Shown here piece by piece: positions 1 through 64,000 of a stretch of 64,000 bases of DNA. Within the stretch, counting starts at the first letter, position 1, and each line of letters starts with the position of its first letter. A program made the translations under genes and the position numbers. Source of the DNA: Thermobispora bispora DSM 43833 (GTDB lineage: Bacteria; Actinomycetota; Actinomycetes; Streptosporangiales; Streptosporangiaceae). The stretch spans positions 3,348,001 to 3,412,000 of the forward strand of contig NC_014165.1 of assembly GCF_000092645.1 (NCBI RefSeq). The letters are read 5' to 3'. The notes beneath the pieces were generated by a model, which was not told the DNA's origin, ran no database searches, and saw only the letters and a program-made list of their open reading frames with translations.

Positions 1-1231
1 TCTTCCTGCGGTACCAGAGCAGCCCCTCGATGGGCCCCTGTTTTTCACCGTACTCTTCGATCCACCGGAGCGCGGCGTCGGCCGCCGGCAGCAGCTCGTC
101 GACCGCCTCATCGTGCAGGCCCCAGCGGCGTAGCTCGCCGAGGAGCATCACGAACAGCGGGGTGGCGTCGACCGAGCCGTAGTAGCAGGAGCCGCCGTGG
201 ACGGAGACCTGGGTCTGCACCCCGGACCGCAGCTCGTGCGGGATCTTCCCCGGCTCCTCCTCGGTGATCGGGTCTTCCTTCTTGCCCTGCAGCTCGGCGA
301 GGCGGCGGAGCGTGCCGAGCGCGAGCGACTGGTCGAGCGGGAGCGCCATCCACGAGGTGAGCAGGGAGTCGCGGCCGAACAGGGTCATGAACCACGGCGC
401 CCCGGCCGCGATCGTCGGCGGCTGGTCCGGCTTGTCCTGATCGAACAGCCGGAGCGAGCCCAGGTCCTCGCGGGACCGCTCGAGCGCCCGGGCGAGCGCG
501 CGGTGGGTGGTGCGGACCCGGGGGATGTCCCGGTCCCAGGCGGCGAACCGCACGGCCGGCTCCGCGCTCTGCACCGGGAAGTGCGCGGAGAACCGGGCCT
601 GGACCTCCTCCCCGTCGATGATCGGGTTGGCCTGGATCTTCGTGGACCACTCGCCCCGGGCCGGGACCACGACGCGGAAGGAGAGCCGGCCGGGGGCGAC
701 GAGCGCGTCCTCGGTCCGGAGCACCACGCCCCGGGACCTGCTGGGGGAGAAGATCCGCAGGGTGCTCCCCTCGGTGACCGTGTCGACGTCGTGGACGTGC
801 TGGACGCGGCCCACCTTCACCTCGAACAGGTCGGCGATGTCCGAGGCGAGGTGGATGTTCACCAGGCAGCCCACGGTCTCGTCCGACTCGTTGCGGAGCC
901 GGATGTCCTCGCGGAGGCCGCCGCCCACGTACCGGTCGCGGACCACGAGCAGCGTGCTCTCCGCCCGCCCGGGACGCGGCTGGGTCCGCCCGATGAACCG
1001 GGCGTGGTACGGCTGGTCGGAGAGGACCTGCAGCGGCTCGACGGGGACGTCGTCGATGCGCAGCTCCCAGCGGGAGAGCAGCCGGGTGTCGGCGTGGTAG
1101 ACGCCCTGCGCCCCGCCGGAGACGATGTCGCCGGTCCTGGTCGACACACAGAACGAGGTCCCCTCGACCAGCGTCACCGTCGTGTCGCCGAGCGCCGCGG
1201 GTTGTCCCTCGAACGTCCACGCGTTCGTCAT
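1..1231 (-). CDS. Glycogen debranching-type enzyme, N-terminal part (cut by window edge)
   Basis: The frame opens at an ATG (1229-1231) and stays open to base 1, so the C-terminus lies outside the window; 410 codons are visible. AGGAG sits about 7 nt upstream of the ATG. The visible protein starts MTNAWTFEGQPAALGDTTVT and contains GDIVSGGAQGVYHADTRLLS, then GAPWFMTLFGRDSLLTSW and GSVDATPLFVMLLGEL. This is the layout of bacterial amylo-alpha-1,6-glucosidase-like proteins: a beta-rich N-terminal domain followed by an (alpha/alpha)6 barrel. It lies about 60 bp downstream of glgP on the same strand, which suggests co-transcription and a role in trimming alpha-1,6 branches left by phosphorolysis in the cytoplasm. 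The family is recognised from sequence; the exact linkage specificity is inferred. Confidence 0.85.
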   Translation of the reverse strand, partial: MTNAWTFEGQPAALGDTTVTLVEGTSFCVSTRTGDIVSGGAQGVYHADTRLLSRWELRIDDVPVEPLQVLSDQPYHARFIGRTQPRPGRAESTLLVVRDRYVGGGLREDIRLRNESDETVGCLVNIHLASDIADLFEVKVGRVQHVHDVDTVTEGSTLRIFSPSRSRGVVLRTEDALVAPGRLSFRVVVPARGEWSTKIQANPIIDGEEVQARFSAHFPVQSAEPAVRFAAWDRDIPRVRTTHRALARALERSREDLGSLRLFDQDKPDQPPTIAAGAPWFMTLFGRDSLLTSWMALPLDQSLALGTLRRLAELQGKKEDPITEEEPGKIPHELRSGVQTQVSVHGGSCYYGSVDATPLFVMLLGELRRWGLHDEAVDELLPAADAALRWIEEYGEKQGPIEGLLWYRRK

Positions 1232-1292
1232 GATTCACTCCTGATATGGCAAGTGACGCCGGCTCACGGCCGGCATGGATCGTCGAAATGGA

Positions 1293-3884
1293 TCAGCGGA
1301 GGGTTCCGTTCGTCATGCCCGCCGGCTCCTCCGGCACGGCGATCAAGCCGAGTTCGGCGGGCGCCGCCAGCAATGGGTGCGACGGCACGACACGGACGGT
1401 GTAACCGAATGCGCCGGTCCGATCGAGGGGGATCACCCCGGCGTACCGGGCGCGGCCGTCGTCGTGGATCGTCTCCATCGTCAGCGTGACGTGATCCGGG
1501 CGGATCAGCTCGTCGTGCGCGCCGACCCGGCCGTAGACCGCCTGGACCTCGACGTCCTCGGGGCTCAGCTCCCCGAGCGCGACCGTGGCCGTGATCTTCA
1601 GGCGGGTGCCGAGCTCCGGGGTGTCGCCGGCCCCGGAGCCTTCGACGTGCTCGACCCGCACCCCCGGCCAGGCCCGCGACACGCGCACCTTCCAGGCCGC
1701 GAACCGCTTGGCGTTCCGGTGGTCATCCGCGGCGAACTCCCGGGCCGCCTTCGCCGCCGGGGTGTAGAGGTCGAGCACGTACTCCTTGAGCATGCGCCCG
1801 GCCAGGACCTTCGGCCCGAGCGAGCGCAGCGTGTGCCGGACCATCTCCAGCCAGCGGCGCGGCAGCCCGTCGGCGGTGCGGTCGTAGAACCGGGGCGTGA
1901 CCTCGCGCTCGAGGAGGTCGTAGAGGGCCGCCGCCTCGAGCTCGTCACGCCGGTCGGGATCCGCCACGCCCTCGGCGCTTGGGATGGCCCAGCCGTTGGC
2001 GCCGTCGAACCACTCGTCCCACCAGCCGTCCCGGATGGAGAGGTTGAGGCCGCCGTTGAGCGCGGCCTTCATCCCGGAGGTGCCGCACGCCTCGAGCGGG
2101 CGGAGCGGGTTGTTCATCCAGACGTCGGCGCCGGCGACGAGCACCTGGGCGAGCGCCATGTCGTAGTCGGGCAGGAACACGATGCGGTGCCGCACGCGCT
2201 CCTGGTCGGCGAACCGGACGATCTGCTGGATGAGCCGCTTGCCGCCCTCGTCGGCCGGGTGCGCCTTCCCGGCGATGACGATCTGGACGGGCCGGTCCGG
2301 GTGGAGCAGCAGCGCCGTGAGCCGCTCCGGGTCGCGGAGCATGAGGGTGAGCCGCTTGTACGCGGGGACCCGGCGCGCGAACCCGATGGTCAGCACCTCC
2401 GGGTCGAGGACCTGGTCGACCCAGCCGAGCTCCGCCTCCGCGGCGCCGCGCCGGAGCCAGGCGCGCTTGAGCCGCTTGCGCGTCTCCGCCACCAGCCGGG
2501 TGCGCAGCCGGCAGCGCACGGCCCAGAGGTCGGCGTCGGAGAGCCGGTCCACCCGCTCCCAGCCCCGCTCGTCGCCCACCCCGGTGAGGTGGTCGCCGCC
2601 GATCAGCTCGAGGAGCTCGCGGGCCATCCACGTGGGCGCGTGGACGCCGTTGGTGATCGAGCCGATCGGCAGCTCGTCGAGGTCGAACCCCGGCCACAGG
2701 CCGCGGAACATGGCGCGGCTCACCTCGCCGTGGAGCCGGGAGACGCCGTTGACCCGCTGGGCGAGCCGCATGCCCATCACGGCCATGTTGAACACCGAGG
2801 GGTCGCCGCCGGGCCCGGGCTCGGCCCCCAGCTCCAGGACGTTCGCCACGTCCACGGTCGGCCAGGCGCTCCCGCTGAACTGGCGCGCGATCATGTCGGC
2901 CGGGAACCGGTCGATGCCGGCCGGCACCGGGGTGTGCGTGGTGAACACCGTGCCGGCGCGCACCGCCTCGAGCGCCTCCGCGAAGGAGAGCCGCGCCTCG
3001 GTGAGCTCGCGGATCCGCTCCAGGCCGAGGAAGCCGGCGTGGCCCTCGTTGGTGTGGAACACCTCGGGCTCCGGGTGGCCGGTGATCCGGCAGTACGCGC
3101 GCACCGCCCGCACCCCGCCGACGCCGAGGAGCAGCTCCTGCCGGAGCCGGTGGTCGCTCCCGCCGCCGTAGAGGCGGTCGGTCACGTCCCTGGCCATCGG
3201 GTCGTTCTCCGCGATCCCGGAGTCGAGCAGCAGTAAGGGCACCCGGCCCACCTGGGCGACCCAGATCCGGGCGCGCAAGGGCTGCGCGCCGTCGAGGGTG
3301 ACGCAGACCGTGGCCGGGGTGCCGTCCGCCTCCCGCAGCAGGGTGAGCGGGAGCCCGCCCGGGTCGAGCGACGGGTAGTGCTCCAGCTGCCAGCCGTCCG
3401 GGGAGAGCGACTGGGTGAAGTAGCCGTGGCGGTAGAGCAGGCCCACCCCGATGATCGGCACACCGAGGTCGCTCGCCGCCTTCAGGTGGTCGCCCGCGAG
3501 GATGCCGAGGCCGCCCGAGTACTGCGGGAGCGCGGCGGCGATGCCGTACTCCGGGGAGAAGTAGGCGATCGCCCGGGGCGCGTCCTCCAGCGACTGGTAC
3601 CACCGCGGAGCGGTGAGGTACTCGCGGAGGTCATCGGCGGCGTCGGCGAGCCGGCGCAGGAACCGCCGGTCCGCGGCGAGCTCGAGCAACCGGCCGGTCT
3701 CCACCGCACCGAGCAGGGCGACCGGATCGTGGCCGACCCGCTCCCATGCCTCCCGGTCCACGTCGGCGAAGAGGTCCAGCGTCTCCGGGTGCCATGACCA
3801 GCGGAGATTCCGCACCAGCTCGGCCAGCGGCGCCAGCTGAGGAGGCAGGGACGTCCGTACGGTGAAGCGCCGAATTGCTCTCAC
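1293..3884 (-). CDS. glgP: Alpha-glucan (glycogen/maltodextrin) phosphorylase
   Basis: This 863-residue protein should release glucose-1-phosphate from the non-reducing ends of alpha-1,4-glucans using pyridoxal phosphate. The GTG start at 3882-3884 gives VRAIRRFTVRTSLPPQLAPL, the usual N-terminus of the actinobacterial long-type enzyme, with AAGG about 9 nt upstream; the frame is open a further 17 codons upstream but has no better start. Family hallmarks are visible: YFSPEYGIAAALPQYSGGLG with LAGDHLKAASDLGVP, the EVFHTNEGHAGF stretch, and near the C-terminus GTSGMKAALNGGLNLSIRDGWWDE, which is the PLP and phosphate region. It is transcribed away from glgE and probably forms an operon with the downstream debranching-type gene. 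It supplies glucose-1-phosphate from the glucan built by the divergent GlgE/GlgB operon. Confidence 0.93.
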   Translation of the reverse strand: MRAIRRFTVRTSLPPQLAPLAELVRNLRWSWHPETLDLFADVDREAWERVGHDPVALLGAVETGRLLELAADRRFLRRLADAADDLREYLTAPRWYQSLEDAPRAIAYFSPEYGIAAALPQYSGGLGILAGDHLKAASDLGVPIIGVGLLYRHGYFTQSLSPDGWQLEHYPSLDPGGLPLTLLREADGTPATVCVTLDGAQPLRARIWVAQVGRVPLLLLDSGIAENDPMARDVTDRLYGGGSDHRLRQELLLGVGGVRAVRAYCRITGHPEPEVFHTNEGHAGFLGLERIRELTEARLSFAEALEAVRAGTVFTTHTPVPAGIDRFPADMIARQFSGSAWPTVDVANVLELGAEPGPGGDPSVFNMAVMGMRLAQRVNGVSRLHGEVSRAMFRGLWPGFDLDELPIGSITNGVHAPTWMARELLELIGGDHLTGVGDERGWERVDRLSDADLWAVRCRLRTRLVAETRKRLKRAWLRRGAAEAELGWVDQVLDPEVLTIGFARRVPAYKRLTLMLRDPERLTALLLHPDRPVQIVIAGKAHPADEGGKRLIQQIVRFADQERVRHRIVFLPDYDMALAQVLVAGADVWMNNPLRPLEACGTSGMKAALNGGLNLSIRDGWWDEWFDGANGWAIPSAEGVADPDRRDELEAAALYDLLEREVTPRFYDRTADGLPRRWLEMVRHTLRSLGPKVLAGRMLKEYVLDLYTPAAKAAREFAADDHRNAKRFAAWKVRVSRAWPGVRVEHVEGSGAGDTPELGTRLKITATVALGELSPEDVEVQAVYGRVGAHDELIRPDHVTLTMETIHDDGRARYAGVIPLDRTGAFGYTVRVVPSHPLLAAPAELGLIAVPEEPAGMTNGTLR

Positions 3885-4290
3885 GGGGCTGACCTTAATT
3901 AGTCGGCACCGCGGCACGCGACAGGAACGCTCCACCGGCCGGACCGGGGTGCGCCCGCGCGGCCGCCCTCTTGCATGTCGCTCCTATCCCCTACCGCATC
4001 CGGCAAAGCCCAACGAACGTCATAGCTCCGGTCCACCTCGCACCGCCCACGATCAAGAAATGGCCACGGACCGCCCGAACGTCTCGGAACGGGCAACGCC
4101 GCACCGGGAGAGGGTAAGTATGGACCTGTGCGGGCACGCCGGATGACGGGTACGTTACCGCCTCGGCGGCCCGCGGGGGGAGCCGGCGGTGCGGCCGGGA
4201 GACGGCCCAGGGAGAGCCGAGGGAGACGTGCACCATGACCAGCGACGAGACCCACCGGCGCCGGGCCCGGCGCCCCTAGGTAAGGCAGCG
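3885..4290. other. Divergent intergenic region between glgP and glgE
   Basis: About 400 bp separates the two divergent starts. I see no credible gene here. I also could not find a pair of -35 and -10 hexamers with good spacing on either strand. A small palindrome, GGTA CGT TACC at 4149-4159, is the only short symmetry that stands out and is too weak to call an operator. Both glucan operons must be controlled from here, so regulatory sites are expected but not resolved by eye. Confidence 0.5.
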
Positions 4291-6336
4291 ATGATCGGAC
4301 GAATCCCCATCCTCGACCTCCACCCCGTCGTCGACTGCGGGCGGTGGCCGGCCAAGGCCGTCGCCGGCGAGACCTTCGAGATCAGCGCGACCGTGTTCCG
4401 GGAAGGGCACGAGGCGGTCGCGGCCGGCGCCGTGCTCACCGATCCGTCGGGCAGGCAGGGGCGGGTCCTGCCGATGCGCGAGATCGCCCCCGGCACCGAC
4501 CGGTGGAGCGTGACGGTCTCGCTCCCCGACGAAGGGCTGTGGTGGTTCCACGTCGAGGCGTGGGGCGATCCGATCGCCACCTGGCTGCGGGACGCCGGCA
4601 TCAAGATCCCCCGGGGGATCGACGCGGAGCTCATGTGCGAGGAGGGGGCCCGGCTCTTCGAGCGCGCCGCGGCGGCCGTGCGGCCGGACGACTGCCCGGG
4701 CCCGGAGCCCTGCGCGCACGCCGCCACGCTGCGGGAGGTGGCGGAGCGGCTGCGGGACGAGCACCTCGACCCGCGGGCCCGGTTCTCGGCCGCGCAGCTC
4801 GCCACCACCGCGGAGGCGATCGAGGCGCACCCGCTGCGGGAGCTGGTCACCCGCTCGGAGCGGTACCGCATCCGGGTGGACCGCCGGCGGGCGCTGTTCG
4901 GCTCGTGGTACGAGTTCTTCCCCCGCTCCGAGGGCGCGATCGTGCCCGGGGAGTGCGGCGTCCCGGCCGACGCCGGGATCACCCCGCGCTCGGGGACGTT
5001 CCGGACCGCCGCCGAGCGGCTGCCGGCCATCGCCGCGATGGGCTTCGACGTGGTCTACCTGCCGCCGATCCACCCGATCGGGTTCACCGCCCGCAAGGGG
5101 CGGAACAACACGCTCACCGCCGGGCCGCACGACCCGGGGTCGCCGTGGGCGATCGGCTCCCCGGCGGGCGGGCACGACGCGGTCCACCCCGACCTCGGCA
5201 CGATCGAGGACTTCGACGCGTTCGTGGCGCGGGCGCGCGAGCTCGGCCTGGAGGTCGCGCTCGACCTCGCCCTGCAGTGCTCGCCCGACCACCCGTGGGT
5301 GAAGGAGCACCCCGAGTGGTTCACCAAGCGGGCCGACGGGTCGATCGCGTACGCGGAGAACCCGCCCAAGAAGTACCAGGACATCTATCCGCTCAACTTC
5401 GACAACGATCCGGAGGGGCTCTACCAGGAGGTCCGGCGGATCGTCCGGTTCTGGATGGACCACGGGGTGCGGATCTTCCGGGTGGACAACCCGCACACCA
5501 AGCCGGTCCACTTCTGGGAGCGGCTGATCGCCGACATCAACGCCACCGATCCGGACGTGCTGTTCCTCGCCGAGGCGTTCACCCGCCCGGCGATGCTGCA
5601 GACCCTGGCGAAGATCGGGTTCCACCAGTCGTACACGTATTTCACCTGGCGGAACACGAAGGCGGAGATCGAGGAGTACCTCACCGAGCTCGCGCACCGG
5701 ACGGCGCACTTCCTCCGCCCGAACCTGTTCGTGAACACCCCGGACATCCTGCACGAGTACCTGCAGCACGGCGGGGTGCCGGCCTTCAAGATCAGAGCGG
5801 TGCTCGGCGCGCTCCTGGGGCCGACCTGGGGGATCTACTCGGGGTTCGAACTCTGCGAGAACACGCCACTACGCCCGGGGAGCGAGGAGTACCTTGATAG
5901 TGAGAAATATCAGTACAAGCCGCGCGACTGGGCGGCGGCCGAACGGGAGGGCCGCAGCATCGCCCCCTTCATCACCCAGCTCAATCTCCTGCGGCGGGCG
6001 CACCCCGCGCTCCAGGAGCTGCGCAACCTGCGGTTCCACCACGTCGACCAGCCGGAGCTGATCTGCTTCTCCAAGCGCCTGCCCGGGCCGTACGATCCGG
6101 CGACCCGGCGGCACGGGCTCGGCGACGTGGTGCTCGCCGTCGTCAACCTGGACCCGCACCACACCCGGGAGGCGACCGTCCACCTGGACATGCCCGCCCT
6201 CGGCCTCGACTGGAACGCCGAGTTCATCGTCGACGACCAGCTCTCCGGCGAGTCGTACCGCTGGCGGCAGGCCAACTACGTGCGTCTCGACCCGCACATC
6301 TGTCCCGCCCACGTCTTCACGCTCCGCCACCCGTGA
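4291..6336 (+). CDS. glgE: Alpha-1,4-glucan:maltose-1-phosphate maltosyltransferase (GH13_3)
   Basis: The 681-residue product transfers maltosyl units from maltose-1-phosphate to growing alpha-1,4-glucan. It is the committed step of the GlgE pathway and is cytoplasmic. The ATG at 4291 gives [20 protein letters not shown], as in known GlgE proteins, with AGGTAAGG just upstream; the frame is open 34 codons further but that stretch looks non-coding. GH13 catalytic residues can be placed: nucleophile D399 in [10 protein letters not shown], acid/base E428 in FLAEAFTRP, and the transition-state Asp D485 in NTPDIL. Length is close to the Streptomyces enzyme (about 675 residues). Its stop overlaps the open frame of treS, and the whole operon glgE-treS-mak-glgB is contiguous. 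Confidence 0.95.
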
Positions 6337-6362
6337 GCACGACCGCACCCGGGAGTCCACAG

Positions 6363-8092
<1,730 letters not shown>

Positions 8093-8096
<4 letters not shown>

Positions 8097-9460
8097 CGAG
8101 AGGGCTGCCCGACCTGCTCGCCGGCTGGATCACCGGGCAACGGTGGTTCGCCGGGAAAGGGCATGCCGTCGACGCGCTCGCCATCGACTCCCTCACCGAG
8201 CTCCACGGCGGTGATCCCGCGCTCCTCCACCTGATCGTCTCGGTACGGCAGGCCGACCGCCGCACCCGCTACCAGCTCCCGATCGGCCTCCGGGCCGAGC
8301 TGCCCGGCCGGCTGCGGCACGCCCTGATCGGCGCCTGCACCTGGCGGGGCCGGCAGCGGTACGCGTACGACGCCGTGCACGACCACGTGCTCACCGGGCG
8401 GCTGCTCGCTGGCATGGCGGACGAGCTGACGGTGGGCGCCTTGCGGTTCCACCGCGTCCCCGGGGCGGAGATCGACCCCACGCTGCGCGGCAGCGTGCTC
8501 ACCGCCGAGCAGTCGAACACCTCCCTGGTGTTCGGGGAGGCCTACATCTGCAAGCTGTTCCGCCAGCTCACCCCGGGCGTCAGCCCCGAGCTGGAGATCG
8601 TCATGGGCCTCGCGGCCGCCGGGTCGGCCCACATCGCGCGGCCGTACGGCTGGATCGAGGGGGACGTCGGCGGCGAGCCGACCACGCTCGCGATCATGCA
8701 GGAGTACCTGGCCGGGGCGGCCGAGGGCTGGACCATGGCGCTCGCCAGCGTCCGCGACCTCTACGCCAGCCCGCCCGGCCTCTCCGCCGCGGACGCCGGC
8801 GGCGACTTCGCCCCGGAGGCGTTCCGGCTCGGCGGCGCCACCGCCGAGGTCCACGACCGGCTCGCCGAGGTCTTCCCGACCGGGTCCATGTCGCCGCGGG
8901 AGATCAAAGCGCTGATCGACCGGCTCCACCGGAAGCTGGAGCAGGCGGTCGGCGCGGTCCCGCGGCTCGCCCTGTACGCCGGCGTCGCGGCCGGCGCGTT
9001 CGACCGGCTCGCCGGCATCACCCACGGCATGCCCGTGCAGCGGGTGCACGGCGACTACCACCTCGGGCAGGTGCTCCGCACCCCCGCCGACTGGGTGGTG
9101 CTGGACTTCGAGGGCGAGCCGGGCCAGCCGCTCGCCGAACGCCGGGCGCTCGACTCGCCCATGCGGGACGTGGCCGGGATGCTCCGCTCGTTCGACTACG
9201 CGGCCCGGCACCTGCTCGTCGGCCACCCGCACGCCGACGCGCTCGAGGGCCGGGCCCGGGAGTGGTCGGAGCGCAACCGCGCGGCGTTCCTCGAGGGGTA
9301 CGCGGCCGCGGGCGGCCCGCTCACCGGCGACGACATGGTCATGCTGCGGGCTCTGGAGATGAGCAAGGCGGTCTACGAGGTCGTCTACGAGGCCCGGAAC
9401 CGGCCGGACTGGCTGCCGATCCCGCTCGCCGCCTTCACCCCGGGCCGGGACGCTCCCTGA
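8093..9460 (+). CDS. mak: Maltokinase
   Basis: The 455-residue product phosphorylates maltose with ATP to give maltose-1-phosphate for GlgE. The start is a GTG at 8093 that shares bases with the treS stop, so translation is probably coupled; a purine-rich GAGGAGGA run lies immediately before it. The N-terminal part (about 1-120) contains [11 protein letters not shown], the cap typical of actinobacterial Mak/Pep2. The C-terminal aminoglycoside-kinase-like fold shows the catalytic motif VHGDYHLGQ (D321) and the metal-binding motif DFEGEPG (D338). The length equals the mycobacterial enzyme. It is also known as pep2. Confidence 0.92.
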
Positions 9461-9509
9461 ACCTCCGTTCGCGGTGGTGACGGCGCCCCGAATCGGGCAG
9501 GGTTATGAC

Positions 9510-11690
9510 ATGGATCTCGATCGGCTGGCCGCCGGCGCGCACCACGACCCGCACTCGATCCTCGGCGCGCACCCCGGGCCGGAGGGCGTCACGATCCGCG
9601 CACTGCGGCCGCTCGCCGAGAAGGTCGAGGCCATCGTGGACGGCACCGCCCACGAGCTGCGGCACGTCGCCCACGGGGTGTTCGAGGTGACCATCCCCGG
9701 GCTGGACAAGATCCCGGACTACCGGCTGCGGATCACCTATCCGGGCGCGCCGCCGTACGAGACGGACGACCCGTACCGGCACCTGCCGACCCTCGGCGAG
9801 TTCGACCTGCACCTCATCCACGAGGGCCGGCATGAGCGGCTGTGGGAGGTGCTCGGCGCCCGGGTCATGCGGCACGAGGACGTCGACGGCACCGCGTTCA
9901 CCGTGTGGGCGCCGAACGCCCGCGGCGTCCGGGTGATCGGCGACTTCAACCACTGGGACGGCACGGCCTGCCCGATGCGCTCGCTCGGCCGGTCGGGGGT
10001 GTGGGAGCTGTTCCTCCCCGGGGTCGGGCCGGGGGCCCGGTACAAGTTCCAGGTCCTCGGCATCGACGGCGTGTGGCGGGAGAAGGCGGACCCGATGGCC
10101 CGCCGGACCGAGGTCCCGCCGGCCACCGCGTCGATCGTGGAGCGGTCCGCGTACGAGTGGCGGGACGCGGAGTGGATGGCCGCCCGCGCCCGGCGGGATC
10201 CGCTCACCGGGCCGATGAGCATCTACGAGGTGCACCTCGGCTCGTGGCGGCCCGGGCTGTCCTACCGGCGGCTCGCGGTCGAGCTGGTCGAGTACGTCAC
10301 CGAGATGGGCTTCACCCACGTGGAGTTCCTGCCGGTGGCCGAGCACCCGTTCGGCGGGTCGTGGGGCTACCAGGTCACCTCGTACTACGCGCCGACCGCC
10401 CGGTTCGGCACCCCCGACGACTTCCGCTACCTGGTGGACGAGCTGCACCGCGCCGGCATCGGGGTGATCCTCGACTGGGTGCCCGCGCACTTCCCCACCG
10501 ACGAGTGGGCGCTCGCCCGGTTCGACGGCACCCCGCTGTACGAGCACGCCGACCCGCGGCGGGGCGAGCACCCGGACTGGGGCACCTACGTCTTCGACTA
10601 CGGCCGGAACGAGGTCCGCAACTTCCTCGTCGCCAACGCGCTCTACTGGCTGAAGGAATTCCACATCGACGGCCTGCGCGTGGACGCCGTCGCCTCCATG
10701 CTCTACCTCGACTACTCGCGGCGCGAGGGCGAGTGGACCCCGAACATCCACGGCGGCCGGGAGAACCTCGAGGCGATCGCCTTCCTGAAGGAGCTGAACA
10801 CGGTCTGCTACCGCGAGGTGCCCGGGATCGTGATGATCGCCGAGGAGTCCACGGCCTGGCCGGGCGTGTCCCGCCCGGTGCACCTGGGCGGGCTCGGGTT
10901 CGGCCTGAAGTGGAACATGGGCTGGATGCACGACACGCTCAAGTACCTGTCGCACGACCCGATCCACCGGCAGTACCACCACCACGAGGTGACCTTCTCC
11001 CTGGTGTACGCGTTCTCGGAGAACTTCGTGCTGCCGCTCTCGCACGACGAGGTCGTGCACATGAAGGGGTCGCTGCTCGCCAAGATGCCCGGGGACGAGT
11101 GGCAGCGCTTCGCCAACCTGCGCGCGCTCCTGGCGTACATGTGGGCGCACCCGGGCAAGCAGCTCCTCTTCATGGGCGGGGAGTTCGGCCAGGGCGCGGA
11201 GTGGTCGGAGGCGCACGGCCTCGACTGGTGGGTGCTCGACTTCGAGTACCACCGGGGCGTGCAGCGCCTGGTGCAGGACCTCAACCGGATCTACCGGGAG
11301 ACGCCGGCGCTGTACACCCGGGACTTCACCCCGGACGGGTTCCGGTGGATCGAGGCGAACGACGCGGCGCGGAACGTGCTGGCCTTCCTGCGCTACGGCT
11401 CGGACGGCTCGGTGCTCGCCTGCGTGGTGAACTTCGCCGGCATCCCGCACGAGGACTACCACCTGGGCCTGCCGGTGGGCGGCCGGTGGGAGGAGATCCT
11501 CAACACCGACTCCTTCCTCTACGCGGGCAGCGGGGTGGGGAACCTCGGCGCGGTCGAGGCGTCCGCCACGCCGTGCCACGGCCTGCCCTACTCGGCCCGG
11601 CTCCGCCTGCCGCCGCTCGGCGCGCTCTGGCTCCGGCCGGCCACGGGGTCCCCGGCGCGCGAGCGGGACGCGGACGGCCGGTCCGGCTGA
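9510..11690 (+). CDS. glgB: 1,4-alpha-glucan branching enzyme
   Basis: This enzyme introduces alpha-1,6 branches into the linear glucan made by GlgE. With the ATG at 9510 it has 726 residues and starts [25 protein letters not shown] lies 7 nt upstream. An earlier GTG at 9474 is also in frame and would add 12 residues but lacks a visible ribosome binding site. The order is an N-terminal CBM48 region (YDxHxxLGAH type, then [20 protein letters not shown]), the GH13_9 barrel with nucleophile D392 ([17 protein letters not shown]), acid/base E445 ([12 protein letters not shown]) and D513 ([15 protein letters not shown]), and a C-terminal beta domain. It is the last gene of the GlgE-pathway operon. 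Confidence 0.95.
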
Positions 11691-11710
11691 GCGGCGGGCC
11701 CGGCTCCGGG

Positions 11711-11820
11711 GCCCGAGCAGCGAGGGCCGGATGAGGTCGCCGGTGTTCATCGCCATCCGGGGTTCCCTGGGCCCATGCAGCGGGGCCGGACGAGGTGGCC
11801 GGTGTTCATCGCCATCGCGG
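11711..11820. repeat. Two imperfect direct repeats, period about 60 bp
   Basis: Copy 1 (from 11711) and copy 2 (from 11771) share GCCGGTGTTCATCGCCAT-type cores and an upstream GCAGCG GGGCCGGA segment, with a one-base gap between copies. They lie directly after the glgB stop. The repeated segments are non-coding in any convincing frame. Function is unknown; they may be decayed duplications of the operon's 3' region. Confidence 0.6.
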
Positions 11821-11885
11821 ACCCCGGGCGCGCGAAGCGGGGGCTCGATGACGCCCGGCCGTTCCACCGCGGCGCCACGATGCCG

Positions 11886-11971
11886 CCCCGCCACCATCCC
11901 TGAGCCGTACAGGCCCCGCCAGCATCCCGGAGGCTCAACAGGCCCGGCCACCATTCCGGGGGCCCAAAACG
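11886..11971. repeat. Three imperfect tandem repeats of 28-29 bp
   Basis: Units start at 11886, 11914 and 11943. Each begins CCC(C/G)GCCA(C/G)CAT and is followed by a CCGG- or CTGAG-containing half. The array ends about 12 bp before the -35 element of the chitinase promoter. It could be a binding array or simple slippage; nothing in the sequence decides this. Confidence 0.55.
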
Positions 11972-11982
11972 GGGCGAACGCA

Positions 11983-12011
11983 TTGACGCGCCACCGCGGC
12001 GGGCTTACCCT
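11983..12011 (+). promoter_or_regulatory. Housekeeping-type promoter of the chitinase gene
   Basis: TTGACG at 11983-11988 and TACCCT at 12006-12011 are separated by exactly 17 bp, a good match to actinobacterial principal-sigma promoters. Transcription would begin near 12017-12019, immediately before the operator palindrome. Confidence 0.75.
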
Positions 12012-12020
12012 GCGGTCAAA

Positions 12021-12043
12021 CTGATAGGAAACTTTCCTATCAG
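12021..12043. promoter_or_regulatory. Perfect operator palindrome in the chitinase leader
   Basis: Arms CTGATAGGAAA and TTTCCTATCAG (11 bp each) flank a single C. The AGGAAA/TTTCCT core resembles the operators reported for ROK-family repressors of chitosan and other sugar genes in actinomycetes (from memory of the family). The site lies just downstream of the predicted transcription start, so a bound repressor would block the polymerase. No dedicated regulator lies beside the chitinase; the ROK gene at 42289-43518 is one candidate, untested. Confidence 0.75.
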
Positions 12044-12073
12044 ATAGAACCGATCCCCTACCTGGAGTGACCG

Positions 12074-13702
12074 TTGCGACGATTGCTGCTCGGGCCCCTG
12101 CTCGCGGGGGCAGCGCTCCTCGCTCCGCTCGCCATCGGGACCGCGACCGCCGCCACCCCGGCGACCGCCACGTACTCCACGGACTCTGACTGGGAGACCG
12201 GCTTCCAGGGCAAGTTCACCATCAAGGCCGGGTCCTCCACCCTGCAGAGCTGGACGCTCGAGTTCGACGTGCCGCCCGGCACGACGATCAGCTCCGCCTG
12301 GGACGCCCGGATGACCAGGAACGGGAACCACTACACGTTCACCAACCCGACCTGGTACGAGCCCCTCGCCCCCGGGGCGTCCACCACCTTCGGCTTCATC
12401 GGCGCGCCCGGTGGCGGCTTCACCCCGCTGAACTGCACGCTCAACGGCCAGCCGTGCTCCGGCGAACCCGGCTCCCCCGGCCCGTCGCCGACCTCCTCCC
12501 CCTCCCCCACCGTCAGCCCGAGCCCGTCCCCGCCGGTCAGCCCCAGCCCGTCGCCGACGGTGACCACGTCCCCCAACCCCGGCGGTGACAAGAAGATCGT
12601 CGGCTACTTCACCGAGTGGGGCGTCTACGGGCGCCAGTACTTCGTCAAGAACCTCGTCACCAGCGGCACCGCCTCCAAGATCGACTACATCAACTACGCC
12701 TTCGGCAACGTCACCAACGGCCAGTGCGCCATCGGCGACTCGTACGCGGCGTACGACATGGCCTACACCGCGGAGAACAGCGTGGACGGCAAGGCGGACA
12801 CCTGGGACACCGGCGCGCTCCGCGGCAACTTCAACCAGCTCCGCAAGCTCAAGGCCATGTACCCGCACATCAAGGTCATCTGGTCGTTCGGCGGCTGGAC
12901 CTGGTCGAGCGGCTTCGCCGAGGCGGCCCGCAACCCCGAGGCCTTCGCCGAGTCCTGCTACCGGCTGCTGAAGGACCCGCGCTGGGCCGACGTGTTCGAC
13001 GGGATCGACATCGACTGGGAGTACCCGAACGCCTGCGGGCTGAGCTGCGACACCAGCGGGCCGGACGCCTTCCGGAGGCTCATGGCCGCGCTCCGCGCCA
13101 AGTTCGGCCCCGACTTCCTGGTGACCGCGGCGATCAGCGGTGACGGCACCTCGGGCGGCAAGCTCGACGCCGCGGACTACGCCGGCGCGGCGCAGTACGT
13201 CGACTGGTACCTCGTCATGACGTACGACTACTTCGGCGCCTGGGCGGCGACCGGGCCGACCGCCCCGCACTCGCCGCTCACCTCCTACAGCGGGATCCCC
13301 ACGGCCGGCTTCTACGCGGACGCGGCCATCCAGAAGCTGAAGAGCAAGGGCATCCCCGCGAACAAGCTCCTGCTCGGCATCGGCTTCTACGGCCGCGGCT
13401 GGACCGGGGTCACCCAGAGCGCGCCCGGCGGCACCGCCACCGGCCCGGCACCGGGCACCTACGAGCAGGGCGTCGAGGACTACAAGGTGCTCAAGACGAG
13501 CTGCCCGGCCACCGGGACCATCGCCGGCACGGCGTACGCCCACTGCGGCAACAACTGGTGGAGCTACGACACCCCGGCGACGATCGCGGGGAAGATGGAC
13601 TACGTCAAGAACCAGGGCCTCGGCGGCGCGTTCATCTGGGAGTTCAGCGGTGACACCGCCAACGGCGAGCTGGCGGCCGCCGTGGCCGGCAACCTCCGGT
13701 AG
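12074..13702 (+). CDS. Secreted chitinase: CBM2 plus GH18
   Basis: The 542-residue protein should hydrolyse chitin outside the cell. Translation starts at a TTG (12074) with GGAG 6 nt upstream. Residues 1 to about 28 form a signal peptide (RR, then a Leu/Ala-rich core, ending TATAA). A family 2 carbohydrate-binding module follows (about 30-132; DWETGFQGKFTI, a PTWYEPLAPG segment, Cys near both ends), then a Pro/Ser/Thr linker (about 135-170), then the GH18 domain starting KKIVGYFTEWGVYGR. The catalytic DxxDxDxE motif is FDGIDIDWEYP with acid E316. The gene stands alone behind its own promoter, operator and terminators. Confidence 0.95.
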   Translation: MRRLLLGPLLAGAALLAPLAIGTATAATPATATYSTDSDWETGFQGKFTIKAGSSTLQSWTLEFDVPPGTTISSAWDARMTRNGNHYTFTNPTWYEPLAPGASTTFGFIGAPGGGFTPLNCTLNGQPCSGEPGSPGPSPTSSPSPTVSPSPSPPVSPSPSPTVTTSPNPGGDKKIVGYFTEWGVYGRQYFVKNLVTSGTASKIDYINYAFGNVTNGQCAIGDSYAAYDMAYTAENSVDGKADTWDTGALRGNFNQLRKLKAMYPHIKVIWSFGGWTWSSGFAEAARNPEAFAESCYRLLKDPRWADVFDGIDIDWEYPNACGLSCDTSGPDAFRRLMAALRAKFGPDFLVTAAISGDGTSGGKLDAADYAGAAQYVDWYLVMTYDYFGAWAATGPTAPHSPLTSYSGIPTAGFYADAAIQKLKSKGIPANKLLLGIGFYGRGWTGVTQSAPGGTATGPAPGTYEQGVEDYKVLKTSCPATGTIAGTAYAHCGNNWWSYDTPATIAGKMDYVKNQGLGGAFIWEFSGDTANGELAAAVAGNLR

Positions 13703-13760
13703 CCACGCCGCACCCTGACGCCTCCGATCCCCCTCGGGAATCCCTAGGGCGACCCAGGAT

Positions 13761-13799
13761 CCGCGGCGGTCCCGCCAGGGCGTTCCGGGACCGCCGCGG
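13761..13799 (+). terminator. Strong hairpin downstream of the chitinase gene
   Basis: Arms CCGCGGCGGTCCC (13761-13773) and GGGACCGCCGCGG (13787-13799) are perfectly complementary across a 13-nt loop. There is no T-run after it, so it may be an mRNA-stabilising or intrinsic terminator hairpin of the actinobacterial kind. Confidence 0.55.
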
Positions 13800-13816
13800 A
13801 AGCCCACCCCCTCCAC

Positions 13817-13850
13817 AGGCCCCCGCCACCCCCTCCGGCGGGGGCCTTTC
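13817..13850 (+). terminator. Rho-independent terminator
   Basis: Arms AGGCCCCCGCC (13817-13827) and GGCGGGGGCCT (13837-13847) form an 11-bp stem with a 9-nt loop, followed by TTTCC. This is the second hairpin after the chitinase stop and the more typical terminator. Confidence 0.75.
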
Positions 13851-14175
13851 CGCGCTCCCGCCCGCCGCTCCGGCCCGCCGTCCCGCTCGCCGGGTACGGC
13901 CGCGCCGCCGTACCGGCGCCTGTCCCCGCGACGCGCGCGAGGCGTCCGGCCGGCCGCCGATGGGTCGGTCGCTTTCATCGCCCTCGCGACGCCGCGCGAG
14001 CCGTCCGGGGCGCGGGGGCGAGAACCCGGACCGCGCCGGGCGGGCGGCGGCGCGATGAACCCCGGGAACGGGCGCGGACCAGGGCGGCCCGGCCGCGGGC
14101 TTTACGGTCTTTATCGGTCTTTGCCCACAGCGGATCCCGCGAGCACCTTCCGATGGATCCCTTAGGGTGGCCTTT
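13851..14175. other. Intergenic region upstream of the SppA-like gene
   Basis: I see no gene here. Near the 3' end, TTTACGGTCTTTATCGGTCTTT is a short near-tandem repeat (14101-14122) in an otherwise GC-rich stretch, about 55 bp before the sppA start. It may be part of the promoter region but no clear hexamer pair is visible. Confidence 0.4.
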
Positions 14176-15867
14176 ATGGAGGCGACGAGGACGATCGGAC
14201 AGACCCTCGAGAAGCTGCGGCGGCAGCGGAGCGCACCCTTGGTGCTCGAGCTCGACCTGACCATGGGGATCGTGGAGGGACCGCCCGCGGACCCGCTCGG
14301 CGCGATGCTGTCGATGCGCAAGATCCGCCTCGACGACGTGCTCGCCGGGCTCAACCGGGCGCGCCGGGATCCCCGGGTCAAGGCGCTGCTGGTGAAGATC
14401 GGCAACGCGCCGCTCGGGCTCGGCATGGTGCAGGAGCTCCGGACCGCGATCATCAAGCTGCGGGCGGCCGGCAAGCGCACCATCGCCTTCGCAGAGTCGT
14501 TCGGCGAGGTCAGCACCGGGACCGTCCCCTACTACCTCGCCACGGCCTGCGACCGGATCTACCTGCAGCCCTCCGGCGACGTGGGCCTCACCGGCCTCTC
14601 GGTCGAGACCCGGTTCCTCCGCGACGCGCTCGCCAAGGCCGGGGTGGAGTTCCAGCTCGGCCAGCGGCACGAGTACAAGACCGCGGCGAACGTGTTCACC
14701 CAGAACCACATGACCGAGCCGCACCGCGAGTCGACGGCGCGCATCGTCGAGTCCGCGATGGAGCAGGTCATCGAGGGGATCGCCCAGGGCCGCCGGCTCG
14801 ACCCCGCGCGCGTCCGCGAGCTGGTCGACCGCGGGCCGTTCCTCGGCGCCGAGGCGGTGGAGGCCGGGCTCGTGGACGGCCTGAAGTACCGGGACGAGGT
14901 CTACGCGGAGACCGTGGGCGAGGACGGCCGGCTCCGCTACGTCACCCGGTACGCCAAGGAGGCGGCGGCCAAGCGGCTGCCGCACCCGGGGGCCGGCGCG
15001 GTCGCGCTCATCCACGGCATCGGCCCGATCCGGCTCGGCCGCAGCGGCCGGTCTCCGCTCGGCGCGAGCGGGTCCATGGGCTCGGACACCATCTGCGCCG
15101 CGTTCCGCGCCGCGCGCAAGGACGACAAGATCAAGGCCGTGGTGTTCCGGGTGGACAGCCCGGGCGGGTCCTACGTCGCCTCCGACGCGATCTGGCGGGA
15201 GGTGCTCCTCACCCGCCAGGCGGGCAAGCCGGTGATCGTCTCGATGGGCGACGTCGCCGCCTCCGGGGGATACTTCGTCTCCATGGCCGCCAACGTGATC
15301 TTCGCGCACCCGGGCACGCTCACCGGCTCGATCGGCGTGTACGGCGGCAAGCCGGTGATCAGCGAGCTGCTCGGGAAGCTCGGCGTCACGTCCGAGGCGG
15401 TCTCGATGGGCGAGAACGCGGAGATGTTCTCCACCAGCCGCGAGTTCTCCGCGGCCCAGTGGGAGCGGCTGAACACCTGGCTCGACCGGGTCTACGAGGA
15501 CTTCGTCACCAAGGTCGCCGACGCCCGCGGGCTGAGCAAGGACCACGCGCACGAGCTGGCCAAGGGCCGGGTCTGGACCGGGGCGGACGCCGTCCGCAAC
15601 GGCCTGGTCGACGAGCTCGGCGGGCTGGAGGACGCGCTCGCCCTCGCCCGGAGCAGGGCGGGGCTTCCCGCCACCGCGCCGGTGCGGATCTACCCCCACC
15701 TGAACCCGCTGGAGCGGATCCGGCCGCCGGAGTCGAGCGAGGACCGGTCGGCCGCCATGGCCCGGCTCCGGGTGGAGGCGTGGGGCCCGTTCGCGCGGCT
15801 CGCCGGGGAGCTCGGCCTGCCCGCCTACGGGCCGCTCCTGCTCCCCGGCCAGTGGGTGATCCGCTGA
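14176..15867 (+). CDS. sppA: Signal peptide peptidase SppA, double-domain (67K type)
   Basis: This 563-residue protein has the two-domain serine-lysine protease layout of long SppA, which cleaves leftover signal peptides. I start it at the ATG at 14176 because AGGG lies about 7 nt upstream; a GTG at 14167 would add three residues. The general-base lysine is K168 in RHEYKTAANVF in the N-terminal half, and the nucleophile is S363 in GDVAASGGYFVSMAA in the C-terminal half, as in E. coli SppA. Unlike E. coli SppA, I see no N-terminal transmembrane segment, so membrane attachment must be peripheral or absent. A GC-rich hairpin follows at 15889-15914. Confidence 0.88.
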   Translation: MEATRTIGQTLEKLRRQRSAPLVLELDLTMGIVEGPPADPLGAMLSMRKIRLDDVLAGLNRARRDPRVKALLVKIGNAPLGLGMVQELRTAIIKLRAAGKRTIAFAESFGEVSTGTVPYYLATACDRIYLQPSGDVGLTGLSVETRFLRDALAKAGVEFQLGQRHEYKTAANVFTQNHMTEPHRESTARIVESAMEQVIEGIAQGRRLDPARVRELVDRGPFLGAEAVEAGLVDGLKYRDEVYAETVGEDGRLRYVTRYAKEAAAKRLPHPGAGAVALIHGIGPIRLGRSGRSPLGASGSMGSDTICAAFRAARKDDKIKAVVFRVDSPGGSYVASDAIWREVLLTRQAGKPVIVSMGDVAASGGYFVSMAANVIFAHPGTLTGSIGVYGGKPVISELLGKLGVTSEAVSMGENAEMFSTSREFSAAQWERLNTWLDRVYEDFVTKVADARGLSKDHAHELAKGRVWTGADAVRNGLVDELGGLEDALALARSRAGLPATAPVRIYPHLNPLERIRPPESSEDRSAAMARLRVEAWGPFARLAGELGLPAYGPLLLPGQWVIR

Positions 15868-15888
15868 GCCGGACGGGTCCGCGTACGG

Positions 15889-15914
15889 CCGGGCCGCCCG
15901 GGGCGGCGGCCCGG
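15889..15914 (+). terminator. Possible terminator after sppA
   Basis: CCGGGCCGCC and GGCGGCCCGG form a 10-bp stem with a 6-nt loop about 20 bp after the sppA stop. There is no T-run. The remaining stretch up to 16183 holds no gene I can support. Confidence 0.45.
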
Positions 15915-16183
15915 ACACACCCGAGGTGGCCGGGCCGTGCGGGTGTGCGGCCGGCCCGCCCGGAGCACACGGCCGGGACCTCCCCCACCACCCGCAGCAC
16001 ATCCTCTGCACCGAGGCCGCCTCTGGCGCGGTGCCCGGCGCGTCGCGATTCGGCTTGCCCGCGCCTCCGCCACCGGGGCGCGAAGCCGCCCGCACCGTCG
16101 CCGACGGCATGCGCAAACGCGGCCATCGACCGATTCGACATTCCAGGTGTGGGAAAAGCCGACTGCCCTTACCATCGCTTTCC

Positions 16184-16600
16184 GTGGCGGTGGAGGTCGG
16201 CTGGCGCCAGCTTCGGGCGAGCTTTATCTCGCAGAACGAGGCCGTTCAGCAGATGGCGGAGGGGCCTCCGGCGGCCCTGCTGCTTTTCTACAGTGTGGAG
16301 TGCGGGCTGAAAGCGTCGTTACTCCGTCGTCTTAAGCTTCACTCTACGGCTCAGTTGCGTCCGGAATTCCGCCGGCACGACCTGCACCGGCTGGCGAAGG
16401 AATTGCGCCTGCCGCCTACCTTGTGCGATCGCATGCAGCGATCCTGCCCATCGCAGCATGACCAGAAAACGCGGATTTCTTTCGAAGACCTGCACCAAGC
16501 ATGGCGATACGGGCATGCCCTGCAGCGGGACGAGGAGAAGCAGGCGATCCAAGTGTTGCGTGAGCTGAGGGACTGGTATCAGGGAGAATTGAGGGCATGA
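16184..16600 (+). CDS. HEPN-like small helical protein, partner of the dual P-loop protein
   Basis: I do not recognise a named family with certainty. From the GTG at 16184 the product is 138 residues and almost all helical. It contains ALLLFYSVECGLKASLLRR followed by RPEFRRHDLHRLAKELRLP and, near the C-terminus, FEDLHQAWRYGHAL. The pattern of an E-x-x-L-K helix, then H-D-L, then a long terminal helix is that of HEPN domains. Two R-x5-H pairs are present (RPEFRRH and RSCPSQH), which could be the HEPN ribonuclease motif R-x4-6-H; this is inference. There is no Shine-Dalgarno sequence. TACCAT at 16170-16175 would give a nearly leaderless message. Alternative in-frame starts are an ATG at 16109 and a GTG at 16190. 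The stop overlaps the next ATG (ATGA), so the two proteins are made together. Base composition is less GC-rich than the flanking genes. Confidence 0.7.
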   Translation: MAVEVGWRQLRASFISQNEAVQQMAEGPPAALLLFYSVECGLKASLLRRLKLHSTAQLRPEFRRHDLHRLAKELRLPPTLCDRMQRSCPSQHDQKTRISFEDLHQAWRYGHALQRDEEKQAIQVLRELRDWYQGELRA

Positions 16601-19317
16601 TGCCCGACGTCACGGACTCCGTCCCCGAGCACATCTACACCTGGGTGGATGTGGATGCCCACCTGGAAAAGCTCGCACTCTATAAGCGGTGGCCGGAATG
16701 GCTCCACGAGTGCGACGCATTCTGGGACGGCCTCGAAGTGACCGTCGCCCCGGCGGTTTCCGCCGAGGAAGTGCTCCGGTGGCTCGGGGAGCGATTCGGG
16801 GTCGGGTCCATTGTCAGGGACGAAGGGCCACCTGCCCTGCGCCTCGACGACATCCCTGGGCGCCCCTCCCGGAGGCTGCTTCCGATCACGATCAACCACC
16901 GCGAGCCTGAGGCCCACCGACGCGAGCCGCGATGGCGTGAGCGCCGCATCGTCCGCAGCCTCGGCGAGCCGCTGCCACCGCCGGAGTCCCATCTCCCACA
17001 TGGCGTCCGGATCGCCGCCTTCCATTCCTACAAGGGAGGCGTGGGCCGTACCCTGCACGCAATCGCACTGGCCGACGCTGTGGCCCGCAAGGGCGGCCGC
17101 GTACTGCTGATCGATGCCGACCTGGAGGCTCCCGGCATCACCTGGATGCTCGCCGGTCACGGCAAACGCGTGGACTTCAGTTACGAGGACTTCCTGGCGC
17201 TCCTGCACGCTTCCGCTGACGGGCGTCCGGACGAGGCCGTCTCCCTCGGCGCCGCCTATCTGCCGAACCAGGCGTTCGACAACGTCATCGTCATGCCGAC
17301 GCGGCGATCCCTCGCCGATATCGCACCACCCAAGATCGAACCCACTGATCTCCTCACGGCGGATCGGCCCATCTACTACCTGACGGAATCCCTGGCCGAG
17401 CTGGCCGCCGCATTGCATGCGTCCACCGTGCTCATCGACCTTCGCGCCGGCGGCAGCGAACTGTCGGCTCCCATCCTGCTCGACCCCCGGGTACAGCGGG
17501 TCTTCGTCACCACGGTCAGCGAGCAGTCATTGCACGGCACGGAGCGGCTCATCCGGGAACTCGGGCGACGTGCCCCGTCACGGAAGGGCGATCCGGCGAG
17601 CGCGATCATCATCACCCAGTTCCGGGAGCAGGCCGACCGATCGCTGGTGATCGAAGCGGCGGCCCGGTTGCGGGACGCGATCGCCACCACCCTGCAGCCG
17701 GAGCCGAATGAGGGCGAGGACATGACGGTCGACAACGACGTGGTGGTGGAGCCCACGCTGAGCGCGTTCCAGGATCACCTCCTTGCTCTCCCCGCCAACT
17801 GGGACGCGGTGATCGCACTCGCCCGACGCCAGCAGCTTCCGCAGCTCTTGGAGACGCTGGCAGAGGACCTCGCCTCCCCTCCGGCGGCGGCCGAGAGCGC
17901 GGATGAGTCGTTCCAGCAGAAGAGCTCCGAGGACGAACTGGCGCAAAGGCGCGAGCGACTGGAAACGTTCGCGAGGCGGCTGGCCTACGCCGAGACCGCC
18001 GACAGCACTGGCTTCCTTCCGACCGAGTCGCTGCGGAACCTGCTCACCTCGCATCGCACCGAGCCGCCGCTCTGCGTGGTGGTGGGCGCGAAGGGGTCCG
18101 GGAAGACGTTCACGCAGGTCCAGATGTGTTTCCGGGAGACCTGGCAAGGCTACGCCGAAGCTGTGGGCGTGGACAACGTGACGTTGGACGCCCGGCTCGC
18201 CCCGGTCTTCGTCTCCCGGCATCTGCAGGACCGCACCTCCGAACGGATCAGAGAGGTGCAGAAGCTCGCTTGCGCATCCCCCGGCGCCGAACCGGCGAGC
18301 CAGCTCGAGCTCCGTGACCTCATCGACACATCGCTGCGGTCCCCACTGTCCGACCTCGAGTGGCGGCGCGTGTGGCTGACCTGCATGGCCCGGGCGGTGG
18401 GCATCGAGGCGTCACCCGAGGACGTCGAGGAGAGGCTGGTCGACTTCTCGCGCACCTCGACGAGGATATTCCTCATCGATGGCCTCGAGGATCTGCTCCA
18501 GGAATTCGTCCGGAACGACGCGCAACGGCAGGCGCTCCGGGTTCTCCTCGTCGACTGTCTCGAATGGCTCCGTAGCCTCCGCGGCCGTCCGCTCGGCCTC
18601 ATCATTTTCATCCGGCGCGACCTCGTGCAGGCCGCGATCAAGCAGAACAGCGCCCAATTCCTCGCGCGTTATCGCGACTACGAGCTCAAATGGAATCCGG
18701 CAGAGGCCCTGCGGCTTACGCTGTGGGTGACTCAGCAGGCCAAGGCACTTTCACAGGTGGCGTCCAAGGCGATTCGGCAGGCGAGAGACGAGGACCTGAG
18801 CCGCCTGCTCATCCCGGTCTGGGGCGAGAAGATGGGATCGCCGCGCTCGCGAGAAGCGCGGTCCGACAGGTGGTTCCTGGCGGCGTTGTCCGACTTCAAC
18901 GGCCAGATTCAGGCACGAGATATCGTGACGTTCCTGGCCGAATCGGCGGCAGGCTCGGTCTCCGACACGCGCTACACGGACCGGCTGCTCATCCCCAGCG
19001 CCATGCGGAACGCACTGGTGACGTGTAGCAAGGAAAAGATCAGAGCCATCAGCGAGGAGAGCCCACAGGTGGGCGAGCTACTCAAACGCCTTGACGCGCT
19101 AGAGGCGGACAAGAAGCGCATTCCGTTCAGCCCGAATTCCGTGGGGCTGTCGAGTGAGGAGCTCGAAATTCTCGCATCCAACGGCGTCGTCTTCCGCGAA
19201 GAAGACCAGTATTGGATTCCGGAGATATTCCGCCACGGCCTCGCCTTCAAGGTGGTCGGCCGGCCCAAGATTCTCGCGATCGCGAACCAGGTTCGGCAGC
19301 GCAACTTCGACTGACCA
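16597..19317 (+). CDS. Large protein with ParA/MinD-like deviant P-loop and second AAA/STAND-like P-loop
   Basis: This protein has 905 residues and no function I can name. An N-terminal part (1-120, IYTWVDVDAHLEKLALYKRW, then FWDGLEV) is of unknown type. Next comes a ParA/MinD-like domain (about 138-420) with the deviant Walker A KGGVGRT at 146-152, in which the usual second Lys is Arg, followed by VLLIDADLEAPG. A charged linker (about 430-475) leads to a second ATPase with Walker A GAKGSGKT at 497-504 and Walker B RIFLIDGLEDLL ending near D628. The C-terminal third (650-905) is helical with a basic RRDLVQAAIKQN stretch, like sensor or winged-helix parts of STAND ATPases. The ATG overlaps the stop of the HEPN-like gene. 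Linking a putative HEPN effector to a regulatory NTPase is the usual architecture of prokaryotic conflict systems. The stop codon is at 19312-19314; the end given includes the next base triplet for the adjoining boundary only. Confidence 0.72.
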
Positions 19318-19725
19318 TCGAGCGACCCGTCGGAGGCAGCGCACGGTGGTCAGGTAGCCCTTGCCGGCCGCTGCCGCGCCGCCGGTCCGCGAATTTGGGC
19401 ACTAGCCAGGCCTTCGCGTGCGATAGTTCTCATTCGCGCAGTAGCGATGCCGTGACCTCGCCCGCCTCGAGCCCGTCCGGGCCCGCCGAGCGGCCGACGA
19501 TGGGCACCGGGCGCACCGGCGCACCTCGCCGGAGTTCGGGGCGGACCGCCGGGCGAGCCGTGCCCGCCGGGATCGGGCCGGACCATCGCCGGTCGGTACC
19601 GGCCCGGTCGCCGATGGCTGGGATCGCCGGGCATACCGGCGGGGCGGGCCCGCCGATCAGGACCGGGGTCCCTGGCACGGTCGGGACGCTGGCCCACTTC
19701 ACGGCCGGCGCCGAGGCCGGGGCGG
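19318..19725. other. Intergenic region after the two-gene island
   Basis: About 400 bp separates the end of the large NTPase from the convergent flavin reductase. I find no gene, terminal repeats, attachment site or transposon remnant. Composition shifts from mixed (GAATTTGGGCACTAGCC around 19390-19410) to very GC-rich after 19450, which may mark the edge of the inserted segment. Confidence 0.45.
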
Positions 19726-20217
19726 TCAGGTGACCGCGCGGTAGCGGGAGCGCAGCCGTACCAGCGGCGCGCGGGTGGCGTCCACGTAGTCGACCCCGAG
19801 CACCTCGCCGATGAAGAGCGTGTGGTCCCCGGCCGGGACGACCTGCACGCTCTCGGCCTCGAGCGCCGCCACCCCGCCCTCGACGATGAGCGCGCCGCTG
19901 TGCGCGCCGCGGTGGTGCGCCACGCCGGCGAGGAGCAGCCGCGCGCTCGGCCGGCCCGGGGTGGCGAACCGGGAGGCGATGGCCTGCTGGCCGTCGGCGA
20001 GCAGGCTCGCCGCCCAGCGGTCCCGGCGGAGCAGCACCTCGGTGACGTAGCTCTGCGAGGCGATGCTCACCAGCACCAGGGGCGGCTCCAGGGAGACCGA
20101 CATCAGCGACGAGACCGTGGTCCCGATGTCGTCTCGCTCCTCCTGGACCGTGATCACCGCCACCCCGGCGGCGAGCTGCGCCATGGCCTCCCGGAACGGG
20201 CCTTCCAGTGACGTCAC
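19726..20217 (-). CDS. Flavin reductase family protein (FMN-binding split barrel)
   Basis: The 163-residue protein resembles the NAD(P)H:FMN reductase components of two-component monooxygenases. It starts at a GTG (20215-20217) preceded by GGAGG about 5 nt upstream. Family features are FREAMAQLAAGVAVITVQ at the N-terminus, then TTVSSLMSVSLEPPLVLVSI, which forms the flavin pocket, and GDHTLFIGEVLGVDY near the end. It lies 106 bp downstream of the acyl-CoA dehydrogenase on the same strand. It could serve a flavin-dependent oxygenase elsewhere; none is seen in this window. Confidence 0.85.
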   Translation of the reverse strand: MTSLEGPFREAMAQLAAGVAVITVQEERDDIGTTVSSLMSVSLEPPLVLVSIASQSYVTEVLLRRDRWAASLLADGQQAIASRFATPGRPSARLLLAGVAHHRGAHSGALIVEGGVAALEAESVQVVPAGDHTLFIGEVLGVDYVDATRAPLVRLRSRYRAVT

Positions 20218-20323
20218 TCCGCCCTCCGTTCCCTCGGACTCCGGCGATCCACGCTAAAGCCTCGTGCCGGAGCCCGCGGCACCCCACCGCCCGCACACGC
20301 GGCCGCCGGGGCGGGCGGCGCGG

Positions 20324-21529
20324 TCAGCCCACGTACGGGTAGGCGCGCTTGAGCTCCTGACGGGCCACCGAGCGGAGGTGGACGGCGTCCGGGCCGTCGG
20401 CGATCCGCAGGCAGCGGGCCCAGGCGTAGAAGTACGGGAGCACGGTGTCCTCGGTCACCCCCATGCCGCCGAACACCTGGATCGCCCGGTCGATCACCTG
20501 GGTCGCCATGTTCGGCGCGGCGACCTTGATCGCGGCGATCTCGGTCCGGGCGCCCTTGGCGCCGTACCGGTCGATGAGCCACGCGGTCTTGTAGACGAGC
20601 AGCCGGACCTGGTCGATCTCGATGCGCGACCGGGCGATCGCCTCCTGGACGCTGCTGAAGGACGACAGGTGCTCGCCGAACGCCACCCGGGACTTCGCCC
20701 GGTCCACCATCAGCGCCAGCGCCCGCTCCGCCATGCCGATCAGCCGCATCGCGTGGTGGATCCGGCCGGGGCCGAGCCGCGACTGGGCGATCATGAAACC
20801 GTCGCCCTCGTTGCCGAGGAGGTTGGCCGCGGGCACGCGCACGTTCTGGAAGAGGATCTCCGCGTGGCCGTGCTGGTCGTGGTAGCCGAAGATCGGCAGG
20901 TCGCGCACGATCGTCACCCCGGGCGTGTCCCGGGGCACGAGGATCATGGACTGCTGCCGGTGCGGCTCGGCGCCGGGGTCGGTCTTGCCCATCACGATGA
21001 AGACCCGGCAGCGCTCGTCGAGGGCGCCGCTCGTCCACCACTTGCGGCCGTTGATCACGTACTCGTCGCCGTCGCGGACGATCTGCGCCGTGATGTTGGT
21101 GGCGTCCGACGACGCCACGTCCGGCTCGGTCATCGCGAACGCCGAGCGGATCTCCCCGGCGAGCAGCGGCTCCAGCCACCGCTTCTTCTGCTCCTCGGTG
21201 CCGAAGCGGTAGAGGATCTCCATGTTCCCGGTGTCCGGCGCCTGGCAGTTGATCGCCTCGGGCGCGATCACCGGTGACCACCCGGAGATCTCGGCGATCG
21301 GGGCATAGTCGAGGTTCGACAGGCCCGAGATCTCGGGCAGGAAGAGGTTCCACAGCCCGCGCCGCTGCGCCGAGCGCTTCAGCCGCTCGACCACCGGCGG
21401 CAGGGCGTGCGGGTCGTGCTCCGCCCGCCACCGGTGGTACTCGGGCTCGGCCGGGAACACCTCCTCCCGCATGAAGTCCCACATCCGGGCGCACAGCTCC
21501 TCGGCCTTGGCCGACAGCGCGAAGTCCAT
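20324..21529 (-). CDS. Acyl-CoA dehydrogenase family protein
   Basis: With the ATG at 21527-21529 the product is 401 residues (MDFALSAKAEELCARMWDFM); AGGGGGA lies just upstream. It has the flavin- and substrate-binding stretch FAMTEPDVASSDATN, then NGRKWWTSGA, and the C-terminal QVFGGMGVTEDTVLPYFYAWARCLRIADGPD, typical of medium- to long-chain acyl-CoA dehydrogenases. It oxidises an acyl-CoA to the 2,3-enoyl-CoA using FAD. It is separated from the upstream ligase gene by about 250 bp that carries paired palindromes, so it may have its own promoter. Confidence 0.93.
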   Translation of the reverse strand: MDFALSAKAEELCARMWDFMREEVFPAEPEYHRWRAEHDPHALPPVVERLKRSAQRRGLWNLFLPEISGLSNLDYAPIAEISGWSPVIAPEAINCQAPDTGNMEILYRFGTEEQKKRWLEPLLAGEIRSAFAMTEPDVASSDATNITAQIVRDGDEYVINGRKWWTSGALDERCRVFIVMGKTDPGAEPHRQQSMILVPRDTPGVTIVRDLPIFGYHDQHGHAEILFQNVRVPAANLLGNEGDGFMIAQSRLGPGRIHHAMRLIGMAERALALMVDRAKSRVAFGEHLSSFSSVQEAIARSRIEIDQVRLLVYKTAWLIDRYGAKGARTEIAAIKVAAPNMATQVIDRAIQVFGGMGVTEDTVLPYFYAWARCLRIADGPDAVHLRSVARQELKRAYPYVG

Positions 21530-21653
21530 CCGGTCCCCCTCTCTCATCCGCTTCGATCGAGCCGGTGGAGGCCTGGCGGGCGTGACGGCCCCGCCGCCAT
21601 GATCGGGCCATGCCCGGCGCCGGTCACCCGGCCCGGCGCCGGGGTGCCCGGCA

Positions 21654-21703
21654 CCGTGCGACCGCACGGCGATGGGCGGCCCACCACCGTGCGGTCGCAC
21701 CGG
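21654..21703. promoter_or_regulatory. Paired palindromes upstream of the acyl-CoA dehydrogenase
   Basis: CCGTGCG AC CGCACGG (21654-21669) is a palindrome in itself. A near-copy, CCGTGCG GT CGCAC(C)GG, lies at 21687-21703. Together they also form a 14-bp perfect inverted repeat (21656-21669 against 21687-21700). Such doubled symmetry suits two adjacent operator sites or a strong hairpin terminator for the ligase message. Position between the ligase stop and the dehydrogenase start allows either. Confidence 0.55.
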
Positions 21704-21778
21704 TTCCCGGCGGCCCGCGCCGGGGCCGCCTGCAGTCACCGGCCGCCGCGGGCGGTCCGGTGCCCAAGGTCGTCACGC

Positions 21779-23437
21779 TCACCTGTTCCGGAGTTCGCGC
21801 CGCAGGATCTTGCCCGTGGGCGTCTTCGGCAGCTCGTCGAGGAACTCGATCATCCGCGGGTACTTGTACGCCGCCATCCGGGCCCGGCAGAACTCGATCA
21901 GCTCCTCCTCGGTCGCCTGCGCGCCCGGCTTCAACGACACGAAGGCCTTGACCGTCTCGCCGCGGTACTCGTCGGGGACCCCGACCACGGCGGCCTCGCG
22001 GACCGCCGGGTGCTCGTAGAGCACGTCCTCGACCTCCCGCGGCCAGACCTTGTACCCGGCCGCGTTGATCATGTCCTTCTTCCGGTCGACGAGGTAGAAC
22101 CAGCCGTCCTCGTCCATGAACCCGACGTCGCCGGTGCGCAGCTCACCGCCGGGCAGGCTCTCGGCGGTCGCCTCCGGCTTGTTCCAGTAGCCGGGGATCA
22201 CCTGCGGGCCGGAGGTGACGATCTCGCCGACCTCGCCGGGCGGGAGCTCGCGGCCGTCGTCGCCGACGATCCGCACCACGGTGTTGAACACCGGCACGCC
22301 GACGGAGAGCGCGCCGGTGTTCGGGTCGACGGGCGCGCGCCGGCCGAGCGGCACGGCGTGCGACGGCGAGTTGGTCTCGGTCAGCCCGTAGATGTTGTGG
22401 ATGTAGATGCCGGTCTTCTCCAGGAACGCCTCGGTGACCGCCGGCGGGATCGGCGCCCCGCCCGAGTAGATCATCCGGAACGAGGACCAGTCCTCCTTGG
22501 TCACGCCGGGGAGCTGGGAGAGGCTGATGAACACGGTGATCGAGCCGACGGTGAAGGTGGGCCGGTGCTCCCGGATCGCGTCCATCACCACGTTCGGCTC
22601 GAACCGGTGCGCGATGATCAGCGGGCAGCCGAGGAGCAGCGCTATCCCGACGTGGCCGACCAGCCCGGTGATGTGGAACAGCGGCGCCACCCCGAGCACG
22701 CTGTCCTGCGGGGTGAGGCCCATCCAGTCCCGGTAGGTCTGGCTGTTGAACGCCATGGTGCGGTGGGTGTTCATCGCCCCCTTGGGCACGCCCGTGGTGC
22801 CCGAGGTGTAGGTGAGCACCGCGACGTCGTCGCCGCTGGGCCGGACCGGCTCCGGCCGGCGGCCCCGGTACCGGGCGATGAGCTCCTCCAGGTCGAGCGT
22901 GCCCTCGTGCCGGGCGCGCACGGTGGAGGCGAAGAGCCGCGGGTCGTCACGGGTCTGCCCGTCGAGCGGCGAGCAGGTGACCACGGTCTCCACCGCGGTC
23001 TCGCCGCTCGCGATCACGTCCCGGGCCACCGCCGCGTAGAGCTCCTCCAGGCAGACCAGCGCCTTCGCGCCCGAGTCGGCGAGCAGGTAGGCGAGCTCGC
23101 GGTGCTTGTTCATGGGGTTCACCGCGACGGCCGCGCCGCCGAGCTTCCACGCCGCGAGCAGCGCGATCACGAACGCCGGGTTGTTCTGCGTGTAGACGGC
23201 GAGCCGGTCGCCCCGGCCGAAGCCGCGCTCGGCGAGGGCGGCGGCGAGCGCGTCCGACCGTTCGTCGAGCTCGGCCAGGGTGAGCGCGCCGTCGAAGTAC
23301 TTGATCGCGATGCTCTCCGGGGCCCGCCGTACGGACGCCCGGAACAGGTCGAGCATGGTGTCGAACTCGGGGGCGATGTCCGCGGGCACCCCGGCGGAGT
23401 AGAGCTTGAGCCAGGGACGCTGCGCGTAGACGCTCAT
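21779..23437 (-). CDS. AMP-binding acyl-CoA synthetase
   Basis: The 552-residue protein activates a carboxylic acid to its CoA thioester through an acyl-adenylate. The start is the ATG at 23435-23437 (MSVYAQRPWLKLYSAGVP), which overlaps the stop of the upstream cyclase gene by four bases. Signature motifs are LTYTSGTTGVPKG (P-loop-like A3), YGLTETNSPSH (A5), the ELRTGDVGFMDEDGWFYLVDRKKDMI region (A7-A8) and the catalytic lysine in PKTPTGKILRREL (A10). The substrate is unknown; the dehydrogenase and cyclase neighbours suggest an aromatic, alicyclic or branched acid. Confidence 0.93.
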   Translation of the reverse strand: MSVYAQRPWLKLYSAGVPADIAPEFDTMLDLFRASVRRAPESIAIKYFDGALTLAELDERSDALAAALAERGFGRGDRLAVYTQNNPAFVIALLAAWKLGGAAVAVNPMNKHRELAYLLADSGAKALVCLEELYAAVARDVIASGETAVETVVTCSPLDGQTRDDPRLFASTVRARHEGTLDLEELIARYRGRRPEPVRPSGDDVAVLTYTSGTTGVPKGAMNTHRTMAFNSQTYRDWMGLTPQDSVLGVAPLFHITGLVGHVGIALLLGCPLIIAHRFEPNVVMDAIREHRPTFTVGSITVFISLSQLPGVTKEDWSSFRMIYSGGAPIPPAVTEAFLEKTGIYIHNIYGLTETNSPSHAVPLGRRAPVDPNTGALSVGVPVFNTVVRIVGDDGRELPPGEVGEIVTSGPQVIPGYWNKPEATAESLPGGELRTGDVGFMDEDGWFYLVDRKKDMINAAGYKVWPREVEDVLYEHPAVREAAVVGVPDEYRGETVKAFVSLKPGAQATEEELIEFCRARMAAYKYPRMIEFLDELPKTPTGKILRRELRNR

Positions 23438-24387
23438 TTGATCACCACGGGGTTGACGGGGGAACCGGCGGCCTTGCGGATCTTCAGCGGGGCGGCGACG
23501 TAGAGGAAGGTGTACTGCCCGTCGGCGGCGCAGTCCTCGGCGAGCCGCTCCAGGTCGCAGATCTCGGTGAGCACGACGCCGAGGTTGCGCATGAGCGCGC
23601 AGTGCAGGGGCAGGGCCACGCCGTGGTTCGGGTCGATGGTCACCTCGTTGGCGATCGTGTCGGTGACCAGGTTGGGGATCTCCATGTCGGCGAACCACTG
23701 GACGAGCTCGGGGCTGTAGACCAGGCCGGGCTCGCAGAAGTCCTCGTAGAACTTCTCGCCCTGCTCGTAGAAGAGCCGCAGGAAGTTCGTGCGGATGATC
23801 AGGATGTCGCGCTTCTCGATCGAGGTGCCCTGGGCCTCGGCGCAGGCCATCAGGTCCTCGTGGGTGAAGGTCTCGCCCTTGTCGAGGTTCGTCTTCCCGC
23901 GGAAGCGGGCCATGTCGAGGAGGATGCCCCGGCCGACGACGCCGCGCTCGGCGATCGGCTCGACGCTCGCCTTCTCCAGACCGCCGATGGTGGTGCGCGC
24001 GTCGTACCCGTTCCAGATCTGCCCGCCGTACCAGACGTGGCCGAGGGCGTCGTACTGGGTGGACCCCTGGAGGAAGGCGTCGATCTTGTCGTCCGCGTAG
24101 TGCAGCCCGCCCGGGAACTGCGGGGCGTCGTCGCGGTCCCAGCTCGACTCGTCGAGGATCATGGTCCGCTGGGCCGGGGTACGGCCCGGCCAGACCGGGT
24201 CGCCGCTGGGATGCCCGATGACGCGCTGCAGGGTGAAGACCTTGCCCGACCTGATGTGCCGGACGCCGCGGAACACCTCATCGGCGGTGAGGTAGTTCAG
24301 CGCGCCGACTTCGTCGTCATCCCCCCATTTCCCCCAGTTCTTCGGAGCGTCGCGGAGCAGTTCCTCCATCGTGGGGATTTCGGTCAT
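23434..24387 (-). CDS. Cyclase-family (kynurenine formamidase-like) hydrolase
   Basis: The 317-residue product begins at ATG 24385-24387 (MTEIPTMEELLRDAPKNWGK) with AGGAGGGGG upstream. It belongs to the metal-dependent cyclase superfamily: NWGKWGDDDEVGALNYLT at the N-terminus, and QGSTQYDALGHVWYGG, a variant of the HxGTHxDxPxH metal-binding motif in which the first His is Gln and the second is Gln too, as in other members of this long subgroup. A later EVTIDPNHGVALPLHCALMRN stretch carries further candidate ligands. It is the first gene of the leftward set and faces the dual-domain regulator. The substrate is not predictable. Confidence 0.82.
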   Translation of the reverse strand: MTEIPTMEELLRDAPKNWGKWGDDDEVGALNYLTADEVFRGVRHIRSGKVFTLQRVIGHPSGDPVWPGRTPAQRTMILDESSWDRDDAPQFPGGLHYADDKIDAFLQGSTQYDALGHVWYGGQIWNGYDARTTIGGLEKASVEPIAERGVVGRGILLDMARFRGKTNLDKGETFTHEDLMACAEAQGTSIEKRDILIIRTNFLRLFYEQGEKFYEDFCEPGLVYSPELVQWFADMEIPNLVTDTIANEVTIDPNHGVALPLHCALMRNLGVVLTEICDLERLAEDCAADGQYTFLYVAAPLKIRKAAGSPVNPVVIK

Positions 24388-24449
24388 GGGGGCACCCCCT
24401 CCTGACGAGGCAAACGGATCGTTCACTCGGTCGCCCGCGTGTGGAAGCC

Positions 24450-24478
24450 AAACTCGCACCGGATTAACTGCACGTCAA
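24450..24478 (-). promoter_or_regulatory. Possible promoter of the cyclase-ligase operon
   Basis: On the minus strand TTGACG (24473-24478) is followed after 17 bp by GAGTTT (24450-24455). The -35 is good and the -10 is poor. It lies about 65 bp upstream of the cyclase start and beside the regulator's palindrome. Confidence 0.35.
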
Positions 24479-24522
24479 GGCTTGATTTTTCGGGATTTAT
24501 CCGGTGAGGGGATCGACAGGGC

Positions 24523-24545
24523 TGTGTTCAGCTAGGCTGAACACA
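24523..24545. promoter_or_regulatory. Palindrome overlapping the regulator's -10 and start codon
   Basis: Arms TGTGTTCAG and CTGAACACA (9 bp) surround CTAGG, and the last base is the A of the ATG at 24545. TAGGCT at 24533-24538 sits where a -10 hexamer would be for a transcript starting at that same A. The message would therefore be leaderless, and a protein bound here would shut off its own gene. Confidence 0.7.
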
Positions 24546-25402
24546 TGTCCGCAATGGAGGAACGTGGCCGAATCGGCCGGGCCATCCGGCGCGCCCGCCG
24601 GGACCGTGGGATCTCCCTGCGGGAGCTCGCCCGGCTCGTGGGGGTGAGCCCGGGCACGATCAGCGCCATCGAGAACGGCAAGACGGGGATCACCATCGCC
24701 CGGCTCAGCCGGATCGCCTCGGCGCTCGGCGTCCCGCCCGCCGCCCTGCTCGAGGAGCCGCCCCCGGAGCGCGCCGCGGGCCCGCCGCCGGGCGCCGGGG
24801 AGCCCGGGGAGTGGCGGCACTTCGCCCCGCTGCCGATCGACGGGGTGCTCGCCGCGGCGATCCGCTCCTTCGTCGCGACGGGCTACCACGGCGCGAGCAT
24901 GCGCGACATCGCCCAGCAGGCGAACATGAGCGTCCCCGGGGTCTACCACCACTACCTGAACAAGCAGGAACTGCTGGTGCGGATCCTCGACATCGCCATG
25001 CAGGACCTGATCTGGCGGGTGGAACGGGCGCGGGACGAGGGGACCGGGCCGCTGGAGCGGATCGCACTGGTCGTCGAGGCGCTCGCGCTGTTCCACACCC
25101 GGCGCAGCGACCTGGCCTTCATCGGGGCGAGCGAGATGCGCAGCCTCGAGCCGGAGAACCGCCGGAAGATCGCCGCGATGCGCGACCACGTCCAGCACGT
25201 CCTCGACCGGCTCATCGACGAGGCCGTGGCGGAGGGCCGGGTCGAGGCCGAGGACGCGCGGATGGCCGGCAAGGCGATCGCCACCATGTGCACCAGCCTG
25301 CCGAGCTGGTTCCGGATCGGCGGGCCCATGACGCCCGAGGAGATCGCCAAGCAGTACGCGCGGTTCGCGCTGGGCCTGCTCGGGGCGAAGACCGGCGGCT
25401 GA
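24545..25402 (+). CDS. Transcriptional regulator with XRE and TetR domains fused
   Basis: This 285-residue protein carries two DNA-binding domains. Residues about 9-65 are a Cro/C1-type helix-turn-helix (GISLRELARLVGVSPGTISAIENGKTGITIARLSRIASALGVPP is the region, with the recognition helix near residue 35). After a Pro/Gly-rich linker (73-93), residues about 98-145 are a TetR N-terminal domain (AIRSFVATGYHGASMRDIA then SVPGVYHHYLNKQELL), followed by a helical ligand-binding domain. It faces the cyclase-ligase operon and is the likely regulator of it and of itself. The ATG coincides with the end of a 9-bp-arm palindrome and there is no leader for a ribosome binding site. Confidence 0.88.
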   Translation: MSAMEERGRIGRAIRRARRDRGISLRELARLVGVSPGTISAIENGKTGITIARLSRIASALGVPPAALLEEPPPERAAGPPPGAGEPGEWRHFAPLPIDGVLAAAIRSFVATGYHGASMRDIAQQANMSVPGVYHHYLNKQELLVRILDIAMQDLIWRVERARDEGTGPLERIALVVEALALFHTRRSDLAFIGASEMRSLEPENRRKIAAMRDHVQHVLDRLIDEAVAEGRVEAEDARMAGKAIATMCTSLPSWFRIGGPMTPEEIAKQYARFALGLLGAKTGG

Positions 25403-25546
25403 TCCCGTCGCCCCGGATATCCACGTAAGACATAGGAGAAATCCGGATTACCCCCCACCTTGTGCATTGACGGACGAAGTCCTGCATGATTACCCATGAA
25501 GGGCGCCTGACAGCCCGCCAGTCACCGACGTCACAGGAGCCGGGTC

Positions 25547-27151
25547 GTGACCGCATCGCTCATGGGTCAGCAGCGGTCCCGGGGCGAACTGATCGCCCAG
25601 CTCTATGAGCGGCACGCCGCCGGGCTGTTCGCGTACTGCCACGACCAGCTCGGCGACCCCGACTCGGCCTCCGACGCGGTGACCGCCGTGTTCACCCAGA
25701 TCCCGGCGGCCGAACCGCCCCGCGCCGCGCTGTACGCGCTCGCCCGCCGGGAGATCTTCCGCCGGGACGTGCGCCGCCCGGCCCCCGCGGTCGATTCGGC
25801 GATCGACCCGATCGCCTCGCTCATCGACCGGGTGTTCCGCGAGATGCCGCCGCACCAGCGGGAGGCCCTGCTCCTGGCCGCCGTGTGCGGGCTCACCCCC
25901 GCCGAGCTCGCCGCCGTGCTCGACGTGGCCCCGGACACCGCCGAACAGCTCACCGCCGGGGCGCGGAACCGGTTCACCCGGTCCCTCCGCGCCGCGGTGA
26001 CCGCGGCCCGCTCCGCGCCGTACACCCCGCCGGAGCTCATCGCCGCGTACGACGCGCTCGAGATGGCGCGGGTGGAGGACGTGCTCGCCCGGAAACCGTG
26101 GCGCCGCCCGACCGCGAGCCTGCGCAACCGGGTGCTCGGCATGACGGGTGACCTGGAGCCGGCCCCGCCCCCGGACCCGCAGTGGTCTGGGACCGGTTCG
26201 TGGCCGGCCATCCCGCCGCTCGCCCCGGCCGAGCCCGGCCCGATCACCGGCCCCATCACCGGACCGGTGAGCACGGGGACGGCTCTGGAGCGGGACGAGG
26301 CGAAGACCGAGCCGATCCCCAAGGTGAGCGAACCGAGCCCGTCCGGCGGGCGCCGTCGCCGGTCGCGCGCCGCGCCCGCGACCGGCGCCCCGGCCGCGGA
26401 GGCGCCCACGGCGTCCGGCCCGCAGACTCAGGAGATCCCGGCCGTGCCGGCTGTCGCGGCCGGTACGGCCCCGGCCGCTCCCGGCGTTCCGGCCCGGGAG
26501 ACGCCGGCCGTACCCGAACCGCCGGTCCACGGGCTGACGGACGCTCCCCCGCTCTGGACGCGGGACGGCATCGCCGCACCAGGGGCCGCGAACCGGGGCG
26601 CCCCGGCGGCACCCGGCACCCCGGCCCGGGAGACCGACCCCGCATCCGGCGGCCCCGCGGAGGCCACGGCCCATGGGGAGCCCCGCCCCAAGGAGGCCGC
26701 GGGGGCCGCCCGGGAGACCGTCACCGCCCCGGAGAGCCCGGCACGGGAGACCGCGTCCCGTCCGGAGACCCGCTCCCGGGAGGCCGGGCCCACCGCCACG
26801 GAGGACCGGCGGCAGGCCGACGACTCGTTCGACGCGTTCCGCCCCGCCGAACGGAAGGCGTCCACCGCCACGCCCGGCACCGGCGCGCCGGAGGACGCCG
26901 CATCGGCCGGGGAACCCGCGCGGAAGCCGGAGAAGACCCGGCGCCGGCCGGATGCGTCGAGCCCGGCCACCGGGAAGGGGCCCGGAGGCCGTGACGCGGA
27001 CCGCGGCGACGGCGGTACGGCCGGGCAGGAGCGGGTCCGGCCGAAGCGGGAGCGCCACCACGACTGGCTGTGGGAGCTGGCCGGGCTGCTGCTCTGCCTG
27101 CTCATCGCCTTCCTCGTGTTCACCCTGGTCCCGGGCTTCACCGGGCCGTAG
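25547..27151 (+). CDS. Sigma-70-like protein with C-terminal membrane anchor
   Basis: The 534-residue protein starts at GTG 25547 with AGGAG 7 nt upstream. Residues about 14-75 resemble sigma region 2 (LIAQLYERHAAGLFAYCHDQ, DPDSASDAVTAVF). Residues about 95-150 resemble sigma region 4 (MPPHQREALLLAAVCGLTPAELAAVLDVAPDTAEQL). A very long Pro/Ala/Glu/Arg low-complexity linker (about 190-500) leads to one hydrophobic segment (about 511-528, LAGLLLCLLIAFLVFTLVP) and a short tail. No anti-sigma gene lies beside it. The sigma-like part is weakly conserved in region 2, so it may regulate rather than direct transcription. The soluble head should face the cytoplasm. Confidence 0.75.
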   Translation: MTASLMGQQRSRGELIAQLYERHAAGLFAYCHDQLGDPDSASDAVTAVFTQIPAAEPPRAALYALARREIFRRDVRRPAPAVDSAIDPIASLIDRVFREMPPHQREALLLAAVCGLTPAELAAVLDVAPDTAEQLTAGARNRFTRSLRAAVTAARSAPYTPPELIAAYDALEMARVEDVLARKPWRRPTASLRNRVLGMTGDLEPAPPPDPQWSGTGSWPAIPPLAPAEPGPITGPITGPVSTGTALERDEAKTEPIPKVSEPSPSGGRRRRSRAAPATGAPAAEAPTASGPQTQEIPAVPAVAAGTAPAAPGVPARETPAVPEPPVHGLTDAPPLWTRDGIAAPGAANRGAPAAPGTPARETDPASGGPAEATAHGEPRPKEAAGAARETVTAPESPARETASRPETRSREAGPTATEDRRQADDSFDAFRPAERKASTATPGTGAPEDAASAGEPARKPEKTRRRPDASSPATGKGPGGRDADRGDGGTAGQERVRPKRERHHDWLWELAGLLLCLLIAFLVFTLVPGFTGP

Positions 27152-27575
27152 CGGGTCGACGCCCGGCCGGTGCGCGGCCCATGACGGCGCACGCCGGCCC
27201 GCGCCGCCCGAGGCCCCGGCCCGGTGCGGCACCGTACGCGCACCCGGCCCGCGCTCCGCCGGCCGGCGCACCTCCTCGGCGACGTGGACGCCCGGCCCGG
27301 GACGAGGCGCCTTCCCCGCCCGGCCCAACCGATCCGGCCCCGAGCGTGCCGAGCCGATCGATCCGGGGGCCGTGTGAAACAGGTTCCGATGGCGAGGCGC
27401 GCGGGCCGGCCGTTTCCGGGCGCCATACCCCGGATTAGAACGGTTTCTAATAACGCCCGCGCCGTAACCCACCCGATATCAGTGTGAAACACCCCGAAAC
27501 GCCTGGTAGGTCGGGGTTCCATGGTGACCGGTCAGTAACCGTCCACACGGCTTTCCGATCAGATAACGTGTTTCT
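27152..27575. other. Intergenic region upstream of the TetR gene
   Basis: The first 270 bp are GC-rich with no credible gene. From about 27430 the composition drops and two operator-like sites appear, described separately. TCTAAT at 27446-27451 is a possible -10 hexamer within the first of them. Confidence 0.45.
27434..27451. promoter_or_regulatory. Operator-like palindrome upstream of the TetR gene
   Basis: ATTAGAA and TTCTAAT, 7-bp perfect arms, flank CGGT. The inner TAGAAC-N2-(T)TTCTA resembles the TnnAACnnGTTnnA sites of KstR-type repressors with one mismatch. It lies about 125 bp before the TetR start. Confidence 0.6.
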
Positions 27576-27576
27576 A
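27561..27576. promoter_or_regulatory. AACGTGTT operator core at the TetR start
   Basis: AACGTGTT (27565-27572) is the core of KstR-like sites. It overlaps GATAAC (27562-27567), a possible -10 hexamer, and lies directly before the ATG at 27576, so the gene may be leaderless and autorepressed. The outer bases of the consensus do not match. Confidence 0.5.
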
Positions 27577-28217
27577 TGCGTGCCTCGCGAGCAGTGGCGG
27601 ACGCCGCGGTGTCGAAGCCGGAGCGACGGACCGGCACGGACGATCAGCCGGTCGTCAGCGGTTCGCGGGTGCGAAGCCAGCACCAGCGGCGCAGGCGCAT
27701 CGTCCAGGCCGCCGCGGCGCTCGCCTCGCGCGGCGGGGTCGAGGCCATGCAGATGCGGACGGTCGCCGAGCGGGCCGGCGTCGCCCTCGGCACGCTCTAC
27801 CGCTACTTCCCGTCCAAGATGGACCTCATCGTGGCGGTGGTGAGCGAGGAGATCGACCTGCTCGAGTCGAGCATCGAGCGCCGGCCGCCGAGCTCCCCCT
27901 CCCCCGCCGGGCGCGCCACGGACGTGCTCATGCGCGCGGCACGCGGGCTGATGCGGGAGCCGGAGCTCGCCGACGCCCTGCTCCGGTCGCTCATCACCTC
28001 CGAGGTCGGGATGACCTTCAGCGACCGGCTGGCCGCGCTGGTGCTGCGGGCCGCCGGCATCGTTCCGGACAGCGAGCCAACGCCCGAGCAGGTGGCGATC
28101 GCCGACGCGCTCGCCAGCTTCTGGGTCCACGAGCTGCTCGAGCTGCTGCGGGGGAACCGCACCTACGACGAGGCACAGCAGCGGATCGAGGCCGTGGCGG
28201 CGCGCCTGCTCCCCTGA
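27576..28217 (+). CDS. TetR-family repressor, KstR-like
   Basis: The 213-residue protein has a 35-residue N-terminal tail, then a TetR DNA-binding domain: RRRRIVQAAAALASRGGVEA, MQMRTVAERAGVALGTLYRYFPSKMDLI (residues about 38-85). The recognition helix GVALGTLYRYFPSK closely matches KstR, the cholesterol/acyl-CoA-responsive repressor of mycobacteria, and the C-terminal LASFWVHELLELLRGN part is also KstR-like. KstR proteins bind TnnAACnnGTTnnA. Two such sites lie in its own upstream region and another near 29820. Control of lipid or sterol genes is inferred from the resemblance only. Confidence 0.85.
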   Translation: MRASRAVADAAVSKPERRTGTDDQPVVSGSRVRSQHQRRRRIVQAAAALASRGGVEAMQMRTVAERAGVALGTLYRYFPSKMDLIVAVVSEEIDLLESSIERRPPSSPSPAGRATDVLMRAARGLMREPELADALLRSLITSEVGMTFSDRLAALVLRAAGIVPDSEPTPEQVAIADALASFWVHELLELLRGNRTYDEAQQRIEAVAARLLP

Positions 28218-28264
28218 CCCGCGCCGCCCGTCGCGTGAGCCGGCACGCTCCGGGACCGGCTGAG

Positions 28265-28420
28265 GTACGGCCCGGCACCACGGTGGCGTACGGCCCGCCG
28301 CAAGACGGCCCGGCTCGACCGGACCAAGGACCCCGCGCGCATCGGGACCGTGCTGACCTGCCATCCGGCACCACGGAGCCATACCGCCTGCCGACAGAAC
28401 GACCCTGCTCGACCGGTCTG
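28265..28420. repeat. Decayed tandem duplication, period about 93 bp, in a gene-free stretch
   Basis: CCGGCACCACGG occurs at 28272 and 28365, and GCTCGACCGG at 28313 and 28407, in the same order and with nearly the same spacing. The 486-bp gap 28218-28703 between the TetR stop and the gmd stop is otherwise GC-rich and holds no gene I can support. Confidence 0.4.
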
Positions 28421-28703
28421 CCGCAGGATTGGCGGCCGGCCCGGCGGCCGGCCGGCCGTCAGATCCGGCGCCCGCCCCGGCGACCGGCCTGACGGGGACC
28501 GGGCACCTGGTCGTGCATCCGGCCCGCCGCACGCCGGACACCCGCCGGCATCCGGTGCCGTGCCCGGGCGCACGATCGCCCTCTCAGCAGTAGGGCGGAG
28601 ACGGCGCCGTCCGATCGGCGGCTCACCCGCCGGCCCACGCCGCGCGAGGCCCGGACGGCAGGGCACTGAGCGGCGCGGCGCACGGCCCACCGGGCCGGCC
28701 CGC

Positions 28704-29726
28704 TCACCAGGCCAGATCGTGCTCCGGGTCGCGCCCGCTCGAGAGGAGCCGCAGGTCGGACTCGACCATCATCTGGACCAGCTCCTCGAACGAGACCTTG
28801 GGCTCCCAGCCGAGCTGGGTCTTCGCCTTCTTCGGGTCGGCGCAGAGCAGGTCCACCTCGGCCGGGCGGTAGAGCGACGGATCGGTGACCACGTAGTCCC
28901 GCCAATTGAGGCCGACCGTGGCGAACGCGACCTCCACGAGATCGCGGACCGAGTGCATCCGGCCGGTGCCGATGACGTAGTCCTCGGGCTTCGGCGCGGT
29001 GACCATGAGGTGCATGGCGCGGACGAAGTCGCCGGCGAAGCCCCAGTCGCGGCGGGCGTCGAGGTTGCCGAGGCGCAGCTCCTTGGCCATGCCGAGCTTG
29101 ATCCGCGCGACCCCGAGCGAGACCTTGCGGGTGACGAACTCCACCCCGCGCCGGGGCGACTCGTGGTTGAAGAGGATCCCGGAGACCGCGAACATCCCGT
29201 ACGACTCGCGGTAGTTCTGGGTGAGGAAGTGCCCGAACGCCTTGGCCACGCCGTACGGGGACCGGGGGTGGAACGGGGTGAGCTCGGTCTGCGGGGTCTC
29301 CCGGACCTGCCCGAACATCTCCGACGACGAGGCCTGGTAGAACCGGATCTGCCCGCCGGTGGGGGTACGGGAGGCGGTGATGCCGGAGCAGACCCGGATC
29401 GCCTCCAGCATGCGGAGCACCCCCATGCCGGTCACCTCGGCGGTGAGCTCGGCCTGTTCCCAGGACATCGGCACGTAGGAGATCGCGCCGAGGTTGTAGA
29501 CCTCGTCGGGCTGCACCTTCTCGACGGCGGCGATGAGCGAGCCCTGGTCGAGCAGGTCGCCGCGGATGAGGCGGACGTCTTTGAGCAGCTTGCGCACCCT
29601 GGCCACGCGCGGGTTGGCCTGGCCGCGGACGAGGCCCCAGACCTCGTACCCTTCCCTCAGGAGATGCTCGGCGAGATAGGAGCCGTCTTGACCGGTGATG
29701 CCGGTAAGCAGCGCGCGCCTGGCCAA
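28704..29726 (-). CDS. gmd: GDP-mannose 4,6-dehydratase
   Basis: The 340-residue enzyme converts GDP-mannose to GDP-4-keto-6-deoxymannose, the precursor of GDP-fucose, GDP-rhamnose and related deoxysugars. It starts at TTG 29724-29726 with AGGAGG 5 nt upstream. The Rossmann motif is LLTGITGQDGSYLAEHLL. The SDR catalytic Tyr-Lys pair is in SPYGVAKAFG, preceded by QASSSEMFG. The C-terminal half has NLDARRDWGFAGDFVRAMHLM, highly typical of GMD. It is divergent from the GT4 gene; the two probably act in the same surface-glycan pathway. Confidence 0.93.
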   Translation of the reverse strand: MARRALLTGITGQDGSYLAEHLLREGYEVWGLVRGQANPRVARVRKLLKDVRLIRGDLLDQGSLIAAVEKVQPDEVYNLGAISYVPMSWEQAELTAEVTGMGVLRMLEAIRVCSGITASRTPTGGQIRFYQASSSEMFGQVRETPQTELTPFHPRSPYGVAKAFGHFLTQNYRESYGMFAVSGILFNHESPRRGVEFVTRKVSLGVARIKLGMAKELRLGNLDARRDWGFAGDFVRAMHLMVTAPKPEDYVIGTGRMHSVRDLVEVAFATVGLNWRDYVVTDPSLYRPAEVDLLCADPKKAKTQLGWEPKVSFEELVQMMVESDLRLLSSGRDPEHDLAW

Positions 29727-29819
29727 CGGTTCCTCCTGTTGTGCCGCAAGTTGTCTTGTGAGGCGAATGTACCGCCTTGACCCTCTCTCGCCGAGGGGGC
29801 ACGTGGTGACCAGCCCTTG

Positions 29820-29833
29820 TAGAACGTGTTATA
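29820..29833. promoter_or_regulatory. KstR-consensus site in the gmd/glycosyltransferase divergent region
   Basis: TAGAACGTGTTATA matches TnnAACnnGTTnnA at every specified base and is nearly fully palindromic. It lies about 95 bp upstream of gmd and about 145 bp upstream of the glycosyltransferase, in an AT-richer stretch (29815-29900). The KstR-like repressor gene is about 1.6 kb away. Confidence 0.5.
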
Positions 29834-29977
29834 CCGAATATGATTCGACTACATTAATGGTGCTGGTATGTCACGGTATGCCCCATGTGGTTAGCCATTT
29901 CACGACTCTTCGGATCTCTGGGTGAATGGTAGGGTTCACGGGCGACCCATGTGGGCACGGCGGGAAAGGGGTACCTC

Positions 29978-31216
29978 TTGACGGAGAGGCTGCGAGTCGC
30001 CCTGCTCTCCTATCGCAGCAAGCCCACATGCGGCGGCCAAGGGGTGTACCTGCGCCATATCAGCCGTGAGCTCGTCGCGCTGGGACACCACGTCGAGGTC
30101 TTCTCCGGCCAGCCGTACCCCGAGCTCGAGGACGGGGTGATCCTCAACAAGGTCCCCAGCCTGGACCTCTACCGTGACGACGACCCCTTCCGCACCCCCA
30201 AGCGCGAGGAGTACCGCGACTGGATCGACCGCCTCGAGTACATCACCATGCGGCTCGGCGGCTTCCCCGAGCCGCTCACCTTCAGCCTCCGCGCGTACCG
30301 GGAGCTGAAGAAGCGGATCGGCGACTTCGACGTGGTGCACGACAACCAGACCCTCGGCTACGGCCTGCTCGGCATCAAGCGGCACTTCCCGGTCGTCGGC
30401 ACCATCCACCACCCGATCAGCGTGGACCGGCGGATCGAGCTCGCCAACGCCACCGGCTGGCGGAAGCTCTCCCTGCGCCGCTGGTACGGGTTCGTGCGGA
30501 TGCAGAGCCGCGTCGCCCCCCGGCTCAACCCCATCCTCACCGTCAGCGAGTCATCGCTCCTCGACATCCACCGCGACTTCAACGTGCCCCAGTCCGCCAT
30601 GCGGCTGGTCCCGCTCGGCGTGGACACCCGCTACTTCCACCCCCGGCCGGACCTGCCGCGGCGCCCCGGCTCGATCATCGCCGTGGCGAGCGCCGACTCG
30701 CCCATGAAGGGCGTCTCCGTGCTGCTGCGGTCGGTCGCCAAGCTCGCCACCGAGCGGGACGTCCACCTCACCGTGGTGAGCAAGCCATCGCCCGACGGGC
30801 CGACCGAGCGGCTCGTCGGCGAGCTCTCGCTCCACGACCGGGTGCGGTTCGTCCACGGGATCTCCGACCAGGAGCTCGCCGAGCTGATCGCGACCTCGGA
30901 GATCGCGGTCGTCCCCTCCCTGTACGAGGGGTTCTCCCTCCCCGCGGTCGAGCACATGGCCTGCGGCACGCCGCTGGTGGCCTCGCGGACCGGGGCGCTG
31001 CCCGAGGTGGTCGGCGACGCGGCGGTACTGGTCACCCCGGGCGACACCGAGGAGCTCACCGCCGTGCTGCGCCGCCTGCTCGACTCGCCTGAGGAGCGCG
31101 CCGAGCTCAGCCGCAAGGGCCACGAGCGCGTCATGGAGCGCTATGCGTGGCCGGCGGTGGCCCGGCGCACCGTGGAGGTCTACCGGGAGGCCATCGCGGC
31201 CCACGCCGCCCGCTGA
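29978..31216 (+). CDS. GT4-family glycosyltransferase
   Basis: I start it at TTG 29978, which has AAAGGGG about 7 nt upstream, giving 412 residues; a GTG at 29951 is in frame but lacks a ribosome binding site. It has the GT-B fold: an N-terminal acceptor domain with CGGQGVYLRHISRELVALGH, and a C-terminal nucleotide-sugar domain with the E-x7-E motif in SLYEGFSLPAVEHMACGTPLVAS and GALPEVVGDAAVLVTPGD. It is a retaining cytoplasmic transferase. It leads a rightward set with a methyltransferase (41 bp away) and an alpha/alpha-toroid protein. Donor and acceptor are unknown; the GMD neighbour suggests a deoxyhexose or mannose link. Confidence 0.88.
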   Translation: MTERLRVALLSYRSKPTCGGQGVYLRHISRELVALGHHVEVFSGQPYPELEDGVILNKVPSLDLYRDDDPFRTPKREEYRDWIDRLEYITMRLGGFPEPLTFSLRAYRELKKRIGDFDVVHDNQTLGYGLLGIKRHFPVVGTIHHPISVDRRIELANATGWRKLSLRRWYGFVRMQSRVAPRLNPILTVSESSLLDIHRDFNVPQSAMRLVPLGVDTRYFHPRPDLPRRPGSIIAVASADSPMKGVSVLLRSVAKLATERDVHLTVVSKPSPDGPTERLVGELSLHDRVRFVHGISDQELAELIATSEIAVVPSLYEGFSLPAVEHMACGTPLVASRTGALPEVVGDAAVLVTPGDTEELTAVLRRLLDSPEERAELSRKGHERVMERYAWPAVARRTVEVYREAIAAHAAR

Positions 31217-31257
31217 CCCACCCCGAGCACGGATCACGATCACGAAAGGTAGGGCGA

Positions 31258-31971
31258 GTGCTGACCGTCGACTTCGACCGGCTGCCCGTAGGGCCGGGGA
31301 ACCGGGTTCTCGACCTGGGTGCCGGGGGTGGCCGGCACGCCTTCGAAGTGCTGCGCCGGGGCGCCGACGTGGTCGCGTTCGACATGAACGCCGAGGAGCT
31401 GGCCGGCGTGCGCGCGATGTTCGCCGCGATGGTGAAGGAGGGGCAGGTCCCGCCCGGCGCCAGCGGCGACACGGTGGTCGGCGACGCGCTCGCCATGCCC
31501 TTCCCGGACGCCAGCTTCGACCGGGTGATCGCCGCCGAGGTGCTCGAGCACATCCCGGACGACATGACCGCGATGCGGGAGATCGTCCGGGTGCTCAAGC
31601 CCGGCGGCCTGGTCGCCGTCACCGTGCCGAGCTTCCTCCCCGAGCGCATCTGCTGGGCGCTCTCCGAGGAGTACCACACGGCCCCCGGCGGGCACGTCCG
31701 GATCTACACGCTCGCCGAGCTGAAGGCCAAGCTGAAGGCCTGCGGCCTCCGGGTGGGCCCGCACCACTACGCCCACGGCCTGCACTCGCCGTACTGGTGG
31801 ATCAAGTGCGCCGTCGGGGTGAAGAACGACGACCACCCGCTCGCCAAGGCCTACCATGAGCTCCTCGTGTGGGACATCGTGAAACGGCCCCGGATCACCC
31901 GGCTGGCCGAGGCAGTGCTCAACCCGCTCATCGGCAAGAGCGTGGTGGTCTACGCCCGGAAGCCGGCATGA
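31258..31971 (+). CDS. Class I SAM-dependent methyltransferase
   Basis: The 237-residue product starts at GTG 31258 with AAAGGTAGGG upstream. Motif I is VLDLGAGGGRHAFEVLRRG, motif II VVAFDMN, and the motif after it GDALAMPFPDASFDRVIAAEVLEHI, which is a Methyltransf_11 layout. The C-terminal part has a Trp/Tyr-rich YWWIKCAVG stretch, usual in relatives from glycan clusters. Its stop overlaps the next gene's ATG (ATGA). It probably methylates the lipid or sugar product of the neighbouring glycosyltransferase. Confidence 0.88.
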   Translation: MLTVDFDRLPVGPGNRVLDLGAGGGRHAFEVLRRGADVVAFDMNAEELAGVRAMFAAMVKEGQVPPGASGDTVVGDALAMPFPDASFDRVIAAEVLEHIPDDMTAMREIVRVLKPGGLVAVTVPSFLPERICWALSEEYHTAPGGHVRIYTLAELKAKLKACGLRVGPHHYAHGLHSPYWWIKCAVGVKNDDHPLAKAYHELLVWDIVKRPRITRLAEAVLNPLIGKSVVVYARKPA

Positions 31972-33029
31972 GGCGGCTTCCGGAGGTCGGCGGCATCATC
32001 ACCGCCGAGCAGGTGCTGCAGACCGCGGAGAGCATCGCCGCCATCCAGGAGCCGGACGGCGGGGTGCCGTGGCCGGAGGGCCACGTCGACGCGTGGAACC
32101 ATATCGAGTGCCTCATGGCGCTCACCGTCGCCGGGCTGACCGAGGAGGCCCGGAAGGGCTTCGACTGGCTGGTACGGCACCAGCGCCCGGACGGCTCCTG
32201 GCCGCGGAAGCTCGTCCGCGGCGAGCCGGTGGAGACGGCCGGCGAGTCGAACCACGCGGCGTACATCGCGGTCGGGGTCTGGCACGACCTGCTGATCACC
32301 GGGGACGAGGACTTCGCCCGCCGGATGTGGCCGACCGTGGTCCGCGCCCTCGACTTCGTGGTCGGGCTGCAGACCCGCCGCGGGGAGATCCTCTGGCTGC
32401 GCGAGCCCGACGGGACCCCGGCCGACTATGCGCTGCTCACCGGGTCGTCCTCGATCTACCAGGGGCTGCGCTGCGGCGCGCTGCTCGCCGAACGGCTCGG
32501 CGACCCCCAGCCGGACTGGGAGGTCGCCGCGGACCGGCTCGGGCACGTGATCGCGCACCACCCGGAGGCGTTCGCCGACAAGAGCCGGTTCGCCATGGAC
32601 TGGTACTACCCGGTCCTCGGCGGCGCGGTCCGCGGGGAGGCGGCCCACCAGCGGCTCGACGAGGGGTGGGCGACGTTCGTGGTGCCCGGGCTCGGCGTCC
32701 GCTGCGTCTCCGACCAGCCGTGGGTGACCGGCGCGGAGTCCTGCGAGCTCGTGCTCGCCCTCGACGCGGTGGGCCGCCGGGAGGAGGCCCTGCGGGTCTT
32801 CGCCGACATGCAGCACCTGCGGCACGAGGACGGCTCCTACTGGACCGGCTGGCAGTTCGTGAACCGGCGGCACTTCCCCCACGAGCGCTCCGGGTACACC
32901 GCGGCCGCGGTGATCCTCGCGGCCGACGCCCTGGCCCGGGCGACCCCGGCCTCGGGCCTGTTCCGGGACGCGGGAGGCCACCTGGTCCGCGCCGTGGGCG
33001 AGTGCGGGTGCGAGATCGCCCGCGCCTGA
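31968..33029 (+). CDS. Alpha/alpha-toroid (prenyltransferase/squalene-oxidase-repeat-like) protein
   Basis: The 353-residue protein starts at the ATG overlapping the methyltransferase stop. It contains repeated helical units with QEPDGGVPWPEGHVDAWNHIE, then RHQRPDGSWP and HEDGSYWTGWQF, the QxxDGSW-like repeats of the terpene-cyclase/prenyltransferase toroid fold. The catalytic DxDD motif of squalene cyclases is not visible, so it is unlikely to cyclise terpenes. An (alpha/alpha)6 glycosidase-like function is an alternative. Strict coupling to the methyltransferase and glycosyltransferase suggests a shared pathway. Confidence 0.75.
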   Translation: MRRLPEVGGIITAEQVLQTAESIAAIQEPDGGVPWPEGHVDAWNHIECLMALTVAGLTEEARKGFDWLVRHQRPDGSWPRKLVRGEPVETAGESNHAAYIAVGVWHDLLITGDEDFARRMWPTVVRALDFVVGLQTRRGEILWLREPDGTPADYALLTGSSSIYQGLRCGALLAERLGDPQPDWEVAADRLGHVIAHHPEAFADKSRFAMDWYYPVLGGAVRGEAAHQRLDEGWATFVVPGLGVRCVSDQPWVTGAESCELVLALDAVGRREEALRVFADMQHLRHEDGSYWTGWQFVNRRHFPHERSGYTAAAVILAADALARATPASGLFRDAGGHLVRAVGECGCEIARA

Positions 33030-33047
33030 GGCCGGGCCGGCTCGGCC

Positions 33048-35302
<2,255 letters not shown>

Positions 35303-35330
35303 CCGGCCGGGGCGGACGGGCGGGTCCGGC

Positions 35331-35360
35331 GCTCCGGCCCGGGGATTTCCGGGCCGGAGC
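35331..35360 (+). terminator. Hairpin after the alcohol dehydrogenase
   Basis: GCTCCGGCCCG (35331-35341) and CGGGCCGGAGC (35350-35360) form a perfect 11-bp stem with an 8-nt loop. No T-run follows, and the next start codon is only 17 bp away. Confidence 0.6.
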
Positions 35361-35377
35361 GGGTAGCCCGTCACAAC

Positions 35378-35866
35378 GTGCAGACCTTCCTGCCCTACCC
35401 GGGCTTCGCCGCCACCGCGCGCGTCCTCGACCTGCGCCGCCTCGGCCGGCAGCGGGTCGAGGCGCTGATGGTGCTCCGCGCCCTCACCGTCCCCGGGTAC
35501 GGCTGGCAGCACCACCCCGCGGTGCGGATGTGGGAGGGGTACGAGGAGGCGCTGGCCCGCTACGGGCTGGAGATCTGCGCGGCATGGGCCGCCCTGGGCC
35601 ACACCGACACCTGTGCGGCCGCGATCTGCGACCGGCTCCGCGCCGACTTCGGCATCGCCGCGCCCCGGACCCAGGCCGAGCTGGGCGCGGCCGGCGATCT
35701 TCCTCCGTGGCTGGGCGACCCGGCCTTCCACCGCAGCCACCGCTCCGCGCTGCTCCGCAAGAACCCCGGCCACTACCGGCGGTACTTCCCGGACGACCCG
35801 GACGACCTGCCCTACGTCTGGCCGCTCTCCGACCGGCCGCGCTCGCGCCCGCGCGCCGGCGGGTGA
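35378..35866 (+). CDS. MSMEG_6728-like protein (pyrimidine-dimer glycosylase-like)
   Basis: The 162-residue protein starts at GTG 35378 and lacks a clear ribosome binding site. It begins VQTFLPYPGFAATARVLDLRRLGRQRVEA and contains GYGWQHHPAVRMWEGYEEAL and ALLRKNPGHYRRYFP, the conserved features of the actinobacterial MSMEG_6728 family, which is distantly related to T4 endonuclease V-type DNA glycosylases. DNA repair is a family-level suggestion only. Confidence 0.8.
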   Translation: MQTFLPYPGFAATARVLDLRRLGRQRVEALMVLRALTVPGYGWQHHPAVRMWEGYEEALARYGLEICAAWAALGHTDTCAAAICDRLRADFGIAAPRTQAELGAAGDLPPWLGDPAFHRSHRSALLRKNPGHYRRYFPDDPDDLPYVWPLSDRPRSRPRAGG

Positions 35867-36281
35867 CGGCGCGGGCCGGCGCCCGGGGATGACCGCCGGG
35901 GCGTGCCAAGGACCGGGCCGTGCCGCCGGGCCGCCGCGCGCGGACCGGCGGCACGGCCGTGGCAGAGGACGGCATCCCGGCGAGCCCCGGCCGTGGCGCC
36001 GCGGCGCGTCTCCCCGGGCGGGACAAGGCCCGGCCCCGCGACAGGGGCCTCCCGGGCCGGGCCCCGGGCCCGGCCGGGGCCGGGACGGGCCGAGAGCGCT
36101 CAACCGGGCCGAGGACGCCCGGTCGGCCGGCCGGGCCGGGGCGGCACCGGGGCGCCCGCCGGGCCGCGGGGAGGCCGGCCACGGCCCACGGCGGGCGCCG
36201 CACGCCGGGAGGCGTCCGCTCAGGACCGGGGGCGCGCCCGGTCGGGACGGGCGGCGCGCCCGGTCGGCGGCGAGGAGAACG
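35867..36281. other. GC-rich intergenic stretch
   Basis: More than 400 bp of very GC-rich DNA separates convergent genes. Long open frames run through on several strands because stop codons are rare at this composition, but none has a ribosome binding site or recognisable protein. I see no gene. Confidence 0.5.
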
Positions 36282-36330
36282 CCGGGGACACCCCGGTCAG
36301 GACGAGCCGGGGACCCCCGGTCAGGACGAG
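36282..36330. repeat. Tandem 24-25-bp repeats, each with an internal hairpin
   Basis: CCGGGGAC(A)CCCCGG followed by TCAGGACGAG occurs twice (36282-36306 and 36307-36330). Each copy contains a CCGGGG/CCCCGG stem. The second copy covers the last codons and stop of the isomerase gene, so the duplicated hairpins could terminate the leftward sugar operon. Confidence 0.65.
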
Positions 36331-37334
36331 GAGAACGCGGCGTCGAACGCGGCCGCCGGCGGGGTGATCGCGTTGAGGCGGCGGATGAACTCGAGCGCCT
36401 CCGGCGCGCCCTGCAGCCGGTCCATCCCGGCGTCCTCCCACTCGATGGAGATCGGGCCGTCGTAGCCGATGGCGTTGAGCGCGCGGAAGCACTCCTCCCA
36501 CGGCACGTCGCCCCGCCCGGTGGAGACGAAGTCCCACCCGCGCCGCGGGTCCGCCCACGGCAGGTGGGAGGAGAGCCGCCCGCGCCGGCCGTTCCCCACC
36601 CGCACCTTGGCGTCCTTGCAGTCCACGTGGTAGATCCGGTCGGCGAAGTCGAGGATGAACCCGGCCGGGTCGATGTCCTGCCAGACCATGTGCGAGGGGT
36701 CCCAGTTCAGGCCGAAGGCGGGCCGCCGCCCGATCGCCTCCAGCGTCCGCACGGTGGTCTCGTAGTCGTAGGCGATCTCGCTCGGGTGCACCTCGAGGGC
36801 GAACCTCACCCCGACCTCGTCGAACACGTCGAGGATCGGGTTCCACCGGTCGGCGAAGTCCCGGTAGCCCGCCTCGATCATCGACGGGGGCACCGGCGGG
36901 AACATCGCCACCGTGTGCCAGATCGACGACCCGGTGAACCCCACCACGGTGGAGACGCCGAGCCGGGCCGCCGCCCGCGCGGTGTTCTTCATCTCCTCGG
37001 CCGCGCGCCGCCGTACCTCCTCCGGGTCACCGGAGCCCCAGACGCGCGCGGGCAGGATCGCCTTGTGCCGCTCGTCGATCGGGTGGTCGCAGACCGCCTG
37101 GCCGACGAGGTGGTTGGAGATCGCCCACACGCCGAGGTTGTACTTGGCGAGCACCTCCCGCTTGCGCTCCACGTAGGAGTCGTCGGTGAGGGCCTTCTCG
37201 ACGTCGAAGTGGTCGCCCCAGCAGGCGATCTCCAGGCCGTCGTAGCCCCACTCCGCGGCGAGCCGGCAGACCTCCTCGAACGGCAGGTCCGCCCACTGGC
37301 CGGTGAACAGCGTGATCGGTCGCGTCATGGTCAC
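36321..37334 (-). CDS. Sugar phosphate isomerase/epimerase (xylose isomerase-like TIM barrel)
   Basis: The 337-residue protein starts at GTG 37332-37334; ATG two codons later is an alternative. It has the AP-endonuclease-2/IolE-like barrel with [33 protein letters not shown] (metal-binding Glu and His), [12 protein letters not shown] and HVDCKDAKV, then [11 protein letters not shown] with the last Glu ligand. It is the last gene of the ROK-ABC-dehydrogenase operon, 27 bp after the dehydrogenase. It probably acts on the keto-sugar or keto-inositol made by that enzyme. Confidence 0.88.
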
Positions 37335-37361
37335 ACCCGCTTTCCGGTGGGCCGGTCAGGT

Positions 37362-38528
37362 TCACAGGTCGGTCCAGCGCGAGCCGTTCGCCGCGCTCTC
37401 CTCGACGGCGGCGAGCACCCGCTGCACCTGCAGGCCGTCCTCGAACGACGGCGACGGGTCGGTCCCGGTGGCGATCGCCTCCAGGAAGTCCTTCACCTCG
37501 TGGACGAAGGTGTGCTCGTAGCCCAGGCCGTGGCCCGGCGGCCACCAGGCGCCCGCGTAGGGGTGGTGCGGCTCGGTGGCGAGGATCCGCCGGAACCCGG
37601 CGTCGGGCTCGGTCGCGTCGCAGAACCACAGCTCGTTCATGGCCTCGAAGTCGAAGGCGAGGCTGCCGAGCGAGCCGTTGACCTCGATCCGGAGCGCGTT
37701 CTTGCGGCCGGTGGCGAACCGGGTGGCCTCGAACGAGCCGAGCGCCCCGCCGTCGAACCGGCCGATGAACAGGGCGGCGTCATCGACCGTGACCGGCCCC
37801 TTGGCCCCGGTACGGCTCTCGCCGGCCAGGCCGCTCGACTCCTCGGCGAGCGGCCGCTCCTTGATGAAGGTCTCGGTGAGGGCCGACACCCCGGTGAGGC
37901 GCTGGCCGGTGATGTACTGGGCCAGGTCGATGATGTGCGCCCCGATGTCGCCGAGCGCCCCCGAGCCGGCCTTCTCCTTCTGCAGCCGCCAGACCAGGGG
38001 GAACTCCGGGTCGACGATCCAGTCCTGCAGGTACTGCGCGCGGACGTGCCGGATCTCCCCGAGCCGCCCTTCGGCGACGTACCGCCGGGCGAGGGCGACG
38101 GCCGGGACGCGGCGGTAGTTGAAGGCGACCATGGCGCGCACGCCCTTGGCCGCCGCCCGCCGGGCGGCCTCGGCCATGGCCTCGGCCTCGGCCACGGTGT
38201 TGGCGAGCGGCTTCTCGCAGAGCACGTGCTTGCCGGCGTCGAGCGCGGCGATGGCGATCTCGGCGTGGGAGTCGCCCGGCGTGCAGATGTCCACGATCGC
38301 GATGTCGTCCCGCTCGACGATCCGCCGCCAGTCCGTCTCCACGGACGCCCAGCCGAGCCGGGCGGCCGCGGCGGCCGCCTTCTCCGCGGAGCGGCCGCCC
38401 AGCGCGGTCATGACCGGCCTGACCGGCAGGTCGAATATCGCGCTTACCCCACGCCACGCCTGCGAGTGGACGCGCCCCATGAACGCGTACCCGACCATGC
38501 CGACCCCGAGCGCCGGCCTGTTGTCCAT
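37362..38528 (-). CDS. Gfo/Idh/MocA-family oxidoreductase
   Basis: The 388-residue protein starts at ATG 38526-38528 with GGGGGAG 8 nt upstream; an adjoining GTG one codon earlier is possible. It has a Rossmann motif VGMVGYAFMGRVHSQAW, the EKPLANTVAEAE loop with the catalytic Lys, and GALGDIGAHIIDLAQYITG with the Asp/His pair of the active site. It oxidises a sugar or inositol hydroxyl with NAD(P). It lies between the transporter lipoprotein and the isomerase in one operon. Confidence 0.92.
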   Translation of the reverse strand: MDNRPALGVGMVGYAFMGRVHSQAWRGVSAIFDLPVRPVMTALGGRSAEKAAAAAARLGWASVETDWRRIVERDDIAIVDICTPGDSHAEIAIAALDAGKHVLCEKPLANTVAEAEAMAEAARRAAAKGVRAMVAFNYRRVPAVALARRYVAEGRLGEIRHVRAQYLQDWIVDPEFPLVWRLQKEKAGSGALGDIGAHIIDLAQYITGQRLTGVSALTETFIKERPLAEESSGLAGESRTGAKGPVTVDDAALFIGRFDGGALGSFEATRFATGRKNALRIEVNGSLGSLAFDFEAMNELWFCDATEPDAGFRRILATEPHHPYAGAWWPPGHGLGYEHTFVHEVKDFLEAIATGTDPSPSFEDGLQVQRVLAAVEESAANGSRWTDL

Positions 38529-38546
38529 CACGTGATCTCCCCCAGA

Positions 38547-39611
38547 TCAGGATTCGAATCCGAGCGGCAGGTACTTGTCGACGTTCTCCCTGGTCACGGT
38601 CTCCGAGGCGAGCGTGATCGACTGCGGGACCTCGTTCTCGACCAGGTCGCTCATGCCCTTGCCCTGGGCGATCAGCCGGGCGATCTTGATCGCCGACCCG
38701 GCCATGGTGGGGCTGTAGGTGACCGTCGCCTCCAGCACGCTCGTGCCGGACTTGATCTCCCGCATCGCGTTCGCCGACCCGGCGCCGCCGACCATGAAGA
38801 ACTCGTTCCGGCCCGCCTCCTTGATCGCGGCGAGCACGCCGACGCCCTGGTCGTCGTCGTGGTTCCAGATCGCGTCGATCTTCTTGTGCGCCTGGAGCAG
38901 GTTGCTCGCGACCTGGGTGCCGGACTCCACGGTGAACTTGGCGTCCTGCTGGTCGGTGACGCTGTAGCCGTACGTGCGGAGCGCGTCGGCGAATCCCTTG
39001 CTGCGCTCCTGGGTGAGCGGGAGCGTGGCGATGCCCTGGATCTCCAGGATCACCGGGTCGGTCACGCCCTTTTCCTTGAGCTTCTTGCCGATGTAGTGAC
39101 CGGCGGCCACGCCCATGCCGTAGTTGTCGCCGCCGATCCAGGTGCGGTACGAGAGCTTGTCCGGGAAGATCCGGTCGAGGTTGACGACCGGGATCCCCGC
39201 CTCCATGGCCTTGCGGGCGACCTGGTTGAGCTGCTCGCCGTCGTTCGGCAGGATCACCAGGACGTCGACCTTGGCCTGGATCAGCGACTCGACCGCCGAG
39301 ATCTGCTGGTTGATGTCGTTGGTCGGCTCGACCGGCCGGAACTCCACGTCCGGGTACCGCTTCGCCATCTCCTCGGCGTTCTTCGCGATCGCCGCGATCC
39401 ACCCGTGGTCGGCCGCGGGCGCGGAGAACCCGATCACGACCTTGGGGCCCGGCTGGTCGTTGTCGGTGCCCGCCAGGGCGGCCTGCTGGGCCGGGGTGGA
39501 CGAGCTCTGCGCGGGCTCATTGCCGGTGCAGGCGGTGAGCAGGGCACCGGCGCCGACGGCGGCTCCGCCGAGCAGGAAGCCGCGCCGGCCGAGGGGGCGG
39601 TGCAGGGACAC
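38547..39611 (-). CDS. ABC transporter sugar-binding lipoprotein
   Basis: The 354-residue protein starts at GTG 39609-39611 with AAGGAGGG 6 nt upstream. It has a twin-arginine-like signal (R9-R10, GRRGFLLGG) and a lipobox LTAC with lipidated C28, so it is probably a Tat-exported lipoprotein on the outer face of the membrane. The mature part is a RbsB/periplasmic-binding-protein-like fold (VVIGFSAPAADHGWIAAIA, then VDVLVILPNDGEQLNQVA, and IDAIWNHDDDQGVGVLAAI). It captures the sugar for the neighbouring permease and ATPase. The substrate is unknown: a pentose, hexose or inositol are all possible. Confidence 0.92.
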   Translation of the reverse strand: MSLHRPLGRRGFLLGGAAVGAGALLTACTGNEPAQSSSTPAQQAALAGTDNDQPGPKVVIGFSAPAADHGWIAAIAKNAEEMAKRYPDVEFRPVEPTNDINQQISAVESLIQAKVDVLVILPNDGEQLNQVARKAMEAGIPVVNLDRIFPDKLSYRTWIGGDNYGMGVAAGHYIGKKLKEKGVTDPVILEIQGIATLPLTQERSKGFADALRTYGYSVTDQQDAKFTVESGTQVASNLLQAHKKIDAIWNHDDDQGVGVLAAIKEAGRNEFFMVGGAGSANAMREIKSGTSVLEATVTYSPTMAGSAIKIARLIAQGKGMSDLVENEVPQSITLASETVTRENVDKYLPLGFES

Positions 39612-39740
39612 GAGAATCCCTCCTTCGGGTCGGGGGGTGCAGGGGAAACCCGTTGGTACGGAGTCGGTCCGCGGTGATCGAGCGGGGAAGTCCGCGGTGA
39701 TCGAGCGGGAACGCGCGATGGGCGATCGCCGTGCGCAGGG

Positions 39741-40787
39741 CTAGGTGCGGGCGGCGGTCAGGGCGCGCCGCTGGAAGAGCACGGCCACCACGATGATCAG
39801 TCCCTTCGCGATGAGCTGGTCGCTGGTGTCGAGGCCGTTGAGGATGAACAGGTTCGTGATCACCGTGAAGACCATCAGGCCGAGGATCGAGCCGATGATC
39901 GTGCCGCGGCCGCCGGAGAGCAGGGTGCCGCCGATGATCACGGCCGCGATGGCGTCGAGCTCGTAGAGGTCGCCGTGGGTGCTCGACCCCGTGGTGGTCC
40001 GGGCCATGATGAGGATCGCCGCGATGCCGCAGCACAGGCCGGAGAGGGCGTACAGCAGCATCGTGTGGCGCCGCACGTCGATGCCGGCGAGCCGCGCCGC
40101 CTCCGGGTTGCCGCCGACCGCGTAGGTGCGCCGGCCGAAGGTGGTACGGCTCAGCACGAGCCAGCCCACCAGCACGACGGCCGCGAAGATGTAGACGAGC
40201 AGCGGCAGGCCGAGCACCCGGGTGGTGGAGAGCTCCACGATCGCCTGGTTCTCCGGGCGGATGAGCTGGGTCTTCCGGTCGGAGATCCGCTGGGCGAGGC
40301 CGCGCGCCGCCACCAGCGTGGCGAGGGTGGCGATGAACGGCGCCATCCGGCCGTACGCGACGAGGAAGCCGTTCACCAGGCCGGCGCCGGTGCCGACCAG
40401 GATCGCGCACATCGCCATGACCAGCGGCCCGTACGACTGGGTGGCGAGCGTGGTCGCCCAGACCGAGGCGAGCGCCATGATCGCGCCGACCGACAGGTCG
40501 ATGCCGCCGCCGATGATGACGAACGTCATCCCGACGGTGATCACGCCGATGGTCGAGGCGAGCGCGAGGATGCTCACCAGGTTCGACGTCGTGGCGAAGT
40601 TCTCGGGGGCGGTCACCAGGCCGACCACGGCGAGCAGGAGCAGCACGGCGACGAGGCCGAGGTGGTGGTTCCGGCCGATCCGGCCGAGCAGCGCGGCCCC
40701 GGGCCACGCCTGCCGTGCCGCGGCGCGCCCGGCCGGCCGCTCATCGACCGGCGGGCTGACCTCACCCGGTGCGCGAGCGTCCGTCAC
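39741..40787 (-). CDS. ABC transporter permease, ribose/xylose type
   Basis: The 348-residue protein starts at GTG 40785-40787, overlapping the ATPase stop (GTGA), with GGGAG 6 nt upstream. After a Pro/Ala-rich N-terminal tail of about 40 residues it has about 8-10 hydrophobic segments, with TIGVITVGMTFVIIGGGIDLSVGAIMALASV and RRTYAVGGNPEAARLAGIDV, the BPD_transp_2 signature. It forms the sugar channel of the importer. Confidence 0.92.
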   Translation of the reverse strand: MTDARAPGEVSPPVDERPAGRAAARQAWPGAALLGRIGRNHHLGLVAVLLLLAVVGLVTAPENFATTSNLVSILALASTIGVITVGMTFVIIGGGIDLSVGAIMALASVWATTLATQSYGPLVMAMCAILVGTGAGLVNGFLVAYGRMAPFIATLATLVAARGLAQRISDRKTQLIRPENQAIVELSTTRVLGLPLLVYIFAAVVLVGWLVLSRTTFGRRTYAVGGNPEAARLAGIDVRRHTMLLYALSGLCCGIAAILIMARTTTGSSTHGDLYELDAIAAVIIGGTLLSGGRGTIIGSILGLMVFTVITNLFILNGLDTSDQLIAKGLIIVVAVLFQRRALTAART

Positions 40788-42292
40788 CTCGCACTCCCCT
40801 CCATGATCATGTCCAGTACGGTGCGTTCGTCCAGGTCGCGGGCGTCCCCCTCGTGGATGACCGCGCCCTCGCGGAGCACGAGCACCCGGTCGGCGAGGCC
40901 GAGCACCTCGGGCACCTCGCTGGAGACGAGCAGGACGCCGATGCCGTCGTCGGCGAGGCGGCGGATCAGCCGGTAGAGCTCGGCCCGCGCCCCGATGTCG
41001 ACCCCGCGGGTGGGTTCGTCGAGGAGGAGCAGCCGGCGGCCGTCGCCGAGCCACCGGGCGAGCACGGCCTTCTGCTGGTTCCCGCCGGAGAGCGTGCGCA
41101 CCGGCCGGTCGGGGTCGGGCGGCCGGATGTCGAGCGCCCGCACCAGCCGCTCGGCCTCGGCGCGCTCCCGGCCGCGGTCGATCCAGCCGAGCCGGGAGAA
41201 CCGGTGGAGGCCGGCGATCGTGATGTTCCGCCCGACCGTCTCGTGCATGAGCAGCGCCTGCGCCTTGCGCTCCTCGGGCGCGAGGCCCATGCCGAGCCGT
41301 ACCGCGTGCACGGTGCTGCCCGGCCGTACCGGGGCGCCGTCGAGGAGGACCCGGCCCGCGGCCGGGCGGCGCGCGCCGTAGATCGTCTCGATGATCTCGG
41401 AGCGGCCGGAGCCGACCAGCCCGGCGAGCCCGACGATCTCGCCGGCCCGCACGGTGAACGAGACGTCGGTGAAGTGCCCGGGCAGGGTGAGGTGCTCGAC
41501 CCGGAGCACCTCGGGGCGGCCGTCCAGGGCGCCGGGCTCCGGGCGGGGCGGGAAGACGTACTCCACGTTCCGCCCGGTCATGAGGGAGACGATCGTGGCG
41601 GTGGGGGTGGTGGCGGCCGGGAGGCCGACCGCCGCCGCCTTGCCGTCCTTGAGCACGGTGACCCGGTCGCCGATCTCGCGGATCTCCGCGAGCCGGTGGG
41701 AGATGTAGATCACCGCGACGCCCTGGGCGGTGAGCTCCCGGATGATCCGGAACAGGTTCGCGACCTCGTCGTGCGCGAGCGCGGCCGACGGCTCGTCCAT
41801 GACGATGAGGCGGGCCCGGCGGGACAGGGCCCGCGCCATGCTCACCACCTGCTTCGCCGCCGCGGGGAGCCGCCCGACCTCGGCGGTGGGCGGCAGCTCG
41901 GGGTGGCCGAGCCGCTCGAGCAGCTCCCCGGCCGCGCGGTTCATCCGGCGGCGCCGGAGGAAGCCGAGCCGGGCGCTCTCGTGGCCGAGGAAGATGTTCT
42001 CCGCGACCGTGAGCCCGTCGACCAGGTCGAGCTCCTGGTAGATCGTGGAGATCCCGGCCTTGATCGCCGCGGTGGGCCCGGTGAACCGCACCGGCTCGCC
42101 GCCGAGCACGATGGTGCCCGCGTCGGGCCGGTGCGCCCCGGACAGGATCTTGATGAGCGTGGACTTGCCGGCGCCGTTCTGGCCGAGGAGGCAGTGCACC
42201 TCCCCCGCCCGCACCTCGAGATCCACCCCGTCGAGGGCCCGGACCCCGGGGAACTCCTTGACGATCCCCCGCATCACCAGCAGCTCGCTCAC
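40784..42292 (-). CDS. ABC transporter ATP-binding protein with two nucleotide-binding domains (RbsA/XylG type)
   Basis: The 502-residue protein starts at GTG 42290-42292, overlapping the ROK stop (GTGA), with GGAGGGG upstream. Domain 1 (about 5-240) has Walker A GQNGAGKST and Walker B ARLIVMDEPSAAL. Its ABC signature is reduced to LPAAAKQ, as is usual in the first domain of this type. Domain 2 (about 255-495) has GLVGSGRSE in place of a canonical Walker A, signature LSGGNQQKAVLARWL and Walker B LLLLDEPTRGVDIGA. It energises carbohydrate uptake. Confidence 0.93.
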   Translation of the reverse strand: MSELLVMRGIVKEFPGVRALDGVDLEVRAGEVHCLLGQNGAGKSTLIKILSGAHRPDAGTIVLGGEPVRFTGPTAAIKAGISTIYQELDLVDGLTVAENIFLGHESARLGFLRRRRMNRAAGELLERLGHPELPPTAEVGRLPAAAKQVVSMARALSRRARLIVMDEPSAALAHDEVANLFRIIRELTAQGVAVIYISHRLAEIREIGDRVTVLKDGKAAAVGLPAATTPTATIVSLMTGRNVEYVFPPRPEPGALDGRPEVLRVEHLTLPGHFTDVSFTVRAGEIVGLAGLVGSGRSEIIETIYGARRPAAGRVLLDGAPVRPGSTVHAVRLGMGLAPEERKAQALLMHETVGRNITIAGLHRFSRLGWIDRGRERAEAERLVRALDIRPPDPDRPVRTLSGGNQQKAVLARWLGDGRRLLLLDEPTRGVDIGARAELYRLIRRLADDGIGVLLVSSEVPEVLGLADRVLVLREGAVIHEGDARDLDERTVLDMIMEGSAR

Positions 42293-43518
42293 CGGTACGC
42301 ACCCCTCCGCGCGGTGATCCGGGGGCCGGTGGTGGACGGCGAGGCGGAGAAGACGTGGTCGGTGATGAGCCGGGCGCCGCCGATCACCCCCGCCCGGTCG
42401 CCCAGCTCGGAGAGGACGATCGGCAGGTTGCCGGTGGCGAGCGGGAGCGACCTCCGGTAGACCACGCTCCTGATCTCGGCGAGCAGCACGTGGCCGATCC
42501 GCGCCACCCCGCCCGCGATGATCACGAGCCCGGGGTTGAAGAAGCTGACCAGGCTGGCGAGCACCTGGCCGACCTTCCGCCCGCCGTCCCGGATGAGCTT
42601 GATCGCCGCCGGGTCGCCGAGCGTGGCCGCGGCCGCGACGTCCTTGGCGGTGAGCTCGCCCGTGGCCGCGAGCCGCTCGGAGAGGTACGGCGAGCGCGGG
42701 GCGATCTTCACGGCCTCGGCGGCGAGCGCGGCGCCCCCGAAGTAGGCCTCCAGGCAGCCGGTGTTGCCGCACTTGCAGGTGGGGCCCTGGTCGTCCACCC
42801 GGATGTGCCCGATGTCGCCGGCGCTGCCGGACACCCCGCGGTAGATCTTGCCGCCGACCACGATCCCGCAGCCGATGCCGGTGCCGATCTTGACGAGCAG
42901 GAAGTCCTCGACCTGCTTGGCGAGGCCGGAGTGGAGCTCGCCCATGGCCATGAGGTTGACGTCGTTGTCCACCACGGCCGGGCAGCCGAGCTCCTGGCTG
43001 ATCACCTCGCGCACCGGGTAGCGATCCCAGCCGGGCATGATCGGCGGGGCCACGGGCACGCCGTCGCGGAAACTGACCGGGCCGGGCACGCCGATGCCCG
43101 CGCCGTGCAGCGTGGTGAACACCCCCTGCTCCTGGAGCTTGCCGAGGAGCGTCACCGCGCGGTCGAGCACGGCGACCGGGCCGTCCCGCACGTCCGCGGG
43201 CTCGCCGATGTGGCCGAGGATCTCCAGCTCGCCGTTGGTCACCGCCACGTCGATCGACGTGGCACCGATGTCGATGGCGGCGAACCTGAGGTGCGGGGAG
43301 AGCCGCACCATCCCCGATCGCCTGCCCCCGCGGGATGCGGCCAGCCCGGCCTGCTCGACCAGGCCCATCTCGATGAGGCGATCGAGTTCGGCGTTGAGCT
43401 TCGATCGGGACAGCTCGACGAGGTCGGCGATCTCGGCCCGGGACCGTCCTCCGTCGCGCAGCAGGCGGAGCAGGGCCTCCTGGTGGACGTTCTCGGCACG
43501 GACGGCGTTTCGCTTCAC
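42289..43518 (-). CDS. ROK-family transcriptional repressor
   Basis: The 409-residue protein starts at GTG 43516-43518 with GGAGG 4 nt upstream. Residues about 5-65 are a MarR-like winged helix (LLRDGGRSRAEIADLVELSRSKLNAELDRLIEMGL). Residues about 78-385 are a sugar-kinase-like ROK domain: FAAIDIGATSIDVAVTN (ATP-type loop), GVPGPVSFRDGVP and the zinc motif IGHIRVDDQGPTCKCGNTGCLE. It heads the importer operon and is probably its sugar-responsive repressor. It is also a candidate for the ROK-like operator of the chitinase gene. Confidence 0.93.
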   Translation of the reverse strand: MKRNAVRAENVHQEALLRLLRDGGRSRAEIADLVELSRSKLNAELDRLIEMGLVEQAGLAASRGGRRSGMVRLSPHLRFAAIDIGATSIDVAVTNGELEILGHIGEPADVRDGPVAVLDRAVTLLGKLQEQGVFTTLHGAGIGVPGPVSFRDGVPVAPPIMPGWDRYPVREVISQELGCPAVVDNDVNLMAMGELHSGLAKQVEDFLLVKIGTGIGCGIVVGGKIYRGVSGSAGDIGHIRVDDQGPTCKCGNTGCLEAYFGGAALAAEAVKIAPRSPYLSERLAATGELTAKDVAAAATLGDPAAIKLIRDGGRKVGQVLASLVSFFNPGLVIIAGGVARIGHVLLAEIRSVVYRRSLPLATGNLPIVLSELGDRAGVIGGARLITDHVFSASPSTTGPRITARRGAYR

Positions 43519-43599
43519 GGCTCCTCCGGCGATGACGGCGGAGTCATTAAGCCGAAGGTAAGCCGCTTTGGCCGGTATGTGAAGATGCTTTGTGCCGCA

Positions 43600-43632
43600 G
43601 CTTTATAACTTTCGTCGTTTTCAGCAAAAGTT
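43600..43632 (-). promoter_or_regulatory. Possible promoter and operator of the ROK-ABC operon
   Basis: On the minus strand TTGCTG (43622-43627) and TAAAGC (43600-43605) are 16 bp apart; TATAAA (43602-43607) overlaps. AACTTT (43607-43612) and AAAGTT (43627-43632) form an inverted pair around them, suggesting an operator. This is the most AT-rich point in the 250-bp divergent region. Confidence 0.4.
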
Positions 43633-43767
43633 GGGTGCGCATCTGCGATAGCCCGGCCCGGAGGGCGCCTCGTACCGGCGAATGCCGCCCGATCCGCACT
43701 AAACCGGCGGCCGTGGGTAGACCCGTGGAGAGCGCGGCGGCGTCACGCCACGCCATCGGGGGAGACG

Positions 43768-44514
43768 ATGCTCGGGATGCCCGACCGGGTCCGCGGGTGC
43801 CTGTTCGACATGGACGGCGTGCTGACCCGCACCGCCACGGTCCACGCGGCCGCGTGGAAGCGGATGTTCGACGAGTTCCTGCGGGCCCGCGCCGAGCGGA
43901 CCGGCACGCCGTTCGAGCCGTTCGACGAGGTGGCCGACTACGACCGGTACGTGGACGGGCGCGCCCGGCTGGACGGGGCCCGCGCCTTCCTCACCGCCCG
44001 GGGCATCCGGCTGCCGGAGGGCTCACCGGACGACCCGCCGGGCGCCTGGACCGTGCACGGGCTCGCCGCGCGCAAGAACGAGCTCGTGCAGGCGGTGCTG
44101 AAGGAGCGGGGCGTCGAGGTCTTCGACGGCTCGGTGCGGTACGTCCACGCGGTCCGCGAGGCGGGCCTCGCCACGGCCGTGGTCTCGGCGAGCGCCAACG
44201 CCGGGCACGTGCTCAAGGCCGCCGGGATCGACGGGCTCTTCGACGCGCGCATCGACGGCGTGGTCGCCCGGCGGCGGGGCCTCGCCGGCAAGCCGGCCCC
44301 GGACATGTACCTGGCGGCCGCCGAGGCGCTCGGGCTCACCCCCGGCGAAGCCGCGGTCTTCGAGGACGCCATCGCCGGGGTGGCGGCCGGCCGGGCCGGC
44401 GGTTTCGCGCTCGTCGTCGGCGTCGACCGGGCCGGCCAGGCGGCCGCGCTGCGCGAGCACGGGGCCGACCTCGTCGTCACCGACCTCGCCGAGCTGCTGG
44501 AGCCGTCATCATGA
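43768..44514 (+). CDS. Beta-phosphoglucomutase-like HAD hydrolase
   Basis: The 248-residue protein starts at ATG 43768 with GGGGGAG just upstream. HAD motif I is [13 protein letters not shown], with the nucleophile Asp and acid/base Asp of mutases. Motif II is VVSASAN, motif III is the Lys of [12 protein letters not shown], and motif IV is [12 protein letters not shown]. With the GH65 phosphorylase it overlaps (ATGA), it should convert beta-glucose-1-phosphate to glucose-6-phosphate. This pairing is common. Confidence 0.9.
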
Positions 44515-46985
44515 TCCGCCACCCCGCCTTCGCCTGCGATCCGTGGCAGGTCTGCGAGAAGACCCTCTCCCTCGACGTCCTCGCCCAGACCGAGTCGATC
44601 TTCGCCCTCTCCAACGGGCACATCGGCCTGCGCGGGAACCTCGACGAGGGCGAGCCGCACGCCCTGCCCGGCACCTACCTCAACTCGGTCTACGAGCTGC
44701 GGCCGCTGCCGTACGCCGAGGCGGGGTACGGGTACCCCGAGTCCGGCCAGACGGTGGTCAACGTCACCAACGGCAAGCTGATCCGGCTGCTCGTGGACGA
44801 CGAGCCGTTCGACGTCCGGTACGGCACGCTCCACGAGCACGAGCGGGTGCTCGACATGCGCGCCGGCACCCTGACCCGGCGCGTCCGGTGGTGCTCGCCC
44901 GCGGGCGGGCACGTCCGGATCACCTCGACCCGGCTGGTCTCGTTCACCCACCGGGCCGTGGCCGCGATCAAGTACGAGGTCGAGCCGGTCGATCGGCCGC
45001 TCCGCGTGGTCGTGCAGTCGGAGCTGGTGGCGAACGAGACCGTCCCCCGGATCGACGCCGACCCCCGGGCCGGGGCGCTGATCCCGACCCCGCTCGTGCT
45101 GGAGGAGAACATCCCGGCCGCGGAGGGCGCGGCCGTCATGGTCCACCGCACCCGGGTGAGCGGGCTGCGCGTGGCCGCCGCGATGCGCCACGAGGTCGAC
45201 GGCCCGCAGGGCACCCGGATCGAGGCCGACGGCGAGGGCGACGTCAGCCGCGTCACCGTGGCCACCCGGCTGCTCGCCGGGCAGCGGCTCCGGCTGATCA
45301 AGTACATCGGGTACGGCTGGTCGGCCGTCCGCTCCCGGCCCGCCCTCCACGACCAGGTGGTCGCCGCGCTCGCCGCCGCCAAGCTCACCGGATGGGACGG
45401 CCTGTGCGCCGAGCAGCGGGAGTTCCTCGACGAGTTCTGGGCGGGCGCGGACGTGGAGCTCGAGGACGACGAGGAGGTGCAGCAGGCGGTCCGGTTCGGG
45501 CTGTTCCACCTGCTCCAGGCGGGCGCCCGGGTGGAGCAGCGCCTCATCCCCGGCAAGGGGCTCACCGGGTCGGGCTACGACGGCCACGCCTTCTGGGACA
45601 CCGAGGGCTTCGTGCTCCCCGTGCTCACCTACACCTACCCCCGGGCGGCGGCCGACGCGCTCGCCTGGCGGCTGTCGATCCTGCCGAAGGCGCGGGCGCG
45701 CGCCGCCCAGCTCGGGCTCGAGGGGGCCGCCTTCCCCTGGCGGACGATCAACGGGGAGGAGTGCTCCGGCTACTGGCCGGCCGGGACCGCCGCCTTCCAC
45801 GTCAACGCGGACATCGCGGACGCGGTGATCCGGTACGTCGACGCCACCGAGGACGTCGGCTTCGAGCGCGACGTCGGCCTGCCGCTGCTCGTCGCCACCG
45901 CCCGGCTGTGGTGCTCGCTCGGCTTCTTCGGCCCCGACGGCCGGTTCCGCATCGACGGCGTCACCGGCCCGGACGAGTACAGCGCCATCCGGGACAACAA
46001 CGTCTTCACGAACCTCATGGCGCGGCGGAACCTGCTCGCCGCCGCGGCCGCCGCCGAGCGCTACCCGGCCGACGCCGAGCGGCTAGGGGTCGCGCCGGAG
46101 GAGATCGCCGGCTGGCGGAAGGCGGCCGGCGCCATGTACATCCCGTACGACGAGCGGCTCGGGGTGCACCCGCAGCACGAGGGGTTCACCCAGCACGAGG
46201 TGTGGGACTTCGCCTCCACCAGGCCGGAGCAGTACCCGCTCATGCTCCACTTCCCGTACTTCGAGCTCTACCGCAAGCAGGTGGTGAAGCAGGCCGACCT
46301 CGTGCTCGCGATGCACCTGTGCAGCGACTGCTTCACCCCCGAGCAGAAGGCGCGGAACTTCGCCTACTACGAGGCGCTCACCGTCCGGGACTCGTCGCTG
46401 TCCGCCTGCACCCAGGCGGTGCTCGCCGCCGAGGTCGGGTTCCTGGAGCTCGCCTACGCCTACCTCGGCGAGGCGGCCCTGATGGACCTGCGCGACCTGC
46501 AGAACAACACCAGGGACGGGGTGCACATGGCCTCGCTCGCGGGCGCGTGGCTCGCCCTCGTCGCCGGGTTCGGCGGGATGCGGGCGGACAACGGGGTGAT
46601 CCGGTTCGCGCCGCGGCTCCCCGCGCTGCTGCGCCGGCTCGCGTTCCGGCTCCGCTACCGGGGCCGCCTGCTCGCCGTCGAGGTCACCCCGGAGCGGACC
46701 GTCTACCGGCTGCTCGACGGGCCGCCGCTGACCATGGTCCACTACGACGAGGAGATCACGCTGAGCGACGAGGCCACCCGGCCCACCCCGGAGGTGCGGC
46801 CGCCGGACATCGAGATCCGCCAGCCTCCGGGCCGGGAGCCGCTCCCCCGCGTGCCGTTCCGCGGCTGCGCGGCGCTGCCCGGGCGCTCCCCGGCCGCGGG
46901 CGGACGGCCGGGGCCCGCGGCCGGTCCCGGGGATCGCAAGGGACCTGAGGCCGGCGGCCGGGCCGGAGACCCGGAGACGGCCTGA
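44511..46985 (+). CDS. GH65 disaccharide phosphorylase (trehalose/maltose/kojibiose type)
   Basis: The 824-residue protein starts at ATG 44511, which overlaps the HAD stop. GH65 features are [20 protein letters not shown] at the N-terminus, [20 protein letters not shown], the catalytic Glu in [18 protein letters not shown], and [15 protein letters not shown], which is followed by the phosphate-binding [20 protein letters not shown]. It phosphorolyses an alpha-linked glucose disaccharide with inversion, giving beta-glucose-1-phosphate. Trehalose is the likeliest substrate given the treS system nearby. The last 60 residues are Pro/Gly-rich and beyond the usual family end. Confidence 0.92.
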
Positions 46986-47225
46986 GCCCGCCCACCAGGC
47001 CGGCGCTCCCGAGACGGCCTGAGAACGGGGGCGGGGCCGGAGGCCAGACAGACGGACCTGAGCCGACCGGCCGGGCCGCAGGACCGGACCAGGCCATGCC
47101 GGGCCGGCGACGGGCCGCCCACGCCGGGCCACCGCTCCCGGGCGGCCGGCGGCGCCGCCCGGGCCGGCACGCCCGGCGGCTCCCGTGGCGTACCGGATCA
47201 TCCGCCGGGGGCGCCGCGGCCCGGC

Positions 47226-48332
47226 TCACGAATCGGCCGGGTACCAGAGGTCGGGCTCGCCGGGGGTGCGGGTGATCCGGCCGCGCGACTCGAGCAGCAC
47301 CAGGTGGGCGAGGGTCTCGTTGTTCGCGGCCCGCTGCATGAACGTCGGGATCTCCTCCCACGGCCGCGACCAGGTCAGCCGGGTGGTGACGTCCCAGCAG
47401 GTCGTGCCGGGCGCGGCGGCCACGGCGTCCGCGACCTCGGCGAGCCGTTCCTCGTGGTGCTCGATGAGGTACGCGATGCGGCCGGACAGCTCGCGGAACC
47501 GGTACTCGTGCGCGGGGAGCACCTCCTCCACGTCGAGGGCGTCGAGCGCGCGCAGCGCGTCGAGGTAGTCGGCGAGCGGGTTCGGCGCGGACTGCGGGTG
47601 CACCGCCACGTTGGGGGTGATCCTCGCCAGCACGTGGTCCCCGGAGAACAGAAGCCGGCGCTCCGGGTCGGCGAAGCACAGGTGGCCCGGGGAGTGCCCG
47701 GGGGTCCACACCGCGCGCAGGTCCCAGCCGGGCAGGCCGATCCGCTCGTCGTGCTCGATGAGCCGGTCCGGCATGGCCATGGACACGAAGCTGCGGATCA
47801 TCATCGAGGCCTCGGCGAGCTCCTGGGCGGTCATCTGCGGCACGCCGCACCGGACGAGGAGGTGGAGCTGCTCCTCGGCGAGCTTCTCCATCGCGTCCTT
47901 CTCGTACCGGTCGTGGATGAGCCGCGCGTCGGCCGGGTGGAGGCCGATCCACGCCCCGGAGGTCTCCCTGATCCGCCCGGCGAGGCCGTAGTGGTCGGGG
48001 TGCATGTGGGTGACGAGCACGGCCTTGACGTCGGTGATCGCGTAGCCGGCGGTCCGCAGCCCGGCCTCGAGCGCCTGGTAGGCCTCCTCGGTGTTCCAGC
48101 CGGCGTCGATGATGGCCACGCCGTCGGGGAGCTCCAGCGCGTAGACCAGGACGTACCGGAGCGGGTTGATCGGGATCGGCACCGGTATCGACCACAGCCC
48201 GGGCCGCACCCGCTCGACCTCGGGCAGCGCACCGGAGATCCACGCCTCGTGCTGCCTGGGGCTCGCGGGCGTCACGGCGTTCCTGGCGCCGCTCCCGGCG
48301 CCCTTCCCGGCGTTCTTGGCGTTCTCGACCAT
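47226..48332 (-). CDS. MBL-fold metallo-hydrolase
   Basis: The 368-residue protein starts at ATG 48330-48332 with GAGAGAGG upstream. The metal-binding motif HxHxDH is VLVTHMHPDHYGLAGR, with further ligands in VWTPGHSPGHLCF and LFSGDHVL. A C-terminal winged-helix-like domain (LIEHHEERLAEVADAV to the end) matches glyoxalase-II/LACTB2-like MBL proteins. The substrate is unknown. It is divergent from the B3/B4-domain gene. Confidence 0.88.
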   Translation of the reverse strand: MVENAKNAGKGAGSGARNAVTPASPRQHEAWISGALPEVERVRPGLWSIPVPIPINPLRYVLVYALELPDGVAIIDAGWNTEEAYQALEAGLRTAGYAITDVKAVLVTHMHPDHYGLAGRIRETSGAWIGLHPADARLIHDRYEKDAMEKLAEEQLHLLVRCGVPQMTAQELAEASMMIRSFVSMAMPDRLIEHDERIGLPGWDLRAVWTPGHSPGHLCFADPERRLLFSGDHVLARITPNVAVHPQSAPNPLADYLDALRALDALDVEEVLPAHEYRFRELSGRIAYLIEHHEERLAEVADAVAAAPGTTCWDVTTRLTWSRPWEEIPTFMQRAANNETLAHLVLLESRGRITRTPGEPDLWYPADS

Positions 48333-48360
48333 GCACCCCGCCTCTCTCCGCTGTCGTCCG

Positions 48361-48394
48361 AGAACGATTCTCTCCTTGAACAGAATGTCGTTCT
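48361..48394. promoter_or_regulatory. Inverted repeat between the MBL and B3/B4 genes
   Basis: AGAACGA (48361-48367) and TCGTTCT (48388-48394) are perfect 7-bp arms with 20 bp between them; each arm is also the edge of a shorter AGAA/TTCT symmetry. It lies about 30 bp upstream of the MBL start, as an operator for a TetR-type protein would. No regulator is adjacent. Confidence 0.45.
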
Positions 48395-48486
48395 GCTACG
48401 GGCCCGCGTGATCGTGGGGCCGGAGCCCGGATCCGGGGAAAATCGCCGGGGAAACATCGGAATCCCGCCGGCGATAGGCTGGCCGG

Positions 48487-49143
48487 ATGATCGACCGGAT
48501 TCACGTGGACGACGCGGTCACCGCGCTGCGACCCGACTTCGCCGTGCTCGCCGTCTGCGCGTACGGCCTGGCCAACGGCCCTTCGGACGACCGATCCCGC
48601 GCCTGGCTCGCCGAGGCCGCGGAGCACGCCGCCCCGCTCGACGACCCCCGGCTGGAGGCGTGGCGGGACGCGTACCGGTCGTTCGGCGCGAAGCCGAGCC
48701 GGACCAGGCCCTCGGTCGACGCGCTCACCCGGCGGAAGCCGCTCCCCGAGATCAACCTCGTCGTCGACGCCTACAACGCGGTCTCGGTACGGCACTGCCT
48801 CCCGATCGGCGGCGAGGATCTGCGCCGCTACCAGGGGCCGGCGCGGCTGGTGCGGGCGGCCGGGGACGAGCCCTCGGAGGACGCGCTCGGCGCGCCCGAA
48901 ATCGGGGAGGTAATCTGGCGTGACGACGCCGGCGTCACCTGCCGCCGGTGGAACTGGCGGCAATGCGTCCGGACCAGGATCACCGAGGAGACCGTCGACG
49001 CGCTCTTCCTGCTCGAGCGGCTCGAGCCGCTCACCCTGGAGGAGCTCGCGGCGGCCGGGGACGCGCTCGCCGCACTGCTCGCCGAGATCACTCCGGGCGT
49101 GCGGGTCGAGTCGCGGCTCATCGTCGCCGGCGGGTCGCGATGA
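48487..49143 (+). CDS. B3/B4 tRNA-binding-domain protein
   Basis: The 218-residue protein matches the stand-alone B3/B4 domain of phenylalanyl-tRNA synthetase beta chains: RDAYRSFGAKPSRTRPSVDALTRR, then LPEINLVVDAYNAVSVRHCLPIGGEDL and WRQCVRTRITEETVDALFLLE. Such proteins are thought to edit mischarged tRNA in trans or to bind tRNA. It starts at ATG 48487, lies alone, and is followed by kgd after about 180 bp. Confidence 0.85.
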   Translation: MIDRIHVDDAVTALRPDFAVLAVCAYGLANGPSDDRSRAWLAEAAEHAAPLDDPRLEAWRDAYRSFGAKPSRTRPSVDALTRRKPLPEINLVVDAYNAVSVRHCLPIGGEDLRRYQGPARLVRAAGDEPSEDALGAPEIGEVIWRDDAGVTCRRWNWRQCVRTRITEETVDALFLLERLEPLTLEELAAAGDALAALLAEITPGVRVESRLIVAGGSR

Positions 49144-49303
49144 GCCGGGTGGGACGGACTACCCCCCAAAGTGGCTAGGGGTGAGTGACTCGTTCTGCCG
49201 ATCCTGGAAGGATGGAATACACGGGCACCTTTGTCCCGCTTACCTGACCGTGCAAGGCGAGTAGCCTTGGAGTCGGTTCTTCCTAAAACATCAACGCCGA
49301 TCA

Positions 49304-49324
49304 GCGGAAGAGGGCGATTTCCGC
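49304..49324 (+). promoter_or_regulatory. Hairpin holding the kgd ribosome binding site
   Basis: GCGGAA and TTCCGC form a 6-bp stem whose loop contains GAGGG, with the GTG start two bases after the stem. The Shine-Dalgarno bases are thus in the stem and loop, which could tune translation. Confidence 0.45.
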
Positions 49325-49325
49325 C

Positions 49326-52300
49326 GTGTCGTCTCAGTCGTCGCACACAGACCCCCTGGCGAGCTTTGGGCAGAACGAGTGGCTCGTCGATGAGCTGTAC
49401 CAGAAGTACCTCGAAGATCCAGAATCCGTGGATCGAGCGTGGTGGAACTTCTTCGCCGACTACGGAAGTGGGGTACACGCTCCGCCCAAGAGCCCGGCTG
49501 AGTCCACGAACGGCAAGATCGCAGCCGCTCCCGCGCCACCGTCCGCACCTAAGGCCCCGGTGAAGCCGGAGGAGAAGAAGGCACCGGCGGCGAAGCAGGC
49601 GGCGCCGATCCCGTCCGGTGCCACCGAGGAGCGGCTGCGCGGCGCCGCCGCCCGCACCGCGCAGAACATGGAGGCCTCCCTCGCGGTGCCGACGGCGACG
49701 AGCGTGCGCGCCATCCCGGCGAAGCTGCTCATCGACAACCGCATCGTCATCAACAACCACCTGCGGCGCGGCCGCGGGGGCAAGGTCTCCTTCACCCATC
49801 TCATCGGCTACGCCGTGGTGAAGGCCCTCAAGGCGATGCCGGAGATGAACTACTCCTACGCCGAGGTGGACGGCAAGCCGGTCCTGGTGAAGCCGGAGCA
49901 CGTCAACCTGGGCCTCGCGATCGACGTGCAGCGGGAGGACGGGAGCCGCCAGCTCCTGGTGCCGTCGATCAAGAAGGCGGAGACCATGGACTTCCGCCAG
50001 TTCTGGGTGGCCTACGAGGACGTGGTGCGCCGGGCCCGGGCGGGCAAGCTCACCGTCGAGGACTTCCAGGGCACCACGATCACGCTCACCAACCCCGGCA
50101 CCATCGGCACCGTCCACTCGGTGCCGCGCCTCATGCCCGGCCAGGGCACGATCATCGGGGTCGGCGCCATGGAATACCCGGCCGAGTACCAGGGGGCGGC
50201 CGAGGAGACCCTGGCCCGGCTCGGGATCAGCAAGGTGATGACCCTCACCTCGACCTACGACCACCGGATCATCCAGGGCGCCCAGTCGGGTGAGTTCCTC
50301 CGGCTGATCCACCAGCTCCTGCTCGGCGCGGACGGCTTCTACGAGGAGATCTTCGAGTCGCTCCGCATCCCGTACGAGCCGGTGCGCTGGGTCCAGGACA
50401 TCCAGGCCGACCACGACGACGACGTGGCCAAGTCGGCCCGGGTGATGGAGCTGATCCACGCCTACCGGGTCCGCGGCCACCTCATGGCCGACACCGACCC
50501 GCTCGAGTACCGCCAGCGCAAGCACCCGGACCTCGACATCAACTCGCACGGCCTCACCCTGTGGGACCTGGAGCGCGAGTTCCCCACCGGGGGCTTCGGC
50601 GGCCGGCCGCGGATGAAGCTCCGCGACATCCTCGGCGTGCTCCGCGACTCGTACTGCCGGACGATCGGCATCGAGTACATGCACATCCAGAACCCGGAGG
50701 AGCGGGCCTGGATCCAGGAGCGGGTGGAGCGGCCGCACCCCAAGCCGAGCCGCGACGAGCAGCTGCGGATCCTCCGCCGGCTCAACACCGCCGAGGCGTT
50801 CGAGACCTTCCTGCAGACCAAGTACGTCGGGCAGAAGCGGTTCTCCCTCGAGGGCGGCGAGTCGCTGATCCCGCTGCTCGACTCGGTGATCAGCGAGGCG
50901 GCCAAGTCCCGGCTCGACGAGGTCGTCATCGGCATGGCCCACCGCGGGCGGCTCAACGTGCTCGCCAACATCGTGGGCAAGTCGTACGCGCAGATCTTCA
51001 GCGAGTTCGAGGGCAACCTCGACCCGCGCAGCGCGCACGGCTCCGGTGACGTGAAGTACCACCTCGGCGCCACCGGCGACTTCGTCGCCCCCGACGGCAG
51101 CAAGATCAAGACGTCGGTGGTGGCGAACCCGTCGCACCTGGAGGCGGTCGACCCGGTCCTCGAGGGCGTGGTCCGGGCCAAGCAGGACCTGCTCGAGCGG
51201 GGCGGCGGCGAGGAGGGCTTCACCGTCCTGCCGATCCTCATCCACGGCGACGCGGCGTTCGCCGGCCAGGGCGTGGTGGCCGAGACGCTCCACCTGTCCC
51301 AGCTCCGCGGCTACCGCACCGGCGGCACGGTGCACATCGTGGTGAACAACCAGGTCGGCTTCACCACCAGCCCGACGAGCTCCCGCTCCTCGGTGTACGC
51401 CACCGACGTCGCCCGGATGATCCAGGCGCCGATCTTCCACGTGAACGGCGACGACCCCGAGGCGGTCGTGGCCGTGGGCCGGCTCGCCTTCGAGTACCGC
51501 CAGGCGTTCCGCAAGGACGTCGTGATCGACCTCGTCTGCTACCGGCGGCGCGGGCACAACGAGACCGACAACCCGGCCTTCACCCAGCCGCTGATGTACG
51601 ACCTGATCGAGGCGAAGCGGTCGGTCCGCAAGCTGTACACCGAGCGGCTGATCGGCCGCGGGGACATCACGATGGAGGAGGCCGAGCAGGCGCTCCGCGA
51701 CTACCAGGAGCAGCTCGAGCGCGCCTTCACCGAGACCCGCGAGGCCGCCAGGAACCCGGTCGAGTTCGACGCCTCCCGCATCACCCAGGGCGAGGACCGG
51801 GTCCCGTGGTCGCACGAGGACACCCCGACGGCCACCACCGAGGACGTGATCAAGCGGGTCATCGACACCCAGATCAACCTGCCCGAGGGGTTCACGGTCC
51901 ACCCGCGGCTCGCCCCGGTGCTCCAGCGGCGCGCCACCATGGTCGCCGAGGACGCGATCGACTGGGCGACCGGCGAGCTCATCGCCTTCGGCTCGCTGCT
52001 CATCGACGGCCACCCGGTCCGCCTGGTCGGCCAGGACTCCCGGCGCGGCACCTTCGGCCAGCGGCACGCGGTGCTCATCGACCGGAAGACCGGCGCGGAG
52101 CACACCCCGCTGAAGGCGTTCGACCACGGCACCACGAAGTTCTACGTGTACGACTCGCTGCTCAGCGAGTTCGCCGCGATGGGCTTCGAGTACGGCTACA
52201 GCGTGGCCCGGCCGGACGCGCTGGTGATCTGGGAGGCCCAGTTCGGCGACTTCGCCAACGGGGCGCAGACGATCATCGACGAGTTCATCTCGTCCGGTGA

Positions 52301-52985
52301 GGAGAAGTGGGGCCAGCGCTCCTCCGTGGTGCTGCTCCTGCCGCACGGCTACGAGGGCCAGGGCCCCGACCACTCCTCCGGCCGGATCGAGCGCTACCTG
52401 CAGCTCTGCGCCCGGGACAACATGACGGTGACCGTGCCGTCCACCCCGGCCAACTACTTCCACCTGCTCCGCTGGCAGGTGCTCTCGAACCGGCGCAAGC
52501 CGCTGATCGTGTTCACGCCCAAGTCGCTGCTGCGGCTCAAGGCGGCCACGTCGGCGAAGCACGAGTTCACCTCGGGCTCCTTCAAGCCGGTGATCGGCGA
52601 CGCGAAGGTGGACCCGGCCAAGGTCCGCACCGTGGTCCTGTGCACCGGCAAGTTCTACTACGACATGCTCGCGCGCCGGGAGAAGCTGGGCCGCGACGAC
52701 ATCGCGCTCGTCCGCATCGAGCGGCTCTACCCGTTCCCGGAGCGGCCGCTCAAGGCCGAGCTCGCCCGGTACCGCGACGACGTGGAGCTGGTGTGGGCGC
52801 AGGAGGAGCCCATGAACATGGGCGTCTGGCCGTACCTCGCGCTCAAGATGGTGGAGAAGCCCGACCTGTTCGGCGGCCGGACCCTGCGCCGGGTCTCCCG
52901 CCTGCCGAACTCGTCGCCCGCCACCGGCTCGCAGCACAAGCACGAGTCGGAGCAGGAGGAGCTCCTCCAGCAGATCTTCGGCTGA
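49326..52985 (+). CDS. kgd: Multifunctional 2-oxoglutarate metabolism enzyme
   Basis: The 1219-residue protein starts at GTG 49326 ([19 protein letters not shown]). Residues 1-40 are the E1o N-terminal helix ([20 protein letters not shown]). A Pro/Ala/Lys linker (50-100) follows. Residues about 110-345 are an E2-like succinyltransferase domain with [15 protein letters not shown]. From about 375 onward is the thiamine-diphosphate E1 domain ([20 protein letters not shown], then [13 protein letters not shown], and [13 protein letters not shown]). It acts in the TCA cycle as 2-oxoglutarate decarboxylase/dehydrogenase and carboligase, as in mycobacteria. No lipoyl domain is present, as expected. 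A DUF6104-like gene follows. Confidence 0.97.
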
Positions 52986-53047
52986 CGCAGGCGGCGTGGG
53001 GAGGTCCGGCCCGGCGGCCGTCCGGGAGGACCTCCCCCGCGCGTGGT

Positions 53048-53089
53048 CTGCCGTCTCCAGCACCGAGACTGCCGTCTCCAGCACCGAGA
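53048..53089. repeat. Exact 21-bp tandem duplication
   Basis: CTGCCGTCTCCAGCACCGAG plus A occurs at 53048-53068 and again at 53069-53089 without a mismatch, in the 110-bp gap between kgd and the next gene. The second copy ends 7 bp before the ATG and supplies part of the GAGAGG ribosome binding site. Confidence 0.85.
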
Positions 53090-53096
53090 GGCACGC

Positions 53097-53273
53097 ATGT
53101 ACTTCACGGACCGAGGGATCGAAGAGCTCGTCGAGCGGCGCGGTGAGGAGCAGGTCAGCATGGTCTGGCTCGCCGACCGGCTCCGCGAGTTCGTCGACCT
53201 CAACCCCGAGTTCGAGACCCCGGTCGACCGGCTGGCGACCTGGCTCGCCCGGCTGGACGACGAGGAGGAGTGA
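53097..53273 (+). CDS. Small DUF6104-family protein
   Basis: The 58-residue protein starts at ATG 53097 (MYFTDRGIEELVERRGEEQV) with GAGAGG 7 nt upstream. It ends in LATWLARLDDEEE. This small acidic protein is found next to kgd in many actinobacteria; its function is unknown. Two helices are predicted by eye. The frame is open further upstream but starts in the repeat. Confidence 0.85.
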   Translation: MYFTDRGIEELVERRGEEQVSMVWLADRLREFVDLNPEFETPVDRLATWLARLDDEEE

Positions 53274-53277
53274 CCGG

Positions 53278-53294
53278 CCGGGCGGTCCGCCCGG
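53278..53294 (+). terminator. Possible hairpin after the kgd unit
   Basis: CCGGGCGG and CCGCCCGG meet around a single T, just after the DUF6104 stop. More GC-rich inverted sequence follows to about 53330. There is no T-run, so termination is uncertain. Confidence 0.35.
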
Positions 53295-53401
53295 AGGCCG
53301 GGCCCGCGGGCCGGCCGGTCCCCGCCGGCGGCGCCGTACCCCTGGGCGAGCGGTGACGGTCCCGCGCGCCGGACGCACGGCGTCTAGACTTGGGTGCGAC
53401 G

Positions 53402-53411
53402 CGATATATCG
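53402..53411. promoter_or_regulatory. CGATATATCG palindrome upstream of the PadR gene
   Basis: This is a perfect 10-bp palindrome, extended by AC and GT two bases further out on each side. It is the only AT-rich spot in the 260-bp gap, and TATATC within it could be a -10 hexamer. PadR-family regulators often bind AT-rich ATAT/CG palindromes in their own promoters. Confidence 0.55.
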
Positions 53412-53534
53412 TGTCTTCGTCCGGGAACTCCCGGCGTGATCGGCCGTGGCCGGCCGGCGCGGCGGCCCCGGCTCACGCCCGGCGAGCACCCCGGCTCGGC
53501 GGCGGACCTGTCATGACCATGCGGAGGAGAGGGC

Positions 53535-54278
53535 ATGAGCCCGGTTTTCGGGCACGGCCGGCTCAGGCTGTACCTGTTGAAGCTCCTTGAGGAGAGCCCA
53601 CGGCACGGGTACGAGGTGATCCGGCTGCTCCAGGATCGCTTCCTCGGCGTCTATTCGCCCTCGCCGGGAACGATCTATCCCCGCCTCGCCCGGCTGGAGG
53701 AGGAGGGCCTCGTCACCCACGAGGTCGTGGACGGCAAGAAGGTCTTCACCATCACCGACAAGGGCCGGGCCGAGCTGCGCGCCCGCATGGACGAGCTCGC
53801 CGAGCTGGAGCAGGAGATCACCGCCTCGGTCCAGGACATCGCGCGGGAGCTCAAGGAGGACGTCCGGCAGACCGTGCGCTCCCTGCGCCAGGAGCTGACC
53901 CGGATGGCCCGGAACGTGGGGCGCGACGCCCGGAACGGCGCCTGGACGGAGATCGAGCGGGAGTTGCGGCGGCACGGCGGCCAGGCCCAGGACGAGTGGC
54001 GCCGCCAGATGGAGGAGTGGAGCCGGCACACCCGGCGGCTCCGCGCGGAGGGCGAGCGCTGGCAGCGGGAGTTCCGCCGGATCTGGGAGGAGATCTGGCC
54101 GCCGACCGGGCGGCCCGGCCCGGCACCGGAGGACGAGTTCGGGCGGTCGCTCGCCGACTTCGTGGCCCGGGTGCACCGGGACGTCTGCGCCGGCGGGATC
54201 ACCGAGGAGGAGCTGCGGCGCTGCCAGGAGATCCTCGACGAGGCGGCGCGGCGCATCGGCGAGACGCTCCGCCGCTGA
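53535..54278 (+). CDS. PadR-family transcriptional regulator with coiled coil
   Basis: The 247-residue protein starts at ATG 53535 with GGAGGAGAGGG directly upstream. Residues 1-80 are a PadR winged helix (GRLRLYLLKLLEESPRHGYEVIRLLQDRF, then SPSPGTIYPRLARLEEEGLV). Residues about 82-185 are a highly charged, Glu/Arg-rich helix that should form a long coiled coil. The C-terminus is helical. It is probably autoregulated through the palindrome at 53402. Targets are unknown. Confidence 0.9.
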   Translation: MSPVFGHGRLRLYLLKLLEESPRHGYEVIRLLQDRFLGVYSPSPGTIYPRLARLEEEGLVTHEVVDGKKVFTITDKGRAELRARMDELAELEQEITASVQDIARELKEDVRQTVRSLRQELTRMARNVGRDARNGAWTEIERELRRHGGQAQDEWRRQMEEWSRHTRRLRAEGERWQREFRRIWEEIWPPTGRPGPAPEDEFGRSLADFVARVHRDVCAGGITEEELRRCQEILDEAARRIGETLRR

Positions 54279-54320
54279 GGCCCGTCCCGGGCGGAGCGGG
54301 CCGCCGGGACGGGCCCGGGG

Positions 54321-55280
54321 TCAGAGCGTGAAGACGATTTTCCCGAAGATGTCGCCCTGGAGCATCGCGGCGAAGCCCTCCTCGGCGCGGGTGAGCGGCA
54401 GCACCCGGTCGATCACCGGACGGGCGCCGGTCTGCTCGAGGAACACGGCGAGCCGGGCGAGCTGGTCCCGGGTCCCCATGGTCGACCCGACGATCGACTT
54501 CTGCAGGAAGAAGACCTGCGCGAGGTGCGTGGGGGCGACGTGCCCGGTCGTGGCCCCGGCGATCACGATGCGCCCGCCGGGCTTCAGCGCGTTGATCGAG
54601 TGGCTCCAGGTGGCGGCGCCCACGGTCTCCATCACCGCGTCCACCCGCTCCGGCAGCCGCGCCCCGGGCTCGAACGCGCGGTCGGCGCCCAGCTCCAGGG
54701 CCCGGGCCCGCTTCTCCTCGGACCGGCTGGTCACCCAGATCCGGTAGCCGCCGGCCCGGCCGAGCACGATCAGCGCGGTCGACACACCGCCGCCCGCGCC
54801 CTGGACGAGCACGGTGGACCCGGGCTCCACCCCGGCCTTCTCGAACAGCATCCGGTACGCGGTCAGCCAGGCCGTGGGGAGGCAGGCGGCCTCCTCGAAG
54901 GAGAGGGCGGCCGGCTTCGGCACCAGGTTCCGCTTCGGCACGACGACCCGCTCGGCGAACGTGCCGTCGTACACCTCCGACAGCAGCGACCGCTTCGGGT
55001 CGAGGGTCTCATCCCCCTCGCCCGAGCCGATCACCGCGTGGACGATGACCTCGTTGCCCTCCTCGTCCAGGCCGGCCGCGTCACAGCCGAGCACGATCGG
55101 CAGCCGGTCCTGGCTGATGCCCACCCCGCGCAGGGTCCACAGATCGTGGTGGTTGAGCGAGGCGGCCTTGACGGTGACGGTCGTCCACCCCTCCGGGACC
55201 TCCGGCTCGGGGCGCTCCCCCAGCGTCAGCCCTTCCAGCGGGTTGTCGGGGTTGGTCTTCGTAGCGGTTACGGCGAACAT
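54321..55280 (-). CDS. Zinc-binding dehydrogenase / quinone oxidoreductase-like protein
   Basis: The 319-residue MDR protein starts at ATG 55278-55280. It has a GroES-like N-terminus with AASLNHHDLWTLRG, and the nucleotide motif VLVQGAGGGVSTALIVLGR; GGRIVIAGATTGHVAP follows. The zinc-binding cysteines of alcohol dehydrogenases are missing, so it is a quinone-reductase-type NADPH oxidoreductase. The upstream neighbour on the same strand is the protease inhibitor. Confidence 0.88.
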   Translation of the reverse strand: MFAVTATKTNPDNPLEGLTLGERPEPEVPEGWTTVTVKAASLNHHDLWTLRGVGISQDRLPIVLGCDAAGLDEEGNEVIVHAVIGSGEGDETLDPKRSLLSEVYDGTFAERVVVPKRNLVPKPAALSFEEAACLPTAWLTAYRMLFEKAGVEPGSTVLVQGAGGGVSTALIVLGRAGGYRIWVTSRSEEKRARALELGADRAFEPGARLPERVDAVMETVGAATWSHSINALKPGGRIVIAGATTGHVAPTHLAQVFFLQKSIVGSTMGTRDQLARLAVFLEQTGARPVIDRVLPLTRAEEGFAAMLQGDIFGKIVFTL

Positions 55281-55433
55281 GGCCGAACCCTACCCGGGGG
55301 CCGTACGCCCATCACGATCGGGATCCGCGATCACGGGACGGCCCCCTGCCGTGTCCGGGCGCCGGCGCGCCCGTCGATCACGGGAACTCCCCCATGCCGC
55401 GTCCGGGCCCGGCGGGAGCCGTGACGCGAAAGG

Positions 55434-55458
55434 GCCCGGTGGCGTGGCACCACCGGGC
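55434..55458 (-). terminator. Terminator of the protease inhibitor gene
   Basis: GCCCGGTGG and CCACCGGGC form a 9-bp stem with a 7-nt loop. Read on the minus strand it is followed by CCTTTCGCG. It lies about 45 bp after the inhibitor stop. Confidence 0.6.
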
Positions 55459-55502
55459 ACCGCGTTCCCGCCGTCTTTACGCGGGTCATACGACCGCCGT
55501 GG

Positions 55503-55946
55503 TCAGATCTTGAACAGGTCCCCCTCGACGGCCTCCATCTGGCACCGGTTGCCGAAGGTGCGCCGGAGCCAGAACTGCCGGCCGTCCCAGATGCCGCTGG
55601 CGGTGACCGTGACCGGGTCGTACAGCATCGAGCAGGCCACGTCGGCGCGTGGCTGGAGCGCGGTGATGTCGCCGCCCACCCGCTCCAGGGCCGCGCAGAC
55701 CGTGTCGGCGTGCGGGTGCGAACCGCTGACCGACCGGCAGTCGACGTCCACGGTCTTGGTGGGATTCCCGGACCCGGTGCCGGGCTCGATGCTGATGGTC
55801 ACCGCGCGCGTCGGCGCGTTCGCCGGGTCGGCGGCCTGGGCCGACGGTTGCGCGGACGACTGCGGCGGTGCGGGCTCCGCCATGGCGGGCGTGGCGAGAC
55901 CGGCCCCCAGGGCGGCACCGGCTAGGAGAACAAGGAGTGACTTCAT
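55503..55946 (-). CDS. SSI-family secreted subtilisin inhibitor
   Basis: The 147-residue protein has a signal peptide (MKSLLVLLAGAALGAGLATPAMA, cut near residue 23), a short Pro/Ala/Ser region and the SSI domain. Four cysteines are present as in the family (the DCRS, VCAALE, ACSMLYDP and NRCQME segments). The reactive-site loop ACSMLYDPV places Met at P1 and Leu at P1', as in SSI itself (Met-Val). Such inhibitors block subtilisins and some trypsin-like proteases. It is divergent from a trypsin-fold protease gene, which may be its target or partner. Confidence 0.92.
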   Translation of the reverse strand: MKSLLVLLAGAALGAGLATPAMAEPAPPQSSAQPSAQAADPANAPTRAVTISIEPGTGSGNPTKTVDVDCRSVSGSHPHADTVCAALERVGGDITALQPRADVACSMLYDPVTVTASGIWDGRQFWLRRTFGNRCQMEAVEGDLFKI

Positions 55947-56155
55947 GCGCTTCCCCCCGTTTCGCTGGCAGCAGCTTCACCGCCAGGGGCCCCCGCCGCA
56001 AGCATCCACTCCGCAGGCTTAGTTAGCTCTGACGTCACGGAGACTTCTTTGGTTCCCCCCGTTCCATAACAACAAGGACACAACACTAGGCCAGGTCAGT
56101 ACCCGTCTGAAAAAATTGCCCCTTAGTTTCCAGATCTCCAGCAGGGAAGGTGGCC

Positions 56156-57262
56156 ATGTTCGGGCGACTCGCGCTCCGGAAGGGCGGCATCGCCGCCGCC
56201 GTGTGCGCGGTCGCCGTGCTCGCCCATCCGGGGACGCCGGCCGTGGCCTCGCCGGCGTCCCAGCAGCAGAGCGCGAGCCGCGCCGCGGCCACCAGGATCC
56301 AGGCGTACCCGCTCGCCCCGACCGCGGCCGATAGGCAGCGGGTCGCCGCGTACTGGAGCCCGGAACGGCTGAAGCGGGCGAGCAGCTACGAGCCGCGGAC
56401 CAAGCCGTCCTCGTCCACCCGGGCGATGAGCTCATCGGCGGAGCTCGCGCCCGCGCGGGCCGCGGTCACCGCCGCCGGCCCGGCCGCCGCGGCCGCGGCG
56501 AGCGCCCCGCCCATGGTGGGCAAGGTCTTCTTCAAGGTCGGGGACAAGGAGTACTGGTGCTCCGCCTCGGTGGTGCACTCGCAGCACCGCAACCTCGTGG
56601 CGACCGCGGGGCACTGCGCCTTCGCCCTCAACCAGAACAAGCCGGTAGAGAACTGGATCTTCATCCCGTCGTACCGCGACGGCAAGGCCGACGCGGGGAT
56701 CTTCGTCGGCCACACCCTCTACATGCACGAGGACTTCTCCGGCAAGGGCGACTTCGACCGTGACTACGCGTTCGTCACGGTGCACCGCGGCTTCGCCTGG
56801 CAGCCGTACACCGTCGGCGGCAAGGTCCAGTACCGGATGGTGGACGTGGGCCGGCTCGAGGACAAGGTGGGGGCGTTCCGCTTCGCCGCCAACCTGTCGC
56901 TCGGCCGGAAGGTCACCGTCTTCGGCTACCCGGCCGGGGCGCACCCGGACGGCAGCCGGCCGTACTCGGGCCAGTCGGTGGTGTCCTGCGCGGGCACGAC
57001 CGAGCGCAAGACCGTCAAGGCCCCGACGTGGCAGCTCGAACGGGGCGTCCGGCTCCCCCACTGCGGCTTCACCTCGGGCGCGAGCGGCGGCCCCTGGGTG
57101 GTGGGCTACAACGCGGTCACCCGGACCGGCTACCTGGTCGGGATCACCAGCCTCACCTGGAACCTCAACGGCGGCGGCCGGCTGAACGCGATCTCGACCC
57201 CCTACTTCAACGCGGCCGCGCGCCTGGTCTACCTCCGGGCCGCCCGCCAGGCCACCGGCTGA
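56156..57262 (+). CDS. Secreted trypsin-like serine protease (active-site intact)
   Basis: The 368-residue protein starts at ATG 56156 with GGGAAGG upstream; GTG 56150 is in frame but too near the ribosome binding site. A signal peptide (about 1-31) and a long pro-like region (about 32-120) precede the S1 domain. The triad is H153 (LVATAGHC), D203 (FDRDYAFVTV) and S310 (SGASGGPWVVGY). Cysteines pair as WCSASVVHS/GHC and SC...LPHC around the active site. It shares domain plan and many motifs (AVHSQ, RNLVATAGHC, RDYAFV, VGRL, TPY/SPYF at the end) with the two proteins at 59958 and 61244, which lack the serine. Confidence 0.9.
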   Translation: MFGRLALRKGGIAAAVCAVAVLAHPGTPAVASPASQQQSASRAAATRIQAYPLAPTAADRQRVAAYWSPERLKRASSYEPRTKPSSSTRAMSSSAELAPARAAVTAAGPAAAAAASAPPMVGKVFFKVGDKEYWCSASVVHSQHRNLVATAGHCAFALNQNKPVENWIFIPSYRDGKADAGIFVGHTLYMHEDFSGKGDFDRDYAFVTVHRGFAWQPYTVGGKVQYRMVDVGRLEDKVGAFRFAANLSLGRKVTVFGYPAGAHPDGSRPYSGQSVVSCAGTTERKTVKAPTWQLERGVRLPHCGFTSGASGGPWVVGYNAVTRTGYLVGITSLTWNLNGGGRLNAISTPYFNAAARLVYLRAARQATG

Positions 57263-57353
57263 TCCGGGCCGCCACTCCCCCTCCCCGGCCTTCCCACGCC
57301 CCATCGCCGCCGTGGTGGCCGGATGCCCCCGCCGGCGCAGGCCGGATAATCCG
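57263..57353. other. Gap between the protease and the ABC-F promoter
   Basis: GC-rich sequence without a gene; with the leader described next it makes up the 348-bp space before the ABC-F gene. Confidence 0.4.
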
Positions 57354-57382
57354 TTGCCCCGGACATGCGCGGTGGGTAAGGT
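57354..57382 (+). promoter_or_regulatory. Promoter of the ABC-F gene
   Basis: TTGCCC (57354-57359) and TAAGGT (57377-57382) are separated by exactly 17 bp. The transcript would begin near 57388-57390 and carry a leader of about 220 nt. Confidence 0.7.
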
Positions 57383-57418
57383 CGGCGGCGAACCGTAGTC
57401 GCCGAAGGGAGCACCCGA

Positions 57419-57504
57419 GTGGAGAGCTGAGGTCCGGCACCGCGACCGCCGCCGCGACGCATGCCGTCGGCAGCGGCGTCGCCTGAGACCTCGGCATGGC
57501 TCTC
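57419..57504 (+). promoter_or_regulatory. Attenuator-like leader with a three-codon upstream frame
   Basis: GTG GAG AGC TGA at 57419-57430 is a minimal reading frame with AAGGGAG about 9 nt before it. It overlaps the left side of a long-range stem: GAGAGC (57422-57427) with GCTCTC (57499-57504), and GAGGTC (57429-57434) with GACCTC (57487-57492). Nested inside is GCGACGC (57454-57460) with GCGTCGC (57476-57482). A ribosome stalled on the short frame would disrupt the outer stem. ABC-F resistance genes are often controlled in this way; the link here is inferred. Confidence 0.55.
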
Positions 57505-57610
57505 TCGCGCGCTTCCGTTTCCCGGGTGCCCCGGCATTCCGTCCGTGGCGCGTTCGCGGTGTCTCCGCCGTTTCCGCCCGTCATCCCAGGAATGCCGAGG
57601 AGGCCCCACC

Positions 57611-59260
57611 GTGTCTTCTTCGTCTTCTTCGTCGTTCTCCATCGTCTGCACGGAGCTGTCGTTCTCCTGGCCGGACGGCACGCCGGTGTTCGATCGGCTC
57701 GACGTCGCGTTCGGGCCCGGCCGTACCGGGCTGATCGGGCCGAACGGATCCGGCAAGTCGACGCTGCTCCGGTTGATCGCCGGTGAGCTGCGGCCGGTGT
57801 CGGGCACGGTCCGCGTGGCGGGTGACGCCGGGTATCTGCCGCAGCACCTGCCGCTCGACGTCGGCCGGACCGTCGCCGAGCTGCTCGGCATCGCGGAGGT
57901 GCGCCGGGCGCTGCGCGACCTGGAGCGCGGGGGGTTGTCCGAGGCCGAGCTCGCCGAGCGGTACGCGGTGATCGGCGACGACTGGGACGCCGAGGAGCGG
58001 GCGCGCGCCGAGCTCGACCGGCTCGGCCTGGGGCACGTCGGGCTCGACCGCCCGCTGGGCACGCTCTCGGGCGGTGAGGCCGTCATGGTGGGCCTCGCCG
58101 CGCAGTTCCTGCGGCGGCCGCGGGTGCTGCTGCTCGACGAGCCCACCAACAACCTCGACCTCGACGCCCGGCACCGGCTCTACGACGCGGTCGCGGCGTG
58201 GCGCGGCGTCATGGTCCTGGTGAGCCACGACCGGGCGCTGCTCGACCGCGTCGACCAGATCGCCGACCTGTCCCGCGGCCGGATCCGGATGTTCGGCGGC
58301 AACCTGTCCGCCTACGAGGAGGCGCTCGCCGCCGAGCGGGAGGCCGCCGAGCGGGAGCTGCGCAATGCCGGGGCCGAGGTACGGCGGCAGCGGCGCGAGC
58401 TCATCGAGGCCGAGACGCGGATCGCCCGGCGGTCCCGGTACGGGGCGAAGATGTACGCCAACAAGCGCGAGCCGAAGATCGTCATGAACGCGCGCAAGCG
58501 CGAGGCCCAGGTCTCGGCGAGCAGGCTGCGCGCGCTGCACCAGGACCGGCTCGCGGCCGCGCAGCGGCGGCTCGCCGAGGCCGCGGAGGCGGCGCGCGAG
58601 GATCCGGCGATCCGCATCGAGCTGCCCCGCACCGAGGTCCCGGCCGGCCGCACCGTCGCGGTGCTGGAGGAGGTGACGACCCCGGCCGGGCATCCGCCGG
58701 TGCGGCTCACCCTCCGCGGCCCGGAGCGGATCGCGCTGCTCGGCCCGAACGGGGCGGGGAAGACCACCCTGCTGCGCACGATCACCGGTGAGCTCGCCCC
58801 GGCGGGTGGGACGGTGCGGGTCACGGTCGACGGCGTGGGCTACCTGCCCCAGCGGCTCGACGTGCTCGACGGGTCGCGCAGCGTGCTGGAGAACGTGCGC
58901 GCCGCCGCGCCCGGCGCCTCGGTGAACCGGATCCGCGCGGAGCTCGCCCGCTTCCTGTTCCGCGGGGACCGGGCCGAGCTGCCCGCCTCGGCCCTGTCCG
59001 GCGGGGAACGCCTGCGCGCGGTGCTCGCCACGGTCCTGCTCGCCGAGCCGCCGCCGCGGTTGCTGCTGCTCGACGAGCCGACCAACAACCTCGACATGCC
59101 CGCGGTGGACCGGCTGGTCGAGGCCCTCGCCGCCTATCGCGGCGCGCTCGTCGTCGCCTCCCACGACCTGCCGTTCCTCGCCTCGCTCGGCATCACCCGC
59201 TGGCTGCGCCTGACGCGGGAGGAGGGCCTTGCGGAGATCGATCCGCCGGACCCGTGGTGA
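57611..59260 (+). CDS. ABC-F family ATPase (ribosome-protection type)
   Basis: The 549-residue protein starts at GTG 57611 with AGGAGG 8 nt upstream. There are two nucleotide-binding domains and no membrane segment. Domain 1 has GPNGSGKST, LSGGE and DEPTNNLDLDA; domain 2 has GPNGAGKTT, LSGGERLRAV and DEPTNNLDMPA. The linker (about 235-335) is a long charged helical arm with RRSRYGAKMYANKREPKIVM, as in antibiotic-resistance ABC-F proteins acting on the ribosomal exit site. A specific drug cannot be named. The promoter and leader suggest inducible expression. Confidence 0.9.
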   Translation: MSSSSSSSFSIVCTELSFSWPDGTPVFDRLDVAFGPGRTGLIGPNGSGKSTLLRLIAGELRPVSGTVRVAGDAGYLPQHLPLDVGRTVAELLGIAEVRRALRDLERGGLSEAELAERYAVIGDDWDAEERARAELDRLGLGHVGLDRPLGTLSGGEAVMVGLAAQFLRRPRVLLLDEPTNNLDLDARHRLYDAVAAWRGVMVLVSHDRALLDRVDQIADLSRGRIRMFGGNLSAYEEALAAEREAAERELRNAGAEVRRQRRELIEAETRIARRSRYGAKMYANKREPKIVMNARKREAQVSASRLRALHQDRLAAAQRRLAEAAEAAREDPAIRIELPRTEVPAGRTVAVLEEVTTPAGHPPVRLTLRGPERIALLGPNGAGKTTLLRTITGELAPAGGTVRVTVDGVGYLPQRLDVLDGSRSVLENVRAAAPGASVNRIRAELARFLFRGDRAELPASALSGGERLRAVLATVLLAEPPPRLLLLDEPTNNLDMPAVDRLVEALAAYRGALVVASHDLPFLASLGITRWLRLTREEGLAEIDPPDPW

Positions 59261-59957
59261 CGGTGCCCCGTCCCGCGCGGCGGCACGGCCGCGTGGGTGG
59301 CGTGATCCTCATCGCGGTGCCATGCCCGGATCCCGCACGGCCGGGCAGCGCCGCCTCGAGCGCAGCACGTGCCGGCGCCGCACCGCCGGCGGCGTCGCCT
59401 GCGGGCCGTGAAGCGCTCGTCCGGTGACGCCGTCCTTGGAAGTGATTCCGTACGCGCGCCGGACCGGGAGCGGCCGAGGTCCGGCGCGCATGCGCGCCCT
59501 CGCCCGGGACGGTGCCGAACCAGAGCCCGGATGGGCGCGTCACACCCTGACGAGCGGGCGTTCACGGGTTCACGTCCCCGCCGCCGGCCCGCCGGAAAGG
59601 GCGCTCAAGCATTTGTCCAGATTGGAGCGGTTTAGACGAACAACTCGGCCAATCGGTGCCATCCAGACTATGTGATTTTGCTCACATCCATCGCCGCCGC
59701 CAAGACCCGCCGCAGCCGGCGCCCGCCGGCGCCCGCATCCACCGGAACCGCCGTTCATCAGCGGATTCGCCGCCTTCACTCCACCTAGGAATGGCTCAGG
59801 GGTGAATGTCACGGATGGATAACGCCGCCGGGCCGCCGACGGCGGGGCCGGGAAAGCCGAGCGCCCACGGTCGCCGACGGTTAGGTTCTTTGACATCTCT
59901 TTACTGGCGCTTGAGGCGAAGAAGACCGTCTCACGACAGACCGAGGAGAGAGGTTCT
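59261..59957. other. Long gene-free region upstream of the first pseudoprotease
   Basis: About 700 bp contains no gene I can support. It holds a perfect CRP-type site (59670-59687). It also has an inverted pair, TTCACTCC (59775) and GGGGTGAA (59799), around TAGGAA. A TTGACA hexamer lies at 59890-59895 without a good -10 partner. The 11-mer AGGTTCTTTGA occurs at 59883 and again at 59951, where it overlaps the ribosome binding site and start. Confidence 0.5.
59670..59687. promoter_or_regulatory. Perfect CRP/FNR-family binding site
   Basis: TGTGA, six bases (TTTTGC), TCACA, flanked by A and T, so 6-bp arms are fully symmetric. This matches the TGTGAn6TCACA consensus of CRP proteins, including the mycobacterial one. 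It lies 270 bp upstream of the pseudoprotease gene in an AT-richer patch. Confidence 0.7.
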
Positions 59958-61043
59958 TTGAAGCGCACCATCGCCGCCGGCGGCGCCATCGCCGCCGTCA
60001 GCCTGCTGGCCGCCGGCCTCGCCACCCCCGCCGAGGCGGCCAGGAGGACCGTTGCCGCTGACAACCTCGCCGCGACCAACTACGCGGCGTGGCAGGTCCT
60101 GAAGTACTGGTGGAACGAGCGGGCGTCGCGGTTCCAGGCCGCCACGCCGTACAACGTGGAGACGTCCGTCCCGTCCCGGCACATCCGCACCGGCGGCGGG
60201 CTCGCCGACAGCAAGCCCGGCCTGGTCTCGCCCACCGGCGGCGCCGGGAAGGCGACGGGCAAGGCCAAGAACGTCAACCTGCCGCGCACCGTCGGCAAGG
60301 TGTTCTTCACCGGCGCCGACGGCAAGCCCCACTGGTGCACGGCGACCGCGGTGCACTCGCAGTACCGCAACCTCGTCGCCACGGCCGGCCACTGCGTCTA
60401 CGACACGCGGAGCAACCGGCCGACCCTCCGCAACTGGGTGTTCGTGCCCGGGTACTACAAGGGCAAGGCCCCCTGGGGCATCTACGTCGGCAAGACCGCG
60501 TACACCCACTACGACTTCGACGTCTACCACGACGGCGACCGCGACTACGCGTTCGTGACCGTCTACAACGGCGTCACCGTGACCGGCTGGGACCGCCGGA
60601 AGCGGCTGCCGAAGATCAAGGACGTCGGCCGCCTGGGCGACAACGTCGGTGGCCAGGGTCTCGCCTACAACCAGAAGATCGGCACGTACCACTACGTCTT
60701 CGGCTACCCGAGCGGGTCCCACCCCGACGGCAACCGGGCGTTCACCGGTCTGACCCTCAAGTGGTCGTACGGCAAGACCTTCCGCGTCCAGGCCCCGGCC
60801 ATCAAGGGTGAGGAGCTGATCGGCATCCGGTCCTCCTTCACCGGCCAGGGTGCCATCGGCTCGGCCTGGCTGCTCAACTACTCCAGCGCCCGCCGGCTCG
60901 GCTACCTGAACGGTGTGACCATCGGCGTCTCCGACACCGACGGCAACCAGCGGTACGACACCAGCATCTCGCCGTACTTCGACGGCGAGACCTACCAGGT
61001 CTACAAGACCGCCGCCAGCCGGTGGTCCGGGCGGATCGCCTGA
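59958..61043 (+). CDS. Secreted trypsin-fold protein lacking the catalytic serine (pseudoprotease 1)
   Basis: The 361-residue protein starts at TTG 59958 with AGGAG and GAGAGG upstream. A signal peptide (about 1-27, ending PAEA) is followed by a pro-like region and the S1-like domain. H145 (LVATAGHC) and D196 (DGDRDYAFVTV) are kept. Where the active paralogue has G-A-S-G-G-P-W it reads G-A-I-G-S-A-W, so the nucleophile is Ile300. It has only two cysteines, WCTATAVHS and GHC; the second pair around the serine loop is gone. The fold should persist but ordinary proteolysis should not. The gene has a CRP-type site upstream and a strong terminator after it. Confidence 0.85.
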   Translation: MKRTIAAGGAIAAVSLLAAGLATPAEAARRTVAADNLAATNYAAWQVLKYWWNERASRFQAATPYNVETSVPSRHIRTGGGLADSKPGLVSPTGGAGKATGKAKNVNLPRTVGKVFFTGADGKPHWCTATAVHSQYRNLVATAGHCVYDTRSNRPTLRNWVFVPGYYKGKAPWGIYVGKTAYTHYDFDVYHDGDRDYAFVTVYNGVTVTGWDRRKRLPKIKDVGRLGDNVGGQGLAYNQKIGTYHYVFGYPSGSHPDGNRAFTGLTLKWSYGKTFRVQAPAIKGEELIGIRSSFTGQGAIGSAWLLNYSSARRLGYLNGVTIGVSDTDGNQRYDTSISPYFDGETYQVYKTAASRWSGRIA

Positions 61044-61083
61044 TCCCCGGCGGGACACCGAGCTGACGGTCTTCTCCTCCGGC

Positions 61084-61110
61084 AGGGCCCGGCCGAGCCG
61101 GGCCCTCTTC
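61084..61110 (+). terminator. Rho-independent terminator
   Basis: AGGGCCCGGC (61084-61093) and GCCGGGCCCT (61097-61106) form a perfect 10-bp stem around CGA, followed by CTTCCTATT. It ends the first pseudoprotease transcript. Confidence 0.85.
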
Positions 61111-61243
61111 CTATTCCGTGCTCTTCCGTCTCGTTCCGAGATCGTTTCCGGCGTGACGCTCCGGCGCTGTATGTTCCGTTGCGATCCCCTTCACTGACGC
61201 ATGGGGCGCAGCAGCGTTCCACGTACAGCGCGAGGAGTCTCCG

Positions 61244-62467
61244 TTGCGACGCATCCCGATATGGGGTCTCTCATGGGGTGCGGCGGCACTGATCGGGCTG
61301 ATCGGGTCGCTGGTGCCGGCGCCCGCACTGGCCTACGACATCACCGTGAGTGCCCCCCTCACCTCGGAGGCGCAGGCCGCCTCCGTGCTCACCTACTGGC
61401 TGCGAGACGGCGGCCGCGCCCTCGAGGCGGCGACGCCGTACCGTCCGGACATCGCCATAACGCCCCGGCGGGTCCTCCTGGGCGGCCCGCATCCCGACGG
61501 CCGGCCGGGTTCGGTGTCCCCGGGCACCGCACAGCGCGTGGCCCCGGCGTCCGCCAAGCACGTCGGCCCGCCGAGGACGCTCGGCAAGGCGTTCTTCGTC
61601 GGCGCGGACGGCAGGCCGCACTGGTGCTCGGCGACCGCCGTGCAGTCCACGCATCGCAACCTCGTCGCAACGGCGGGACACTGTGTATTCGACCCGGCAT
61701 CGGGCAAGCCGCACCGCCGGTGGATCTTCATCCCCGGCCACCAGCGCGGCAGGTTCCCGTACGGGATCTTCCTCGGCAAGCAGGCCTTCACCCACCGCGA
61801 CTTCGCCAAGTACCGGGACGCGGACCGGGATTACGCCTTCGTCGCCGTGTACGACGGGCTCGCGCCTCGCGGCGAGGTCGACCTGGCGAACCGGGCCCGG
61901 TACGCCGCCTTCACCGGCGGCATCGCCTACCGGGTGAAGACCGGCGGGACCACCCGGTACGTGGGCGTCACGCTCACCCGCACCGGACGGCTCGGTGACC
62001 TGGTCGGTGGGCAGGGGATCGCCTACAACCTGCTGCCCGGGCGATCGGTCCGCCTCGCCGGCCATCCGGCGCCCGCCCCGGGCAAGACCCGGGCCGGTGG
62101 CGGAGACCAGACCGCCGGCGCGCCGGCCCTCTGGTCCGGCCGGACGTTCAAGGCGGAAGACGCGGCCATCAAGGCGGAGCTCCTGCTGGGCGTCCGCTCG
62201 ACGGCCCCGTCGCTGGTGGACGGCGCTCTCTGGCTCACCGGCTACCGGAAGAGCACGGGCCTCGGCTACCTCAACGGCATCACCATCGCCACCGCGGCGC
62301 GGGACGGCGCCGGCGTGTCGCCGTACTTCGACGGGGAGCTGTTCACCGTCTACACGGCCGCCCGGGCGGCCCGGGCGGAGCCGATCTCGTTCGGGCGCAC
62401 GGCCAAGGCCGGGGAGCGCGGCACCGGCACCGCGGCGGGACGCGGGGGCGGCTCCGGATCGCGATGA
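61244..62467 (+). CDS. Secreted trypsin-fold protein lacking the catalytic serine (pseudoprotease 2)
   Basis: The 407-residue protein starts at TTG 61244 with GAGGAG about 7 nt upstream. A signal peptide (about 1-30, ending PALA) precedes the domain. H146 (LVATAGHC) and D196 (DADRDYAFVAV) remain, but the serine loop reads L-V-D-G-A-L-W, so Asp326 replaces the nucleophile and the preceding glycine is also lost. Only two cysteines are present. An insertion of about 40 residues (RYVGVTLTRTG and a Gly/Ala-rich stretch) and a Gly-rich tail distinguish it from the first pseudoprotease. It shares RTVGK/RTLGKAFFVGADG, PHWC and SPYFDGE with that protein. Confidence 0.85.
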   Translation: MRRIPIWGLSWGAAALIGLIGSLVPAPALAYDITVSAPLTSEAQAASVLTYWLRDGGRALEAATPYRPDIAITPRRVLLGGPHPDGRPGSVSPGTAQRVAPASAKHVGPPRTLGKAFFVGADGRPHWCSATAVQSTHRNLVATAGHCVFDPASGKPHRRWIFIPGHQRGRFPYGIFLGKQAFTHRDFAKYRDADRDYAFVAVYDGLAPRGEVDLANRARYAAFTGGIAYRVKTGGTTRYVGVTLTRTGRLGDLVGGQGIAYNLLPGRSVRLAGHPAPAPGKTRAGGGDQTAGAPALWSGRTFKAEDAAIKAELLLGVRSTAPSLVDGALWLTGYRKSTGLGYLNGITIATAARDGAGVSPYFDGELFTVYTAARAARAEPISFGRTAKAGERGTGTAAGRGGGSGSR

Positions 62468-62518
62468 CGTCGCCCGCGGCGATCCGCGTGGCGGGGCCGA
62501 TCCGGCGGACCGGCGGAT

Positions 62519-63922
62519 TCAGACCATGACCGTAGCGCGCCGCCCGGCGTGGTCGCCGCTGTGGCCGCCGGCGTACTCCCCCACCCGCTCGAGCAGCTCG
62601 GCGACGCACGGCTCCGTGGCGTGCGGCGCGAACCGCCGCCGCATGTCGCGCACGTACGACCGGGTGCGCGTGGACCGGATGCCCTTCGCCAGGTCGAGCG
62701 CCGCGGACGCGGCGGAGCACGCCTCCTCCAGCTCCCCCTCCTGGAGCAGGGCGGAGGCGAGCAGGGAGAGGTTGAACATCTTGCCCCGGACGAACCGCCC
62801 GTCCATGATCAGCGAGCGCCGGGCGTGGGCCACCGCCTGCGCGCCGTCGCCGAGGTCCCGCAGGCAGTGCGCGACCTTGGCCGAGAGGTAGGCCTCGTCG
62901 AAGTAGCGGATCCAGGCGGGCTCGTTCTCCGGGGAGCGCCGGTCGAAGGCGCGCTCGGCCTCGTGCAGCGACACGGCGCAGGACGACCTGTCCCCGAGGA
63001 GCGCGAGCGCGTGCGCCTCCAGCACCCGGGCCTCGGCGAGCAGGGAGTACACCCCCGAGCGCCGGGCCGCCACCGCGGCCGCGCGCGCCAGCTCCAGCCC
63101 GTGCTTGGGGTGCCCGATGTAGATGGCCTGGTGGCTGAGGCCGGCCAGGATCTCGCCCCCGAGCCCGTGGTCGCCCGCGCTCTTGGCGAGCCCGAGCGCG
63201 TGGAGCAGGTACCGCTGGGCGAGGCCGTGCTGCTCGAGGTCGTAGGCCATCCAGCCGGCGAGCCGGGTGAGCTCGGCCGCGGCCGAGGCGAGCTCGCGCC
63301 CGGTCGCCTCACCGTACGAGCCCTCGCGCAGCAGCGGGGTCACGGCGGTGTGCAGGTAGCGCACCACCGGCCCCCGGATGTACCCGCCCCCGTACCGGTT
63401 GTCCAGCTCGCTGAACGAGCGCGTTACCTCGCGGATCGCGGCCACGTCGGCGACCCCGACCCGGCGCGGGCCCGAGGCGGAGATCCGCTCGCCGGCCGGC
63501 TCGGCGAGCCACCGGATGATCCCGGCCGAACCGGCGCCGATCACGAAGGTGGAGTCGAGCAGGAACCGGCGTCGCTCGACGTCGGCCTTCCACAGTGCGG
63601 TCACGCTTGCCACACCCTCCTCCCACGTCGTGGGGAACTCCTGTCCCAGGTCGAGAGGGATGGCTCCACGCGATGGGCAGGTGTCCGCAGCGGCCACCCG
63701 CGGCCCGAGCCGCGCGAGGGAGACCGTCACCGGCCCGGCCGGCTCCGGCTCACGCGGTCCTGGGATCCGGTACGGCATGGCGCCGGACCGGGGTCTCCAC
63801 GGCGGGATCTTCGGGAGCCGACGGGCCGAGCCGAGGATGCTCAGCAGGCGGGCCAGGCCCTTCCGGGCCCGCCCGGGCTCGGCGAGGCGCCGCGCACGCG
63901 GCAGCTCGGGGGGACGTCGCAT
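62519..63922 (-). CDS. TPR-like regulatory protein without a visible helix-turn-helix
   Basis: The frame gives 467 residues from ATG 63920-63922 with GAAGAG a few bases upstream; ATG 63776-63778 (419 residues) and GTG 63728-63730 are alternatives. The Arg/Pro-rich first 48 residues do not resemble a domain. From about residue 100 it matches the C-terminal part of actinobacterial XRE regulators: GVASVTALWKADVERRRFLLDS, then VTRSFSELDNRYGGGYIRGPVVRYL and AAAELTRLAGWMAYDLEQHGLAQRYLLHAL, followed by TPR-like helical repeats. The usual N-terminal helix-turn-helix is absent. It may act through protein contacts. It converges on the second pseudoprotease. Confidence 0.75.
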   Translation of the reverse strand: MRRPPELPRARRLAEPGRARKGLARLLSILGSARRLPKIPPWRPRSGAMPYRIPGPREPEPAGPVTVSLARLGPRVAAADTCPSRGAIPLDLGQEFPTTWEEGVASVTALWKADVERRRFLLDSTFVIGAGSAGIIRWLAEPAGERISASGPRRVGVADVAAIREVTRSFSELDNRYGGGYIRGPVVRYLHTAVTPLLREGSYGEATGRELASAAAELTRLAGWMAYDLEQHGLAQRYLLHALGLAKSAGDHGLGGEILAGLSHQAIYIGHPKHGLELARAAAVAARRSGVYSLLAEARVLEAHALALLGDRSSCAVSLHEAERAFDRRSPENEPAWIRYFDEAYLSAKVAHCLRDLGDGAQAVAHARRSLIMDGRFVRGKMFNLSLLASALLQEGELEEACSAASAALDLAKGIRSTRTRSYVRDMRRRFAPHATEPCVAELLERVGEYAGGHSGDHAGRRATVMV

Positions 63923-63968
63923 CGCTCTTCACCAGGACAGGCACAGCCATCGGTAACGGAGAGCTCTC

Positions 63969-63996
63969 TTTATAGCACGGAGCGTGATTATCTAAA
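63969..63996 (-). promoter_or_regulatory. Promoter of the TPR-like regulator gene
   Basis: On the minus strand TTTAGA (63991-63996) and TATAAA (63969-63974) are 16 bp apart. The transcript would start near 63962, about 40 bp before the first possible ATG. Confidence 0.5.
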
Positions 63997-64000
63997 GGGA

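Follow-up and report, generated by a model that had tools for sequence, protein, structure and literature searches.

A HEPN-fold protein paired with a double ATPase is probably a fused two-gene lineage of the defense candidate PDC-M28

Introduction

PDC-M28 is a phage-defense candidate of PADLOC-DB 2.0, and a candidate defense system only, that consists of three adjacent genes, A, B, and C, the first of which encodes a HEPN-like protein the size of P1, described below. The PDC names reportedly come from a 2024 preprint by Payne et al., which may describe PDC-M28. Literature searches returned no paper on PDC-M28 or Sll1717, and none of the titles and abstract openings covered resembled the pair analyzed here, with bioRxiv preprints outside that scope. 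Part of the PDC-M28 loci neighbor BREX type 2 (Pgl), a system originally recognized in Streptomyces coelicolor through phage phiC31.

The genes P1 and P2 lie in the window, by which we mean the whole 64,000-nucleotide stretch of DNA that was analyzed. They repeat the order of PDC-M28 (HEPN-like protein, MinD-type KGGVGR ATPase, Sll1717-type ATPase) with homologous ATPase parts and a putatively homologous HEPN protein, and part of their loci likewise have a BREX-2 neighborhood. B and C are separate in PDC-M28, whereas in the lineage of the window they are one protein. Two other systems couple a HEPN protein to an ATPase. In the sections of PMC3710099 available, the HEPN gene MAE_18760 is paired with a ParA/Soj-type ATPase gene, as P1 is with P2, but it belongs to another HEPN family with a tabulated, conserved Rx4-6H, and those sections do not mention a second ATPase. 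DUF499/HmaC, of BREX-related type 1, also couples HEPN to a STAND/ORC-like ATPase; unlike in P1-P2, the HEPN domain is fused to the ATPase, the ATPase family is different, and a MinD domain is not mentioned in the available part of PMC12839542.

Results

P1 and P2 overlap by an ATGA at 16597-16600, as stated in a preliminary description of this DNA, and the lengths of both reading frames likewise agree (Table 1). The start of P2 is the ATG at 16597, with an ATG at 16600 equally possible. Purifying selection acts on both genes, with dN/dS values against L028 of 0.22 for P1 and 0.21 for P2. The GC content of 1-kb segments over the pair is 0.645-0.678, and the remaining 1-kb segments of 10,000-26,000 range from 0.664 to 0.759 and are mostly above 0.69. 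The lower GC content ascribed to the pair relative to its flanks is real, but it is not unique, because other segments reach down to 0.664.

Table 1. Features of the P1-P2 locus, numbered from the first position of the window
Feature	Position	Strand	Description
P1	16184..16600	+	138 aa from GTG to TGA, predicted HEPN fold; probable relative of PDC-M28A; ORF and start backed by homologues
E39-x3-K43	16298..16312	+	Ex3[KR] element of HEPN domains; identical in 48/48 aligned HEPN proteins of three clades
H65	16376..16378	+	conserved histidine that precedes the putative motif arginine; may belong to an alternative active site; 48/48 sequences
R108-Y109	16505..16510	+	arginine taken as HEPN-motif R; 48/48 sequences; no conserved H at x4-6
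P2	16597..19314	+	905 aa, PDC-M28B-like and PDC-M28C-like proteins joined in one chain
P2 N-terminal domain, aa 8-133	16618..16995	+	no family; TWVDVD and WDG stretches (alignments A1, A3); alpha/beta in model
MinD/ParA/FlhG-fold ATPase domain, aa 136-428	17002..17880	+	NF047398, E 4.5e-48; 4rz3, Z 20.3
Deviant Walker A KGGVGRT, K146-T152	17032..17052	+	kept in 29/29 aligned P2 proteins
Second P-loop ATPase and C-terminal region, aa 445-905	17929..19311	+	PDC-M28C-like, Sll1717-type
Walker A GAKGSGKT, G497-T504	18085..18108	+	lysine retained in 28/29 sequences
Walker B-like strand FLIDGLEDLL	18469..18498	+	from alignment; strand 623-627 in model

The AlphaFold2 model of P1 (pLDDT 92.6, pTM 0.87) has its best structural match in 1ufb (Z 10.1, rmsd 3.5, 111 residues aligned), with further matches to the HEPN structures 3o10 (Z 9.5) and 2hsb (Z 9.3). 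Twenty-six of the first 27 matches are chains that we take, in part from their titles, to be HEPN or HEPN-containing; the exception, in row 19, is 3mfn, a protein of unknown function. Foldseek alone gives a weak result (best E 0.073). P1 is thus predicted to have the HEPN four-helix fold, and the earlier suggestion of a HEPN-like first protein is borne out by the model and not by sequence profiles. Searches of the window P1 against Pfam, NCBIfam, and PADLOC, made with 136 residues from 16190 and repeated for Pfam with 138, gave chance-level matches only, none of them significant. Among 34 P1 sequences, the commonest Pfam match is DUF4129 (7 sequences, best 0.0023), and for one sequence the HEPN family PF05168 is a putative match at E 0.004. 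PDB sequence searches with A2, A5, A7, and one PDC-M28A returned nothing credible.

The preliminary description drew attention to R-x5-H pairs in P1. Two such pairs exist, R59-H65 and R86-H92. Among aligned R-x4-6-H pairs, however, even the most frequent is found in no more than 9 of the 34 P1 sequences; the canonical HEPN Rx4-6H is thus not conserved, and a catalytic R-x5-H is rejected. Mutants at these pairs would therefore probe the wrong residues; judged by the alignments, E39, K43, H65, and R108 are the relevant candidates in their place. The available sections of PMC3710099 describe the Ex3[KR] element and propose an alternative active site for HEPN-T AF0298 and AbiV types. P1 has the sequence pattern of the AF0298 type: the presumed motif arginine is kept, its histidine is lost, a second histidine lies upstream, and Ex3K is present, with E39, K43, H65, and R108 invariant in 48 of 48 aligned HEPN proteins of three clades. 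If R108 is the motif arginine, as we assume, the residues of P1 would match this published variant and its proposed alternative active site. The AF0298 type (PF05168; 2hsb) resembles P1 in fold, in Ex3K, and in a histidine upstream of an arginine that no histidine follows, whereas the window P1 has no PF05168 match and no nucleotidyltransferase partner was seen. P1 may not be an RNase, because the canonical catalytic motif is absent.

P2 contains the two ATPases originally read from it, a MinD/ParA domain with KGGVGRT and a second P-loop ATPase with GAKGSGKT, and K146 and K503 lie in these motifs as described. The first domain has both the MinD/ParA fold (238 residues aligned with 4rz3 at rmsd 3.4) and the deviant Walker A, whose KGGVGR variant is itself a curated NCBIfam domain (NF047398). 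According to the part of PMC7159879 available, inactive MinD/ParA-like domains occur in other actinobacterial conflict systems. The second ATPase matches NF047389 at E 2.2e-14, below the cut-off, and K503 is lost in one homologue, L043. In structure, P2 also weakly resembles BrxC, a BREX ATPase (9zdx; Foldseek E 8.3e-5).

The combination of these domains had been described as an architecture unmatched to any named system. Profile alignments overturn this reading: the PDC-M28B profile aligns with P2 over 211 columns at probability 99.2 and the PDC-M28C profile over 403 columns at probability 99.0 (E 3.3e-18), which makes P2 a fusion of the two. The suggested searches with Pfam and defense profiles succeeded for P2, which matched NF047398, the PADLOC PDC-M28B model PDLC04559 (E 1.5e-14, 65 residues only), and the PDC-M28C model PDLC04561 (E 2.3e-6 over residues 494-835), but gave nothing significant for P1. 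The PADLOC PDC-M28A models do not detect the window P1. It aligns with a profile of 11 PDC-M28A relatives at probability 89.4 and E 2e-6 over only 51 columns, and the two are alike in size, gene position, and invariant residues. The order A-B-C is shared by 13 PDC-M28 triads and by 9 of the 10 loci on viral contigs. In the window, B and C are not separate genes but a single open frame, as they are in 33 of 34 loci, L056 being broken, and P1-P2 is therefore filed as a variant lineage rather than a plain member. The window lineage is its own clade with respect to PDC-M28 (support 100/99 and 100/100). Of four third-clade loci, L099-L101 have a readable HEPN-like gene, and that of L098 lacks a clean frame. 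These comparisons suggest that P1-P2 is probably a two-gene, fused-ATPase lineage of the PDC-M28 triad.

P1 directly precedes P2 in every one of the 34 loci, in agreement with the proposed coupling of a HEPN-fold protein to a dual P-loop NTPase, and the pairwise identities of the two proteins correlate (r 0.88 for 378 pairs from 28 loci). Flanking genes are common only to close relatives, so there is no single fixed operon, and the closest relative carries P1-P2 at a different chromosomal site. Neither observation that the preliminary description named as a refutation, a predicted structure lacking the HEPN fold or homologues consistently apart within housekeeping operons, was made. The distribution is patchy: only 10 genomes out of 394 in the class carry P1, and among 36 other members of the family a full-length P2 occurs in 5. 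P2 has no match on plasmids, and the P2 profile has none in viral contigs; the PDC-M28C profile finds 10 loci in viral contigs, and three-gene relatives occur on plasmids as well as viral contigs. Because the scan of genome contigs for P1-P2 looked for two peptide patterns of P2's N-terminal domain, it detects the window lineage only. P1-P2 is probably a mobile defense module.

A defense-island test covered at most two of the closest genes on each flank, 121 in total from the 34 loci, with home-made gene calls and with genes shorter than 60 or longer than 1000 aa dropped. This test is blind to PglW and PglX, because both exceed the upper limit. Sixty-eight PADLOC families were matched, and each of the first 25 families listed is matched by one or two of the 121 genes; the Pfam families seen most often belong to ordinary regulation and metabolism. 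A count of co-occurrence in defense islands, as had been suggested, thus gives a divided result: the most frequent Pfam families among the nearest genes are ordinary, but BREX type 2 adjoins part of the loci. The fused pair lies between pglX and pglW in L033, with other small genes intervening, directly after pglW in L043, and directly before pglW in G023. It abuts pglW in 3 of the 36 genomes with the pair, and PDC-M28 triads lie inside BREX-2 in 5 of 13 loci.

PglW exceeds the cut-off in 17 of 36 P1-P2 genomes versus 40 of the 378 genomes of the class that were treated as P1-negative (388 class genomes minus the 10 P1-positive). Stratified by family, the association has an odds ratio of 3.8 (p 0.005) across 31 of the 36 P1-P2 genomes. 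The stratified tests exclude L028, L051, L055, L058, and L060, whose families are other or unsure; PglW is absent from all five, and three have a CRISPR gene. The stratified CRISPR control gives 0.73 (p 0.62), an approximate value because the denominators for f19 and f20 (the latter inferred to be Streptomycetaceae) were borrowed from the PglW genome set. Taken family by family, it reaches significance in Streptosporangiaceae alone (p 0.04), against p 0.31 in Streptomyces and p 0.09 in the Frankia group; the families of genomes reached via loci were assigned from names or matching coordinates. Here, too, the quantity tested is the association of PglW with P1-P2. PglW above the cut-off is missing from 19 of 36 P1-P2 genomes, and the pair therefore cannot depend on BREX-2 alone.

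In the window's own genome, BREX-2 lies 1.6 Mb away, as a match to PglW and then matches to PglX, PglY, and a PglZ candidate; those to PglW and PglX are less than 0.5 kb apart, without P1-P2 there. A search of the window for BREX bears out the earlier statement that no other gene connects to the pair; in the wider genome and in the relatives, BREX type 2 does connect to it. The idea of P1-P2 as a constant core component of BREX type 2 was rejected on the rarity with which it abuts pglW and its absence from its own genome's BREX-2. P1-P2 is probably a frequent companion of BREX type 2, either within the BREX-2 locus or at another genomic site.

Discussion

Because triad relatives sit inside BREX type 2 loci, P1-P2 is probably a defense add-on and not an entirely new system. 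A defense role is likely; its activity, RNA as the target, the division of sensing, and the control of P1 by P2 are what we infer in the following mechanism. P2 would be an ATP-driven switch whose MinD-type half dimerizes upon ATP binding, and its second ATPase and C-terminal region might sense an infection product or a failing BREX complex. P2 would keep P1 inactive until the trigger, upon which P1 would cut or clamp RNA via H65, R108, and E39/K43. The infected cell would be stopped, as a second line behind BREX. Taken together, a module of the PDC-M28 lineage that is often found with BREX type 2 and works in this manner has, in our estimate, an even chance of being correct.

Another reading, which we advance tentatively and consider rather doubtful, makes P1-P2 and its three-gene relatives a partner of BREX-2 that acts from a distant site. 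The MinD/STAND double ATPase would monitor BREX-2, for example PglW signaling or stalled PglX/PglZ, and the HEPN protein, with a non-canonical active site of H65 and R108, would be released on BREX-2 failure.

It also seems unlikely to us that P1 serves as a HEPN adaptor without catalytic activity, with RNA, a nucleotide, or the PglW kinase as its binding partner, and that P2, a MinD/ParA-type plus ORC/STAND-like ATPase, acts in positioning or loading and brings BREX-2 or a different restriction complex to invading DNA; the pair would then be a restriction accessory and not a toxin. The lost canonical motif agrees with such a role, since HEPN domains without it may work by binding (PMC3710099, in the part available), as do the position within or beside BREX-2 and the weak BrxC match of P2. 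However, the invariance of E39, K43, H65, and R108 in three clades seemingly exceeds what a scaffold needs, and more than half of the pair-bearing genomes have no PglW over the cut-off.

A toxin-antitoxin-like pair, in which the MinD/ParA half of P2 is an antitoxin that alters or modifies the toxin P1, would follow the HEPN-ParA dyad model published for MAE_18760 (PMC3710099, same part). Overlapping genes with the HEPN gene first would accord with it, and so would the three-gene relatives that occur on plasmids and on viral contigs. We consider it improbable nonetheless: P1 lacks the motif tabulated for MAE_18760, the conserved second ATPase half seems superfluous for a simple antitoxin, and the association with BREX-2 also speaks against it. 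A chromosomal housekeeping or partition-type function with no conflict role, in keeping with the MinD/ParA fold, the ordinary commonest neighbors, and the lack of plasmid matches for P2, is disfavored and highly improbable given the patchy spread of P1 and P2, their variable chromosomal sites, and the embedding of some copies and three-gene relatives in BREX-2.

Placing P1-P2 in the PDC-M28 lineage means that this catalogued candidate has fused lineages in actinobacteria, of which PADLOC models match the window P2 only partly and the window P1 not at all. It also points to a recurrent HEPN, MinD, and STAND-like module that lies inside, beside, or apart from BREX-2. If the pair were a BREX-2 partner acting from a distance, restriction and cell suicide would be wired together in trans. 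The layered effectors of BREX type 2 are poorly understood, and P1-P2 offers a concrete candidate for a second line, with named residues.

Architecture of the P1–P2 Pair

The window, positions 3,348,001–3,412,000, belongs to a genome that consists of one contig and measures 4,189,976 bases. As the preliminary description stated, the small HEPN-like gene P1 and the double P-loop ATPase gene P2 are joined by an ATGA overlap. Their frames open on GTG and ATG. The lower GC content claimed for the pair holds in part: values over P1–P2 (0.645–0.678) are mostly below those of the remaining 1-kb windows between 10,000 and 26,000 (0.664–0.759), but the ranges overlap. Comparison with L028, a locus whose P2 is 87% identical to that of the window, gives dN/dS values of 0.22 (P1) and 0.21 (P2); both sequences are therefore under purifying selection.

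Positions of the gene pair, PglW, and the PDC-M28 triads within BREX-2
Feature	Position	Start codon	Length	Setting
P1	16184–16600 (+)	GTG	138 residues	window
P2	16597–19314 (+)	ATG	905 residues	window
PglW	1,764,897–1,769,018			window's genome
NZ_CP130719 triad				between pglW and pglX
NZ_CP020371 triad				within BREX-2
NZ_CP035707 triad				within BREX-2
G057 and G560 triads				between PglW and PglX

Searches of the window's P1 against family libraries recognized no family. The HEPN-like character is supported by an AlphaFold2 model (mean pLDDT 92.6; input of 34 aligned sequences). HEPN proteins head its second-look structural list, with 1ufb at Z 10.1 (rmsd 3.5, 111 aligned), and the list includes human sacsin HEPN 3o10 (9.5), 2hsb (9.3), Csm6 (8.7), 1o3u (8.5), and HEPN-MNT toxins (about 7–8), Z scores that helical bundles may attain by chance. 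We take 26 of the first 27 rows to be HEPN or HEPN-containing. The best Foldseek E value is a weak 0.073. The R-x5-H pairs first described are not conserved, and a conserved R-x4-6-H motif was rejected, its most frequent aligned pair being present in only 9/34 rows. E39, K43, H65, R108, and Y109 are invariant in 48/48 HEPN proteins from three clades (34 P1, 11 PDC-M28A relatives, and 3 third-clade proteins). HEPN proteins carry an Ex3[KR] element, and in AbiV and the AF0298 (2hsb) HEPN-T type, the motif histidine is lost and a second conserved histidine lies upstream, which with the remaining basic residue could make an alternative active site (Anantharaman et al. 2013, PMC3710099). In sequence, P1 fits this description, sharing with AF0298 the absent motif histidine, the upstream histidine, and Ex3[KR]; H65 and R108 would be the candidate residues of such an alternative site.

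The proposed MinD-like domain with a deviant KGGVGRT is confirmed: residues 138–322 of P2 match NF047398, a KGGVGR-motif variant ATPase (E 4.5e-48), and residues 134–428 of the structure model (pLDDT 81.9) resemble MinD, FlhG, and ParA (Z up to 20). A second P-loop ATPase is indicated by a match of residues 609–830 to NF047389 (Sll1717-type) that falls under the cut-off (E 2.2e-14) and by the PADLOC model PDC-M28C (2.3e-6); the PADLOC model PDC-M28B also matches P2 (1.5e-14). The second half of the model gives weak structural matches only, e.g., BrxC 9zdx (E 8.3e-5). At L043, the same module as L005 and adjoining pglW, the second Walker A of P2 reads GAVGSGMV, not GAKGSGKT, with the MinD Walker A and P1 intact; this is a natural variant with one ATPase probably dead. 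The second half of P2 is also distantly related to open frames of 516–548 aa at L102 and L103, which match the Sll1717-type half and have no detected MinD partner.

Relationship to PDC-M28

The preliminary description could not match the P2 chimera to a named system, but its halves align with the PADLOC phage-defence candidate PDC-M28. Since P2 matches the profiles of PDC-M28B (probability 99.2 over 111–330) and PDC-M28C (99.0 over 446–895), it is, as read from sequence, a fusion of B and C. P1 matches the 11 PDC-M28A relatives with probability 89.4 over just 51 columns. The HEPN-like gene comes first in both, whereas B and C are separate genes in PDC-M28 and one protein in the two-gene window lineage.

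A search with PDC-M28A (138 positions) recovered a full A-B-C triad in G057. Ten of 12 plasmid records were analyzed, the other two being further Burkholderia glumae records, and each of the ten has a triad; profiles added G560 and G511, for 13 triads. Every protein compared with PADLOC (PDC-M28A, 5; B, 2; C, 3) matches its own model. At L063, L066, L069, and L071, plasmid triads directly adjoin tyrosine recombinase/integrase genes, and two of these are IncF conjugative plasmids of Enterobacter. On IMG/VR viral contigs, A, B, and C occur in order at 9/10 loci (L114–L121 and L123; L122 showed C alone), which suggests carriage by prophages or satellites.

A third clade, from the Frankia-containing family and outside the window lineage (L097–L101; genomes G551, G495, G575, G426, and G529), has a fused MinD-Sll1717 protein of 900–939 residues, with YSLRGGVGRS in all three N-termini read. 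A HEPN-like gene lies upstream at L099, L100, and L101; L098 has no clean frame there, and L097 begins at a contig end. Trees of 40 MinD and 42 second-ATPase domains place P2, the third clade, and PDC-M28 in three well-separated groups; these unrooted trees would agree equally with one fusion or with two.

Linkage and Association with BREX-2

P1 lies directly upstream of P2 in all 34 loci from a scan of GTDB-based contigs, all actinobacterial by title. Broken copies occur in L057 (P1) and L056 (P2). P1 is present in 10/394 genomes of a class-wide draw, and full-length P2 in 5/36 other genomes of the family. Flank genes are common mainly to close relatives. For six flank genes of the window, the flank genes called in the 34 loci include no match at ≥45% identity. 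Only one piece of the L028 upstream flank, 1060 bases long, has a strong match in the window's genome, at a site about 280 kb distant. This limited sharing and displaced flank suggest that the pair travels as one unit.

As far as BREX genes are concerned, the claim that no other gene connects to the pair stands within the window, where tblastn with Pgl proteins, which also covered the 34 loci, gave no match, but BREX-2 adjoins relatives and is present in the same genome. P1–P2 is flanked at L033 by PglW and PglX, the latter separated from P1 by other genes; PglW immediately precedes the pair at L043 and, in G023, begins on the strand of P2, about 140 bases downstream of it. Both G023 and the L033 genome go on with matches to PglX, PglY, and the PglZ candidate; as PglZ query served the open frame that follows PglY in G057. 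PglW of L033 and L043 (NF033442, 1334 and 1527 bits) and PglX of L033 (NF033451, 1533 bits) exceed NCBIfam cut-offs. By plain arithmetic (18 PglW copies, about 20 kb round each, genomes of about 8 Mb), about 0.05 adjacent cases are expected versus 3 seen, of which G023 and L043 are related copies. Among the triads, 5/13 lie inside BREX-2. In the window's genome, PglW lies 1.6 Mb from P1–P2 and is followed by PglX (gap < 0.5 kb), PglY, and PglZ-candidate matches. A Cas7 (PF09344) gene stands about 26 kb before this run, outside the window, and G000:C1:1738319–1780000 is likely a defence island.

PglW exceeds the cut-off in 17/36 P1–P2 genomes (L054 outside the count) and in 48/388 class genomes; 8 of the latter are among the 10 P1-positive genomes, leaving 40/378 (crude Fisher p 2.8e-7). 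Stratification over three families, covering 31/36 genomes (the other five are all without PglW), gives an odds ratio of 3.8 (p 0.005); singly, only Streptosporangiaceae is significant (p 0.04). The control, CRISPR Cas7, occurs in 16/36 versus 69/374 genomes, with a stratified odds ratio of 0.73 (p 0.62). The crude Cas7 excess is therefore a family effect, whereas the BREX-2 excess is not wholly one.

Proposed Role

P1–P2 is a real, defence-linked pair and not a categorically new system: the conflict module first proposed is the already-catalogued candidate PDC-M28 in a fused, two-gene lineage. In the literature covered, the nearest published ideas are a HEPN-ParA dyad proposed as a toxin-antitoxin (PMC3710099) and, for BREX and systems related to it, HEPN proteins that serve as backup effectors (PMC12839542); the main text of the latter does not mention MinD. 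By analogy with HEPN and STAND/MinD biology, P2 would control P1, RNA may be the target of P1, and infection may be the trigger. The best reading is that P1–P2 would be an ATP-controlled HEPN effector module backing up BREX-2, perhaps other systems too, and the BREX-2 link of P1–P2/PDC-M28 is the most useful finding.

What the first reader, a model, noticed from the sequence alone, without database searches (positions are those of the whole stretch)
59958..62467. Two tandem secreted pseudoproteases beside an intact paralogue
Seen: three paralogues share RNLVATAGHC and RDYAFV. The one at 56156 has GASGGPW with Ser310; the other two have Ile300 and Asp326 at that point. Both have also lost the second cysteine pair near the serine loop, yet His and Asp, signal peptides, strong ribosome binding sites and a terminator are preserved. 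Conserved loss of only the nucleophile side suggests selection for a non-catalytic role such as binding, decoy or scaffold.
Basis: seen in the sequence. Interest (0 to 1): 0.75.

Follow-up and report, generated by a model that had tools for sequence, protein, structure and literature searches.

The report
Maintained dead-protease paralogues beside live protease
An actinobacterium carries two secreted proteins built like a digestive protease but without its cutting residue; hundreds of relatives show that such dead copies are kept by selection and often come in rows with a swappable segment, which suggests they work by binding rather than cutting.

Summary
Copies at 59958-61043 and 61244-62467 have Ile300 and Asp326 where the intact paralogue (56156-57262) has Ser310, and both lack the second cysteine pair. 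AlphaFold models keep the trypsin fold (best PDB matches Anisep and AL20).

This is family-wide. Among 346 aligned Streptosporangiaceae paralogues, position 195 is Ser in 197, Asp/Asn in 76, Leu/Ile/Val in 54. The intact orthologue is Ser in 69 of 69. Non-Ser clades are under purifying selection (omega about 0.1-0.25). Two kinds of loss separate: Leu/Ile195 copies let His57/Asp102 drift (31 of 54 changed one or both) and mostly carry Ile214; Asp195 copies never change His57 or Asp102 (0 of 76). Copy 2 is in the Leu/Ile clade. Copy 3 is in a divergent clade where this position varies (D/S/A/G/V).

An SSI-family inhibitor gene lies beside or one gene from the intact protease in 47 of 67 loci. 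Many paralogues carry a hypervariable interdomain insert in a near-identical scaffold.

Best explanation: maintained, secreted, non-catalytic binding proteins. A decoy for SSI is less likely. Ligand unknown.

The parts
55503..55946 (-). SSI-family (subtilisin inhibitor-like) secreted protein, divergent from the intact protease
   Evidence: Pfam PF00720 E=1e-20; only SSI match in this genome; same neighbour beside or one gene from the core gene in 47 of 67 loci
56156..57262 (+). Intact trypsin-fold secreted serine protease (H153, D203, S310, S332; Cys 135/154, 278/303)
   Evidence: Pfam Trypsin E=5e-8; orthologous clade 69/69 Ser195; positions
57083..57085 (+). Catalytic Ser310 codon of the intact copy
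59958..61043 (+). Copy 2: pseudoprotease, Ile300 at 195, Ile322 at 214, second cysteine pair absent
   Evidence: AF2 pLDDT 83.1; Foldseek 3wy8 TMt 0.86
60855..60857 (+). Ile300 codon (ATC) at the nucleophile position of copy 2
60921..60923 (+). Ile322 codon at the Ser214 position of copy 2
60573..60620 (+). Interdomain loop of copy 2 (short here; site of the hypervariable insert in paralogues)
61084..61106 (+). Terminator-like hairpin after copy 2
   Evidence: consensus match only
61244..62467 (+). Copy 3: pseudoprotease, Asp326 at 195, Ile348 at 214, second cysteine pair absent
   Evidence: AF2 pLDDT 83.6; Foldseek 3wy8 TMt 0.83
62219..62221 (+). Asp326 codon (GAC) at the nucleophile position of copy 3
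61859..61978 (+). Interdomain loop of copy 3 (about 40 residues)

Best explanation
Copies 2 and 3 are secreted, correctly folded, non-catalytic trypsin-fold proteins that selection keeps for a binding function. They descend by duplication from an active secreted protease that sits beside its likely inhibitor (SSI family). Shown: loss of Ser195 and Ser214 and of the second cysteine pair; trypsin fold kept in models; purifying selection on their clades; recurrence of such copies, often in tandem, across the family Streptosporangiaceae. Inferred: no proteolysis; secretion; binding as the mode of action. Proposed mechanism: the old catalytic cleft, in copy 2's class now a hydrophobic surface (Leu/Ile195, Ile214), no longer processes substrate; the barrel serves as a rigid extracellular binding scaffold. 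In many paralogues a variable interdomain insert (up to about 230 residues) may supply the changing recognition surface. Because the genes often lie with an active protease and an inhibitor, the most likely targets are in the same extracellular system: substrate proteins, the protease itself, or cell-surface ligands. The confidence given is for 'maintained, non-catalytic, acts by binding'; the specific ligand is unknown.
For: Triad residues by class: intact orthologue 69/69 Ser195; Leu/Ile/Val 54 and Asp/Asn 76 of 346. Ser214 to Ile in 48 of 53 Leu/Ile copies. Codon-model grid: best omega 0.15 for copy 2's clade, 0.15 for copy 3-like genes, 0.2-0.25 for other Leu sets, against 0.1-0.2 for the active orthologue; omega=1 rejected in each set (2 delta lnL 314-765). 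In the Leu/Ile class the scaffold is more uniform than in the active class (median column entropy 0.46 against 1.22) while His57 and Asp102 are among its more variable columns. Whole arrays with no Ser195: 8 of 8, 4 of 4 and 5 of 5 genes in three genomes, all Ile214. AF2 fold and Foldseek. Insert much more variable than flanks: same-locus Leu/Ile pairs median 86% against 23% identity; in this genome two paralogues are 92-94% identical in DNA either side of an insert of about 30 versus 500 bases.
Against: No activity, secretion or binding was measured. Omega estimates rest on a single-omega model with quick trees at extreme GC; automatic optimisation failed in three sets and a grid of fixed values was used. 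Copy 2's own loop is short (about 16 residues), so the insert argument comes from its relatives. Copy 3 is a long branch (1.17). Part of the flank similarity among tandem copies may be gene conversion rather than constraint.
Confidence: 0.78

Rival explanations
1. A narrower form of the binding idea: the pseudoproteases bind the neighbouring intact protease (or its pro-form) and modulate its activation, stability or specificity, as inactive serine protease homologues do in insect cascades.
For: The intact gene has further family members downstream in 64 of 67 loci, with a non-Ser copy in 48. Both models keep the N-terminal pro-domain helix.
Against: In this genome an ABC-F gene and about 700 bases separate copy 2 from the protease, and two further pseudoproteases lie about 300 kb away. 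Variable inserts point to many targets rather than one.
Confidence: 0.3
2. Decoys for the SSI inhibitor: the dead copies soak up SSI and release the active protease.
For: SSI gene divergent beside the intact protease in 33 of 67 loci and one gene away in 14. G193 and G196 are kept in all Leu/Ile copies.
Against: Position 195 is mostly Leu/Ile/Asp rather than Ala/Gly, and 214-217 are replaced; a canonical inhibitor loop would be expected to clash (inference). SSI is near-universal in the order also where the paralogue arrays are absent (241 of 250 genomes). Most Nonomuraea clusters lacked a recognisable adjacent SSI but have Asp copies.
Confidence: 0.1
3. Catalytic after all, by another route: in the Asp195 class the Asp195-His57-Asp102-Ser214 site is a working site of different chemistry (metal binding, acid-base hydrolysis, or Asp nucleophile).
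For: Asp/Asn195 copies never lose His57 or Asp102 (0 of 76 against 31 of 54 in the hydrophobic class, Fisher p about 1e-15, not corrected for relatedness; on the tree 0 changes where about 23 would be expected at the Leu/Ile rate). In the main Asp class Ser214, G193 and G196 are kept.
Against: No trypsin-fold enzyme with an Asp nucleophile is known to me. A buried Asp-His-Asp ion pair explains the same conservation structurally. Copy 3 of the window is not in that main class and has Ile214 and no second cysteine pair, so the argument does not extend to it.
Confidence: 0.05
4. Decaying duplicates without function, kept for a short time.
For: Copy 3's site varies among relatives (D, S, A, G, V) and it is a long branch.
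Against: Best omega well below 1 in every clade tested, across genera; open frames without internal stops; signal peptides kept; whole arrays retained.
Confidence: 0.07

Closest known systems
Anisep of Arthrobacter nicotinovorans (PDB 3wy8) and alkaline serine protease AL20 (PDB 3cp7)
   Same: Closest solved relatives by sequence and fold (TMt 0.83-0.87); their second cysteine pair and GSSGGPW motif align with the intact copy
   Different: They keep the nucleophile serine; copies 2 and 3 do not. Identity only 22-27%; no long interdomain insert
Prokaryotic serine protease homologues (SPHs), 42 listed among 966 in a 2008 survey (PMC2605481)
   Same: Bacterial serine protease relatives lacking catalytic residues
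   Different: That survey counted cases in 91 genomes; here loss is clade-structured, in tandem arrays, beside SSI, with two distinct replacement classes and a hypervariable insert. I did not check whether any member of this family was among the 42
Insect clip-domain serine protease homologues such as SPCLIP1 (PMC3764210)
   Same: Secreted trypsin-fold proteins without activity, kept as regulatory partners
   Different: Clip domain and an animal immune cascade; no homology beyond the trypsin fold was tested
Bacterial pseudo-orthocaspases (PMC6426788) and the adaptor role of rhomboid YqgP (PMC7231995)
   Same: Precedents for non-proteolytic roles, or missing catalytic residues, in bacterial protease families
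   Different: Unrelated folds, not secreted trypsin-like proteins

Membership tests
Active S1/PA-clan serine peptidase | Ser195 nucleophile | tested here: not met
   Ile300 in copy 2, Asp326 in copy 3; no alternative register
Active S1/PA-clan serine peptidase | His57 and Asp102 | tested here: met
   His145/Asp196 and His146/Asp196
Active S1/PA-clan serine peptidase | Ser214 support of the triad | tested here: not met
   Ile322 and Ile348
Active S1/PA-clan serine peptidase | Two-barrel trypsin fold | tested here: met
   AF2 models and Foldseek
Active S1/PA-clan serine peptidase | Proteolytic activity | not testable with these tools
   needs purified protein
Serine protease homologue / pseudoprotease | Homology to proteases with a missing catalytic residue | tested here: met
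   40% and 33% identity to the intact copy; catalytic residues absent
Serine protease homologue / pseudoprotease | Kept by selection despite the loss | tested here: met
   best omega about 0.15 for both clades, omega=1 rejected
Serine protease homologue / pseudoprotease | Non-catalytic biological role | not testable with these tools
   no expression or binding data
SSI-regulated protease locus | SSI gene adjacent to the protease and conserved there | tested here: met
   33 adjacent plus 14 one gene away of 67 core loci; window 55503-55946; not found beside 19, mostly Nonomuraea
SSI-regulated protease locus | SSI inhibits this protease | not testable with these tools
   needs an inhibition assay

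The most novel reading that the evidence does not exclude
Streptosporangiaceae use a dead trypsin fold as an extracellular display scaffold: tandem arrays of near-identical pseudoproteases carry exchangeable, hypervariable interdomain cassettes, in genomes that also keep a live protease of the same family beside its inhibitor, forming a diversified secreted recognition system.
Probability: 0.3. Interest if true: 0.8.

Novelty: new variant of a known kind. Interest (0 to 1): 0.6.

Why it matters
Pseudoproteases are well studied in animals but hardly at all in bacteria. This family gives many lineages, a live orthologue in the same gene cluster as an internal control, and two contrasting routes of loss (Asp195 with the rest of the site frozen; Leu/Ile195 with the rest free to drift). 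That makes it possible to test what selection keeps in a protease after catalysis is gone. If the variable insert is the working part, it is also a natural protein display scaffold.

Tried and rejected
Rfam search of 55000-63000: nothing. NCBIfam: no family. Sigma-70 promoter scan: nothing. A simple pairwise Nei-Gojobori dN/dS gave class medians of 0.27-0.56 but is distorted by extreme GC, so a codon model was used; its automatic omega fit failed in three sets (free and omega=1 likelihoods identical), hence the fixed-omega grid. Parsimony on the FastTree topology inferred Leu-to-Ser reversals; I do not trust these, since branches there are short. A second tree groups most Leu/Ile copies (SH-aLRT 91, one Ser member inside on a long branch) with at least one separate later loss (L074). 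The idea that the insert is peculiar to pseudoproteases was rejected: Ser-bearing paralogues carry it too. Regular-expression parsing of insert boundaries failed for many sequences and for one G009 gene; one search uses alignment columns instead. Literature searches found no description of this family.

Full report
Observation. The intact copy (56156-57262) has His153, Asp203, Ser310 and two cysteine pairs. Copy 2 (59958-61043) has Ile300 and copy 3 (61244-62467) has Asp326 at the nucleophile position, and both keep only the first cysteine pair. Position 195 (chymotrypsin numbering) is fixed by the invariant G196 and the following Trp, so no neighbouring serine can be slid into it; profile alignment to PDB 3cp7 and 3wy8 places GSSGGPW of those enzymes on the same columns. 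A fourth catalytic residue, Ser214, is Ile322 and Ile348 in the two copies. AlphaFold models of copy 2 (mean pLDDT 83.1, pTM 0.84) and copy 3 (83.6, 0.84) keep the two-barrel fold; best PDB matches are Anisep and AL20 with TM-scores of 0.83-0.87 over the target.

The genome and the family. The window lies in a single contig of 4,189,976 bases; from memory this size fits Thermobispora bispora, which I could not confirm here. The same genome has two more pseudoproteases about 300 kb away, both with Leu195 and Asn102, and one distant intact relative (L008). In 215 of 250 genomes sampled from the order there is some relative, with about 8-16 matches in many genomes. In a sample of 118 genomes of the class, strong matches (E <= 1e-30) occur in four genomes only, all in the window's own family. 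From 116 loci I aligned 346 proteins with all three triad columns.

Two ways of losing the nucleophile. Position 195 is Ser in 197, Asp 73, Asn 3, Leu 46, Ile 7, Val 1, Ala 8, Thr 6, Gly 4 (one unaligned). The orthologues of the intact copy are Ser in 69 of 69. Among copies with Leu/Ile/Val195, 31 of 54 have also lost His57, Asp102 or both; among copies with Asp/Asn195, none of 76 has. On the tree, the Leu/Ile class shows 8 changes at His57 and 9 at Asp102; the main Asp class shows none, where about 23 would be expected at the Leu/Ile rate. Ser214 follows the same split: kept in 66 of 70 of the main Asp class, replaced by Ile in 48 of 53 Leu/Ile copies. So the hydrophobic class has abandoned the catalytic network, and the main Asp class has frozen nearly all of it except residue 195. 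Copy 2 belongs to the hydrophobic class; its nearest relative is in G205 (76% identical). Copy 3 belongs to a small, divergent clade (SH-aLRT 99) in which 195 is D, S, A, G or V and 214 is usually Ile.

Selection. With a codon model (MG+F3X4, fixed-omega grid) the best omega is 0.15 for the clade of copy 2, 0.15 for copy 3 and relatives, 0.2-0.25 for two other Leu sets, 0.1-0.2 for two Asp sets and 0.1-0.2 for two sets of the active orthologue. Omega of 1 is rejected in each (2 delta lnL 314-765). These values are approximate (one omega per set, quick trees, GC-rich codons), but they exclude neutral decay of the clades. Within the Leu/Ile class the scaffold is very uniform, yet His57 and Asp102 are among its more variable columns.

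Neighbourhood. An SSI-family inhibitor gene is divergent and adjacent to the intact protease in 33 of 67 core loci and one protease gene away in 14 more; it was not found in 19, most of them Nonomuraea. In the window it is at 55503-55946 (PF00720, E=1e-20) and is the only SSI match of the genome. SSI is near-universal in the order (241 of 250), so it is the adjacency that is informative, not the presence. Downstream of the intact gene 64 of 67 loci have further family members, 48 of them with at least one non-Ser copy. In the window an ABC-F ATPase gene sits between the intact gene and copy 2.

A hypervariable insert. The linker between the two barrels, just after the Asp102 strand, is 20-37 residues in the active orthologue (measured from Asp102 to GRL) but reaches about 230 in paralogues of both the Ser and non-Ser kinds. 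In pairs from one locus, Leu/Ile copies have median flank identity 86% and insert identity 23%; divergence in the insert is 5.6 times that of the flanks, against 2.1 times for the short loop of the active orthologue between genomes. In this genome two paralogues are 92-94% identical in DNA on either side of an insert of about 30 versus 500 bases. In G205, five tandem copies average 91% and 87% in the flanks and 32% in the insert; four in G096 average 95%, 91% and 34%. All genes of the G009 (8), G096 (4) and G205 (5) arrays have Ile, Leu or Val at 195 and Ile at 214. Sharp boundaries suggest cassette exchange, or gene conversion of the flanks; I cannot separate these.

Interpretation. The evidence shows maintained, folded, catalytically incomplete proteins. 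That they act by binding is inference. A regulator of the neighbouring protease and a scaffold for variable ligands are both open. A decoy for SSI is less likely because the replacements are bulky or charged. For the Asp195 class a new chemistry is not excluded, but a structural ion pair is simpler, and copy 3 is not in the main Asp class.

Relation to known systems. Bacterial serine protease homologues are known as a category (42 of 966 in PMC2605481), and animal ones have regulatory roles (for example PMC3764210). I found no description of this family, its arrays or its insert in the papers searched; most subscription journals are outside that library. I rate it a new variant of a known kind.

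Noticed in passing
L117 6358-7491 (+) and 11454-13052 (-), own genome C1:3703000-3721000: Two inverted pseudoprotease paralogues, 92-94% identical in DNA, with interdomain inserts of about 30 and 500 bases: an apparent cassette difference.
   Followed up: yes
L123/L124 (G009:C5:58000-82000): Eight pseudoprotease frames of 507-652 residues in about 20 kb, seven on one strand, all Ile/Leu195 and Ile214, most with inserts of 140-244 residues; one insert is His/Asp/Gly- and Ser/Pro-rich.
   Followed up: partly
L065, L067, L068, L069, L071, L072: Sphaerisporangium paralogues with Thr at the nucleophile position (GATGGPF/W) in 6 of 6, with His57, Asp102, Ser214 and both cysteine pairs kept; possibly a working Thr nucleophile.
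   Followed up: no
Asp195 class, for example L092 6142-7368, L098 8053-9699: Asp-His-Asp site with Ser214 kept in most members; three relatives have Asn-Gly at the site (L089, L097, L115), a motif prone to deamidation to Asp.
   Followed up: partly
L042, L046, L047, L049, L050, L052, L056, L074 (copy 3-like genes): Microbispora copies keep Ser195 but have Ala193 and Ile214 and lack the second cysteine pair; they may be inactive although the triad looks complete.
   Followed up: no
window 57461-59260 (+), probable GTG start near 57611: ABC-F type ATPase gene between the intact protease and copy 2, interrupting what is a continuous protease array in many relatives.
   Followed up: partly
L077 6109-7302: A copy with Ser195 kept but His57 to Gln and Asp102 to Ser, the only such order of loss seen.
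   Followed up: no
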